The position numbers and the translations under genes are program-made. The notes beneath the pieces were generated by a model. The model was not told where the DNA came from, did not search any database, and worked only from the letters and a program-made list of their open reading frames with translations. 64,000 bases of DNA from Odontesthes bonariensis (Eukaryota; Chordata; Actinopteri; Atheriniformes; Atherinopsidae), in the NCBI RefSeq assembly GCF_027942865.1, contig NC_134507.1, forward strand, positions 33,905,711-33,969,710, written 5' to 3'. Shown here piece by piece: positions 1 to 64,000 of this stretch. Position 1 is the stretch's first letter, and every line of letters begins with the position of its first letter.

Positions 1-270
1 AAAAGACGCAGTTTATGAGCACGTCGTGGGATTGAGCTTCCCTGGTTTCTCTGTATGACCATGAACACCAAACTACACACAGAGAACAGAGGAGCTTGAC
101 AGACACACACTAAGTTATCTGAGAGTCCCATTTGCAGCTGCAGAGAACAATCACATCAGGGAAGTCGACGTGCAGGCTCAACATCAGCCTCTCAAGCCAA
201 CTCTCTGGTAAAATAGGGGCAACGTATGGTTCCAGCACCTATGTAACACATATTTGTCACGGGGACTGTG

Positions 271-389
271 GCTTACGGCCACACCGCCCTGAACACGCCC
301 GATCTCGTCCGAACTCGGAAGCCAAGCAGGGTAGGGCCTGGTTAGTACTTGGATGGGAGACCGCTTGGGAATACCAGGTGCTGTAAGCA
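271..389 (+). rRNA. 5S rRNA, unit 1
   Basis: Structural RNA of the large ribosomal subunit, made by RNA polymerase III. The sequence follows the vertebrate 5S consensus from GCTTACGGCC to GGTGCTGTAAGC. The internal control region is present: A box about 320-334 and C box about 350-367 (GGATGGGAGACC). Nucleotide 63, inside the A box and normally C or T in vertebrates, is A here and in units 1-23. The 3' end is followed at once by a TTTTT stop signal. No clear TATA box is seen upstream; CATATTTG at 249-256 is a weak candidate. Confidence 0.95.
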
Positions 390-394
390 TTTTT
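390..394 (+). terminator. RNA polymerase III terminator of 5S (unit 1; repeated in every unit)
   Basis: A run of five T directly follows the 5S gene and begins a TC-rich tract reaching about 418. The tract reads TCTCTTCTCTTC repeats in units 1-23, has a T-to-G change in units 24-25, and is 10 bp shorter in unit 26. Confidence 0.8.
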
Positions 395-621
395 CTCTCT
401 TCTCTTCTCTTCTCTCTGCATGTCTTTTGTTGAAACATCTGTTGATCACCCTGTGATCCATCTTGCTGATCCTGGATCTGCTAAGGTGTCCCAGGTCATG
501 GTTGCCTTTGATCCTCATACATTTAACTTTGTCCTGACAAAGGAGCAGTTCCAAAAAGTCAAACAGGGACTGCCTTTGCATTTGACGCAGTCAAACTGCA
601 TGCGCCTGGAGAAGCCAAAAG

Positions 622-697
622 GCTTACAGCACCTGGTATTCCCAGGCGGTCTCCCCATCCAAGTACTAACCAGGCCCGACTCTGCTTAGCTTCTGAG
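622..697 (-). pseudogene. Inverted 3' fragment of 5S rRNA, present in every unit
   Basis: The reverse complement matches 5S from about nucleotide 45 to the 3' end, with several changes and one extra base in the GGATGGG region. It lacks the 5' part and most of the A box, so it should not be an active gene. It lies 232 bp after the true 5S gene and opposes it. Copies start 351 bp after each 5S start: 622, 2327, 4032 and so on every 1705 bp to 39837, then 41543 and 48856. Unit 15 has one C-to-T change at 24547. Confidence 0.85.
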
Positions 698-938
698 ATA
701 AAACTCTGGCTTTTAGTCTGCGAAAAGAGAGTGAAAGTGAACTCCACTTTGAGATGGCTCTGGGATTGGGCCGACTGGGAGAATTGCTTGAAAAAAAGCT
801 CTACACCCAATGAGCGGTCAGAACAAAGCCTCAAGACCCCTAGTCTTTTGCACAGAGTAAAAGACAAAGCAGCCATTGAATAGGGCCCGATTGTTCCTAC
901 CTGGTCGGCCGAGGAGCCAGCGTCTCAACCAAGCAAAG

Positions 939-957
939 CTCACCGTGGGGAAGGTGG
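939..957 (+). promoter_or_regulatory. PSE of U5 (unit 1; repeated in every unit)
   Basis: CTCACCGTGGGGAAGGTGG resembles the vertebrate snRNA proximal sequence element (TCACCGTGACTTGAAAGTG type), which recruits SNAPc. It lies about 47-65 bp upstream of the U5 start, the spacing expected for polymerase II snRNA genes. The assignment rests on motif and distance only. Confidence 0.75.
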
Positions 958-1003
958 CTATGCCAACTAGCCTGATGCACTGCTCCCGCAGTGTCAAATA
1001 CTC

Positions 1004-1122
1004 GTACTCTGGTTTCTCTTCATAACGTACAAGTCTTTCGCCTTTTACTAAAGACTTCCGTGGAGAGCAGCATTAATGAGTTGTTTCTATTTTTGGAAGG
1101 CTTTACCTTTGCGGGTGAAGCC
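1004..1122 (+). ncRNA. U5 snRNA, unit 1
   Basis: U5 holds exon ends in the spliceosome through its conserved loop. The start TACTCTGGTTTCTCTTCA matches vertebrate U5, and loop I (GCCTTTTACTA, 1040-1050) is exact. The Sm site ATTTTTGG is at 1089-1096. A 10-bp 3' stem follows (GGCTTTACC against GGGTGAAGCC, 1099-1122), which sets the end. The first base is uncertain by one or two (1004-1006). The gene sits between an upstream PSE and the U2 promoter, on the same strand as 5S and U2. Confidence 0.93.
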
Positions 1123-1358
1123 CATTCTGTCTGTGCAAAGGAAATCTTCTTGCTGTGCCAAGTGACTTCTCGGAGTAGAGTCACCTTATTTCTTGAGACC
1201 GTGCCCATGTTCAAAGCTGGAGCGCTAAATTGTTGTTGTTTGAATGGTGCTCAGTGGAGCGGGCGGGAGTGCAAAGTTGTACCATCTGAAACGGCTGAAG
1301 AGTGCTCACTGCAGCGGGTGGGCGGAGGTGCAAAGTGACGCTTTGTAGGCAAAAAAAG

Positions 1359-1376
1359 AGCACCGCCACAAGTGCG
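1359..1376 (+). promoter_or_regulatory. PSE-like element of U2 (unit 1; repeated in every unit)
   Basis: AGCACCGCCACAAGTGCG lies 45-62 bp upstream of U2 and shares the CACCG core and a downstream GTG with the U5 and U1 elements. GC-box-like GGGCGG motifs at about 1261 and 1320 could act as upstream activating sites; this is inferred from position only. Confidence 0.6.
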
Positions 1377-1420
1377 CATTGTGCCAGGAAGGGCTCTCGG
1401 ACGTGAAACAGTGGAGGGTT

Positions 1421-1609
1421 ATCGCTTCTCGGCCTTTTGGCTAAGATCAAGTGTAGTATCTGTTCTTATCAGTTTAATATCTGATACGTCCTCTATATGA
1501 GGACTACATATTAAATGGATTTTTAGGCACAGGGGTTGAAAAAGGGGCTTGCTCCGTTCACTCCACGCATCGACCCGGTACTGCAGTGCCGCTGGGAACG
1601 GTGCACTCT
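1421..1609 (+). ncRNA. U2 snRNA, unit 1
   Basis: U2 pairs with the intron branch site in the major spliceosome. The first 48 nucleotides match human U2, including the branch-recognition hexamer GTAGTA at nucleotides 33-38 (1453-1458). The Sm-site region GATTTTTAGG is at about 1518-1527, against the human GATTTTTGGA. Stem-loop IV and the GGAACGGTGCAC 3' end are present. The end is set by comparison with human U2 and may be off by a base or two. Position -25 is C here; units differ between C and G there (noted below as -25 type). Confidence 0.95.
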
Positions 1610-1975
1610 TCCCAACTCTTGTGAAATAACAAAACCTGCGGTACATGGTGGTAGTTTCAGGGAGCCATTGTATTCTGACTTCTAAAATGGAACTATAATC
1701 TTTAGAAAAGACGCAGTTTATGAGCACGTCGTGGGATTGAGCTTCCCTGGTTTCTCTGTATGACCATGAACACCAAACTACACACAGAGAACAGAGGAGC
1801 TTGACAGACACACACTAAGTTATCTGAGAGTCCCATTTGCAGCTGCAGAGAACAATCACATCAGGGAAGTCGACGTGCAGGCTCAACATCAGCCTCTCAA
1901 GCCAACTCTCTGGTAAAATAGGGGCAACGTATGGTTCCAGCACCTATGTAACACATATTTGTCACGGGGACTGTG
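1610..1975. other. Spacer between U2 and the next 5S; nothing recognised
   Basis: 366 bp in each unit. I see no RNA gene, transposon or coding signal. GTGAAATAACAAAA just after U2 (about 1621-1634) is a weak candidate for the snRNA 3' box. ATTTGCAG near 1834 differs from the octamer ATTTGCAT by one base, but it is 140 bp upstream of 5S, not at a normal snRNA enhancer position. Confidence 0.6.
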
Positions 1976-2094
1976 GCTTACGGCCACACCGCCCTGAACA
2001 CGCCCGATCTCGTCCGAACTCGGAAGCCAAGCAGGGTAGGGCCTGGTTAGTACTTGGATGGGAGACCGCTTGGGAATACCAGGTGCTGTAAGCA
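1976..2094 (+). rRNA. 5S rRNA, unit 2
   Basis: As unit 1; A63. Confidence 0.95.
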
Positions 2095-2708
2095 TTTTTC
2101 TCTCTTCTCTTCTCTTCTCTCTGCATGTCTTTTGTTGAAACATCTGTTGATCACCCTGTGATCCATCTTGCTGATCCTGGATCTGCTAAGGTGTCCCAGG
2201 TCATGGTTGCCTTTGATCCTCATACATTTAACTTTGTCCTGACAAAGGAGCAGTTCCAAAAAGTCAAACAGGGACTGCCTTTGCATTTGACGCAGTCAAA
2301 CTGCATGCGCCTGGAGAAGCCAAAAGGCTTACAGCACCTGGTATTCCCAGGCGGTCTCCCCATCCAAGTACTAACCAGGCCCGACTCTGCTTAGCTTCTG
2401 AGATAAAACTCTGGCTTTTAGTCTGCGAAAAGAGAGTGAAAGTGAACTCCACTTTGAGATGGCTCTGGGATTGGGCCGACTGGGAGAATTGCTTGAAAAA
2501 AAGCTCTACACCCAATGAGCGGTCAGAACAAAGCCTCAAGACCCCTAGTCTTTTGCACAGAGTAAAAGACAAAGCAGCCATTGAATAGGGCCCGATTGTT
2601 CCTACCTGGTCGGCCGAGGAGCCAGCGTCTCAACCAAGCAAAGCTCACCGTGGGGAAGGTGGCTATGCCAACTAGCCTGATGCACTGCTCCCGCAGTGTC
2701 AAATACTC

Positions 2709-2827
2709 GTACTCTGGTTTCTCTTCATAACGTACAAGTCTTTCGCCTTTTACTAAAGACTTCCGTGGAGAGCAGCATTAATGAGTTGTTTCTATTTTTG
2801 GAAGGCTTTACCTTTGCGGGTGAAGCC
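2709..2827 (+). ncRNA. U5 snRNA, unit 2
   Basis: As unit 1. Confidence 0.92.
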
Positions 2828-3125
2828 CATTCTGTCTGTGCAAAGGAAATCTTCTTGCTGTGCCAAGTGACTTCTCGGAGTAGAGTCACCTTATTTCTTG
2901 AGACCGTGCCCATGTTCAAAGCTGGAGCGCTAAATTGTTGTTGTTTGAATGGTGCTCAGTGGAGCGGGCGGGAGTGCAAAGTTGTACCATCTGAAACGGC
3001 TGAAGAGTGCTCACTGCAGCGGGTGGGCGGAGGTGCAAAGTGACGCTTTGTAGGCAAAAAAAGAGCACCGCCACAAGTGCGCATTGTGCCAGGAAGGGCT
3101 GTCGGACGTGAAACAGTGGAGGGTT

Positions 3126-3314
3126 ATCGCTTCTCGGCCTTTTGGCTAAGATCAAGTGTAGTATCTGTTCTTATCAGTTTAATATCTGATACGTCCTCTA
3201 TATGAGGACTACATATTAAATGGATTTTTAGGCACAGGGGTTGAAAAAGGGGCTTGCTCCGTTCACTCCACGCATCGACCCGGTACTGCAGTGCCGCTGG
3301 GAACGGTGCACTCT
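3126..3314 (+). ncRNA. U2 snRNA, unit 2
   Basis: GTAGTA intact; -25 type G. Confidence 0.94.
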
Positions 3315-3680
3315 TCCCAACTCTTGTGAAATAACAAAACCTGCGGTACATGGTGGTAGTTTCAGGGAGCCATTGTATTCTGACTTCTAAAATGGAACTA
3401 TAATCTTTAGAAAAGACGCAGTTTATGAGCACGTCGTGGGATTGAGCTTCCCTGGTTTCTCTGTATGACCATGAACACCAAACTACACACAGAGAACAGA
3501 GGAGCTTGACAGACACACACTAAGTTATCTGAGAGTCCCATTTGCAGCTGCAGAGAACAATCACATCAGGGAAGTCGACGTGCAGGCTCAACATCAGCCT
3601 CTCAAGCCAACTCTCTGGTAAAATAGGGGCAACGTATGGTTCCAGCACCTATGTAACACATATTTGTCACGGGGACTGTG

Positions 3681-3799
3681 GCTTACGGCCACACCGCCCT
3701 GAACACGCCCGATCTCGTCCGAACTCGGAAGCCAAGCAGGGTAGGGCCTGGTTAGTACTTGGATGGGAGACCGCTTGGGAATACCAGGTGCTGTAAGCA
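3681..3799 (+). rRNA. 5S rRNA, unit 3
   Basis: As unit 1; A63. Confidence 0.95.
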
Positions 3800-4413
3800 T
3801 TTTTCTCTCTTCTCTTCTCTTCTCTCTGCATGTCTTTTGTTGAAACATCTGTTGATCACCCTGTGATCCATCTTGCTGATCCTGGATCTGCTAAGGTGTC
3901 CCAGGTCATGGTTGCCTTTGATCCTCATACATTTAACTTTGTCCTGACAAAGGAGCAGTTCCAAAAAGTCAAACAGGGACTGCCTTTGCATTTGACGCAG
4001 TCAAACTGCATGCGCCTGGAGAAGCCAAAAGGCTTACAGCACCTGGTATTCCCAGGCGGTCTCCCCATCCAAGTACTAACCAGGCCCGACTCTGCTTAGC
4101 TTCTGAGATAAAACTCTGGCTTTTAGTCTGCGAAAAGAGAGTGAAAGTGAACTCCACTTTGAGATGGCTCTGGGATTGGGCCGACTGGGAGAATTGCTTG
4201 AAAAAAAGCTCTACACCCAATGAGCGGTCAGAACAAAGCCTCAAGACCCCTAGTCTTTTGCACAGAGTAAAAGACAAAGCAGCCATTGAATAGGGCCCGA
4301 TTGTTCCTACCTGGTCGGCCGAGGAGCCAGCGTCTCAACCAAGCAAAGCTCACCGTGGGGAAGGTGGCTATGCCAACTAGCCTGATGCACTGCTCCCGCA
4401 GTGTCAAATACTC

Positions 4414-4532
4414 GTACTCTGGTTTCTCTTCATAACGTACAAGTCTTTCGCCTTTTACTAAAGACTTCCGTGGAGAGCAGCATTAATGAGTTGTTTCTAT
4501 TTTTGGAAGGCTTTACCTTTGCGGGTGAAGCC
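4414..4532 (+). ncRNA. U5 snRNA, unit 3
   Basis: As unit 1. Confidence 0.92.
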
Positions 4533-4830
4533 CATTCTGTCTGTGCAAAGGAAATCTTCTTGCTGTGCCAAGTGACTTCTCGGAGTAGAGTCACCTTATT
4601 TCTTGAGACCGTGCCCATGTTCAAAGCTGGAGCGCTAAATTGTTGTTGTTTGAATGGTGCTCAGTGGAGCGGGCGGGAGTGCAAAGTTGTACCATCTGAA
4701 ACGGCTGAAGAGTGCTCACTGCAGCGGGTGGGCGGAGGTGCAAAGTGACGCTTTGTAGGCAAAAAAAGAGCACCGCCACAAGTGCGCATTGTGCCAGGAA
4801 GGGCTGTCGGACGTGAAACAGTGGAGGGTT

Positions 4831-5019
4831 ATCGCTTCTCGGCCTTTTGGCTAAGATCAAGTGTAGTATCTGTTCTTATCAGTTTAATATCTGATACGTC
4901 CTCTATATGAGGACTACATATTAAATGGATTTTTAGGCACAGGGGTTGAAAAAGGGGCTTGCTCCGTTCACTCCACGCATCGACCCGGTACTGCAGTGCC
5001 GCTGGGAACGGTGCACTCT
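4831..5019 (+). ncRNA. U2 snRNA, unit 3
   Basis: GTAGTA intact; -25 type G. Confidence 0.94.
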
Positions 5020-5385
5020 TCCCAACTCTTGTGAAATAACAAAACCTGCGGTACATGGTGGTAGTTTCAGGGAGCCATTGTATTCTGACTTCTAAAATGG
5101 AACTATAATCTTTAGAAAAGACGCAGTTTATGAGCACGTCGTGGGATTGAGCTTCCCTGGTTTCTCTGTATGACCATGAACACCAAACTACACACAGAGA
5201 ACAGAGGAGCTTGACAGACACACACTAAGTTATCTGAGAGTCCCATTTGCAGCTGCAGAGAACAATCACATCAGGGAAGTCGACGTGCAGGCTCAACATC
5301 AGCCTCTCAAGCCAACTCTCTGGTAAAATAGGGGCAACGTATGGTTCCAGCACCTATGTAACACATATTTGTCACGGGGACTGTG

Positions 5386-5504
5386 GCTTACGGCCACACC
5401 GCCCTGAACACGCCCGATCTCGTCCGAACTCGGAAGCCAAGCAGGGTAGGGCCTGGTTAGTACTTGGATGGGAGACCGCTTGGGAATACCAGGTGCTGTA
5501 AGCA
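5386..5504 (+). rRNA. 5S rRNA, unit 4
   Basis: As unit 1; A63. Confidence 0.95.
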
Positions 5505-6118
5505 TTTTTCTCTCTTCTCTTCTCTTCTCTCTGCATGTCTTTTGTTGAAACATCTGTTGATCACCCTGTGATCCATCTTGCTGATCCTGGATCTGCTAAG
5601 GTGTCCCAGGTCATGGTTGCCTTTGATCCTCATACATTTAACTTTGTCCTGACAAAGGAGCAGTTCCAAAAAGTCAAACAGGGACTGCCTTTGCATTTGA
5701 CGCAGTCAAACTGCATGCGCCTGGAGAAGCCAAAAGGCTTACAGCACCTGGTATTCCCAGGCGGTCTCCCCATCCAAGTACTAACCAGGCCCGACTCTGC
5801 TTAGCTTCTGAGATAAAACTCTGGCTTTTAGTCTGCGAAAAGAGAGTGAAAGTGAACTCCACTTTGAGATGGCTCTGGGATTGGGCCGACTGGGAGAATT
5901 GCTTGAAAAAAAGCTCTACACCCAATGAGCGGTCAGAACAAAGCCTCAAGACCCCTAGTCTTTTGCACAGAGTAAAAGACAAAGCAGCCATTGAATAGGG
6001 CCCGATTGTTCCTACCTGGTCGGCCGAGGAGCCAGCGTCTCAACCAAGCAAAGCTCACCGTGGGGAAGGTGGCTATGCCAACTAGCCTGATGCACTGCTC
6101 CCGCAGTGTCAAATACTC

Positions 6119-6237
6119 GTACTCTGGTTTCTCTTCATAACGTACAAGTCTTTCGCCTTTTACTAAAGACTTCCGTGGAGAGCAGCATTAATGAGTTGTT
6201 TCTATTTTTGGAAGGCTTTACCTTTGCGGGTGAAGCC
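6119..6237 (+). ncRNA. U5 snRNA, unit 4
   Basis: As unit 1. Confidence 0.92.
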
Positions 6238-6535
6238 CATTCTGTCTGTGCAAAGGAAATCTTCTTGCTGTGCCAAGTGACTTCTCGGAGTAGAGTCACC
6301 TTATTTCTTGAGACCGTGCCCATGTTCAAAGCTGGAGCGCTAAATTGTTGTTGTTTGAATGGTGCTCAGTGGAGCGGGCGGGAGTGCAAAGTTGTACCAT
6401 CTGAAACGGCTGAAGAGTGCTCACTGCAGCGGGTGGGCGGAGGTGCAAAGTGACGCTTTGTAGGCAAAAAAAGAGCACCGCCACAAGTGCGCATTGTGCC
6501 AGGAAGGGCTCTCGGACGTGAAACAGTGGAGGGTT

Positions 6536-6724
6536 ATCGCTTCTCGGCCTTTTGGCTAAGATCAAGTGTAGTATCTGTTCTTATCAGTTTAATATCTGAT
6601 ACGTCCTCTATATGAGGACTACATATTAAATGGATTTTTAGGCACAGGGGTTGAAAAAGGGGCTTGCTCCGTTCACTCCACGCATCGACCCGGTACTGCA
6701 GTGCCGCTGGGAACGGTGCACTCT
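6536..6724 (+). ncRNA. U2 snRNA, unit 4
   Basis: GTAGTA intact; -25 type C. Confidence 0.94.
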
Positions 6725-7090
6725 TCCCAACTCTTGTGAAATAACAAAACCTGCGGTACATGGTGGTAGTTTCAGGGAGCCATTGTATTCTGACTTCTAA
6801 AATGGAACTATAATCTTTAGAAAAGACGCAGTTTATGAGCACGTCGTGGGATTGAGCTTCCCTGGTTTCTCTGTATGACCATGAACACCAAACTACACAC
6901 AGAGAACAGAGGAGCTTGACAGACACACACTAAGTTATCTGAGAGTCCCATTTGCAGCTGCAGAGAACAATCACATCAGGGAAGTCGACGTGCAGGCTCA
7001 ACATCAGCCTCTCAAGCCAACTCTCTGGTAAAATAGGGGCAACGTATGGTTCCAGCACCTATGTAACACATATTTGTCACGGGGACTGTG

Positions 7091-7209
7091 GCTTACGGCC
7101 ACACCGCCCTGAACACGCCCGATCTCGTCCGAACTCGGAAGCCAAGCAGGGTAGGGCCTGGTTAGTACTTGGATGGGAGACCGCTTGGGAATACCAGGTG
7201 CTGTAAGCA
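7091..7209 (+). rRNA. 5S rRNA, unit 5
   Basis: As unit 1; A63. Confidence 0.95.
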
Positions 7210-7823
7210 TTTTTCTCTCTTCTCTTCTCTTCTCTCTGCATGTCTTTTGTTGAAACATCTGTTGATCACCCTGTGATCCATCTTGCTGATCCTGGATCTG
7301 CTAAGGTGTCCCAGGTCATGGTTGCCTTTGATCCTCATACATTTAACTTTGTCCTGACAAAGGAGCAGTTCCAAAAAGTCAAACAGGGACTGCCTTTGCA
7401 TTTGACGCAGTCAAACTGCATGCGCCTGGAGAAGCCAAAAGGCTTACAGCACCTGGTATTCCCAGGCGGTCTCCCCATCCAAGTACTAACCAGGCCCGAC
7501 TCTGCTTAGCTTCTGAGATAAAACTCTGGCTTTTAGTCTGCGAAAAGAGAGTGAAAGTGAACTCCACTTTGAGATGGCTCTGGGATTGGGCCGACTGGGA
7601 GAATTGCTTGAAAAAAAGCTCTACACCCAATGAGCGGTCAGAACAAAGCCTCAAGACCCCTAGTCTTTTGCACAGAGTAAAAGACAAAGCAGCCATTGAA
7701 TAGGGCCCGATTGTTCCTACCTGGTCGGCCGAGGAGCCAGCGTCTCAACCAAGCAAAGCTCACCGTGGGGAAGGTGGCTATGCCAACTAGCCTGATGCAC
7801 TGCTCCCGCAGTGTCAAATACTC

Positions 7824-7942
7824 GTACTCTGGTTTCTCTTCATAACGTACAAGTCTTTCGCCTTTTACTAAAGACTTCCGTGGAGAGCAGCATTAATGAG
7901 TTGTTTCTATTTTTGGAAGGCTTTACCTTTGCGGGTGAAGCC
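7824..7942 (+). ncRNA. U5 snRNA, unit 5
   Basis: As unit 1. Confidence 0.92.
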
Positions 7943-8240
7943 CATTCTGTCTGTGCAAAGGAAATCTTCTTGCTGTGCCAAGTGACTTCTCGGAGTAGAG
8001 TCACCTTATTTCTTGAGACCGTGCCCATGTTCAAAGCTGGAGCGCTAAATTGTTGTTGTTTGAATGGTGCTCAGTGGAGCGGGCGGGAGTGCAAAGTTGT
8101 ACCATCTGAAACGGCTGAAGAGTGCTCACTGCAGCGGGTGGGCGGAGGTGCAAAGTGACGCTTTGTAGGCAAAAAAAGAGCACCGCCACAAGTGCGCATT
8201 GTGCCAGGAAGGGCTGTCGGACGTGAAACAGTGGAGGGTT

Positions 8241-8429
8241 ATCGCTTCTCGGCCTTTTGGCTAAGATCAAGTGTAGTATCTGTTCTTATCAGTTTAATAT
8301 CTGATACGTCCTCTATATGAGGACTACATATTAAATGGATTTTTAGGCACAGGGGTTGAAAAAGGGGCTTGCTCCGTTCACTCCACGCATCGACCCGGTA
8401 CTGCAGTGCCGCTGGGAACGGTGCACTCT
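8241..8429 (+). ncRNA. U2 snRNA, unit 5
   Basis: GTAGTA intact; -25 type G. Confidence 0.94.
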
Positions 8430-8795
8430 TCCCAACTCTTGTGAAATAACAAAACCTGCGGTACATGGTGGTAGTTTCAGGGAGCCATTGTATTCTGACT
8501 TCTAAAATGGAACTATAATCTTTAGAAAAGACGCAGTTTATGAGCACGTCGTGGGATTGAGCTTCCCTGGTTTCTCTGTATGACCATGAACACCAAACTA
8601 CACACAGAGAACAGAGGAGCTTGACAGACACACACTAAGTTATCTGAGAGTCCCATTTGCAGCTGCAGAGAACAATCACATCAGGGAAGTCGACGTGCAG
8701 GCTCAACATCAGCCTCTCAAGCCAACTCTCTGGTAAAATAGGGGCAACGTATGGTTCCAGCACCTATGTAACACATATTTGTCACGGGGACTGTG

Positions 8796-8914
8796 GCTTA
8801 CGGCCACACCGCCCTGAACACGCCCGATCTCGTCCGAACTCGGAAGCCAAGCAGGGTAGGGCCTGGTTAGTACTTGGATGGGAGACCGCTTGGGAATACC
8901 AGGTGCTGTAAGCA
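8796..8914 (+). rRNA. 5S rRNA, unit 6
   Basis: As unit 1; A63. Confidence 0.95.
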
Positions 8915-9528
8915 TTTTTCTCTCTTCTCTTCTCTTCTCTCTGCATGTCTTTTGTTGAAACATCTGTTGATCACCCTGTGATCCATCTTGCTGATCCTGG
9001 ATCTGCTAAGGTGTCCCAGGTCATGGTTGCCTTTGATCCTCATACATTTAACTTTGTCCTGACAAAGGAGCAGTTCCAAAAAGTCAAACAGGGACTGCCT
9101 TTGCATTTGACGCAGTCAAACTGCATGCGCCTGGAGAAGCCAAAAGGCTTACAGCACCTGGTATTCCCAGGCGGTCTCCCCATCCAAGTACTAACCAGGC
9201 CCGACTCTGCTTAGCTTCTGAGATAAAACTCTGGCTTTTAGTCTGCGAAAAGAGAGTGAAAGTGAACTCCACTTTGAGATGGCTCTGGGATTGGGCCGAC
9301 TGGGAGAATTGCTTGAAAAAAAGCTCTACACCCAATGAGCGGTCAGAACAAAGCCTCAAGACCCCTAGTCTTTTGCACAGAGTAAAAGACAAAGCAGCCA
9401 TTGAATAGGGCCCGATTGTTCCTACCTGGTCGGCCGAGGAGCCAGCGTCTCAACCAAGCAAAGCTCACCGTGGGGAAGGTGGCTATGCCAACTAGCCTGA
9501 TGCACTGCTCCCGCAGTGTCAAATACTC

Positions 9529-9647
9529 GTACTCTGGTTTCTCTTCATAACGTACAAGTCTTTCGCCTTTTACTAAAGACTTCCGTGGAGAGCAGCATTA
9601 ATGAGTTGTTTCTATTTTTGGAAGGCTTTACCTTTGCGGGTGAAGCC
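9529..9647 (+). ncRNA. U5 snRNA, unit 6
   Basis: As unit 1. Confidence 0.92.
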
Positions 9648-9945
9648 CATTCTGTCTGTGCAAAGGAAATCTTCTTGCTGTGCCAAGTGACTTCTCGGAG
9701 TAGAGTCACCTTATTTCTTGAGACCGTGCCCATGTTCAAAGCTGGAGCGCTAAATTGTTGTTGTTTGAATGGTGCTCAGTGGAGCGGGCGGGAGTGCAAA
9801 GTTGTACCATCTGAAACGGCTGAAGAGTGCTCACTGCAGCGGGTGGGCGGAGGTGCAAAGTGACGCTTTGTAGGCAAAAAAAGAGCACCGCCACAAGTGC
9901 GCATTGTGCCAGGAAGGGCTGTCGGACGTGAAACAGTGGAGGGTT

Positions 9946-10134
9946 ATCGCTTCTCGGCCTTTTGGCTAAGATCAAGTGTAGTATCTGTTCTTATCAGTTT
10001 AATATCTGATACGTCCTCTATATGAGGACTACATATTAAATGGATTTTTAGGCACAGGGGTTGAAAAAGGGGCTTGCTCCGTTCACTCCACGCATCGACC
10101 CGGTACTGCAGTGCCGCTGGGAACGGTGCACTCT
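9946..10134 (+). ncRNA. U2 snRNA, unit 6
   Basis: GTAGTA intact; -25 type G. Confidence 0.94.
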
Positions 10135-10500
10135 TCCCAACTCTTGTGAAATAACAAAACCTGCGGTACATGGTGGTAGTTTCAGGGAGCCATTGTATTC
10201 TGACTTCTAAAATGGAACTATAATCTTTAGAAAAGACGCAGTTTATGAGCACGTCGTGGGATTGAGCTTCCCTGGTTTCTCTGTATGACCATGAACACCA
10301 AACTACACACAGAGAACAGAGGAGCTTGACAGACACACACTAAGTTATCTGAGAGTCCCATTTGCAGCTGCAGAGAACAATCACATCAGGGAAGTCGACG
10401 TGCAGGCTCAACATCAGCCTCTCAAGCCAACTCTCTGGTAAAATAGGGGCAACGTATGGTTCCAGCACCTATGTAACACATATTTGTCACGGGGACTGTG

Positions 10501-10619
10501 GCTTACGGCCACACCGCCCTGAACACGCCCGATCTCGTCCGAACTCGGAAGCCAAGCAGGGTAGGGCCTGGTTAGTACTTGGATGGGAGACCGCTTGGGA
10601 ATACCAGGTGCTGTAAGCA
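10501..10619 (+). rRNA. 5S rRNA, unit 7
   Basis: As unit 1; A63. Confidence 0.95.
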
Positions 10620-11233
10620 TTTTTCTCTCTTCTCTTCTCTTCTCTCTGCATGTCTTTTGTTGAAACATCTGTTGATCACCCTGTGATCCATCTTGCTGAT
10701 CCTGGATCTGCTAAGGTGTCCCAGGTCATGGTTGCCTTTGATCCTCATACATTTAACTTTGTCCTGACAAAGGAGCAGTTCCAAAAAGTCAAACAGGGAC
10801 TGCCTTTGCATTTGACGCAGTCAAACTGCATGCGCCTGGAGAAGCCAAAAGGCTTACAGCACCTGGTATTCCCAGGCGGTCTCCCCATCCAAGTACTAAC
10901 CAGGCCCGACTCTGCTTAGCTTCTGAGATAAAACTCTGGCTTTTAGTCTGCGAAAAGAGAGTGAAAGTGAACTCCACTTTGAGATGGCTCTGGGATTGGG
11001 CCGACTGGGAGAATTGCTTGAAAAAAAGCTCTACACCCAATGAGCGGTCAGAACAAAGCCTCAAGACCCCTAGTCTTTTGCACAGAGTAAAAGACAAAGC
11101 AGCCATTGAATAGGGCCCGATTGTTCCTACCTGGTCGGCCGAGGAGCCAGCGTCTCAACCAAGCAAAGCTCACCGTGGGGAAGGTGGCTATGCCAACTAG
11201 CCTGATGCACTGCTCCCGCAGTGTCAAATACTC

Positions 11234-11352
11234 GTACTCTGGTTTCTCTTCATAACGTACAAGTCTTTCGCCTTTTACTAAAGACTTCCGTGGAGAGCAG
11301 CATTAATGAGTTGTTTCTATTTTTGGAAGGCTTTACCTTTGCGGGTGAAGCC
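11234..11352 (+). ncRNA. U5 snRNA, unit 7
   Basis: As unit 1. Confidence 0.92.
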
Positions 11353-11650
11353 CATTCTGTCTGTGCAAAGGAAATCTTCTTGCTGTGCCAAGTGACTTCT
11401 CGGAGTAGAGTCACCTTATTTCTTGAGACCGTGCCCATGTTCAAAGCTGGAGCGCTAAATTGTTGTTGTTTGAATGGTGCTCAGTGGAGCGGGCGGGAGT
11501 GCAAAGTTGTACCATCTGAAACGGCTGAAGAGTGCTCACTGCAGCGGGTGGGCGGAGGTGCAAAGTGACGCTTTGTAGGCAAAAAAAGAGCACCGCCACA
11601 AGTGCGCATTGTGCCAGGAAGGGCTGTCGGACGTGAAACAGTGGAGGGTT

Positions 11651-11839
11651 ATCGCTTCTCGGCCTTTTGGCTAAGATCAAGTGTAGTATCTGTTCTTATC
11701 AGTTTAATATCTGATACGTCCTCTATATGAGGACTACATATTAAATGGATTTTTAGGCACAGGGGTTGAAAAAGGGGCTTGCTCCGTTCACTCCACGCAT
11801 CGACCCGGTACTGCAGTGCCGCTGGGAACGGTGCACTCT
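11651..11839 (+). ncRNA. U2 snRNA, unit 7
   Basis: GTAGTA intact; -25 type G. Confidence 0.94.
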
Positions 11840-12205
11840 TCCCAACTCTTGTGAAATAACAAAACCTGCGGTACATGGTGGTAGTTTCAGGGAGCCATTG
11901 TATTCTGACTTCTAAAATGGAACTATAATCTTTAGAAAAGACGCAGTTTATGAGCACGTCGTGGGATTGAGCTTCCCTGGTTTCTCTGTATGACCATGAA
12001 CACCAAACTACACACAGAGAACAGAGGAGCTTGACAGACACACACTAAGTTATCTGAGAGTCCCATTTGCAGCTGCAGAGAACAATCACATCAGGGAAGT
12101 CGACGTGCAGGCTCAACATCAGCCTCTCAAGCCAACTCTCTGGTAAAATAGGGGCAACGTATGGTTCCAGCACCTATGTAACACATATTTGTCACGGGGA
12201 CTGTG

Positions 12206-12324
12206 GCTTACGGCCACACCGCCCTGAACACGCCCGATCTCGTCCGAACTCGGAAGCCAAGCAGGGTAGGGCCTGGTTAGTACTTGGATGGGAGACCGCT
12301 TGGGAATACCAGGTGCTGTAAGCA
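12206..12324 (+). rRNA. 5S rRNA, unit 8
   Basis: As unit 1; A63. Confidence 0.95.
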
Positions 12325-12938
12325 TTTTTCTCTCTTCTCTTCTCTTCTCTCTGCATGTCTTTTGTTGAAACATCTGTTGATCACCCTGTGATCCATCTTG
12401 CTGATCCTGGATCTGCTAAGGTGTCCCAGGTCATGGTTGCCTTTGATCCTCATACATTTAACTTTGTCCTGACAAAGGAGCAGTTCCAAAAAGTCAAACA
12501 GGGACTGCCTTTGCATTTGACGCAGTCAAACTGCATGCGCCTGGAGAAGCCAAAAGGCTTACAGCACCTGGTATTCCCAGGCGGTCTCCCCATCCAAGTA
12601 CTAACCAGGCCCGACTCTGCTTAGCTTCTGAGATAAAACTCTGGCTTTTAGTCTGCGAAAAGAGAGTGAAAGTGAACTCCACTTTGAGATGGCTCTGGGA
12701 TTGGGCCGACTGGGAGAATTGCTTGAAAAAAAGCTCTACACCCAATGAGCGGTCAGAACAAAGCCTCAAGACCCCTAGTCTTTTGCACAGAGTAAAAGAC
12801 AAAGCAGCCATTGAATAGGGCCCGATTGTTCCTACCTGGTCGGCCGAGGAGCCAGCGTCTCAACCAAGCAAAGCTCACCGTGGGGAAGGTGGCTATGCCA
12901 ACTAGCCTGATGCACTGCTCCCGCAGTGTCAAATACTC

Positions 12939-13057
12939 GTACTCTGGTTTCTCTTCATAACGTACAAGTCTTTCGCCTTTTACTAAAGACTTCCGTGGAG
13001 AGCAGCATTAATGAGTTGTTTCTATTTTTGGAAGGCTTTACCTTTGCGGGTGAAGCC
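12939..13057 (+). ncRNA. U5 snRNA, unit 8
   Basis: As unit 1. Confidence 0.92.
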
Positions 13058-13355
13058 CATTCTGTCTGTGCAAAGGAAATCTTCTTGCTGTGCCAAGTGA
13101 CTTCTCGGAGTAGAGTCACCTTATTTCTTGAGACCGTGCCCATGTTCAAAGCTGGAGCGCTAAATTGTTGTTGTTTGAATGGTGCTCAGTGGAGCGGGCG
13201 GGAGTGCAAAGTTGTACCATCTGAAACGGCTGAAGAGTGCTCACTGCAGCGGGTGGGCGGAGGTGCAAAGTGACGCTTTGTAGGCAAAAAAAGAGCACCG
13301 CCACAAGTGCGCATTGTGCCAGGAAGGGCTGTCGGACGTGAAACAGTGGAGGGTT

Positions 13356-13544
13356 ATCGCTTCTCGGCCTTTTGGCTAAGATCAAGTGTAGTATCTGTTC
13401 TTATCAGTTTAATATCTGATACGTCCTCTATATGAGGACTACATATTAAATGGATTTTTAGGCACAGGGGTTGAAAAAGGGGCTTGCTCCGTTCACTCCA
13501 CGCATCGACCCGGTACTGCAGTGCCGCTGGGAACGGTGCACTCT
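13356..13544 (+). ncRNA. U2 snRNA, unit 8
   Basis: GTAGTA intact; -25 type G. Confidence 0.94.
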
Positions 13545-13910
13545 TCCCAACTCTTGTGAAATAACAAAACCTGCGGTACATGGTGGTAGTTTCAGGGAGC
13601 CATTGTATTCTGACTTCTAAAATGGAACTATAATCTTTAGAAAAGACGCAGTTTATGAGCACGTCGTGGGATTGAGCTTCCCTGGTTTCTCTGTATGACC
13701 ATGAACACCAAACTACACACAGAGAACAGAGGAGCTTGACAGACACACACTAAGTTATCTGAGAGTCCCATTTGCAGCTGCAGAGAACAATCACATCAGG
13801 GAAGTCGACGTGCAGGCTCAACATCAGCCTCTCAAGCCAACTCTCTGGTAAAATAGGGGCAACGTATGGTTCCAGCACCTATGTAACACATATTTGTCAC
13901 GGGGACTGTG

Positions 13911-14029
13911 GCTTACGGCCACACCGCCCTGAACACGCCCGATCTCGTCCGAACTCGGAAGCCAAGCAGGGTAGGGCCTGGTTAGTACTTGGATGGGAGA
14001 CCGCTTGGGAATACCAGGTGCTGTAAGCA
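13911..14029 (+). rRNA. 5S rRNA, unit 9
   Basis: As unit 1; A63. Confidence 0.95.
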
Positions 14030-14643
14030 TTTTTCTCTCTTCTCTTCTCTTCTCTCTGCATGTCTTTTGTTGAAACATCTGTTGATCACCCTGTGATCCA
14101 TCTTGCTGATCCTGGATCTGCTAAGGTGTCCCAGGTCATGGTTGCCTTTGATCCTCATACATTTAACTTTGTCCTGACAAAGGAGCAGTTCCAAAAAGTC
14201 AAACAGGGACTGCCTTTGCATTTGACGCAGTCAAACTGCATGCGCCTGGAGAAGCCAAAAGGCTTACAGCACCTGGTATTCCCAGGCGGTCTCCCCATCC
14301 AAGTACTAACCAGGCCCGACTCTGCTTAGCTTCTGAGATAAAACTCTGGCTTTTAGTCTGCGAAAAGAGAGTGAAAGTGAACTCCACTTTGAGATGGCTC
14401 TGGGATTGGGCCGACTGGGAGAATTGCTTGAAAAAAAGCTCTACACCCAATGAGCGGTCAGAACAAAGCCTCAAGACCCCTAGTCTTTTGCACAGAGTAA
14501 AAGACAAAGCAGCCATTGAATAGGGCCCGATTGTTCCTACCTGGTCGGCCGAGGAGCCAGCGTCTCAACCAAGCAAAGCTCACCGTGGGGAAGGTGGCTA
14601 TGCCAACTAGCCTGATGCACTGCTCCCGCAGTGTCAAATACTC

Positions 14644-14762
14644 GTACTCTGGTTTCTCTTCATAACGTACAAGTCTTTCGCCTTTTACTAAAGACTTCCG
14701 TGGAGAGCAGCATTAATGAGTTGTTTCTATTTTTGGAAGGCTTTACCTTTGCGGGTGAAGCC
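14644..14762 (+). ncRNA. U5 snRNA, unit 9
   Basis: As unit 1. Confidence 0.92.
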
Positions 14763-15060
14763 CATTCTGTCTGTGCAAAGGAAATCTTCTTGCTGTGCCA
14801 AGTGACTTCTCGGAGTAGAGTCACCTTATTTCTTGAGACCGTGCCCATGTTCAAAGCTGGAGCGCTAAATTGTTGTTGTTTGAATGGTGCTCAGTGGAGC
14901 GGGCGGGAGTGCAAAGTTGTACCATCTGAAACGGCTGAAGAGTGCTCACTGCAGCGGGTGGGCGGAGGTGCAAAGTGACGCTTTGTAGGCAAAAAAAGAG
15001 CACCGCCACAAGTGCGCATTGTGCCAGGAAGGGCTCTCGGACGTGAAACAGTGGAGGGTT

Positions 15061-15249
15061 ATCGCTTCTCGGCCTTTTGGCTAAGATCAAGTGTAGTATC
15101 TGTTCTTATCAGTTTAATATCTGATACGTCCTCTATATGAGGACTACATATTAAATGGATTTTTAGGCACAGGGGTTGAAAAAGGGGCTTGCTCCGTTCA
15201 CTCCACGCATCGACCCGGTACTGCAGTGCCGCTGGGAACGGTGCACTCT
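15061..15249 (+). ncRNA. U2 snRNA, unit 9
   Basis: GTAGTA intact; -25 type C. Confidence 0.94.
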
Positions 15250-15615
15250 TCCCAACTCTTGTGAAATAACAAAACCTGCGGTACATGGTGGTAGTTTCAG
15301 GGAGCCATTGTATTCTGACTTCTAAAATGGAACTATAATCTTTAGAAAAGACGCAGTTTATGAGCACGTCGTGGGATTGAGCTTCCCTGGTTTCTCTGTA
15401 TGACCATGAACACCAAACTACACACAGAGAACAGAGGAGCTTGACAGACACACACTAAGTTATCTGAGAGTCCCATTTGCAGCTGCAGAGAACAATCACA
15501 TCAGGGAAGTCGACGTGCAGGCTCAACATCAGCCTCTCAAGCCAACTCTCTGGTAAAATAGGGGCAACGTATGGTTCCAGCACCTATGTAACACATATTT
15601 GTCACGGGGACTGTG

Positions 15616-15734
15616 GCTTACGGCCACACCGCCCTGAACACGCCCGATCTCGTCCGAACTCGGAAGCCAAGCAGGGTAGGGCCTGGTTAGTACTTGGATG
15701 GGAGACCGCTTGGGAATACCAGGTGCTGTAAGCA
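15616..15734 (+). rRNA. 5S rRNA, unit 10
   Basis: As unit 1; A63. Confidence 0.95.
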
Positions 15735-16348
15735 TTTTTCTCTCTTCTCTTCTCTTCTCTCTGCATGTCTTTTGTTGAAACATCTGTTGATCACCCTGTG
15801 ATCCATCTTGCTGATCCTGGATCTGCTAAGGTGTCCCAGGTCATGGTTGCCTTTGATCCTCATACATTTAACTTTGTCCTGACAAAGGAGCAGTTCCAAA
15901 AAGTCAAACAGGGACTGCCTTTGCATTTGACGCAGTCAAACTGCATGCGCCTGGAGAAGCCAAAAGGCTTACAGCACCTGGTATTCCCAGGCGGTCTCCC
16001 CATCCAAGTACTAACCAGGCCCGACTCTGCTTAGCTTCTGAGATAAAACTCTGGCTTTTAGTCTGCGAAAAGAGAGTGAAAGTGAACTCCACTTTGAGAT
16101 GGCTCTGGGATTGGGCCGACTGGGAGAATTGCTTGAAAAAAAGCTCTACACCCAATGAGCGGTCAGAACAAAGCCTCAAGACCCCTAGTCTTTTGCACAG
16201 AGTAAAAGACAAAGCAGCCATTGAATAGGGCCCGATTGTTCCTACCTGGTCGGCCGAGGAGCCAGCGTCTCAACCAAGCAAAGCTCACCGTGGGGAAGGT
16301 GGCTATGCCAACTAGCCTGATGCACTGCTCCCGCAGTGTCAAATACTC

Positions 16349-16467
16349 GTACTCTGGTTTCTCTTCATAACGTACAAGTCTTTCGCCTTTTACTAAAGAC
16401 TTCCGTGGAGAGCAGCATTAATGAGTTGTTTCTATTTTTGGAAGGCTTTACCTTTGCGGGTGAAGCC
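16349..16467 (+). ncRNA. U5 snRNA, unit 10
   Basis: As unit 1. Confidence 0.92.
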
Positions 16468-16765
16468 CATTCTGTCTGTGCAAAGGAAATCTTCTTGCTG
16501 TGCCAAGTGACTTCTCGGAGTAGAGTCACCTTATTTCTTGAGACCGTGCCCATGTTCAAAGCTGGAGCGCTAAATTGTTGTTGTTTGAATGGTGCTCAGT
16601 GGAGCGGGCGGGAGTGCAAAGTTGTACCATCTGAAACGGCTGAAGAGTGCTCACTGCAGCGGGTGGGCGGAGGTGCAAAGTGACGCTTTGTAGGCAAAAA
16701 AAGAGCACCGCCACAAGTGCGCATTGTGCCAGGAAGGGCTGTCGGACGTGAAACAGTGGAGGGTT

Positions 16766-16954
16766 ATCGCTTCTCGGCCTTTTGGCTAAGATCAAGTGTA
16801 GTATCTGTTCTTATCAGTTTAATATCTGATACGTCCTCTATATGAGGACTACATATTAAATGGATTTTTAGGCACAGGGGTTGAAAAAGGGGCTTGCTCC
16901 GTTCACTCCACGCATCGACCCGGTACTGCAGTGCCGCTGGGAACGGTGCACTCT
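16766..16954 (+). ncRNA. U2 snRNA, unit 10
   Basis: GTAGTA intact; -25 type G. Confidence 0.94.
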
Positions 16955-17320
16955 TCCCAACTCTTGTGAAATAACAAAACCTGCGGTACATGGTGGTAGT
17001 TTCAGGGAGCCATTGTATTCTGACTTCTAAAATGGAACTATAATCTTTAGAAAAGACGCAGTTTATGAGCACGTCGTGGGATTGAGCTTCCCTGGTTTCT
17101 CTGTATGACCATGAACACCAAACTACACACAGAGAACAGAGGAGCTTGACAGACACACACTAAGTTATCTGAGAGTCCCATTTGCAGCTGCAGAGAACAA
17201 TCACATCAGGGAAGTCGACGTGCAGGCTCAACATCAGCCTCTCAAGCCAACTCTCTGGTAAAATAGGGGCAACGTATGGTTCCAGCACCTATGTAACACA
17301 TATTTGTCACGGGGACTGTG

Positions 17321-17439
17321 GCTTACGGCCACACCGCCCTGAACACGCCCGATCTCGTCCGAACTCGGAAGCCAAGCAGGGTAGGGCCTGGTTAGTACTT
17401 GGATGGGAGACCGCTTGGGAATACCAGGTGCTGTAAGCA
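17321..17439 (+). rRNA. 5S rRNA, unit 11
   Basis: As unit 1; A63. Confidence 0.95.
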
Positions 17440-18053
17440 TTTTTCTCTCTTCTCTTCTCTTCTCTCTGCATGTCTTTTGTTGAAACATCTGTTGATCACC
17501 CTGTGATCCATCTTGCTGATCCTGGATCTGCTAAGGTGTCCCAGGTCATGGTTGCCTTTGATCCTCATACATTTAACTTTGTCCTGACAAAGGAGCAGTT
17601 CCAAAAAGTCAAACAGGGACTGCCTTTGCATTTGACGCAGTCAAACTGCATGCGCCTGGAGAAGCCAAAAGGCTTACAGCACCTGGTATTCCCAGGCGGT
17701 CTCCCCATCCAAGTACTAACCAGGCCCGACTCTGCTTAGCTTCTGAGATAAAACTCTGGCTTTTAGTCTGCGAAAAGAGAGTGAAAGTGAACTCCACTTT
17801 GAGATGGCTCTGGGATTGGGCCGACTGGGAGAATTGCTTGAAAAAAAGCTCTACACCCAATGAGCGGTCAGAACAAAGCCTCAAGACCCCTAGTCTTTTG
17901 CACAGAGTAAAAGACAAAGCAGCCATTGAATAGGGCCCGATTGTTCCTACCTGGTCGGCCGAGGAGCCAGCGTCTCAACCAAGCAAAGCTCACCGTGGGG
18001 AAGGTGGCTATGCCAACTAGCCTGATGCACTGCTCCCGCAGTGTCAAATACTC

Positions 18054-18172
18054 GTACTCTGGTTTCTCTTCATAACGTACAAGTCTTTCGCCTTTTACTA
18101 AAGACTTCCGTGGAGAGCAGCATTAATGAGTTGTTTCTATTTTTGGAAGGCTTTACCTTTGCGGGTGAAGCC
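18054..18172 (+). ncRNA. U5 snRNA, unit 11
   Basis: As unit 1. Confidence 0.92.
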
Positions 18173-18470
18173 CATTCTGTCTGTGCAAAGGAAATCTTCT
18201 TGCTGTGCCAAGTGACTTCTCGGAGTAGAGTCACCTTATTTCTTGAGACCGTGCCCATGTTCAAAGCTGGAGCGCTAAATTGTTGTTGTTTGAATGGTGC
18301 TCAGTGGAGCGGGCGGGAGTGCAAAGTTGTACCATCTGAAACGGCTGAAGAGTGCTCACTGCAGCGGGTGGGCGGAGGTGCAAAGTGACGCTTTGTAGGC
18401 AAAAAAAGAGCACCGCCACAAGTGCGCATTGTGCCAGGAAGGGCTCTCGGACGTGAAACAGTGGAGGGTT

Positions 18471-18659
18471 ATCGCTTCTCGGCCTTTTGGCTAAGATCAA
18501 GTGTAGTATCTGTTCTTATCAGTTTAATATCTGATACGTCCTCTATATGAGGACTACATATTAAATGGATTTTTAGGCACAGGGGTTGAAAAAGGGGCTT
18601 GCTCCGTTCACTCCACGCATCGACCCGGTACTGCAGTGCCGCTGGGAACGGTGCACTCT
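18471..18659 (+). ncRNA. U2 snRNA, unit 11
   Basis: GTAGTA intact; -25 type C. Confidence 0.94.
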
Positions 18660-19025
18660 TCCCAACTCTTGTGAAATAACAAAACCTGCGGTACATGGTG
18701 GTAGTTTCAGGGAGCCATTGTATTCTGACTTCTAAAATGGAACTATAATCTTTAGAAAAGACGCAGTTTATGAGCACGTCGTGGGATTGAGCTTCCCTGG
18801 TTTCTCTGTATGACCATGAACACCAAACTACACACAGAGAACAGAGGAGCTTGACAGACACACACTAAGTTATCTGAGAGTCCCATTTGCAGCTGCAGAG
18901 AACAATCACATCAGGGAAGTCGACGTGCAGGCTCAACATCAGCCTCTCAAGCCAACTCTCTGGTAAAATAGGGGCAACGTATGGTTCCAGCACCTATGTA
19001 ACACATATTTGTCACGGGGACTGTG

Positions 19026-19144
19026 GCTTACGGCCACACCGCCCTGAACACGCCCGATCTCGTCCGAACTCGGAAGCCAAGCAGGGTAGGGCCTGGTTAG
19101 TACTTGGATGGGAGACCGCTTGGGAATACCAGGTGCTGTAAGCA
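19026..19144 (+). rRNA. 5S rRNA, unit 12
   Basis: As unit 1; A63. Confidence 0.95.
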
Positions 19145-19758
19145 TTTTTCTCTCTTCTCTTCTCTTCTCTCTGCATGTCTTTTGTTGAAACATCTGTTGA
19201 TCACCCTGTGATCCATCTTGCTGATCCTGGATCTGCTAAGGTGTCCCAGGTCATGGTTGCCTTTGATCCTCATACATTTAACTTTGTCCTGACAAAGGAG
19301 CAGTTCCAAAAAGTCAAACAGGGACTGCCTTTGCATTTGACGCAGTCAAACTGCATGCGCCTGGAGAAGCCAAAAGGCTTACAGCACCTGGTATTCCCAG
19401 GCGGTCTCCCCATCCAAGTACTAACCAGGCCCGACTCTGCTTAGCTTCTGAGATAAAACTCTGGCTTTTAGTCTGCGAAAAGAGAGTGAAAGTGAACTCC
19501 ACTTTGAGATGGCTCTGGGATTGGGCCGACTGGGAGAATTGCTTGAAAAAAAGCTCTACACCCAATGAGCGGTCAGAACAAAGCCTCAAGACCCCTAGTC
19601 TTTTGCACAGAGTAAAAGACAAAGCAGCCATTGAATAGGGCCCGATTGTTCCTACCTGGTCGGCCGAGGAGCCAGCGTCTCAACCAAGCAAAGCTCACCG
19701 TGGGGAAGGTGGCTATGCCAACTAGCCTGATGCACTGCTCCCGCAGTGTCAAATACTC

Positions 19759-19877
19759 GTACTCTGGTTTCTCTTCATAACGTACAAGTCTTTCGCCTTT
19801 TACTAAAGACTTCCGTGGAGAGCAGCATTAATGAGTTGTTTCTATTTTTGGAAGGCTTTACCTTTGCGGGTGAAGCC
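19759..19877 (+). ncRNA. U5 snRNA, unit 12
   Basis: As unit 1. Confidence 0.92.
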
Positions 19878-20175
19878 CATTCTGTCTGTGCAAAGGAAAT
19901 CTTCTTGCTGTGCCAAGTGACTTCTCGGAGTAGAGTCACCTTATTTCTTGAGACCGTGCCCATGTTCAAAGCTGGAGCGCTAAATTGTTGTTGTTTGAAT
20001 GGTGCTCAGTGGAGCGGGCGGGAGTGCAAAGTTGTACCATCTGAAACGGCTGAAGAGTGCTCACTGCAGCGGGTGGGCGGAGGTGCAAAGTGACGCTTTG
20101 TAGGCAAAAAAAGAGCACCGCCACAAGTGCGCATTGTGCCAGGAAGGGCTGTCGGACGTGAAACAGTGGAGGGTT

Positions 20176-20364
20176 ATCGCTTCTCGGCCTTTTGGCTAAG
20201 ATCAAGTGTAGTATCTGTTCTTATCAGTTTAATATCTGATACGTCCTCTATATGAGGACTACATATTAAATGGATTTTTAGGCACAGGGGTTGAAAAAGG
20301 GGCTTGCTCCGTTCACTCCACGCATCGACCCGGTACTGCAGTGCCGCTGGGAACGGTGCACTCT
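20176..20364 (+). ncRNA. U2 snRNA, unit 12
   Basis: GTAGTA intact; -25 type G. Confidence 0.94.
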
Positions 20365-20730
20365 TCCCAACTCTTGTGAAATAACAAAACCTGCGGTACA
20401 TGGTGGTAGTTTCAGGGAGCCATTGTATTCTGACTTCTAAAATGGAACTATAATCTTTAGAAAAGACGCAGTTTATGAGCACGTCGTGGGATTGAGCTTC
20501 CCTGGTTTCTCTGTATGACCATGAACACCAAACTACACACAGAGAACAGAGGAGCTTGACAGACACACACTAAGTTATCTGAGAGTCCCATTTGCAGCTG
20601 CAGAGAACAATCACATCAGGGAAGTCGACGTGCAGGCTCAACATCAGCCTCTCAAGCCAACTCTCTGGTAAAATAGGGGCAACGTATGGTTCCAGCACCT
20701 ATGTAACACATATTTGTCACGGGGACTGTG

Positions 20731-20849
20731 GCTTACGGCCACACCGCCCTGAACACGCCCGATCTCGTCCGAACTCGGAAGCCAAGCAGGGTAGGGCCTG
20801 GTTAGTACTTGGATGGGAGACCGCTTGGGAATACCAGGTGCTGTAAGCA
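20731..20849 (+). rRNA. 5S rRNA, unit 13
   Basis: As unit 1; A63. Confidence 0.95.
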
Positions 20850-21463
20850 TTTTTCTCTCTTCTCTTCTCTTCTCTCTGCATGTCTTTTGTTGAAACATCT
20901 GTTGATCACCCTGTGATCCATCTTGCTGATCCTGGATCTGCTAAGGTGTCCCAGGTCATGGTTGCCTTTGATCCTCATACATTTAACTTTGTCCTGACAA
21001 AGGAGCAGTTCCAAAAAGTCAAACAGGGACTGCCTTTGCATTTGACGCAGTCAAACTGCATGCGCCTGGAGAAGCCAAAAGGCTTACAGCACCTGGTATT
21101 CCCAGGCGGTCTCCCCATCCAAGTACTAACCAGGCCCGACTCTGCTTAGCTTCTGAGATAAAACTCTGGCTTTTAGTCTGCGAAAAGAGAGTGAAAGTGA
21201 ACTCCACTTTGAGATGGCTCTGGGATTGGGCCGACTGGGAGAATTGCTTGAAAAAAAGCTCTACACCCAATGAGCGGTCAGAACAAAGCCTCAAGACCCC
21301 TAGTCTTTTGCACAGAGTAAAAGACAAAGCAGCCATTGAATAGGGCCCGATTGTTCCTACCTGGTCGGCCGAGGAGCCAGCGTCTCAACCAAGCAAAGCT
21401 CACCGTGGGGAAGGTGGCTATGCCAACTAGCCTGATGCACTGCTCCCGCAGTGTCAAATACTC

Positions 21464-21582
21464 GTACTCTGGTTTCTCTTCATAACGTACAAGTCTTTCG
21501 CCTTTTACTAAAGACTTCCGTGGAGAGCAGCATTAATGAGTTGTTTCTATTTTTGGAAGGCTTTACCTTTGCGGGTGAAGCC
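21464..21582 (+). ncRNA. U5 snRNA, unit 13
   Basis: As unit 1. Confidence 0.92.
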
Positions 21583-21880
21583 CATTCTGTCTGTGCAAAG
21601 GAAATCTTCTTGCTGTGCCAAGTGACTTCTCGGAGTAGAGTCACCTTATTTCTTGAGACCGTGCCCATGTTCAAAGCTGGAGCGCTAAATTGTTGTTGTT
21701 TGAATGGTGCTCAGTGGAGCGGGCGGGAGTGCAAAGTTGTACCATCTGAAACGGCTGAAGAGTGCTCACTGCAGCGGGTGGGCGGAGGTGCAAAGTGACG
21801 CTTTGTAGGCAAAAAAAGAGCACCGCCACAAGTGCGCATTGTGCCAGGAAGGGCTGTCGGACGTGAAACAGTGGAGGGTT

Positions 21881-22069
21881 ATCGCTTCTCGGCCTTTTGG
21901 CTAAGATCAAGTGTAGTATCTGTTCTTATCAGTTTAATATCTGATACGTCCTCTATATGAGGACTACATATTAAATGGATTTTTAGGCACAGGGGTTGAA
22001 AAAGGGGCTTGCTCCGTTCACTCCACGCATCGACCCGGTACTGCAGTGCCGCTGGGAACGGTGCACTCT
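21881..22069 (+). ncRNA. U2 snRNA, unit 13
   Basis: GTAGTA intact; -25 type G. Confidence 0.94.
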
Positions 22070-22435
22070 TCCCAACTCTTGTGAAATAACAAAACCTGCG
22101 GTACATGGTGGTAGTTTCAGGGAGCCATTGTATTCTGACTTCTAAAATGGAACTATAATCTTTAGAAAAGACGCAGTTTATGAGCACGTCGTGGGATTGA
22201 GCTTCCCTGGTTTCTCTGTATGACCATGAACACCAAACTACACACAGAGAACAGAGGAGCTTGACAGACACACACTAAGTTATCTGAGAGTCCCATTTGC
22301 AGCTGCAGAGAACAATCACATCAGGGAAGTCGACGTGCAGGCTCAACATCAGCCTCTCAAGCCAACTCTCTGGTAAAATAGGGGCAACGTATGGTTCCAG
22401 CACCTATGTAACACATATTTGTCACGGGGACTGTG

Positions 22436-22554
22436 GCTTACGGCCACACCGCCCTGAACACGCCCGATCTCGTCCGAACTCGGAAGCCAAGCAGGGTAGG
22501 GCCTGGTTAGTACTTGGATGGGAGACCGCTTGGGAATACCAGGTGCTGTAAGCA
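22436..22554 (+). rRNA. 5S rRNA, unit 14
   Basis: As unit 1; A63. Confidence 0.95.
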
Positions 22555-23168
22555 TTTTTCTCTCTTCTCTTCTCTTCTCTCTGCATGTCTTTTGTTGAAA
22601 CATCTGTTGATCACCCTGTGATCCATCTTGCTGATCCTGGATCTGCTAAGGTGTCCCAGGTCATGGTTGCCTTTGATCCTCATACATTTAACTTTGTCCT
22701 GACAAAGGAGCAGTTCCAAAAAGTCAAACAGGGACTGCCTTTGCATTTGACGCAGTCAAACTGCATGCGCCTGGAGAAGCCAAAAGGCTTACAGCACCTG
22801 GTATTCCCAGGCGGTCTCCCCATCCAAGTACTAACCAGGCCCGACTCTGCTTAGCTTCTGAGATAAAACTCTGGCTTTTAGTCTGCGAAAAGAGAGTGAA
22901 AGTGAACTCCACTTTGAGATGGCTCTGGGATTGGGCCGACTGGGAGAATTGCTTGAAAAAAAGCTCTACACCCAATGAGCGGTCAGAACAAAGCCTCAAG
23001 ACCCCTAGTCTTTTGCACAGAGTAAAAGACAAAGCAGCCATTGAATAGGGCCCGATTGTTCCTACCTGGTCGGCCGAGGAGCCAGCGTCTCAACCAAGCA
23101 AAGCTCACCGTGGGGAAGGTGGCTATGCCAACTAGCCTGATGCACTGCTCCCGCAGTGTCAAATACTC

Positions 23169-23287
23169 GTACTCTGGTTTCTCTTCATAACGTACAAGTC
23201 TTTCGCCTTTTACTAAAGACTTCCGTGGAGAGCAGCATTAATGAGTTGTTTCTATTTTTGGAAGGCTTTACCTTTGCGGGTGAAGCC
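23169..23287 (+). ncRNA. U5 snRNA, unit 14
   Basis: As unit 1. Confidence 0.92.
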
Positions 23288-23585
23288 CATTCTGTCTGTG
23301 CAAAGGAAATCTTCTTGCTGTGCCAAGTGACTTCTCGGAGTAGAGTCACCTTATTTCTTGAGACCGTGCCCATGTTCAAAGCTGGAGCGCTAAATTGTTG
23401 TTGTTTGAATGGTGCTCAGTGGAGCGGGCGGGAGTGCAAAGTTGTACCATCTGAAACGGCTGAAGAGTGCTCACTGCAGCGGGTGGGCGGAGGTGCAAAG
23501 TGACGCTTTGTAGGCAAAAAAAGAGCACCGCCACAAGTGCGCATTGTGCCAGGAAGGGCTGTCGGACGTGAAACAGTGGAGGGTT

Positions 23586-23774
23586 ATCGCTTCTCGGCCT
23601 TTTGGCTAAGATCAAGTGTAGTATCTGTTCTTATCAGTTTAATATCTGATACGTCCTCTATATGAGGACTACATATTAAATGGATTTTTAGGCACAGGGG
23701 TTGAAAAAGGGGCTTGCTCCGTTCACTCCACGCATCGACCCGGTACTGCAGTGCCGCTGGGAACGGTGCACTCT
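23586..23774 (+). ncRNA. U2 snRNA, unit 14
   Basis: GTAGTA intact; -25 type G. Confidence 0.94.
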
Positions 23775-24140
23775 TCCCAACTCTTGTGAAATAACAAAAC
23801 CTGCGGTACATGGTGGTAGTTTCAGGGAGCCATTGTATTCTGACTTCTAAAATGGAACTATAATCTTTAGAAAAGACGCAGTTTATGAGCACGTCGTGGG
23901 ATTGAGCTTCCCTGGTTTCTCTGTATGACCATGAACACCAAACTACACACAGAGAACAGAGGAGCTTGACAGACACACACTAAGTTATCTGAGAGTCCCA
24001 TTTGCAGCTGCAGAGAACAATCACATCAGGGAAGTCGACGTGCAGGCTCAACATCAGCCTCTCAAGCCAACTCTCTGGTAAAATAGGGGCAACGTATGGT
24101 TCCAGCACCTATGTAACACATATTTGTCACGGGGACTGTG

Positions 24141-24259
24141 GCTTACGGCCACACCGCCCTGAACACGCCCGATCTCGTCCGAACTCGGAAGCCAAGCAGG
24201 GTAGGGCCTGGTTAGTACTTGGATGGGAGACCGCTTGGGAATACCAGGTGCTGTAAGCA
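24141..24259 (+). rRNA. 5S rRNA, unit 15
   Basis: As unit 1; A63. Confidence 0.95.
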
Positions 24260-24538
24260 TTTTTCTCTCTTCTCTTCTCTTCTCTCTGCATGTCTTTTGT
24301 TGAAACATCTGTTGATCACCCTGTGATCCATCTTGCTGATCCTGGATCTGCTAAGGTGTCCCAGGTCATGGTTGCCTTTGATCCTCATACATTTAACTTT
24401 GTCCTGACAAAGGAGCAGTTCCAAAAAGTCAAACAGGGACTGCCTTTGCATTTGACGCAGTCAAACTGCATGCGCCTGGAGAAGCCAAAAGGCTTACAGC
24501 ACCTGGTATTCCCAGGCGGTCTCCCCATCCAAGTACTA

Positions 24539-24569
<31 letters not shown>

Positions 24570-24873
24570 AAAACTCTGGCTTTTAGTCTGCGAAAAGAGA
24601 GTGAAAGTGAACTCCACTTTGAGATGGCTCTGGGATTGGGCCGACTGGGAGAATTGCTTGAAAAAAAGCTCTACACCCAATGAGCGGTCAGAACAAAGCC
24701 TCAAGACCCCTAGTCTTTTGCACAGAGTAAAAGACAAAGCAGCCATTGAATAGGGCCCGATTGTTCCTACCTGGTCGGCCGAGGAGCCAGCGTCTCAACC
24801 AAGCAAAGCTCACCGTGGGGAAGGTGGCTATGCCAACTAGCCTGATGCACTGCTCCCGCAGTGTCAAATACTC

Positions 24874-24992
24874 GTACTCTGGTTTCTCTTCATAACGTAC
24901 AAGTCTTTCGCCTTTTACTAAAGACTTCCGTGGAGAGCAGCATTAATGAGTTGTTTCTATTTTTGGAAGGCTTTACCTTTGCGGGTGAAGCC
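24874..24992 (+). ncRNA. U5 snRNA, unit 15
   Basis: As unit 1. Confidence 0.92.
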
Positions 24993-25290
24993 CATTCTGT
25001 CTGTGCAAAGGAAATCTTCTTGCTGTGCCAAGTGACTTCTCGGAGTAGAGTCACCTTATTTCTTGAGACCGTGCCCATGTTCAAAGCTGGAGCGCTAAAT
25101 TGTTGTTGTTTGAATGGTGCTCAGTGGAGCGGGCGGGAGTGCAAAGTTGTACCATCTGAAACGGCTGAAGAGTGCTCACTGCAGCGGGTGGGCGGAGGTG
25201 CAAAGTGACGCTTTGTAGGCAAAAAAAGAGCACCGCCACAAGTGCGCATTGTGCCAGGAAGGGCTGTCGGACGTGAAACAGTGGAGGGTT

Positions 25291-25479
25291 ATCGCTTCTC
25301 GGCCTTTTGGCTAAGATCAAGTGTAGTATCTGTTCTTATCAGTTTAATATCTGATACGTCCTCTATATGAGGACTACATATTAAATGGATTTTTAGGCAC
25401 AGGGGTTGAAAAAGGGGCTTGCTCCGTTCACTCCACGCATCAACCCGGTACTGCAGTGCCGCTGGGAACGGTGCACTCT
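25291..25479 (+). ncRNA. U2 snRNA, unit 15 (G152A)
   Basis: GTAGTA intact; -25 type G. It has a private G-to-A change at U2 nucleotide 152 (25442), just before stem-loop IV. Confidence 0.93.
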
Positions 25480-25845
25480 TCCCAACTCTTGTGAAATAAC
25501 AAAACCTGCGGTACATGGTGGTAGTTTCAGGGAGCCATTGTATTCTGACTTCTAAAATGGAACTATAATCTTTAGAAAAGACGCAGTTTATGAGCACGTC
25601 GTGGGATTGAGCTTCCCTGGTTTCTCTGTATGACCATGAACACCAAACTACACACAGAGAACAGAGGAGCTTGACAGACACACACTAAGTTATCTGAGAG
25701 TCCCATTTGCAGCTGCAGAGAACAATCACATCAGGGAAGTCGACGTGCAGGCTCAACATCAGCCTCTCAAGCCAACTCTCTGGTAAAATAGGGGCAACGT
25801 ATGGTTCCAGCACCTATGTAACACATATTTGTCACGGGGACTGTG

Positions 25846-25964
25846 GCTTACGGCCACACCGCCCTGAACACGCCCGATCTCGTCCGAACTCGGAAGCCAA
25901 GCAGGGTAGGGCCTGGTTAGTACTTGGATGGGAGACCGCTTGGGAATACCAGGTGCTGTAAGCA
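25846..25964 (+). rRNA. 5S rRNA, unit 16
   Basis: As unit 1; A63. Confidence 0.95.
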
Positions 25965-26578
25965 TTTTTCTCTCTTCTCTTCTCTTCTCTCTGCATGTCT
26001 TTTGTTGAAACATCTGTTGATCACCCTGTGATCCATCTTGCTGATCCTGGATCTGCTAAGGTGTCCCAGGTCATGGTTGCCTTTGATCCTCATACATTTA
26101 ACTTTGTCCTGACAAAGGAGCAGTTCCAAAAAGTCAAACAGGGACTGCCTTTGCATTTGACGCAGTCAAACTGCATGCGCCTGGAGAAGCCAAAAGGCTT
26201 ACAGCACCTGGTATTCCCAGGCGGTCTCCCCATCCAAGTACTAACCAGGCCCGACTCTGCTTAGCTTCTGAGATAAAACTCTGGCTTTTAGTCTGCGAAA
26301 AGAGAGTGAAAGTGAACTCCACTTTGAGATGGCTCTGGGATTGGGCCGACTGGGAGAATTGCTTGAAAAAAAGCTCTACACCCAATGAGCGGTCAGAACA
26401 AAGCCTCAAGACCCCTAGTCTTTTGCACAGAGTAAAAGACAAAGCAGCCATTGAATAGGGCCCGATTGTTCCTACCTGGTCGGCCGAGGAGCCAGCGTCT
26501 CAACCAAGCAAAGCTCACCGTGGGGAAGGTGGCTATGCCAACTAGCCTGATGCACTGCTCCCGCAGTGTCAAATACTC

Positions 26579-26697
26579 GTACTCTGGTTTCTCTTCATAA
26601 CGTACAAGTCTTTCGCCTTTTACTAAAGACTTCCGTGGAGAGCAGCATTAATGAGTTGTTTCTATTTTTGGAAGGCTTTACCTTTGCGGGTGAAGCC
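26579..26697 (+). ncRNA. U5 snRNA, unit 16
   Basis: As unit 1. Confidence 0.92.
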
Positions 26698-26995
26698 CAT
26701 TCTGTCTGTGCAAAGGAAATCTTCTTGCTGTGCCAAGTGACTTCTCGGAGTAGAGTCACCTTATTTCTTGAGACCGTGCCCATGTTCAAAGCTGGAGCGC
26801 TAAATTGTTGTTGTTTGAATGGTGCTCAGTGGAGCGGGCGGGAGTGCAAAGTTGTACCATCTGAAACGGCTGAAGAGTGCTCACTGCAGCGGGTGGGCGG
26901 AGGTGCAAAGTGACGCTTTGTAGGCAAAAAAAGAGCACCGCCACAAGTGCGCATTGTGCCAGGAAGGGCTCTCGGACGTGAAACAGTGGAGGGTT

Positions 26996-27184
26996 ATCGC
27001 TTCTCGGCCTTTTGGCTAAGATCAAGTGTACTATCTGTTCTTATCAGTTTAATATCTGATACGTCCTCTATATGAGGACTACATATTAAATGGATTTTTA
27101 GGCACAGGGGTTGAAAAAGGGGCTTGCTCCGTTCACTCCACGCATCGACCCGGTACTGCAGTGCCGCTGGGAACGGTGCACTCT
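26996..27184 (+). ncRNA. U2 snRNA variant, unit 16 (branch hexamer GTACTA)
   Basis: Otherwise like unit 1 (-25 type C), but nucleotide 36 (27031) is C instead of G, so the branch-recognition hexamer reads GTACTA. In established U2-branch-site pairing, G36 pairs with the C of UACUAAC. The RNA would pair poorly with normal branch sites; whether it is expressed is unknown. Confidence 0.93.
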
Positions 27185-27550
27185 TCCCAACTCTTGTGAA
27201 ATAACAAAACCTGCGGTACATGGTGGTAGTTTCAGGGAGCCATTGTATTCTGACTTCTAAAATGGAACTATAATCTTTAGAAAAGACGCAGTTTATGAGC
27301 ACGTCGTGGGATTGAGCTTCCCTGGTTTCTCTGTATGACCATGAACACCAAACTACACACAGAGAACAGAGGAGCTTGACAGACACACACTAAGTTATCT
27401 GAGAGTCCCATTTGCAGCTGCAGAGAACAATCACATCAGGGAAGTCGACGTGCAGGCTCAACATCAGCCTCTCAAGCCAACTCTCTGGTAAAATAGGGGC
27501 AACGTATGGTTCCAGCACCTATGTAACACATATTTGTCACGGGGACTGTG

Positions 27551-27669
27551 GCTTACGGCCACACCGCCCTGAACACGCCCGATCTCGTCCGAACTCGGAA
27601 GCCAAGCAGGGTAGGGCCTGGTTAGTACTTGGATGGGAGACCGCTTGGGAATACCAGGTGCTGTAAGCA
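27551..27669 (+). rRNA. 5S rRNA, unit 17
   Basis: As unit 1; A63. Confidence 0.95.
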
Positions 27670-28283
27670 TTTTTCTCTCTTCTCTTCTCTTCTCTCTGCA
27701 TGTCTTTTGTTGAAACATCTGTTGATCACCCTGTGATCCATCTTGCTGATCCTGGATCTGCTAAGGTGTCCCAGGTCATGGTTGCCTTTGATCCTCATAC
27801 ATTTAACTTTGTCCTGACAAAGGAGCAGTTCCAAAAAGTCAAACAGGGACTGCCTTTGCATTTGACGCAGTCAAACTGCATGCGCCTGGAGAAGCCAAAA
27901 GGCTTACAGCACCTGGTATTCCCAGGCGGTCTCCCCATCCAAGTACTAACCAGGCCCGACTCTGCTTAGCTTCTGAGATAAAACTCTGGCTTTTAGTCTG
28001 CGAAAAGAGAGTGAAAGTGAACTCCACTTTGAGATGGCTCTGGGATTGGGCCGACTGGGAGAATTGCTTGAAAAAAAGCTCTACACCCAATGAGCGGTCA
28101 GAACAAAGCCTCAAGACCCCTAGTCTTTTGCACAGAGTAAAAGACAAAGCAGCCATTGAATAGGGCCCGATTGTTCCTACCTGGTCGGCCGAGGAGCCAG
28201 CGTCTCAACCAAGCAAAGCTCACCGTGGGGAAGGTGGCTATGCCAACTAGCCTGATGCACTGCTCCCGCAGTGTCAAATACTC

Positions 28284-28402
28284 GTACTCTGGTTTCTCTT
28301 CATAACGTACAAGTCTTTCGCCTTTTACTAAAGACTTCCGTGGAGAGCAGCATTAATGAGTTGTTTCTATTTTTGGAAGGCTTTACCTTTGCGGGTGAAG
28401 CC
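28284..28402 (+). ncRNA. U5 snRNA, unit 17
   Basis: As unit 1. Confidence 0.92.
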
Positions 28403-28700
28403 CATTCTGTCTGTGCAAAGGAAATCTTCTTGCTGTGCCAAGTGACTTCTCGGAGTAGAGTCACCTTATTTCTTGAGACCGTGCCCATGTTCAAAGCTGG
28501 AGCGCTAAATTGTTGTTGTTTGAATGGTGCTCAGTGGAGCGGGCGGGAGTGCAAAGTTGTACCATCTGAAACGGCTGAAGAGTGCTCACTGCAGCGGGTG
28601 GGCGGAGGTGCAAAGTGACGCTTTGTAGGCAAAAAAAGAGCACCGCCACAAGTGCGCATTGTGCCAGGAAGGGCTGTCGGACGTGAAACAGTGGAGGGTT

Positions 28701-28889
28701 ATCGCTTCTCGGCCTTTTGGCTAAGATCAAGTGTAGTATCTGTTCTTATCAGTTTAATATCTGATACGTCCTCTATATGAGGACTACATATTAAATGGAT
28801 TTTTAGGCACAGGGGTTGAAAAAGGGGCTTGCTCCGTTCACTCCACGCATCGACCCGGTACTGCAGTGCCGCTGGGAACGGTGCACTCT
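28701..28889 (+). ncRNA. U2 snRNA, unit 17
   Basis: GTAGTA intact; -25 type G. Confidence 0.94.
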
Positions 28890-29255
28890 TCCCAACTCTT
28901 GTGAAATAACAAAACCTGCGGTACATGGTGGTAGTTTCAGGGAGCCATTGTATTCTGACTTCTAAAATGGAACTATAATCTTTAGAAAAGACGCAGTTTA
29001 TGAGCACGTCGTGGGATTGAGCTTCCCTGGTTTCTCTGTATGACCATGAACACCAAACTACACACAGAGAACAGAGGAGCTTGACAGACACACACTAAGT
29101 TATCTGAGAGTCCCATTTGCAGCTGCAGAGAACAATCACATCAGGGAAGTCGACGTGCAGGCTCAACATCAGCCTCTCAAGCCAACTCTCTGGTAAAATA
29201 GGGGCAACGTATGGTTCCAGCACCTATGTAACACATATTTGTCACGGGGACTGTG

Positions 29256-29374
29256 GCTTACGGCCACACCGCCCTGAACACGCCCGATCTCGTCCGAACT
29301 CGGAAGCCAAGCAGGGTAGGGCCTGGTTAGTACTTGGATGGGAGACCGCTTGGGAATACCAGGTGCTGTAAGCA
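29256..29374 (+). rRNA. 5S rRNA, unit 18
   Basis: As unit 1; A63. Confidence 0.95.
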
Positions 29375-29988
29375 TTTTTCTCTCTTCTCTTCTCTTCTCT
29401 CTGCATGTCTTTTGTTGAAACATCTGTTGATCACCCTGTGATCCATCTTGCTGATCCTGGATCTGCTAAGGTGTCCCAGGTCATGGTTGCCTTTGATCCT
29501 CATACATTTAACTTTGTCCTGACAAAGGAGCAGTTCCAAAAAGTCAAACAGGGACTGCCTTTGCATTTGACGCAGTCAAACTGCATGCGCCTGGAGAAGC
29601 CAAAAGGCTTACAGCACCTGGTATTCCCAGGCGGTCTCCCCATCCAAGTACTAACCAGGCCCGACTCTGCTTAGCTTCTGAGATAAAACTCTGGCTTTTA
29701 GTCTGCGAAAAGAGAGTGAAAGTGAACTCCACTTTGAGATGGCTCTGGGATTGGGCCGACTGGGAGAATTGCTTGAAAAAAAGCTCTACACCCAATGAGC
29801 GGTCAGAACAAAGCCTCAAGACCCCTAGTCTTTTGCACAGAGTAAAAGACAAAGCAGCCATTGAATAGGGCCCGATTGTTCCTACCTGGTCGGCCGAGGA
29901 GCCAGCGTCTCAACCAAGCAAAGCTCACCGTGGGGAAGGTGGCTATGCCAACTAGCCTGATGCACTGCTCCCGCAGTGTCAAATACTC

Positions 29989-30107
29989 GTACTCTGGTTT
30001 CTCTTCATAACGTACAAGTCTTTCGCCTTTTACTAAAGACTTCCGTGGAGAGCAGCATTAATGAGTTGTTTCTATTTTTGGAAGGCTTTACCTTTGCGGG
30101 TGAAGCC
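29989..30107 (+). ncRNA. U5 snRNA, unit 18
   Basis: As unit 1. Confidence 0.92.
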
Positions 30108-30405
30108 CATTCTGTCTGTGCAAAGGAAATCTTCTTGCTGTGCCAAGTGACTTCTCGGAGTAGAGTCACCTTATTTCTTGAGACCGTGCCCATGTTCAAA
30201 GCTGGAGCGCTAAATTGTTGTTGTTTGAATGGTGCTCAGTGGAGCGGGCGGGAGTGCAAAGTTGTACCATCTGAAACGGCTGAAGAGTGCTCACTGCAGC
30301 GGGTGGGCGGAGGTGCAAAGTGACGCTTTGTAGGCAAAAAAAGAGCACCGCCACAAGTGCGCATTGTGCCAGGAAGGGCTGTCGGACGTGAAACAGTGGA
30401 GGGTT

Positions 30406-30594
30406 ATCGCTTCTCGGCCTTTTGGCTAAGATCAAGTGTAGTATCTGTTCTTATCAGTTTAATATCTGATACGTCCTCTATATGAGGACTACATATTAAA
30501 TGGATTTTTAGGCACAGGGGTTGAAAAAGGGGCTTGCTCCGTTCACTCCACGCATCGACCCGGTACTGCAGTGCCGCTGGGAACGGTGCACTCT
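30406..30594 (+). ncRNA. U2 snRNA, unit 18
   Basis: GTAGTA intact; -25 type G. Confidence 0.94.
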
Positions 30595-30960
30595 TCCCAA
30601 CTCTTGTGAAATAACAAAACCTGCGGTACATGGTGGTAGTTTCAGGGAGCCATTGTATTCTGACTTCTAAAATGGAACTATAATCTTTAGAAAAGACGCA
30701 GTTTATGAGCACGTCGTGGGATTGAGCTTCCCTGGTTTCTCTGTATGACCATGAACACCAAACTACACACAGAGAACAGAGGAGCTTGACAGACACACAC
30801 TAAGTTATCTGAGAGTCCCATTTGCAGCTGCAGAGAACAATCACATCAGGGAAGTCGACGTGCAGGCTCAACATCAGCCTCTCAAGCCAACTCTCTGGTA
30901 AAATAGGGGCAACGTATGGTTCCAGCACCTATGTAACACATATTTGTCACGGGGACTGTG

Positions 30961-31079
30961 GCTTACGGCCACACCGCCCTGAACACGCCCGATCTCGTCC
31001 GAACTCGGAAGCCAAGCAGGGTAGGGCCTGGTTAGTACTTGGATGGGAGACCGCTTGGGAATACCAGGTGCTGTAAGCA
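30961..31079 (+). rRNA. 5S rRNA, unit 19
   Basis: As unit 1; A63. Confidence 0.95.
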
Positions 31080-31693
31080 TTTTTCTCTCTTCTCTTCTCT
31101 TCTCTCTGCATGTCTTTTGTTGAAACATCTGTTGATCACCCTGTGATCCATCTTGCTGATCCTGGATCTGCTAAGGTGTCCCAGGTCATGGTTGCCTTTG
31201 ATCCTCATACATTTAACTTTGTCCTGACAAAGGAGCAGTTCCAAAAAGTCAAACAGGGACTGCCTTTGCATTTGACGCAGTCAAACTGCATGCGCCTGGA
31301 GAAGCCAAAAGGCTTACAGCACCTGGTATTCCCAGGCGGTCTCCCCATCCAAGTACTAACCAGGCCCGACTCTGCTTAGCTTCTGAGATAAAACTCTGGC
31401 TTTTAGTCTGCGAAAAGAGAGTGAAAGTGAACTCCACTTTGAGATGGCTCTGGGATTGGGCCGACTGGGAGAATTGCTTGAAAAAAAGCTCTACACCCAA
31501 TGAGCGGTCAGAACAAAGCCTCAAGACCCCTAGTCTTTTGCACAGAGTAAAAGACAAAGCAGCCATTGAATAGGGCCCGATTGTTCCTACCTGGTCGGCC
31601 GAGGAGCCAGCGTCTCAACCAAGCAAAGCTCACCGTGGGGAAGGTGGCTATGCCAACTAGCCTGATGCACTGCTCCCGCAGTGTCAAATACTC

Positions 31694-31812
31694 GTACTCT
31701 GGTTTCTCTTCATAACGTACAAGTCTTTCGCCTTTTACTAAAGACTTCCGTGGAGAGCAGCATTAATGAGTTGTTTCTATTTTTGGAAGGCTTTACCTTT
31801 GCGGGTGAAGCC
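31694..31812 (+). ncRNA. U5 snRNA, unit 19
   Basis: As unit 1. Confidence 0.92.
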
Positions 31813-32110
31813 CATTCTGTCTGTGCAAAGGAAATCTTCTTGCTGTGCCAAGTGACTTCTCGGAGTAGAGTCACCTTATTTCTTGAGACCGTGCCCATGT
31901 TCAAAGCTGGAGCGCTAAATTGTTGTTGTTTGAATGGTGCTCAGTGGAGCGGGCGGGAGTGCAAAGTTGTACCATCTGAAACGGCTGAAGAGTGCTCACT
32001 GCAGCGGGTGGGCGGAGGTGCAAAGTGACGCTTTGTAGGCAAAAAAAGAGCACCGCCACAAGTGCGCATTGTGCCAGGAAGGGCTGTCGGACGTGAAACA
32101 GTGGAGGGTT

Positions 32111-32299
32111 ATCGCTTCTCGGCCTTTTGGCTAAGATCAAGTGTAGTATCTGTTCTTATCAGTTTAATATCTGATACGTCCTCTATATGAGGACTACATA
32201 TTAAATGGATTTTTAGGCACAGGGGTTGAAAAAGGGGCTTGCTCCGTTCACTCCACGCATCGACCCGGTACTGCAGTGCCGCTGGGAACGGTGCACTCT
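32111..32299 (+). ncRNA. U2 snRNA, unit 19
   Basis: GTAGTA intact; -25 type G. Confidence 0.94.
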
Positions 32300-32665
32300 T
32301 CCCAACTCTTGTGAAATAACAAAACCTGCGGTACATGGTGGTAGTTTCAGGGAGCCATTGTATTCTGACTTCTAAAATGGAACTATAATCTTTAGAAAAG
32401 ACGCAGTTTATGAGCACGTCGTGGGATTGAGCTTCCCTGGTTTCTCTGTATGACCATGAACACCAAACTACACACAGAGAACAGAGGAGCTTGACAGACA
32501 CACACTAAGTTATCTGAGAGTCCCATTTGCAGCTGCAGAGAACAATCACATCAGGGAAGTCGACGTGCAGGCTCAACATCAGCCTCTCAAGCCAACTCTC
32601 TGGTAAAATAGGGGCAACGTATGGTTCCAGCACCTATGTAACACATATTTGTCACGGGGACTGTG

Positions 32666-32784
32666 GCTTACGGCCACACCGCCCTGAACACGCCCGATCT
32701 CGTCCGAACTCGGAAGCCAAGCAGGGTAGGGCCTGGTTAGTACTTGGATGGGAGACCGCTTGGGAATACCAGGTGCTGTAAGCA
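32666..32784 (+). rRNA. 5S rRNA, unit 20
   Basis: As unit 1; A63. Confidence 0.95.
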
Positions 32785-33398
32785 TTTTTCTCTCTTCTCT
32801 TCTCTTCTCTCTGCATGTCTTTTGTTGAAACATCTGTTGATCACCCTGTGATCCATCTTGCTGATCCTGGATCTGCTAAGGTGTCCCAGGTCATGGTTGC
32901 CTTTGATCCTCATACATTTAACTTTGTCCTGACAAAGGAGCAGTTCCAAAAAGTCAAACAGGGACTGCCTTTGCATTTGACGCAGTCAAACTGCATGCGC
33001 CTGGAGAAGCCAAAAGGCTTACAGCACCTGGTATTCCCAGGCGGTCTCCCCATCCAAGTACTAACCAGGCCCGACTCTGCTTAGCTTCTGAGATAAAACT
33101 CTGGCTTTTAGTCTGCGAAAAGAGAGTGAAAGTGAACTCCACTTTGAGATGGCTCTGGGATTGGGCCGACTGGGAGAATTGCTTGAAAAAAAGCTCTACA
33201 CCCAATGAGCGGTCAGAACAAAGCCTCAAGACCCCTAGTCTTTTGCACAGAGTAAAAGACAAAGCAGCCATTGAATAGGGCCCGATTGTTCCTACCTGGT
33301 CGGCCGAGGAGCCAGCGTCTCAACCAAGCAAAGCTCACCGTGGGGAAGGTGGCTATGCCAACTAGCCTGATGCACTGCTCCCGCAGTGTCAAATACTC

Positions 33399-33517
33399 GT
33401 ACTCTGGTTTCTCTTCATAACGTACAAGTCTTTCGCCTTTTACTAAAGACTTCCGTGGAGAGCAGCATTAATGAGTTGTTTCTATTTTTGGAAGGCTTTA
33501 CCTTTGCGGGTGAAGCC
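33399..33517 (+). ncRNA. U5 snRNA, unit 20
   Basis: As unit 1. Confidence 0.92.
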
Positions 33518-33815
33518 CATTCTGTCTGTGCAAAGGAAATCTTCTTGCTGTGCCAAGTGACTTCTCGGAGTAGAGTCACCTTATTTCTTGAGACCGTGCC
33601 CATGTTCAAAGCTGGAGCGCTAAATTGTTGTTGTTTGAATGGTGCTCAGTGGAGCGGGCGGGAGTGCAAAGTTGTACCATCTGAAACGGCTGAAGAGTGC
33701 TCACTGCAGCGGGTGGGCGGAGGTGCAAAGTGACGCTTTGTAGGCAAAAAAAGAGCACCGCCACAAGTGCGCATTGTGCCAGGAAGGGCTCTCGGACGTG
33801 AAACAGTGGAGGGTT

Positions 33816-34004
33816 ATCGCTTCTCGGCCTTTTGGCTAAGATCAAGTGTACTATCTGTTCTTATCAGTTTAATATCTGATACGTCCTCTATATGAGGACT
33901 ACATATTAAATGGATTTTTAGGCACAGGGGTTGAAAAAGGGGCTTGCTCCGTTCACTCCACGCATCGACCCGGTACTGCAGTGCCGCTGGGAACGGTGCA
34001 CTCT
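33816..34004 (+). ncRNA. U2 snRNA variant, unit 20 (branch hexamer GTACTA)
   Basis: Same G36C change as unit 16 (33851), with -25 type C. Confidence 0.93.
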
Positions 34005-34370
34005 TCCCAACTCTTGTGAAATAACAAAACCTGCGGTACATGGTGGTAGTTTCAGGGAGCCATTGTATTCTGACTTCTAAAATGGAACTATAATCTTTAG
34101 AAAAGACGCAGTTTATGAGCACGTCGTGGGATTGAGCTTCCCTGGTTTCTCTGTATGACCATGAACACCAAACTACACACAGAGAACAGAGGAGCTTGAC
34201 AGACACACACTAAGTTATCTGAGAGTCCCATTTGCAGCTGCAGAGAACAATCACATCAGGGAAGTCGACGTGCAGGCTCAACATCAGCCTCTCAAGCCAA
34301 CTCTCTGGTAAAATAGGGGCAACGTATGGTTCCAGCACCTATGTAACACATATTTGTCACGGGGACTGTG

Positions 34371-34489
34371 GCTTACGGCCACACCGCCCTGAACACGCCC
34401 GATCTCGTCCGAACTCGGAAGCCAAGCAGGGTAGGGCCTGGTTAGTACTTGGATGGGAGACCGCTTGGGAATACCAGGTGCTGTAAGCA
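34371..34489 (+). rRNA. 5S rRNA, unit 21
   Basis: As unit 1; A63. Confidence 0.95.
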
Positions 34490-35103
34490 TTTTTCTCTCT
34501 TCTCTTCTCTTCTCTCTGCATGTCTTTTGTTGAAACATCTGTTGATCACCCTGTGATCCATCTTGCTGATCCTGGATCTGCTAAGGTGTCCCAGGTCATG
34601 GTTGCCTTTGATCCTCATACATTTAACTTTGTCCTGACAAAGGAGCAGTTCCAAAAAGTCAAACAGGGACTGCCTTTGCATTTGACGCAGTCAAACTGCA
34701 TGCGCCTGGAGAAGCCAAAAGGCTTACAGCACCTGGTATTCCCAGGCGGTCTCCCCATCCAAGTACTAACCAGGCCCGACTCTGCTTAGCTTCTGAGATA
34801 AAACTCTGGCTTTTAGTCTGCGAAAAGAGAGTGAAAGTGAACTCCACTTTGAGATGGCTCTGGGATTGGGCCGACTGGGAGAATTGCTTGAAAAAAAGCT
34901 CTACACCCAATGAGCGGTCAGAACAAAGCCTCAAGACCCCTAGTCTTTTGCACAGAGTAAAAGACAAAGCAGCCATTGAATAGGGCCCGATTGTTCCTAC
35001 CTGGTCGGCCGAGGAGCCAGCGTCTCAACCAAGCAAAGCTCACCGTGGGGAAGGTGGCTATGCCAACTAGCCTGATGCACTGCTCCCGCAGTGTCAAATA
35101 CTC

Positions 35104-35222
35104 GTACTCTGGTTTCTCTTCATAACGTACAAGTCTTTCGCCTTTTACTAAAGACTTCCGTGGAGAGCAGCATTAATGAGTTGTTTCTATTTTTGGAAGG
35201 CTTTACCTTTGCGGGTGAAGCC
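35104..35222 (+). ncRNA. U5 snRNA, unit 21
   Basis: As unit 1. Confidence 0.92.
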
Positions 35223-35520
35223 CATTCTGTCTGTGCAAAGGAAATCTTCTTGCTGTGCCAAGTGACTTCTCGGAGTAGAGTCACCTTATTTCTTGAGACC
35301 GTGCCCATGTTCAAAGCTGGAGCGCTAAATTGTTGTTGTTTGAATGGTGCTCAGTGGAGCGGGCGGGAGTGCAAAGTTGTACCATCTGAAACGGCTGAAG
35401 AGTGCTCACTGCAGCGGGTGGGCGGAGGTGCAAAGTGACGCTTTGTAGGCAAAAAAAGAGCACCGCCACAAGTGCGCATTGTGCCAGGAAGGGCTGTCGG
35501 ACGTGAAACAGTGGAGGGTT

Positions 35521-35709
35521 ATCGCTTCTCGGCCTTTTGGCTAAGATCAAGTGTACTATCTGTTCTTATCAGTTTAATATCTGATACGTCCTCTATATGA
35601 GGACTACATATTAAATGGATTTTTAGGCACAGGGGTTGAAAAAGGGGCTTGCTCCGTTCACTCCACGCATCGACCCGGTACTGCAGTGCCGCTGGGAACG
35701 GTGCACTCT
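35521..35709 (+). ncRNA. U2 snRNA variant, unit 21 (branch hexamer GTACTA)
   Basis: Same G36C change (35556), but on a -25 type G background, unlike units 16 and 20. Confidence 0.93.
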
Positions 35710-36075
35710 TCCCAACTCTTGTGAAATAACAAAACCTGCGGTACATGGTGGTAGTTTCAGGGAGCCATTGTATTCTGACTTCTAAAATGGAACTATAATC
35801 TTTAGAAAAGACGCAGTTTATGAGCACGTCGTGGGATTGAGCTTCCCTGGTTTCTCTGTATGACCATGAACACCAAACTACACACAGAGAACAGAGGAGC
35901 TTGACAGACACACACTAAGTTATCTGAGAGTCCCATTTGCAGCTGCAGAGAACAATCACATCAGGGAAGTCGACGTGCAGGCTCAACATCAGCCTCTCAA
36001 GCCAACTCTCTGGTAAAATAGGGGCAACGTATGGTTCCAGCACCTATGTAACACATATTTGTCACGGGGACTGTG

Positions 36076-36194
36076 GCTTACGGCCACACCGCCCTGAACA
36101 CGCCCGATCTCGTCCGAACTCGGAAGCCAAGCAGGGTAGGGCCTGGTTAGTACTTGGATGGGAGACCGCTTGGGAATACCAGGTGCTGTAAGCA
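36076..36194 (+). rRNA. 5S rRNA, unit 22
   Basis: As unit 1; A63. Confidence 0.95.
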
Positions 36195-36808
36195 TTTTTC
36201 TCTCTTCTCTTCTCTTCTCTCTGCATGTCTTTTGTTGAAACATCTGTTGATCACCCTGTGATCCATCTTGCTGATCCTGGATCTGCTAAGGTGTCCCAGG
36301 TCATGGTTGCCTTTGATCCTCATACATTTAACTTTGTCCTGACAAAGGAGCAGTTCCAAAAAGTCAAACAGGGACTGCCTTTGCATTTGACGCAGTCAAA
36401 CTGCATGCGCCTGGAGAAGCCAAAAGGCTTACAGCACCTGGTATTCCCAGGCGGTCTCCCCATCCAAGTACTAACCAGGCCCGACTCTGCTTAGCTTCTG
36501 AGATAAAACTCTGGCTTTTAGTCTGCGAAAAGAGAGTGAAAGTGAACTCCACTTTGAGATGGCTCTGGGATTGGGCCGACTGGGAGAATTGCTTGAAAAA
36601 AAGCTCTACACCCAATGAGCGGTCAGAACAAAGCCTCAAGACCCCTAGTCTTTTGCACAGAGTAAAAGACAAAGCAGCCATTGAATAGGGCCCGATTGTT
36701 CCTACCTGGTCGGCCGAGGAGCCAGCGTCTCAACCAAGCAAAGCTCACCGTGGGGAAGGTGGCTATGCCAACTAGCCTGATGCACTGCTCCCGCAGTGTC
36801 AAATACTC

Positions 36809-36927
36809 GTACTCTGGTTTCTCTTCATAACGTACAAGTCTTTCGCCTTTTACTAAAGACTTCCGTGGAGAGCAGCATTAATGAGTTGTTTCTATTTTTG
36901 GAAGGCTTTACCTTTGCGGGTGAAGCC
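36809..36927 (+). ncRNA. U5 snRNA, unit 22
   Basis: As unit 1. Confidence 0.92.
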
Positions 36928-37225
36928 CATTCTGTCTGTGCAAAGGAAATCTTCTTGCTGTGCCAAGTGACTTCTCGGAGTAGAGTCACCTTATTTCTTG
37001 AGACCGTGCCCATGTTCAAAGCTGGAGCGCTAAATTGTTGTTGTTTGAATGGTGCTCAGTGGAGCGGGCGGGAGTGCAAAGTTGTACCATCTGAAACGGC
37101 TGAAGAGTGCTCACTGCAGCGGGTGGGCGGAGGTGCAAAGTGACGCTTTGTAGGCAAAAAAAGAGCACCGCCACAAGTGCGCATTGTGCCAGGAAGGGCT
37201 GTCGGACGTGAAACAGTGGAGGGTT

Positions 37226-37414
37226 ATCGCTTCTCGGCCTTTTGGCTAAGATCAAGTGTAGTATCTGTTCTTATCAGTTTAATATCTGATACGTCCTCTA
37301 TATGAGGACTACATATTAAATGGATTTTTAGGCACAGGGGTTGAAAAAGGGGCTTGCTCCGTTCACTCCACGCATCGACCCGGTACTGCAGTGCCGCTGG
37401 GAACGGTGCACTCT
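37226..37414 (+). ncRNA. U2 snRNA, unit 22
   Basis: GTAGTA intact; -25 type G. Confidence 0.94.
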
Positions 37415-37780
37415 TCCCAACTCTTGTGAAATAACAAAACCTGCGGTACATGGTGGTAGTTTCAGGGAGCCATTGTATTCTGACTTCTAAAATGGAACTA
37501 TAATCTTTAGAAAAGACGCAGTTTATGAGCACGTCGTGGGATTGAGCTTCCCTGGTTTCTCTGTATGACCATGAACACCAAACTACACACAGAGAACAGA
37601 GGAGCTTGACAGACACACACTAAGTTATCTGAGAGTCCCATTTGCAGCTGCAGAGAACAATCACATCAGGGAAGTCGACGTGCAGGCTCAACATCAGCCT
37701 CTCAAGCCAACTCTCTGGTAAAATAGGGGCAACGTATGGTTCCAGCACCTATGTAACACATATTTGTCACGGGGACTGTG

Positions 37781-37899
37781 GCTTACGGCCACACCGCCCT
37801 GAACACGCCCGATCTCGTCCGAACTCGGAAGCCAAGCAGGGTAGGGCCTGGTTAGTACTTGGATGGGAGACCGCTTGGGAATACCAGGTGCTGTAAGCA
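37781..37899 (+). rRNA. 5S rRNA, unit 23
   Basis: As unit 1; A63. Last 5S of the uniform part of the array. Confidence 0.95.
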
Positions 37900-38513
37900 T
37901 TTTTCTCTCTTCTCTTCTCTTCTCTCTGCATGTCTTTTGTTGAAACATCTGTTGATCACCCTGTGATCCATCTTGCTGATCCTGGATCTGCTAAGGTGTC
38001 CCAGGTCATGGTTGCCTTTGATCCTCATACATTTAACTTTGTCCTGACAAAGGAGCAGTTCCAAAAAGTCAAACAGGGACTGCCTTTGCATTTGACGCAG
38101 TCAAACTGCATGCGCCTGGAGAAGCCAAAAGGCTTACAGCACCTGGTATTCCCAGGCGGTCTCCCCATCCAAGTACTAACCAGGCCCGACTCTGCTTAGC
38201 TTCTGAGATAAAACTCTGGCTTTTAGTCTGCGAAAAGAGAGTGAAAGTGAACTCCACTTTGAGATGGCTCTGGGATTGGGCCGACTGGGAGAATTGCTTG
38301 AAAAAAAGCTCTACACCCAATGAGCGGTCAGAACAAAGCCTCAAGACCCCTAGTCTTTTGCACAGAGTAAAAGACAAAGCAGCCATTGAATAGGGCCCGA
38401 TTGTTCCTACCTGGTCGGCCGAGGAGCCAGCGTCTCAACCAAGCAAAGCTCACCGTGGGGAAGGTGGCTATGCCAACTAGCCTGATGCACTGCTCCCGCA
38501 GTGTCAAATACTC

Positions 38514-38632
38514 GTACTCTGGTTTCTCTTCATAACGTACAAGTCTTTCGCCTTTTACTAAAGACTTCCGTGGAGAGCAGCATTAATGAGTTGTTTCTAT
38601 TTTTGGAAGGCTTTACCTTTGCGGGTGAAGCC
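38514..38632 (+). ncRNA. U5 snRNA, unit 23
   Basis: As unit 1. Confidence 0.92.
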
Positions 38633-38930
38633 CATTCTGTCTGTGCAAAGGAAATCTTCTTGCTGTGCCAAGTGACTTCTCGGAGTAGAGTCACCTTATT
38701 TCTTGAGACCGTGCCCATGTTCAAAGCTGGAGCGCTAAATTGTTGTTGTTTGAATGGTGCTCAGTGGAGCGGGCGGGAGTGCAAAGTTGTACCATCTGAA
38801 ACGGCTGAAGAGTGCTCACTGCAGCGGGTGGGCGGAGGTGCAAAGTGACGCTTTGTAGGCAAAAAAAGAGCACCGCCACAAGTGCGCATTGTGCCAGGAA
38901 GGGCTCTCGGACGTGAAACAGTGGAGGGTT

Positions 38931-39119
38931 ATCGCTTCTCGGCCTTTTGGCTAAGATCAAGTGTAGTATCTGTTCTTATCAGTTTAATATCTGATACGTC
39001 CTCTATATGAGGACTACATATTAAATGGATTTTTAGGCACAGGGGTTGAAAAAGGGGTTTGCTCCGTTCACTCCACGCATCGACCCGGTACTGCAGTGCC
39101 GCCGGGAACGGTGCACTCT
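38931..39119 (+). ncRNA. U2 snRNA, unit 23 (edge type)
   Basis: GTAGTA intact; -25 type C. It differs from the array type at nucleotide 128 (C to T, 39058) and at 173 (T to C, 39103). The second turns a G-U pair into G-C in stem-loop IV. Edge-type spacer changes begin right after it. Confidence 0.93.
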
Positions 39120-39485
39120 TCCCAACTCTTGTGAAATAACAAAACCAGCGGTACATGGTGGTAGTTTCAGGGAGCCGTTGTATTCTGACTTCTAAAATGG
39201 AACTATAATCTTTAGAAAAGACGCAGTTTATGAGCACGTCGTGGGATTGAGCTTCCCTGGTTTCTCTGTATGACCATGAACACCAAACTACACACAGAGA
39301 ACAGAGGAGCTTGACAGACACACACTAAGTTATCTGAGAGTCCCATTTTCAGCTGCAGAGAACAATCACATCAGGGAAGTCGACGTGCAGGCTCAACATC
39401 AGCCTCTCAAGCCAACTCTCTGGTAAAATAGGGGCAACGTATGGTTCCAGCACCTATGTAACACATATTTGTCACGGGGACTGTG

Positions 39486-39604
39486 GCTTACGGCCACACC
39501 GCCCTGAACACGCCCGATCTCGTCCGAACTCGGAAGCCAAGCAGGGTCGGGCCTGGTTAGTACTTGGATGGGAGACCGCTTGGGAATACCAGGTGCTGTA
39601 AGCA
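39486..39604 (+). rRNA. 5S rRNA, unit 24 (C63, edge type)
   Basis: Carries the common vertebrate C at nucleotide 63 (39548), where units 1-23 have A. Confidence 0.95.
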
Positions 39605-40218
39605 TTTTTCTCTCTTGTCTTCTCTTCTCTCTGCATGTCTTTTGTTGAAACATCTGTTGATCACCCTGTGATCCATCTTGCTGATCCTGGATCTGCTAAG
39701 GTGTCCCAGGTCATGGTTGCCTTTGATCCTCATACATTTAACTTTGTCCTGACAAAGGAGCAGTTCCAAAAAGTCAAACAGGGACTGCCTTTGCATTTGA
39801 CGCAGTCAAACTGCATGCGCCTGGAGAAGCCAAAAGGCTTACAGCACCTGGTATTCCCAGGCGGTCTCCCCATCCAAGTACTAACCAGGCCCGACTCTGC
39901 TTAGCTTCTGAGATAAAACTCTGGCTTTTAGTCTGCGAAAAGAGAGTGAAAGTGAACTCCACTTTGAGATGGCTCTGGGATTGGGCCGACTGGGAGAATT
40001 GCTTGAAAAAAAGCTCTACACCCAATGAGCGGTCAGAACAAAGCCTCAAGACCCCTAGTCTTTTGCACAGAGTAAAAGACAAAGCAGCCATTGAATAGGG
40101 CCCGATTGTTCCTACCTGGTCGGCCGAGGAGCCAGCGTCTCAACCAAGCAAAGCTCACCGTGGGGAAGGTGGCTATGCCAACTAGCCTGATGCACTGCTC
40201 CCGCAGTGTCAAATACTC

Positions 40219-40337
40219 GTACTCTGGTTTCTCTTCATGACGTACAAGTCTTTCGCCTTTTACTAAAGACTTCCGTGGAGAGCAGCATTAATGAGTTGTT
40301 TCTGTTTTTGGAAGGCTTTACCTTTGCGGGTGAAGCC
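40219..40337 (+). ncRNA. U5 snRNA, unit 24 (Sm-site change)
   Basis: The Sm site reads GTTTTTGG instead of ATTTTTGG (40304), and TTCATAACG in the 5' stem is TTCATGACG. The first A of the Sm site is normally conserved, so this copy may not assemble an Sm core well and may be a pseudogene. Confidence 0.85.
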
Positions 40338-40636
40338 CATTCTGTCTGTGCAAAGGAAATCTTCTTGCTGTGCCAAGTGACTTCTCGGAGTAGAGTCACC
40401 TTATTTCTTGAGACCGTGCCCATGTTCAAAGCCTGGAGCGCTAAATTGTTGTTGTTTGAATGGTGCTCAGTGGAGCGGGCGGGAGTGCAAAGTTGTACCA
40501 TCTGAAACGGCTGAAGAGTGCTCACTGCAGCGGGTGGGCGGAGGTGCAAAGTGACGCTTTGTAGGCAAAAAAAGAGCACCGCCACAAGTGCGCATTGTGC
40601 CAGGAAGGGCTCTCGGACGTGAAACAGTGGAGGGTT

Positions 40637-40825
40637 ATCGCTTCTCGGCCTTTTGGCTAAGATCAAGTGTAGTATCTGTTCTTATCAGTTTAATATCTGA
40701 TACGTCCTCTATATGAGGACTACATATTAAATGGATTTTTAGGCACAGGGGTTGAAAAAGGGGCTTGCTCCGTTCACTCCACGCATCGACCCGGTACTGC
40801 AGTGCCGCCGGGAACGGTGCACTCT
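40637..40825 (+). ncRNA. U2 snRNA, unit 24 (edge type)
   Basis: GTAGTA intact; -25 type C; C173 as in unit 23. One extra C in the upstream region (about 40432) makes this unit 1706 bp. Confidence 0.93.
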
Positions 40826-41191
40826 TCCCAACTCTTGTGAAATAACAAAACCAGCGGTACATGGTGGTAGTTTCAGGGAGCCATTGTATTCTGACTTCTA
40901 AAATGGAACTATAATCTTTAGAAAAGACGCAGTTTATGAGCACGTCGTGGGATTGAGCTTCCCTGGTTTCTCTGTATGACCATGAACACCAAACTACACA
41001 CAGAGAACAGAGGAGCTTGACAGACACACACTAAGTTATCTGAGAGTCCCATTTGCAGCTGCAGAGAACAATCACATCAGGGAAGTCGACGTGCAGGCTC
41101 AACATCAGCCTCTCAAGCCAACTCTCTGGTAAAATAGGGGCAACGTATGGTTCCAGCACCTATGTAACACATATTTGTCACGGGGACTGTG

Positions 41192-41310
41192 GCTTACGGC
41201 CACACCGCCCTGAACACGCCCGATCTCGTCCGAACTCGGAAGCCAAGCAGGTTCGGGCCTGGTTAGTACTTGGATGGGAGACCGCTTGGGAATACCAGGT
41301 GCTGTAAGCA
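41192..41310 (+). rRNA. 5S rRNA, unit 25 (G61T)
   Basis: Has C63 but a private G-to-T change at nucleotide 61 (41252), in the A box and in helix II; possibly a weakened copy. Confidence 0.92.
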
Positions 41311-41924
41311 TTTTTCTCTCTTGTCTTCTCTTCTCTCTGCATGTCTTTTGTTGAAACATCTGTTGATCACCCTGTGATCCATCTTGCTGATCCTGGATCT
41401 GCTAAGGTGTCCCAGGTCATGGTTGCCTTTGATCCTCATACATTTAACTTTGTCCTGACAAAGGAGCAGTTCCAAAAAGTCAAACAGGGACTGCCTTTGC
41501 ATTTGACGCAGTCAAACTGCATGCGCCTGGAGAAGCCAAAAGGCTTACAGCACCTGGTATTCCCAGGCGGTCTCCCCATCCAAGTACTAACCAGGCCCGA
41601 CTCTGCTTAGCTTCTGAGATAAAACTCTGGCTTTTAGTCTGCGAAAAGAGAGTGAAAGTGAACTCCACTTTGAGATGGCTCTGGGATTGGGCCGACTGGG
41701 AGAATTGCTTGAAAAAAAGCTCTACACCCAATGAGCGGTCAGAACAAAGCCTCAAGACCCCTAGTCTTTTGCACAGAGTAAAAGACAAAGCAGCCATTGA
41801 ATAGGGCCCGATTGTTCCTACCTGGTCGGCCGAGGAGCCAGCGTCTCAACCAAGCAAAGCTCACCGTGGGGAAGGTGGCTATGCCAACTAGCCTGATGCA
41901 CTGCTCCCGCAGTGTCAAATACTC

Positions 41925-42043
41925 GTACTCTGGTTTCTCTTCATAACGTACAAGTCTTTCGCCTTTTACTAAAGACTTCCGTGGAGAGCAGCATTAATGA
42001 GTTGTTTCTATTTTTGGAAGGCTTTACCTTTGCGGGTGAAGCC
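41925..42043 (+). ncRNA. U5 snRNA, unit 25
   Basis: Sm site ATTTTTGG intact; no change seen against unit 1 within the RNA. Confidence 0.92.
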
Positions 42044-42342
42044 CATTCTGTCTGTGCAAAGGAAATCTTCTTGCTGTGCCAAGTGACTTCTCGGAGTAGA
42101 GTCACCTTATTTCTTGAGACCGTGCCCATGTTCAAAGCCTGGAGCGCTAAATTGTTGTTGTTTGAACGGTGCTCAGTGGAGTGGGCGGGAGTGCAAAGTT
42201 GTACCATCTGAAACGGCTGAAGAGTGCTCACTGCAGCGGGTGGGCGGAGGTGCAAAGTGACGCTTTGTAGGCAAAAAAAGAGCACCGCCACAAGTGCGCA
42301 TTGTGCCAGGAAGGGCTCTCGGACGTGAAACAGTGGAGGGTT

Positions 42343-42368
42343 ATCGCTTCTCGGCCTTTTGGCTAAGA
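42343..42368 (+). pseudogene. U2 snRNA of unit 25, 5' piece (nt 1-26) cut by a LINE
   Basis: U2 runs from its first base through CTAAGA (nucleotide 26) and then meets the LINE 5' end. The U2 promoter upstream is still present. Confidence 0.93.
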
Positions 42369-42704
42369 CTGCTATCGCCTCCTTTGGGTTGACTATTTTA
42401 TGCCTTTTCGGCATTAAATCTTTCTCGCTTTGGAGGTTCTTTTTTGCGTTCGATCAAAGTATTCCAAGTCGTTTGTAGTTGGAGTTCTTTGTCTTTAAAT
42501 TTTCTTGTATTACCCTTTTTTTTTCCAGGTTTTTGCTTTTTGAACGAGTTTCAGCTGAAACAGGGTCGGTGCCGGTGTTCCATTTTTTTAGAGTAAGGTA
42601 AGTATCCATTTTTAGTACCTTTTCATCCACTTTTTACTCTTTTATTGGGCTTTTAGTGTGATATTTATTTTTGTTCTTTTAAGCATTTTATTTAAAAACT
42701 GTTT

Positions 42705-42754
42705 GTGGTGCCTCCATCATGTCGGCAAACTATGCTGGCATGAGGAGGCACCAC
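42705..42754 (+). promoter_or_regulatory. Stem-loop around the LINE ORF1 start codon
   Basis: GTGGTGCCTCC (42705-42715) and GGAGGCACCAC (42744-42754) are perfect 11-bp complements, with the ORF1 ATG (42719) in the loop. It could affect translation start of the LINE mRNA; function is inferred. Confidence 0.5.
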
Positions 42755-44031
42755 AGCGCTAGATTTTTATTTAAAGAAAAAGAAGGAAAGCTTATAGAGA
42801 TGTCCAGATTGGACTTCTCTCGGAAGCTAATTCAAAACATATTGAACTTCAAGCCAGACGATTTGAATTGCATCCTGTCATTGCCTTTTAACAAAGGTTT
42901 CGATGTAAGTTTTCGCACTGCAGCTTTGCTGCAGGAGTTTTGGATGAGATTTGGTAATGTGCAAGCCCAGTTTTCTGCGTTTACTGTTGAGAAACTTACT
43001 GACAATACTCTGAAGACAGTAATTGTCAGAATGTTCAATGAAATGGTGAACGCAGAAGATATCTGTATATGGTTGGGAAGATTCTGCACTGTTAAAGGCC
43101 AGGCAATGAAGGTGAGGGATGTCGACGGCATCTGGAACTGCGCCTGGAGGGTCCCCATCCAACAATGGCAAGACCCCCAGGGCTTCCAGGGCCTGAAACA
43201 TCTCCCATCAATGATTGTCTTGGGAGAAAACAGAGGCTACATCCACTTCCAGGGACAGCCCAAACTCTGCCGCAAATGTGGGGAGCACGGGCACCTGGTG
43301 GAGGCCTGCACGAAGGTGTTTTGTGTCAAATGTAGAGGAATCGGTCACACTTCGAAGAGTGTACGAATGGCAGAAAGTGCAATCTCTGTGGAGAATCAAA
43401 CCACCTCTTCAGAGATTGCCCAAAATCTTTTGCCAACAAATTGAAATCCAAAAAAACGCGGGAAGGAAATGGAGGGCAGACCGAGGCAGTTAACGAGCTA
43501 CTTGAAACAGCTGGGCTGGAAAATTCAAACTTCCCGCCAAAATCCCTGAATGGTGGACAGCAGTCAGGTGAGGCCGAGGAGGGGGAGGGGCCTGCTACAC
43601 CCCCACCAATGGAGAGTTCTGGAGAGGAGGAGGAGGAGGTGGTGCAGGCAGAAGGCGGAGCTAGTTCAGAATGTGAAGAAGTCCAATCACAGGATGATAG
43701 CGAGGATGCCTCCCTCCCAGATGCCCAGCAAACAAAGAGGCTTGCATCAGAATTGTCCTCTGATTCTCCTATAGTCTCAGAGAAGAGGGGAAGAGCTGGG
43801 ACTACCTCAGACAGTTCATCTGTGGAGGAGCCCAGAGTCTTCCCCTCCAATTCACCAAATGAGGTCTCTTTTTTAAATGTAGTTCTGCAATCAACCCCTC
43901 GAGACTCAAAGTTTAACAAAACCTTGCAACAAAGGCCAACCCCCAGAGTCCGACCGGGGAATAGAGCTCAACACCCTCGCCTCTCACCTGTAGAAGTGAA
44001 GGAAGAGCTCCGTTCACAAGAAATTACATAA
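42719..44031 (+). pseudogene. LINE ORF1, nucleic-acid-binding protein, one frameshift
   Basis: Product of Tx1/L1-type ORF1, thought to coat the LINE RNA. The start at 42719 gives an N-terminal domain (residues 1-180) that I assign to the ORF1 RRM-like region only by position. Zinc knuckles follow: CX2CX4HX4C with C184, C187, H192, C197; a second begins at C202; a third ([14 protein letters not shown]) is readable one frame over. Against the second LINE copy, one C is missing at about 43350, which shifts the frame before the second knuckle is complete. The rest is acidic, Ser/Glu-rich and ends at 44031, 79 bp before the favoured ORF2 start. Confidence 0.82.
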
Positions 44032-44110
44032 CTGCTTTTAAGACATTTTAAATGTTTTAACCCTCATTTAGTCTTTTAAGATGTCATACCTGTTGTTTTT
44101 AACCATACTC

Positions 44111-47100
44111 ATGACACTCACTCTCTCAACTATTAATGTGAGAAGTGTAAAGTCAAAAGTTAGAGCCCAGAGTGTTTTATCCTTTCTTAGTTCTTTTAAG
44201 TCAGATGTTCTTTTAATACAGGAATGCGGCCTACCGTTTTTAAAGCACTACAGACAGTGGGAGGAGATGTGGCCACAGACATCATTGTGGAGTGGATCCA
44301 ACCAAAACAAAAATGATGGAGTGGCCATTTTGATCAAAAACCCTCAGGTTCTGGTGAAGGGCAGCACTGTGGTGAGAGACGGACGGGCACTTTTAGCACA
44401 TTTGACTTTTATGGGACAAGATTTTAACCTCTTAAATATTTATGGCTTTAACGAAAAAAATGACCGGTATGACCTTTTAGAAGACTTGCAGTCCCACATG
44501 CTAGGTAGGGCACCACTAGTTTTAGGGGGTGATTTTAACTGTATTTTAAGCAGGAGTGACAGAAAAAGAGCAGGGGAATTTTTTAAAGTTGACAAAACAT
44601 CGGTTTTATTACAGGGCATATGCAAGGATTTTAAACTTCAGGACTGTTTTAAAACCATGCATCCCAGAGAGGAGGGCTTCACCTGGTTCAGTGGTGATGG
44701 CACCAGAGCCTCTCGTATAGACTACCTTTTTACACGGGACTGCCCACCAACCGATGCTAGATTGACCCCCGTTTTCTTTTCTGATCACCTGATGCTTTCC
44801 TGCACCCTATCACTCTCTTCGGGTGTGACTTCTGGAAGTGGTCTGTGGAAACTAAACTGCTCCCTTTTAAAAGAAAATGAAATAGTTAGTCAGTACCGGG
44901 AGCAGTACCACGAGTGGCAGACCCTTCAAGACTTTTACGATACACGTGCACACTGGTGGGAAATGGTGAAGGAAAAGACCCAGACTTTCTTTAGACAGGC
45001 AGGTAGGAGAAAAAAGAATAGGGAAAACAGACGCATGATGGGACTGCAGAAGCGACTACAGCGCTATTTTAAATTAAACCAACAAGGGATGGATTTTAAT
45101 GATGAAATTAAACAAGTGAAAACAGAGATGTCGATTTTAGCAGATATTAAAAGTAAGGGTGTCATTTTAAGAAGCAGGGAACGAGAAATAGAGGAAGGAG
45201 AGAAGTGCACAAGGTATTTTTTTTTAAGAAAATTGTGAATAAAGGGGGGGCCATTTTAAAGCTAACAAAAGAGAACGGGTGCACAGTTGATTCAATGGAA
45301 GAAATTAAACAAGCTGTTGAACAATTTTATCGTGAATTGTACGAACAAAAACCTGTTGAAATGGACACCATGACAGAAGTTTTAAATTTCATAGAAAAAA
45401 CAGTAAAAGACAGTGTGCTTTTAACCCAAGATTTTACAATTTCAGAGTTAAATAAATGTTTTACAAATTTTAAGAAAGGGAAGTCCCCAGGACAAGATGG
45501 ACTTCCCGTAGAATTTTATTTGACCTTTTGGGATATTTTAGCACCTGACTTGTTTACTGTTTTTATGGAATTTGAGCAACTTGAGCGACTTCCTGACAGT
45601 TTTAGAGCAGGGATAGTGACTCTTCTTCACAAAAAAAAAGACAAGACTGACTTGAAGAATTGGAGACCGATTACACTTTTAAACTTTGACTGTAAACTTT
45701 TTAGTAAACTTTTAGCTTCACGTATGTCCTTGTTTTTAGAAGACCTGATTCACCCGGATCAAGCCTGTGCCATCCCGGGGAGGAAGATAACCGACAGCCT
45801 CGTACTGATCCGAGACACCATCTGTTATGCGAGAGACAGAAACATTCGGCTAGCAGTCCTAAATTTAGACTTTGAGAAAGCCTTTGATCGGGTCTCGCAC
45901 CAGTACCTTTTCCAGGTACTGCAAAAAATGGGGTTCCCAGAAAGGTTTATAGCTTGGGTGGGTCTGCTGTACCGGGGCATTACCAGCAAATTCCTTGTTA
46001 ACGGGCATCTGACAAAAGCAGTAAACATCCACTGCGGTGTCCGTCAGGGTTGTCCGTTATCTGCCCTCCTCTACATCATCTTTGTCGAACCACTGGCACA
46101 GAGCTTGAGAAGGGACCACCGAATCAATGGGGTGAGAGTCCCGGGGAGCGGGGGACTATCGACAAAGTGTGTTTTATATATGGACGACGTAAACATTTTA
46201 TGTACAGACCTAATATCCATCAATAGGACTCTGGACTTGACTGACTGGTATGGACGGGCCTCTGGGGCAAAACTAAACAGAAACGAGACCCAAGCCCAAT
46301 TTTACGGGCCATGGACAGCGACTGAGACTGCAGGACTCCCCGTGACTATAACCCAGACAAAACAGAAAATACTGGGGATTAATTTTGACAAGGAAGGGGG
46401 AGGGACATCAAACTGGCCAGACGTGGTAGGGAAAGTAAAGCAAAGACTAGGATACTGGGGACTTAGAGGACTGACCATTGAAGGAAAGGTTTTAATCATC
46501 AAAGCCGTGATTTTACCTTTGCTTTTACTAATCAGTTCTGTTTTTATCCCACCTAGAAAAGTGCTTTTAGACCTGGACCGAGCCATTTTTTATTTTCTGT
46601 GGGGCTCCAAGTGGGAAAGACTGAGGAGAGATGTAATGAAGAAACAAAAAGAGAAAGGAGGAAAAGGAGTGCCTGATTTTTATTTGTTTTTAGGAAGCAG
46701 ATACACTACACTGCACATCCTACAGGCCACAGACCCATCCGGAAACCCCAAAACTAAAGCAATGACACGATTCTGGATGGGTTCTTACCTCAGAAGACTG
46801 AAGATTTTACCCACCGACCTAAAAGTGCCTGTGTCTTTTAACCTGCCACCATCCTATGCTTTTATCCAGACGTTCTTAAAGCATTTTAACTTGGAGGCAG
46901 AGGAGTTGCATGTTTTAACAAACCACCGCTCTTTGATTTCTGTTGTGCAGGGGCGGGAACCAGTGAGTCCAGTGCGTGGGCTCGCGTTCGGCGAGCCCTC
47001 AACAGTTTGGTGCAACGTCAACCATTCCGCTCTCCCAAACAGACTCCGGGACCTGTCGTGGATGGTGGCTCATGAGATCCTCCCAGTCAGGTCCGTTATG

Positions 47101-47614
47101 CACTCCCGGGGCATGTCAGCGATCTCAACCTGCCCGCGACCTGGTTGTGGCGCGCCCGAGTCGGTGAGGCACCTGCTCTGGGAGTGCAGCGCTGCTGCAG
47201 ACCAGTGGGCAACAGCCGGCTCCTTGCAATTCCCGTACTTGCCAGCAAGGGAGGTCCTCACAGCACAACTCGTGCTCTATGGGGTGAGCCAAACAAAAAT
47301 AAAAAAAAAATGACTTTGCCAAGCAGTGGCTCACCCTAGCCGCTATGAAAGACGCCATGTGGACCTCCAGGAACTTGCTGGTGAGGAAGCGCATGCAGAT
47401 CCCCCCCGTGGCTGTGATCCGGATGGCCGCAGCGGCGGCTCAAGCGGCCGGAGCTGCAGGCGGCGGGCCTAGGACACATCCACAAAGAAGAATCGCCTCT
47501 GTGCCCATTCGGATGAAGGAGCCGGAGCTACACACAAAAAGGTCAAAGCAGCGACGGCCTGGCTCTCCGGGTGAGGCAGGTGGGAAGGAGCAACAGGGTG
47601 GGGATCTCCTCTGA
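44111..47614 (+). pseudogene. LINE ORF2: AP-like endonuclease and reverse transcriptase, two homopolymer frameshifts
   Basis: The enzyme nicks target DNA and copies LINE RNA at the nick. The endonuclease comes first (INVRSV, LIQECG, GGDFNCIL, RIDYLF, SDHLML; about 44120-44820). Reverse transcriptase follows (about 45470-46550) with LDFEKAFDRV (motif A), GVRQGCPLSALLY (motif B) and YMDD (motif C). A C-terminal CX4CX7HX4C cluster (CPRPGCGAPESVRHLLWEC) lies near 47131-47187. An ATG at 44081 is also open, but the other copy has a stop after that ATG, so 44111 is preferred. Frame changes fall in a 9-T run near 45220 (7 T in the other copy, where the frame is open) and in an A-run near 47305. Without these the protein would be about 1170 residues. 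Confidence 0.87.
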
Positions 47615-47997
47615 GCACCACGACAGGATCCCGAGAGACCTACTGTTTGGGGGAGCGAAATGAGTTTCCCTGGGTAGGGACTCACTGCGCTCCTGCACAA
47701 AAAATGGACTTGGAAGAGAGCATTTTAACTAATGCACTCCTTTTTAAAGACACTCAATACAAACTGCTACTCGCATGAGAACTACTTCACATGTAACTTT
47801 TACCTTAGACAACATTGACCTTATCTGGAATATCCCATGGAAAACTTGTTTTATTGTTGTTGTTTTAAATGTGGTTATACAGATTACACTTATTTATTGA
47901 TGTTTTTATTCATAGGTAAAACATATGTCTTAAATATGAAGTTTTTATGAAAATGTGATGTATTAGTGTCAATAAATTTTTTCAAAAGAAAAAAAAA
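47615..47997 (+). other. LINE 3' UTR and poly(A) tail
   Basis: AT-rich, non-coding. It ends with AATAAA-like sequence and an A tail joined directly to U2 nucleotide 39. Confidence 0.75.
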
Positions 47998-48148
47998 TCT
48001 GTTCTTATCAGTTTAATATCTGATACGTCCTCTATATGAGGACTACATATTAAATGGATTTTTAGGCACAGGGGATGAAAAAGGGGCTTGCTCCGTTCAC
48101 TCCACGCATCGTCCCGGTACTGCAGTGCCGCCGGGAATGGTGCACTCT
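47998..48148 (+). pseudogene. U2 snRNA of unit 25, 3' piece (from nt 39)
   Basis: Resumes at TCTGTTCTTATCAG right after the LINE poly(A) and reaches the U2 3' end. It has further changes: A153T, a T-to-A in GGGGTTGAAA, C173 (edge type), and C-to-T in the final GGAACGG. These fit a copy no longer under selection. Confidence 0.92.
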
Positions 48149-48514
48149 TCCCAACTCTTGTGAAATAACAAAACCAGCGGTACATGGTGGTAGTTTCAGG
48201 GAGCCATTGTATTCTGACTTCTAAAATACAACTATAATCTTTAGAAAAGACGCAGTTTATGAGCACGTCGTGGGATTGAGCTTCCCTGGTTTCTCTGTAT
48301 GACCATGAACACCAAACTACACACAGAGAACAGAGGAGCTTGACAGACACACACTAAGTTATCTGAGAGTCCCATTTTCAGCTGCAGAGAAAAAACACAT
48401 CAGGGAAGTCGACGTGCAGGCTCAACATCAGCCTCTCAAGTCAACTCTCTGGTAAAATAGGGGAAACGTATGGTTCCAGCACCTATGTAACACATATTTG
48501 TCACGAGGACTGTG

Positions 48515-48633
48515 GCTTACGGCCACACCGCCCTGAACACGCCCGATCTCGTCCGAACTCGGAAGCCAAGCAGGGTCGGGCCTGGTTAGTACTTGGATGG
48601 GAGACCGCTTGGGAATACCAGGTGCTGTAAGCA
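48515..48633 (+). rRNA. 5S rRNA, unit 26 (C63)
   Basis: Last 5S gene; C at nucleotide 63; T-run terminator kept. The upstream flank reads TCACGAGGACTG against TCACGGGGACTG elsewhere. Confidence 0.95.
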
Positions 48634-49237
48634 TTTTTCTCTCTTCTCTCTGCATGTCTTTTGTTGAAACATCTGTTGATCACCCTGTGATCCATCTTGC
48701 TGATCCTGGATCTGCTAAGGTGTCCCAGGTCATGGTTGCCTTTGATCCTCATACATTTAACTTTGTCCTGACAAAGGAGCAGTTCCAAAAAGTCAAACAG
48801 GGACTGCCTTTGCATTTGACGCAGTCAAACTGCATGCGCCTGGAGAAGCCAAAAGGCTTACAGCACCTGGTATTCCCAGGCGGTCTCCCCATCCAAGTAC
48901 TAACCAGGCCCGACTCTGCTTAGCTTCTGAGATAAAACTCTGGCTTTTAGTCTGCGAAAAGAGAGTGAAAGTGAACTCCACTTTGAGATGGCTCTGGGAT
49001 TGGGCCGACTGGGAGAATTGCTTGAAAAAAAGCTCTACACCCAATGAGCGGTCAGAACAAAGCCTCAAGACCCCTAGTCTTTTGCACAGAGTAAAAGACA
49101 AAGCAGCCATTGAATAGGGCCCGATTGTTCCTACCTGGTCGGCCGAGGAGCCAGCGTCTCAACCAAGCAAAGCTCACCGTGGGGAAGGTGGCTATGCCAA
49201 CTAGCCTGATGCACTGCTCCCGCAGTGTCAAATACTC

Positions 49238-49356
49238 GTACTCTGGTTTCTCTTCATAACGTACAAGTCTTTCGCCTTTTACTAAAGACTTCCGTGGAGA
49301 GCAGCATTAATGAGTTGTTTCTATTTTTGGAAGGCTTTACCTTTGCGGGTGAAGCC
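49238..49356 (+). ncRNA. U5 snRNA, unit 26
   Basis: PSE, loop I and Sm site are intact. Edge changes are seen only downstream (about 49400-49425). Confidence 0.92.
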
Positions 49357-49606
49357 CATTCTGTCTGTGCAAAGGAAATCTTCTTGCTGTGCCAAGTGAT
49401 TTCTCGGAGTAGAGTCACCTTATTTGTTGAGACCGTGCCCATGTTCAAAGCTGGAGCGCTAAATTGTTGTTGTTTGAATGGTGCTCAGTGGTGTGGGCGG
49501 GAGTGCAAAGTTGTACCATCTGAAACGGCTGAAGAGTGCTCACTGCAACGCCAGAACAAAAACCAAGGTAGAGTTGCCCAGGGATATTTACATTATACAG
49601 TCAAAT

Positions 49607-49770
49607 CAGGGGAGAGCGCGAACGCAGTCCCCCACTACCAGAAATTATGCAGTCGAGATTCCCACATTTGGGGAATTCGCAAGGGTCAGTACAGCCGGTG
49701 TGCAATGGCTGAGCCTCGTCCTGGGTGAACCACCTTCTTGATCATGGTATCTCCCCTGCAAGGTAAGTAT
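49607..49770 (-). ncRNA. U1 snRNA, copy 1 (G11U-type 5' end)
   Basis: U1 recognises the 5' splice site. The start is ATACTTACCTTGCAGGGG, where other copies and vertebrates have ACCTGGCAGGGG, so nucleotide 11 is T rather than G. U1-A loop core ATTGCAC, Sm site AATTTCTGG and the GTTCGCGC stem-loop IV are present. It is the copy closest to the 5S-U5-U2 array, and its spacer carries other private changes. Confidence 0.92.
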
Positions 49771-50318
49771 GAGTTGGAATTGTCAGAGGCTGACAACTCT
49801 TTCCCAGGTGCCTCACTCGGCCGGACGGTGCAGCAAATTCAACTGTCTGCAGTGCCATGCCAGCAGCTAACCTGAATCTGAAAAGCTTGCAGATTAAAAC
49901 AGTCCGGCTTTTCTTCATCTTTCTGATCAGTTCTTGTTTCAACAACCAAGGAACTTGGAGCACAAATTGATTTAGTTTTTCCACTCTCCCCATCTCTAGA
50001 GCCACACCCACCCACACTGGGAAAATTCTTAGTTGAGCCAAACCCTCAAGGCTTAATATCTTCCGTGCAGAAATGCTGCCGTATTCTCATCTCGTTGTTG
50101 CCATCACTAAGGCAACGCCCACCTGCCTGGGGTGACTGCACTGTATGACCTCACCTGACAACTGCGCAGCTGCATATCAGCTGTGCAGACCTGCCGCAGC
50201 ATTCAGCAAACCTTGCAAAACATGGGTTTTAAAGATGGAAAGGTGTCATTAAAGCAGCAACGCCAGAACAAAAGCCAAGGTAGAGTTACCCAGGGATATT
50301 TACGTTATACAGTCAAAT

Positions 50319-50482
50319 CAGGGGAGAGCGCGAACGCAGTCCTCCACTACCAGAAATTATGCAGTCGAGATTCCCACATTTGGGGAATTCGCAAGGGTCA
50401 GTACAGCCGGTGTGCAATGGCTGAGCCTCGTCCTGGGTGAACCACCTTCTTGATCATGGTATCTCCCCTGCCAGGTAAGTAT
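50319..50482 (-). ncRNA. U1 snRNA, copy 2
   Basis: 164-nt gene running leftward from 50482. The first 11 nucleotides (ATACTTACCTG) are the 5' splice-site complement. Stem-loop I has GATCAAGAAGG (human GATCACGAAGG) for U1-70K. Stem-loop II has ATTGCACACC with the U1-A core ATTGCAC. The Sm site is AATTTCTGG and stem-loop IV contains GTTCGCGC and ends in CCCCTG. This copy has one change in stem-loop IV (TGGAGGAC for TGGGGGAC). All nine copies share the A in GATCAAG. Confidence 0.95.
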
Positions 50483-50524
50483 GAGTTGGAACTGTCAGAG
50501 GCTGACACCTCTTTTCCAGGTGCC

Positions 50525-50542
50525 TCACTCGGCCGGACGGTG
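50525..50542 (-). promoter_or_regulatory. PSE of U1 (copy 2; repeated in copies 1-8)
   Basis: Read on the - strand, GCACCGTCCGGCCGAGTG lies 43-60 bp upstream of the U1 start and shares CACCG and a downstream GTG with the U5 and U2 elements. Only the motif and spacing support it. Confidence 0.7.
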
Positions 50543-50713
50543 CAGCAAATTCAACTGTCTGCAGTGCCATGCCAGCAGCTAACCTGAATCTGAAAAGCTT
50601 GCAGATTAAAACAGTCCGGCTTTTCTTCATCTTTCTGATCAGTTCTTGTTTCAACAACCAAGGAATTTGGAGCACAAATTGATTTAGTTTTTCCACTCTC
50701 CCCGTCTCTAGAG

Positions 50714-50729
50714 CCACACCCACCCACAC
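50714..50729 (-). promoter_or_regulatory. CACCC box, candidate U1 distal enhancer
   Basis: CCACACCCACCCACAC lies 232-247 bp upstream of U1, where the distal sequence element of vertebrate snRNA genes normally sits. No exact octamer ATGCAAAT was found beside it. It recurs in each spacer. Confidence 0.45.
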
Positions 50730-51030
50730 TGGGAAAATTCTTAGTTGAGGCAAACCCTCACGGCTTAATATCTCCAGTGCAGAAATGCTGCCGTATTCTC
50801 ATCTCGTTGTTGCCATCACTAAGGCAACGCCCACCTGCCTGGGGTGACTGCACCGTATGACCTCACCTGACAACTGCGCAGCTGCATATCAGCTGTGCAG
50901 ACCTGCCGCAGCATTCAGCAAACCTTGCAAAACATGAGTTTTAAAGATGGAAAGGTGTCGTTAAAGCAGCAACGCCAGGACAAAAACCAAGGTAGAGTTG
51001 CCCAGGGATATTTACGTTATACAGTCAAAT

Positions 51031-51194
51031 CAGGGGAGAGCGCGAACGCAGTACCCCACTACCAGAAATTATGCAGTCGAGATTCCCACATTTGGGGAAT
51101 TCGCAAGGGTCAGTACAGCCGGTGTGCAATGGCTGAGCCTCGTCCTGGGTGAACCACCTTCTTGATCATGGTATCTCCCCTGCCAGGTAAGTAT
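51031..51194 (-). ncRNA. U1 snRNA, copy 3
   Basis: As copy 2, but stem-loop IV reads GTGGGGTACTGCG (a C-to-A change at 51053 on the + strand). Confidence 0.94.
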
Positions 51195-51742
51195 GAGTTG
51201 GAACTGTCAGAGGCTGACACCTCTTTTCCAGGTGCCTCACTCGGCCAGACGGTGCAGCAAATTCAACTGTCTGCAGTGCCCTGCCAGCAGCTAACCTGAA
51301 TCTGAAAAGCTTGCAGATTAAAACAGTCCGGCTTTTCTTCATCTTTCTGATCAGTTCTTGTTTCAACAACCAAGGAACTTGGAGCACAAATTGATTTAGT
51401 TTTTCCACTCTCCCCATCTCTAGAGCCACACCCACCCACACTGGGAAAATTCTTAGTTGAGCCAAACCCTCACGGCTTAATATCTCCAGTGCAGAAATGC
51501 TGCCGTATTCTCATCTCGTTGTTGCCATCACTAAGGCAACGCCCACCTGCCTGGGGTGACTGCACTGTATGACCTCACCTGACAACTGCGCAGCTGCATA
51601 TCAGCTGTGCAGACCTGCCGCAGCATTCAGCAAACCTTGCAAAACATGGGTTTTAAAGATGGAAAGGTGTCATTAAAGCAGCAACGCCAGAACAAAAACC
51701 AAGGTAGAGTTACCCAGGGATATTTACGTTATACAGTCAAAT

Positions 51743-51906
51743 CAGGGGAGAGCGCGAACGCAGTCCCCCACTACCAGAAATTATGCAGTCGAGATTCCCA
51801 CATTTGGGGAATTCGCAAGGGTCAGTACAGCCGGTGTGCAATGGCTGAGCCTCGTCCTGGGTGAACCACCTTCTTGATCATGGTATCTCCCCTGCCAGGT
51901 AAGTAT
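51743..51906 (-). ncRNA. U1 snRNA, copy 4
   Basis: Consensus copy; stem-loop IV TGGGGGAC. Confidence 0.95.
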
Positions 51907-52454
51907 GAGTTGGAACTGTCAGAGGCTGACACCTCTTTTCCAGGTGCCTCACTCGGCCGGACGGTGCAGCAAATTCAACTGTCTGCAGTGCCATGCCAGC
52001 AGCTAACCTGAATCTGAAAAGCTTGCAGACTAAAACAGTCCGGCTTTTCTTCATCTTTCTGATCAGTTCTTGTTTCAACAACCAAGGAATTTGGAGCATA
52101 AATTGATTTAGTTTTTCCACTCTCCCCGTCTCTAGAGCCACACCCACCCACACTGGGAAAATTCTTAGTTGAGGCAAACCCTCACGGCTTAATATCTCCA
52201 GTGCAGAAATGCTGCCGTATTCTCATCTCGTTGTTGCCATCACTAAGGCAACGCCCACCTGCCTGGGGTGACTGCACCGTATGACCTCACCTGACAACTG
52301 CGCAGCTGCATATCAGCTGTGCAGACCTGCCGCAGCATTCAGCAAACCTTGCAAAACATGGGTTTTAAAGATGGAAAGGTGTCGTTAAAGCAGCAACGCC
52401 AGGACAAAAACCAAGGTAGAGTTGCCCAGGGATATTCACGTTATACAGTCAAAT

Positions 52455-52618
52455 CAGGGGAGAGCGCGAACGCAGTCCCCCACTACCAGAAATTATGCAG
52501 TCGAGATTCCCACATTTAGGGAATTCGCAAGGGTCAGTACAGCCAGTGTGCAATGGCTGAGCCTCGTCCTGGGTGAACCACCTTCTTGATCATGGTATCT
52601 CCCCTGCCAGGTAAGTAT
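52455..52618 (-). ncRNA. U1 snRNA, copy 5 (variant)
   Basis: Two changes against consensus: stem-loop III reads CCTAAATGTGGG for CCCAAATGTGGG (a possible G-U pair), and GCACACTGG for GCACACCGG at the edge of the U1-A loop. Copy 7 shares both. Confidence 0.93.
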
Positions 52619-53166
52619 GAGTTGGAACTGTCAGAGGCTGACACCTCTTTTCCAGGTGCCTCACTCGGCCGGACGGTGCAGCAAATTCAACTGTCTGCAG
52701 TACCCTGCCAGCAGCTAACCTGAATCTGAAAAGCTTGCAGATTAAAACAGTCCGGCTTTTCTTCATCTTTCTGATCAGTTCTTGTTTCAACAACCAAGGA
52801 ACTTGGAGCACAAATTGATTTAGTTTTTCCACTCTCCCCATCTCTAGAGCCACACCCACCCACACTGGGAAAATTCTTAGTTGAGCCAAACCCTCACGGC
52901 TTAATATCTCCAGTGCAGAAATGCTGCCGTATTCTCATCTCGTTGTTGCCATCACTAAGGCAACGCCCACCTGCCTGGGGTGACTGCACTGTATGACCTC
53001 ACCTGACAACTGCGCAGCTGCATATCAGCTGTGCAGACCTGCCGCAGCATTCAGCAAACCTTGCAAAACATGGGTTTTAAAGATGGAAAGGTGTCATTAA
53101 AGCAGCAACGCCAGAACAAAAGCCAAGGTAGAGTTACCCAGGGATATTTACGTTATACAGTCAAAT

Positions 53167-53330
53167 CAGGGGAGAGCGCGAACGCAGTCCCCCACTACCA
53201 GAAATTATGCAGTCGAGATTCCCACATTTGGGGAATTCGCAAGGGTCAGTACAGCCGGTGTGCAATGGCTGAGCCTCGTCCTGGGTGAACCACCTTCTTG
53301 ATCATGGTATCTCCCCTGCCAGGTAAGTAT
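53167..53330 (-). ncRNA. U1 snRNA, copy 6
   Basis: Consensus copy. Confidence 0.95.
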
Positions 53331-53878
53331 GAGTTGGAACTGTCAGAGGCTGACACCTCTTTTCCAGGTGCCTCACTCGGCCGGACGGTGCAGCAAATTC
53401 AACTGTCTGCAGTGCCATGCCAGCAGCTAACCTGAATCTGAAAAGCTTGCAGACTAAAACAGTCCGGCTTTTCTTCATCTTTCTGATCAGTTCTTGTTTC
53501 AACAACCAAGGAATTTGGAGCACAAATTGATTTAGTTTTTCCACTCTCCCCGTCTCTAGAGCCACACCCACCCACACTGGGAAAATTCTTAGTTGAGGCA
53601 AACCCTCACGGCTTAATATCTCCAGTGCAGAAATGCTGCCGTATTCTCATCTCGTTGTTGCCATCACTAAGGCAACGCCCACCTGCCTGGGGTGACTGCA
53701 CCGTATGACCTCACCTGACAACTGCGCAGCTGCATATCAGCTGTGCAGACCTGCCGCAGCATTCAGCAAACCTTGCAAAACATGGGTTTTAAAGATGGAA
53801 AGGTGTCGTTAAAGCAGAACCGCCAGGACAAAAACCAAGGTAGAGTTCCCCAGGGATATTCACGTTATACAGTCAAAT

Positions 53879-54042
53879 CAGGGGAGAGCGCGAACGCAGT
53901 CCCCCACTACCAGAAATTATGCAGTCGAGATTCCCACATTTAGGGAATTCGCAAGGGTCAGTACAGCCAGTGTGCAATGGCTGAGCCTCGTCCAGGGTGA
54001 ACCACCTTCTTGATCATGGTATCTCCCCTGCCAGGTAAGTAT
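53879..54042 (-). ncRNA. U1 snRNA, copy 7 (variant)
   Basis: Shares both changes of copy 5 and has one more in stem-loop I (CACCCTGG for CACCCAGG). Confidence 0.92.
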
Positions 54043-54590
54043 GAGTTGGAACTGTCAGAGGCTGACACCTCTTTTCCAGGTGCCTCACTCGGCCGGACGG
54101 TGCAGCAAATTCAACTGTCTGCAGTGCCATGCCAGCAGCTAACCTGAATCTGAAAAGCTTGCAGACTAAAACAGTCCGGCTTTTCTTCATCTTTCTGATC
54201 AGTTCTTGTTTCAACAACCAAGGAATTTGGAGCACAAATTGATTTAGTTTTTCCACTCTCCCCGTCTCTAGAGCCACACCCACCCACACTGGGAAAATTC
54301 TTAGTTGAGGCAAACCCTCACGGCTTAATATCTCCAGTGCAGAAATGCTGCCGTATTCTCATCTCGTTGTTGCCATCACTAAGGCAACGCCCACCTGCCT
54401 GGGGTGACTGCACCGTATGACCTCACCTGACAACTGCGCAGCTGCATATCAGCTGTGCAGACCTGCCGCAGCATTCAGCAAACCTTGCAAAACATGGGTT
54501 TTAAAGATGGAAAGGTGTCGTTAAAGCAGAACCGCCAGGACAAAAACCAAGGTAGAGTTGCCCAGGGATATTCACGTTATACAGTCAAAT

Positions 54591-54754
54591 CAGGGGAGAG
54601 CGCGAACGCAGTCCCCCACTACCAGAAATTATGCAGTCGAGATTCCCACATTTGGGGAATTCGCAAGGGTCAGTACAGCCGGTGTGCAATGGCTGAGCCT
54701 CGTCCTGGGTGAACCACCTTCTTGATCATGGTATCTCCCCTGCCAGGTAAGTAT
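54591..54754 (-). ncRNA. U1 snRNA, copy 8
   Basis: Consensus copy. Confidence 0.95.
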
Positions 54755-55302
54755 GAGTTGGAACTGTCAGAGGCTGACACCTCTTTTCCAGGTGCCTCAC
54801 TCGGCCGGACGGTGCAGCAAATTCAACTGTCTGCAGTGCCATGCCAGCAGCTAACCTGAATCTGAAAAGCTTGCAGATTAAAACAGTCCGGCTTTTCTTC
54901 ATCTTTCTGATCAGTTCTTGTTTCAACAACCAAGGAATTTGGAGCACAAATTGATTCAGTTTTTCCACTCTCCCCGTCTCTAGAGCCACACCCACCCACA
55001 CTGGGAAAATTCTTAGTTGAGGCAAAACCTCACGGCTTAATATCTCCAGTGCAGAAATGCTGCCGTATTCTCATCTCGTTGTTGCCATCACTAAGGCAAC
55101 GCCCACCTGCCTGGGGTGACTGCACTGTATGACCTCACCTGACAACTGCGCAGCTGCATATCAGCTGTGCAGACCTGCCGCAGCATTCAGCAAACCTTGC
55201 AAAACATGAGTTTTAAAGATGGAAAGGTGTTGTTAAAGCAGCAACGCCAGGACAAAAACCAAGGTAGAGTTGCCCAGGGATATTTACGTTATACAGTCAA
55301 AT

Positions 55303-55466
55303 CAGGGGAGAGCGCGAACGCAGTCCCCCACTACCAGAAATTATGCAGTCGAGATTCCCACATTTGGGGAATTCGCAAGGGTCAGTACAGCCGGTGTGCA
55401 ATGGCTGAGCCTCGTCCTGGGTGAACCACCTTCTTGATCATGGTATCTCCCCTGCCAGGTAAGTAT
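55303..55466 (-). ncRNA. U1 snRNA, copy 9 (promoter cut)
   Basis: The RNA sequence is consensus, but the array ends at 55522, so the outer CACC of its PSE and everything upstream are replaced by LTR-element sequence. It is probably silent. Confidence 0.93.
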
Positions 55467-55540
55467 GAGTTGGAACTGTCAGAGGCTGACACCTCTTTTC
55501 CAGGTGACTCACTCGGCCGGACACATGCCAACTAACAAGT

Positions 55541-58011
55541 AAGCCCAATCAGACTCTAAAACCTGCTCCTCTATTACCAATTCCAGCAGTCAATCAACCT
55601 TTTGAGCACTTAATCGTGGACTGTTTGGGCCCCCTCCCTCGCTCGAAATCCGGTACTATCTATCTTCTCACTGTAATGTGCCAAGCCACTCGCTATCCAG
55701 CAGCATACCCGTTGCGTACCATCACTGCTAGGTCGGTGGTGAGAGTTGTGTCACAATTCATCTCTATATTTGGCATTCCAATAATCATTCAAAGTGACCA
55801 GGGTTCGAATTTCTCCTCACACCTTTTCTCTCAAGTGTTGAAGCAGCTTAACATCAAGCATAACAAAGCATCTGCTCATCATGCACAAAGTCAGGGAGCA
55901 TTAGAACGTTTCCATCAAACGTTGAAGTCGTTGCTACGTTCTTATTGCATTCAAATGGAAGGTGACTGGGAGGAGGGTTTGCCCTGGTTAATGCTTGCGG
56001 CTAGGGAAGTAGTTCAAGAGAGTACAGGGTTTAGCCCAAATGACTTGGTGTTCTGCCATACTGTACGAGGTCCGTTAGCCATTTTGAGGGACCAGTGGAT
56101 GGGGGAGGACCCTCCCCGGAACCTGTTAGACTATGTGAATGGTTTTCGGCGTAGACTTTATGCAGCTGGCGAACTGGCCAGGGAGAAAATGGAGCATGTG
56201 CAGGGAAAAATGAAAAAGCTCTATGATAGACGTACGGAACGGTGGGTTTTCAGTCCTGGTGATCGAGTACTGGCGCTGTTGCCCATCATAGGCTCGCCAT
56301 TTCAAGCCAAATTTAATGGCTCACACACAGTTTTAAGGAAGCTTTCTGATTTAAATTATTTGATTTCGACTCCAGAGCGCAGGAAAACCACCCAATTGTG
56401 TCATGTGAACCTGTTAAAACCATATTATGAGCGTGCGTCAAAATCACCTGGGTATGGTGCACAGGTTATCGCGGCGAATTCTCATCCAGCATGTTTAGCA
56501 ACTAGAGCATCAGCGGTCACTACACCTTTGTTGGTGAGTGAGGTGGAGGCGGATGGGTTACCAGCTGTTGATCAAGCATTAACACATGGGCGGCTGAAAA
56601 ACTCTGAGGCTCTCTGTAACCTTGAGGCATTGTTGCAACATCTGCCAGAGTTAGAAAGGGCAGAGTTGGCAGAGTTGATTAGGTCTTTTCCATGTTTGTT
56701 TGGTGATACGCCTACTCAGACCCTCCTTATTGAACACGATATTGAGGTGGGAGATGTTCAGCCTATTCGTCAACGTTTTTTTCGTGTCAATGCTGAAAAA
56801 CGCAGGTATCTGGATGCCGAAATTAAGTATATGTTGGAGAATGGAATAGCTGAGCCATCCTCCTCAAGCTGGGCATCGCCTTGCATCATGGTACCCAAAG
56901 CAGACGGCACACCAAGGTTTTGCACTGACTTCAGGAAAGTTAATGGTGTCACCAGACCTGACTCATTCTCACTTCCTCGTATGGAAGATTGTGTAGATGA
57001 GGTTGGTCATGCTAAGTTTGTAAGTAAGTTTGATCTATTGAAAGGGTACTGGCAGGTCCCTTTAACTCAGCGGGCCCATGAAATTTCTGCATTTGTGACA
57101 CCGAACAGTTTGTTTTCTTACAAGGTTATGCCTTTTGGCTTGAGAAATGCGCCACCGACATTTCAACGCCTTATGACTCGTGTTCTGGGGGACCTGGAGG
57201 GTTGCGCTGTCTATTTGGATGACGTGGTGGTGTTTTCTGACTCTTGGCGTCAGCATGTCGAGCGCATCAGGGCGCTGTTCGGTCGCTTGGCTGAGGCCTG
57301 TCTCACCGTGAACCTCTCAAAATTTGAGTTTGCCAAGGCGACAGTGACTTATCTTGGACGAGTTGTGGGTCAGGGGTGCGTCCGTCCTGTGGCTGCTAAA
57401 GTGAGCCCGGTTGAAAATACCAACCACGAAAAAGGAACTGTTGCGGTTTCTTGGATTAGTGGGTTACTACAGGTGTTTTTGTCGCAATTTTTCCACTGTT
57501 GCATCGCCACTCACTAACCTTTTGAAGGCAAAGGCAGTGTATATATGGACCCCTGAATGTCAACAGGCTTTTGAGAACATTAAAGCCTTGTTATGTACAG
57601 CTCCTGTTCTTGAGGCACCACGGTTTGACCGCCCTTTTTCACTGCAGGTAGATGCGAGTCACGTGGGTGCAGGTGCTGTTCTATTGCAAGCTGATGATCT
57701 GGGTGTTGATAAGCCAGTGAGTTTTTTTTCCCAAAAAGTTTAACTCCTACCAACTAAATTATTCAACCATCGAAAAGGAGGCACTAGCTTTGATATGGGC
57801 TTTGAAACATTTTGACGTGTATGTAGTTTCAGGCACTACACCCGTGGTGGTCTACACGGATCACAATCCACTAACCTTTTTGAACTCCTTGCAGTGTCCA
57901 AACCAGAGACTGATACGATGGTCTCTGATGTTGCAGTCTTATGGGTTGGACATCCGATTCATAAAAGGATCAGAGAATGTGGTGGCGGATGCCCTCTCTC
58001 GGGCCCATTAG
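55541..58011 (+). pseudogene. pol remnant of the Gmr1-like element (integrase, reverse transcriptase, RNase H)
   Basis: The integrase core is at about 55600-56000 (motifs DCLGPLP, SDQGSNF, GALERFHQ), followed by a C-terminal region to about 56440. Reverse transcriptase is at about 56690-57400 (WASPCIMVPK, PFGLRNAPPTFQR, YLDD). RNase H is at about 57600-58011 (DASHVGAGAVL, YTDHNPL, ADALSRAH). It is a fossil with about two breaks. Confidence 0.85.
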
Positions 58012-58352
58012 AAGTATGGGTTGGCGAGGGACCTGGTGTGTTAGGACAACTTTGATCGGTTGATGTCCCCTTCCAGTTCCGCTTGCGGTGTCTGTTCCTG
58101 CCTCCTGTCTTTCTCCTCTTAAATGCTCACAGAAATCCTAGGCAAATCTCTGTTGCTGAGGAGCAAGAGTTTGGTGTGCTGGGGGCAGATGGCAGTGGTT
58201 GGACTTTAAACTGCTAATGGGGCAAGTGTTTTTTTTCTGATTTGTTTTTTTTGATAACTTTTCATTGAGCATTTAATAGTGCTGGTTGTGTGTTGTACCT
58301 ACTAGGTTTTAAACATATTTCGGTTCCCTATATTGAACCTCTTTTTAGGGGG
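58012..58352 (+). other. Untranslated stretch between pol and the 3' LTR
   Basis: No gene seen. T-rich toward the right, ending in a purine-rich TTTTTAGGGGG that fits a polypurine tract. Confidence 0.6.
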
Positions 58353-59341
58353 TGTCACAGCCCCTGGGGCTTGTGCTGGGCATGTCTCTCTCCTCCCTCT
58401 TTCTTTGGCTGTGTTCGAAACCGCCTACTACATACTTGAAAACGGCATACTCATCGATCTGACAGTATGCAGAGCGTTTACACACAGTGCACTTCACTCC
58501 TGCCCGAGCCGAAATCAGCCGGCCTGAAAAGCTGATTTCGCTTAAGCTATAAACTCTGTAAATATATAACTTTAGCAACATTTGAAACATTTTCAGGCGA
58601 GAAAGTAGTCATTTAGACCCCCAAGGTGTTGAAAATCTGACAAAATACCGGCTATTTACAATTTTGTTCCCACGAATTCGGCGCTACAAAAGCTAGCCGC
58701 AGTGAGCAACGCACTTCCGGTTATGCCGTTTTGACTGCTCTCGTCCCGTTAACGGAATTTGACCGTTCAAATGGCGATGGGCGACGTCACGTTACGTTGC
58801 ATCTTGGGTAGTTTGAGTGTGACAAGTAACCTCATGATGAATACTCAACATTTCGGCGAATCTAGTATGTATCTAGTGTACATCCGGGAACTTAAAAAAG
58901 TATGACTAGTAGGAATAGTAGGAGAAGTAGGCGGTTTCGAACACAGCCTTTGTCTCCTCCCTCAGACCAGGAAGCTGATTGGAGTGTGCAGCAGTGATTG
59001 CGGCAGCTCGTACAACTGGCCGTCTGTGGGAGTGGATTTAAGCCGCCTTATTTTGTTAATTATTCCCTTTTGGTTCCTGGCTGGGTTTGTGAGAACAGCA
59101 TTGTGTTTTGGGATTGTTTGCTTTATCCTTTTGTTACGTTTAGCACCATACAACACCTTTGCCGCACATTTATGCTCCATAACACCACTACACTACTGAT
59201 GACTGATTGCCACATCCCATTGTTTTACTTTTGTTGAATTCGTAGCTTAAGTTCGAATTGTTTAAATAAATTTGATTTCCTTATAACTTACAAACCGTGT
59301 GCTTCCTCCTTTTTGATACGGCTTTTGAGCCAGGTCGTGTC
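58353..59341 (+). repeat. 3' LTR of the Gmr1-like element, with a MITE inside
   Basis: Starts TGTCACAG directly after the polypurine tract and ends near GGTCGTGTCA, where LINE sequence begins (the last A is shared). Without the inserted 540-bp MITE and its 5-bp repeat it would be about 444 bp. AATAAA lies at about 59264. Confidence 0.7.
58408..58947. mobile_element. MITE, 540 bp, inside the LTR
   Basis: 22-bp perfect terminal inverted repeats begin GCTGTGTTCGAAACCGCC, and CTTTG (58403-58407 and 58948-58952) is repeated at both flanks. There is no coding sequence. The flanking repeat length does not settle the superfamily. Confidence 0.78.
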
Positions 59342-62044
59342 ATTAGTAAAAGCAAAGGTAAAATCACGGCTTTGATGATTAAAACCTTTCCTTCAATGGT
59401 CAGTCCTCTAAGTCCCCAGTATCCTAGTCTTTGCTTGACTTTCCCTACCACGTCTGGCCAGTTTGATGTCCCTCCTCCTTCCCTGTCAAACATAATCCCC
59501 AGTATTTTCTGATTGGTCTGGGTTATAGTCACGGGGAGTCCTGTTGTCTCGGTCGCTGTCCATGGCCCATAAAATTGGGCTCAGGTCTTGTTTCTGTTTA
59601 GTTTTGCCCAGTGTTCAAACTATTCCGAGATTTTCGGAGGTCACTTTTTCTCTGGCGGGGGGGGGGGTGTTGCTTGCTTGCTTGCGCTTGACTCCAATTA
59701 CGCACACAGGCTCCACACCTCCACACACGCATCGTGTCTGCAATCATAACTCATCAGGGGAAATCACATTTTGCCAATATTTTAGAGACCCCCCAACATT
59801 TCCCAAATCATGTTTTCGGGGGGGTCTCGTGTCAGTTTCAGGGGGTCTCGGATCCCCCGAGTCCCCCCGTAGTTCGAACACTGGTTTTGCCCCAGAGGCC
59901 CGTCCAAACCAGTCAGTCAAGTCCAGAGTCCTATTGATGGATATTAGGTCTGTACATAAAATGTTCACATCGTCCATATATAAAACACACTTTGTCGATA
60001 GTCCCCCGCTCCCCGGGACTCTCACCCCATTGATTCGGTGGTCCCTTCTCAAGCTCTGTGCCAGTGGTTCCACACAGATGATGTAGAGGAGGGCAGATAA
60101 CGGACAACCCTGACGGACACCGCAGTGGATGTTTACTGCTTTTGTCAGATGCCTGTTAACAAGGAATTTGCTTGTAATGCCCGGGTACAGCAGACCCACC
60201 CAAGCTATAAACCTTTCTGGGAACCCCATTTTTGGCAGTACCTGGAAAAGGTACTGGTGCGAGACCCGATCAAAGGCTTTCTCAAAGTCTAAATTTAGGA
60301 CTGCTAGCTGAATGTTTCTGTCTCTCGCATAACAGATGGTGTCTCGGATCAGTACGAGGCTGTCGGTTATCTTCCTCCCCGGGATGGCACAGGCTTGATC
60401 CGGGTGAATCAGGTCTTCTAAAAACAAGGACATACGTGAGGCTAAAAGTTTACTAAAAAGTTTACAGTCAAAGTTTAAAAGTGTAATCGGTCTCCAATTC
60501 TTCAAGTCAGTCTTGTCTTTTTTTTTGTGAAGAAGAGTCACTATCCCTGCTCTAAAACTGTCAGGAAGTCGCTCAAGTTGCTCAAATTCCATAAAAACAG
60601 TAAACAAGTCAGGTGCTAAAATATCCCAAAAGGTCAAATAAAATTCTACGGGAAGTCCATCTTGTCCTGGGGACTTCCCTTTCTTAAAATTTGTAAAACA
60701 TTTATTTAACTCTGAAATTGTAAAATCTTGGGTTAAAAGCACACTGTCTTTTACTGTTTTTTCTATGAAATTTAAAACTTCTGTCATGGTGTCCATTTCA
60801 ACAGGTTTTTGTTCGTACAGTTCACGATAAAATTGTTCAACAGCTTGTTTAATTTCTTCCATTGTATCAACTGTGCACCCGTTTTCTTTTGTTAGCTTTA
60901 AAATGGCCCCCCCTTTATTTACAATTTTCTTAAAAAAATACCTTGTGCACTTCTCTCCTTCCTCTATTTCTCGTTCCCTGCTTCTTAAAATGACACCCTT
61001 ACTTTTAATATCTGCTAAAACCGACATCTCTGTTTTCACTTGTTTAATTTCATCATTAAAATCCATCCCTTGTTGGTTTAATTTAAAATAGCGCTGTAGT
61101 CGCTTCTGCAGTCCCATCATGCGTCTGTTTTCCCTATTCTTTTTTCTCCTACCTGCCTGTCTAAAGAAAGTCTGGGTCTTTTCCTTCACCATTTCCCACC
61201 AGTGTGCACGTGTATCGTAAAAGTCTTGAAGGGTCTGCCACTCGTGGTACTGCTCCCGGTACTGACTAACTATTTCATCTTCTTTTAAAAGGGAGCAGTT
61301 TAGTTTCCACAGACCACTTCTGGAAGTCACACCCGAAGAGAGTGATAGGGTGCAGGAAAGCATCAGGTGATCAGAAAAGAAAACGGGGGTCAATCTAGCA
61401 TCGGTTGGTGGGCAGTCCCGTGTAAAAAGGTAATCTATACGAGAGGCTCTGGTGCCATCACCACTGAACCAGGTGAAGCCCTCCTCTCTGGGATGCATGG
61501 TTTTAAAACAGTCCTGAAGTTTAAAATCCTTGCATATGCCCTGTAATAAAACCGATGTTTTGTCAACTTTAAAAAATTCCCCTGCTCTTTTTCTGTCACT
61601 CCTGCTTAAAATACAGTTAAAATCACCCCCTAAAACTAGTGGTGCCCTACCTAGCATGTGGGACTGCAGGTCTTCTAAAAGGTCATACCGGTCATTTTTT
61701 TCGTTAAAGCCATAAATATTTAAGAGGTTAAAATCTTGTCCCATAAAAGTCAAATGTGCTAAAAGTGCCCGTCCGTCTCTCACCACAGTGCTACCCTTCA
61801 CCAGAACCTGAGGGTTTTTGATTAAAATGGCCACTCCATCATTTTTGTTTTGGTTGGATCCACTCCACAATGATGTCTGTGGCCACATCTCCTCCCACTG
61901 TCTGTAGTGCTTTAAAAACGGTAGGCCGCATTCCTGTATTAAAAGAACATCTGACTTAAAAGAACTAAGAAAGGATAAAACACTCTGGGCTCTAACTTTC
62001 GACTTTACACTTCTCACATTAATAGTTGAGAGAGTGAGTGTCAT
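59342..62044 (-). pseudogene. LINE copy 2, ORF2 (open through the YMDD motif)
   Basis: Reads from ATG at 62044 (MTLTLSTINVRS) through the endonuclease and reverse-transcriptase motifs without a stop until the MITE at 59609-59883. It resumes beyond the MITE (TKQKILGI-like region) to 59342. The 7-T run here keeps the frame that copy 1 lost. The C-terminal part is absent. Confidence 0.85.
59609..59883. mobile_element. hAT-type MITE, 275 bp, in LINE copy 2
   Basis: Ends are CAGTGTTCAAACTA and, inverted, CAGTGTTCGAACTA (13 of 14 match). Both flanks carry the 8-bp duplication GTTTTGCC (59601-59608 and 59884-59891). The 8-bp duplication and CAGTG ends are typical of hAT elements. No coding sequence; it contains a run of ten G near 59660. 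Confidence 0.9.
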
Positions 62045-62122
62045 GAGTATGGTTAAAACAACAGGTATGACATCTTAAAAGACTAAAAGAGGGTTAAAAC
62101 ATTTAAAATGTCTTAAAAGCAG

Positions 62123-62829
62123 TTATGTAATTTCTTGTGAACGGAGCTCTTCCTTCACTTCTACAGGTGAGAGGCGAGGGTGTTGAGCTCTATTCCCCGG
62201 TCGGACTCTGGGGGTTGGCCTCTGTTGCAAGGTTTTGTTAAACTTTGAGTCTCTAGGGGTTGATTGCAGAACTACATTTAAAAAAGAGACCTCATTTGGT
62301 GAATTGGAGGGGAAGACTCTGGGCTCCTCCACAGATGAACTGTCTGAGGTAGTCCCAGCTCTTCCCCTCTTCTCTGAGACTATAGGAGAATCAGAGGACA
62401 ATTCTGATGCAAGCCTCTTTGTTTGCTGGGCATCGGGGAGGGAGGCATCCTCGCTATCATCGTGTGATTGGACTTCTTCACATTCTGAACTAGCTCCGCC
62501 TTCTGCCTGCACCACCTCCTCCTCCTCCTCTCCAGAACTCTCGATTGGTGGGGGTGTAGCAGGCCCCTCCCCCTCCTCGGCCTCACCTGACTGCTGTCCA
62601 TCATTCAGGGATTTTGGCGGGAAGTTTGAATTTTCCAGCCCAGCTGTTTCAAGTAGCTCGTTAACTGCCTCGGTCTGCCCTCCATTTCCTTCCCGCGTTT
62701 TTTTTGGATTTCAATTTGTTGGCAAAGGATTTTGGGCAATCTCTGAAGAGGTGGTTTGATTCTCCACAGAGATTGCACTTTCTGTCATGAGTACACTCTT
62801 CGAAGGTGTGACCGATTCCTCTACATTTG
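62123..62829 (-). pseudogene. LINE copy 2, ORF1 C-terminal part
   Basis: Begins within the second zinc knuckle and includes a complete third ([14 protein letters not shown]), then the acidic tail to the stop at 62123. An 8-base homopolymer near 62698 (7 in copy 1) shifts the frame between the knuckles and the tail. Confidence 0.83.
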
Positions 62830-62842
62830 CTCTACATTTGTA

Positions 62843-62906
62843 CAAGTATTTAAAACATTACAACAATACATGCCCAGTAATATTGTTGTAATGTTTTAAA
62901 TACTTG
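62843..62906. repeat. Perfect 26-bp inverted repeat, 12-nt loop
   Basis: Arms 62843-62868 and 62881-62906 are exact reverse complements, AT-rich, with loop CATGCCCAGTAA. It lies 13 bp from the broken 5' end of LINE copy 2. It could be a foldback element or a hairpin RNA; nothing in the sequence decides. Confidence 0.8.
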
Positions 62907-63430
62907 AGCGCAGTTTTTCTAGAGAAGATAATTGTTTTGTTTATGAGATTATCGTCCATCGACTCTTTTGGGCTTTCACATGCGCGAGCCTACCAACAAG
63001 AGGTAAGTGACATGCTGTTTATAAAGTTGTTTTGTAACGTCCCCATGCCAGTAATGTGAGAACCATGCATATGGTTTTGATGGTAAGGCTTGTGACTTTA
63101 TTGTCGGATGGTTTATAAAGTGGTGTGACGTTTCTGCAGTGTGCAAGTTGTTGTTTTACGTGGAAGGGTTAGCTCTTGCCCCTTAGCCACCACGTATTAG
63201 CCTCGCATGACAGGGTGTCCGAACAGCGCGATCTCCACACAGGGAGCGCAGATTTGCACCTCTCTGTGTCCTACTATCAGTATTTGACAACCTCTAGCAA
63301 TGGAAACGCGCTTCAAATGCCCCGGAGTTCCCCTTTAAAGTCCAACATGGATGCAGGGGGGGACTTCCTGCACACAACACCCTACAGCAATGTAGAAGTA
63401 AAAAGCATTCTAATTCATCTAATCTAAAAA
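62907..63430. other. No recognisable gene
   Basis: Mixed-composition sequence. CAAGAGGTAAGTGAC at about 62996-63010 resembles a 5' splice site, and GTTTATAAAG occurs twice (about 63017 and 63110). No convincing coding frame or known repeat is seen. Confidence 0.5.
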
Positions 63431-63431
63431 C

Positions 63432-63504
63432 ACATTCTAATCAGAATCAGAATGAGCTTTATTTGCCAAGTCGGTAGGCACATACAAGGAGTTGTTTTCT
63501 CTGG
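63432..63504 (-). repeat. LINE 3'-tail-like fragment
   Basis: Read on the - strand it ends ...AATAAAGCTCATTCTGATTCTGATT, like the ATTCTG-repeat tails of fish L2/CR1-type LINEs. Very short, identified from memory of such tails only. Confidence 0.4.
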
Positions 63505-63530
63505 TTTAAACATGTAAAAGGCCACATGAA

Positions 63531-63608
63531 GTTTGGAGGTCTGCAGCAATTGACTCTGCAGAAAGGTCGCCAACCTTCTGCAGAGTCCATTGCTACAGAC
63601 CTCCAAAC
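63531..63608. repeat. Inverted duplication inside the Tc1 fragment
   Basis: GTTTGGAGGTCTGCAG... (63531-63571) faces its near-complement (63572-63608) with almost no spacer. One arm matches normal Tc1 sequence; the other replaces what should lie beside it. Confidence 0.7.
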
Positions 63609-63809
63609 CCGCTCTGTCATTTTACGTGGCCGACCACTTGGTGGCTGAGCTGCTGGCGTTCCCAGTCGCTTCCACTTTGTTCTAACACCACTGACAGCTG
63701 ACTGTGGGATATTTAGGAGCGAGGAAATGTCTCCACTGGACTTGTTGCACAGGTGGCATCCTATCATGGCACCACGCTGGAATCCACTGAGCTCCTGAGA
63801 GCGAGCCAT
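63609..63809 (-). pseudogene. Tc1-like transposase, N-terminal DNA-binding part
   Basis: The start at 63809 gives MARSQELSGFQRG, then the helix-turn-helix (SGDISSLLNIPQSAVSGVRTKWKRLG) and a GRPRKMTER motif, as in fish Tc1-like transposases that bind the terminal repeats. The second DNA-binding helix region is disrupted by an inverted duplication at 63531-63608, and the DDE catalytic domain is absent. Confidence 0.83.
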
Positions 63810-63943
63810 TCTTTCACAGATGCTTGTAGAAACAGTCTGCATGCCGAGGGGCTTGAATTTCTACACCTGTGGCCATGGAAGTGATGGGAACACCTGAATT
63901 TAATTATCTGGATGAGTGAGTGAATACTTTTGGCAATCTAGTG

Positions 63944-64000
63944 TATATTATACAGACATAAAATGGCAAATGATCTGACACAATTGAGAAAGAGATTAAA
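63944..64000. other. Right window edge, nothing recognised
   Basis: Short AT-rich flank after the TA of the Tc1 end. Confidence 0.5.

Follow-up and report, generated by a model that had tools for sequence, protein, structure and literature searches.

The window, by which we mean the whole 64,000-nucleotide stretch of DNA that was analyzed, contains a tandem array on the forward strand whose 1,705-bp unit holds one 5S, one U5, and one U2 gene (Table 1). Linkage of U2 with U5 is the usual arrangement among the fishes studied, according to PMC3464664, and this arrangement, together with the Keno-like element described below, makes a ray-finned fish the probable source. The array continues past the left edge of the window, and the real total of U2 genes may exceed the 24 whole copies found here. 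All 24 matched the Rfam family RF00004 over its full length (model positions 1–192), the commonest score of the whole copies being 182.7 bits. Tandem Repeats Finder returned no rows for the window; the longest period it could detect was 500, shorter than the 1,705-bp unit. Directly after the 24th unit lies a 25th U2 gene that is interrupted by an insert of 5,629 bases.

Table 1. Positions, within the window, of the U2 array, the variant U2 genes, and the retrotransposon copies.
Feature	Position	Strand	Details or basis
U2 array, 24 whole genes	1421..40827	+	Spacing 1,705 bp (1,706 for the last); one 5S and one U5 gene per unit
U2 gene of unit 16, G36C at 27031, C at −25	26996..27186	+	Hexamer scan, Rfam, unit alignment
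U2 gene of unit 20, G36C at 33851, C at −25	33816..34006	+	Hexamer scan, Rfam, unit alignment
U2 gene of unit 21, G36C at 35556, G at −25	35521..35711	+	Hexamer scan, Rfam, unit alignment
25th U2 gene, nt 1–26 (left insertion flank)	42343..42368	+	
Keno-like non-LTR retrotransposon	42369..47997	+	CCHC gag-like ORF, APE-type endonuclease, reverse transcriptase, A-rich 3′ end
25th U2 gene, nt 39 to end (right flank)	47998..48150	+	nt 27–38 missing
Second, partial Keno-like copy, two pieces	59342..62829	−	98.6% over 2,949 bp, 94.8% over 268 bp

Few RNA sequences in eukaryotes are as highly conserved as GUAGUA, the branch-recognition hexamer of U2. At this site (nt 33–38) GTAGTA was read in 21 of the 24 whole U2 genes and GTACTA in three, which confirms the coordinates and counts of the earlier note, where units 16, 20, and 21 were said to carry a G36C change. 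The RF00004 scores of these three C36 copies were the lowest of the set at 178.1 bits (next lowest, 178.9), and all three passed the gathering cut-off of 46 over their full length. When all 24 units were aligned from −700 to +1005 relative to the U2 start, the C36 units were identical over the full 1,705 bp, nt 36 aside, to G36 units sharing their nucleotide at −25. Upstream, the C36 and G36 genes agreed over 700 bp except at −25, and comparison of the gene plus this upstream stretch with the neighboring copies revealed no truncation, promoter loss, or scattered decay of the kind that marks pseudogenes. The earlier descriptions of these copies as intact in the remainder of the gene and in the promoter, and as occurring on two promoter backgrounds (C or G at −25), both stand. 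The C36 genes are like major spliceosomal U2 in their full-length match to RF00004 and like the neighboring copies in body and upstream sequence, but differ by having C rather than G at nt 36. On the reading that we favor below, major U2 genes of the tandem 5S-U5-U2 array exist in two real paralogous forms, G36C being the variant one. A limited literature search found no natural U2 genes with a changed nt 36. A U2 pattern allowing any base at nt 36 matched four stretches in three records of genome_contigs, all four with G36, and had no matches in viral_contigs; the U2 stretches in the genome_contigs records are probably eukaryotic contamination of bacterial bins.

Across the 1,705 aligned positions, units 1–22 vary at four. 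Two of these are shared variants, −25 (C/G) and nt 36 (G/C), and two are singletons, nt 152 of unit 15 and +962 of unit 14; the mean pairwise difference among these 22 inner units is 0.84 per 1,705 bp. Four sites placed at random would put one or more within the 6-bp hexamer with a probability of 0.014, a value calculated post hoc. Within the 24 U2 genes the variable positions are 36, 128, 152, and 173. The U2 of Plectorhinchus has six polymorphic sites in 13 sequences (PMC3464664), and that of Halobatrachus has 12 polymorphic sites. The nucleotides at −25 and 36, which are 61 bp apart, occur in all four combinations among the 24 units (GG, 15; CG, 6; CC, 2; GC, 1) with no significant linkage (Fisher P = 0.25), and the adjoining positions of C36 units 20 and 21 represent clustering that would arise by chance with P = 0.24. 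The edge units 23 and 24 have C at −25, G at 36, and additional states absent from the inner units. Because the edge units that retain these other states carry C(−25) and G36, both nucleotides are probably ancestral, as judged from the alignment. If each change had a single origin, the four haplotypes imply exchange over 61 bp, through either crossing-over or gene conversion between units of the array. Alternative routes to the same four combinations are misplaced reads and mutation that recurred. That C36 has spread within the array, as had been proposed, is supported by its three copies and by the presence of all four −25/36 combinations. What was observed directly is the sequence of C36, the number of its copies within the window, and its haplotypes, and since the left edge of the window cuts the array, three of 24 is not the share of C36 in the array as a whole.

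The placement of such near-identical units rests on the assembly, and C36 might be an assembly or consensus artifact, either wrong or real in fewer or other places. Inner units that differ by less than one base on average make reads hard to place. The two singletons (nt 152 and +962) are CpG-type transitions, and the two shared variants (−25 and nt 36) are both C/G transversions. C/G transversions are an uncommon class of mutation, and the shared variants may for that reason have another source than the singletons, be it mutational or technical. Against an artifact, C36 does not lie in a homopolymer, the identical substitution appears at three places, and it can be argued that mixed reads would still require C36 to be present somewhere in the genome. 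On balance, we consider such an error quite unlikely.

Eight sites bear on constraint, comprising the four that vary among the inner units and four that split units 1–22 from both unit 23 and unit 24. Half of the eight lie within U2 or 5S, compared with about two expected by length (P = 0.11, a small sample). Among the 5S genes, 23 of 26 have A at nt 63, the usual type and a homogenized change, and the three at the right edge have C. With four of eight sites in RNA genes and with this 5S change homogenized, fixation of changes in the array seems to come as readily to RNA genes as to spacer, and in this small sample constraint on the RNA genes is not visible within the array. The lack of constraint over these eight sites is consistent with copies that are silent or dead, in an array that most tissues leave partly or wholly untranscribed, as it would be if heterochromatic or active in oocytes only; the change would then be hardly under selection. 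Region-2 of zebrafish chromosome 4 has 5S and U1/U6 genes that are maternal-specific, and the somatic 5S genes are on chromosome 18 (PMC11075544), but the term "U2 snRNA" has no occurrence in that paper. The upstream match between C36 and G36 genes also speaks against silent copies, which we regard as unlikely. Silence and assembly error nevertheless remain real rivals.

The reading that we favor, as probable though far from assured, is that C36 is an ordinary paralogous U2 variant that is tolerated and has spread by concerted evolution, with an altered branch preference if it is transcribed. The G36C substitution would most likely have had a single origin, after which unequal crossing-over copied it into three or more units, and its promoter-side flank may have been exchanged by gene conversion, as the four haplotypes at −25 and 36 suggest. 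Since the C36 genes share the promoter and body of their neighbors, their transcription should accompany that of the array, and their RNA would be expected to assemble normally and to form a minor U2 species. This RNA would pair more weakly with branch sites that have C at −3 and better with those that have G at −3, with a corresponding effect on splicing. We presume that C36 is neutral and that it is tolerated because most of the copies seen are G36. Several U2 copies changed at nt 36 in a vertebrate-like genome would offer a natural test of tolerance for altered U2.

G36 pairs with the C at −3, three bases 5′ of the branch A, as part of a three-base toehold through which, in a model, U2 first touches the intron (PMC13167188), and the assertion in the earlier note that G36 pairs with the C of UACUAAC agrees with this C-3:G36 pair. 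Nearest-neighbor calculations predicted −3.4 kcal/mol both for UACUAAC with G36 and for UAGUAAC with C36, and −0.8 kcal/mol for UACUAAC with C36. In means taken across heptamers whose positions 4 and 6 are U and A, the best base at position 3 was C for G36 (−1.22) and G for C36 (−1.38). All of these energies are those of short free RNAs, with proteins and pseudouridines ignored and with the bulged helix end omitted from the best duplexes. The minimum-energy fold of the first 60 nt was the same for C36 and G36, a weak test in that the fold misses the branch stem-loop. In predicted branch sites of cattle introns, position 3, the partner of nt 36, has a pyrimidine in no more than 70% of cases and varies as much as the intron sequence around it; position 4, the partner of A35, is by contrast under strong constraint, with T in 92% (PMC8531310). 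This weak constraint opposite nt 36 makes altered or reduced specificity likelier than inactivity. The proposal that C36 RNAs should favor a different branch site or be inactive is thus supported in its first part, the energies indicating a swap of preference to G(−3), but not in its second, inactivity not being implied by a position so weakly constrained in cattle. We expect C36 U2 to be a mild or altered RNA that may work partly and is not necessarily dead.

In human RNU2-2, alleles changed at A35 cause dominant disease (PMC12165836, PMC13083260, and PMC13083258), and a change at the neighboring nt 36 might therefore be costly rather than neutral; the string "n.36" has no occurrence in the main text of these three papers. 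The RNU2-2 alleles n.35A>G and n.35A>C (PMC12165836) resemble G36C in being a single change within GUAGUA in one U2 gene among others. They differ in that they hit the adjacent A35, which pairs with the strongly conserved branch U, whereas the C36 genes are altered at a weakly conserved pairing position. In laboratory U2 branch-site suppressors, altered recognition bases pair with altered branch sites; those suppressors are engineered, whereas the C36 copies are natural and reside in a genome array. That the pairing of U2 with the branch site can be altered with compensation in laboratory work, and that C36 is predicted from the energies to restore pairing with UAGUAAC, would fit a selected subpopulation of U2 that prefers branch sites with G at −3 and serves introns of its own. 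Promoters like those of the neighbors, and the location of all three copies within one array instead of at a separate locus, count against such selection, and we consider it the least probable of the readings.

The insert in the 25th U2 gene appears from its sequence to be Keno-like. It contains the domains PF03372 (APE-type endonuclease, 8e-17) and PF00078 (reverse transcriptase, 1.2e-33), its coding region being split into several separate ORFs. At its 3′ junction, U2 resumes at nt 39 with TCTGTTCTTATCAGTTTAAT, matching the published Keno 3′ target; PMC6136364 quotes this target as TCTGTTCTTATCAGTTTAAT and describes it as lying 37 nucleotides downstream. The 3′ U2 flank of Utopia, from nt 39, is said to be identical to that of Keno (PMC4640811), but its endonuclease is restriction-like, whereas Keno shares with the insert both the 3′ target junction and an APE-type endonuclease. 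One A at the 3′ junction is ambiguous with the A-rich tail, and the first nick would lie between nt 38 and 39 or, given this tail, between nt 37 and 38. A second, partial copy of the element is 98.6% identical over its 2,949-bp piece, which suggests recent activity; no U2 match was found at this copy at the Rfam gathering score. A pattern search of viral_contigs with a piece of the Keno reverse transcriptase matched three stretches, none of them a confirmed relative. The Keno-like insertion at the nt-36 region of the 25th U2 gene went without mention in the earlier note.

With nt 27–38 lost and U2 resuming at nt 39, nt 36 would lie inside the target, at most three bases from the inferred first nick, and its change could affect Keno targeting. 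This placement, together with the inclusion of G36 in two of three residual Utopia target motifs (TGTAGTATCTG and TAGTATCTATT; PMC4640811), raises the idea of target escape, in which C36 copies are cut less by the Keno endonuclease, survive better, and are kept as a resistance allele. However, the window has a single U2 insertion, whose own nt 36 is lost, so that G36 and C36 targets are not comparable; a limited literature search found no cleavage requirement for Keno; and G36 genes outnumber C36 genes by 21 to 3. We judge target escape to be very unlikely, and give equally little credence to the fuller form in which the hexamer doubles as the Keno target and C36 escapes cutting while the spliceosome pays with a second U2 of altered branch preference. 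A limited literature search found nothing on target-site resistance, and no description of a U2 variant as a target escape. Protection from U2-specific retrotransposons, if true, would mean that a multicopy gene for an essential RNA had acquired target-site resistance, much like the resistance alleles against homing drives, and the overlap of G36C with the Keno target most deserves to be followed up. A further property of the variant concerns its interaction with normal U2. Because UAGUA is a near-palindrome, the C36 loop is the exact complement of the normal U2 loop, and the G36:C36 loop duplex was calculated, for free RNA, at −5.6 kcal/mol, compared with −3.4 kcal/mol for pairing with a branch site lacking its bulge. 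On these predicted energies, C36 and normal U2 RNAs could sequester each other.

The two units at the right end of the array, 23 and 24, retain states that are not found in the inner 22 units, as would be expected where homogenisation fades. Nucleotide 63 of the 5S gene is A in 23 of the 26 5S genes and C in the three rightmost (39486, 41192, and 48515), and the gene at 41192 carries one more change. All of the U5 genes are identical with a single exception (1 of 26), the gene at 40219-40333.

The U2 gene of unit 15 reads G152A (25442), and in the Rfam structure this base is the unpaired one separating two helices close to the 3' end. For the human gene RNU2-2, PMC13083260 reports n.152G>A in a homozygous patient. 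The two changes share a position number and may correspond.

Another U2 gene has been disrupted by the Keno-like element, a non-LTR retrotransposon, and 12 bp of that gene (nt 27-38) are missing. The other copy of the element is partial and lies on the opposite strand. Further ORFs were judged by eye to resemble mobile-element proteins and are considered putative. An inverted piece located between 5S and U5 genes likewise resembles a partial 5S gene by eye, and similar stretches were seen, again by eye, in the array units that were inspected.

Positions of features in and beside the array
Feature	Position	Strand	Spacing
Array 5S genes	271-41310 and 48515-48633		
Units 23 and 24	38931-42100		
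U2 gene disrupted by Keno-like element	42343-48150		
Inverted 5S-like piece	48856-48930		
Nine U1 genes	49607-55466	-	712 bp
Putative ORFs resembling gypsy-type polyprotein and Tc1-like protein	55616-57517 and 63459-63842		
Partial Keno-like copy	59342-62829	opposite	

Variable positions within the gene are more numerous among the U1 copies than in the U2 array. A difference at nt 11 marks the copy at 49607, and differences at nt 49, 74, 101, 140, and 142 are found in other copies.
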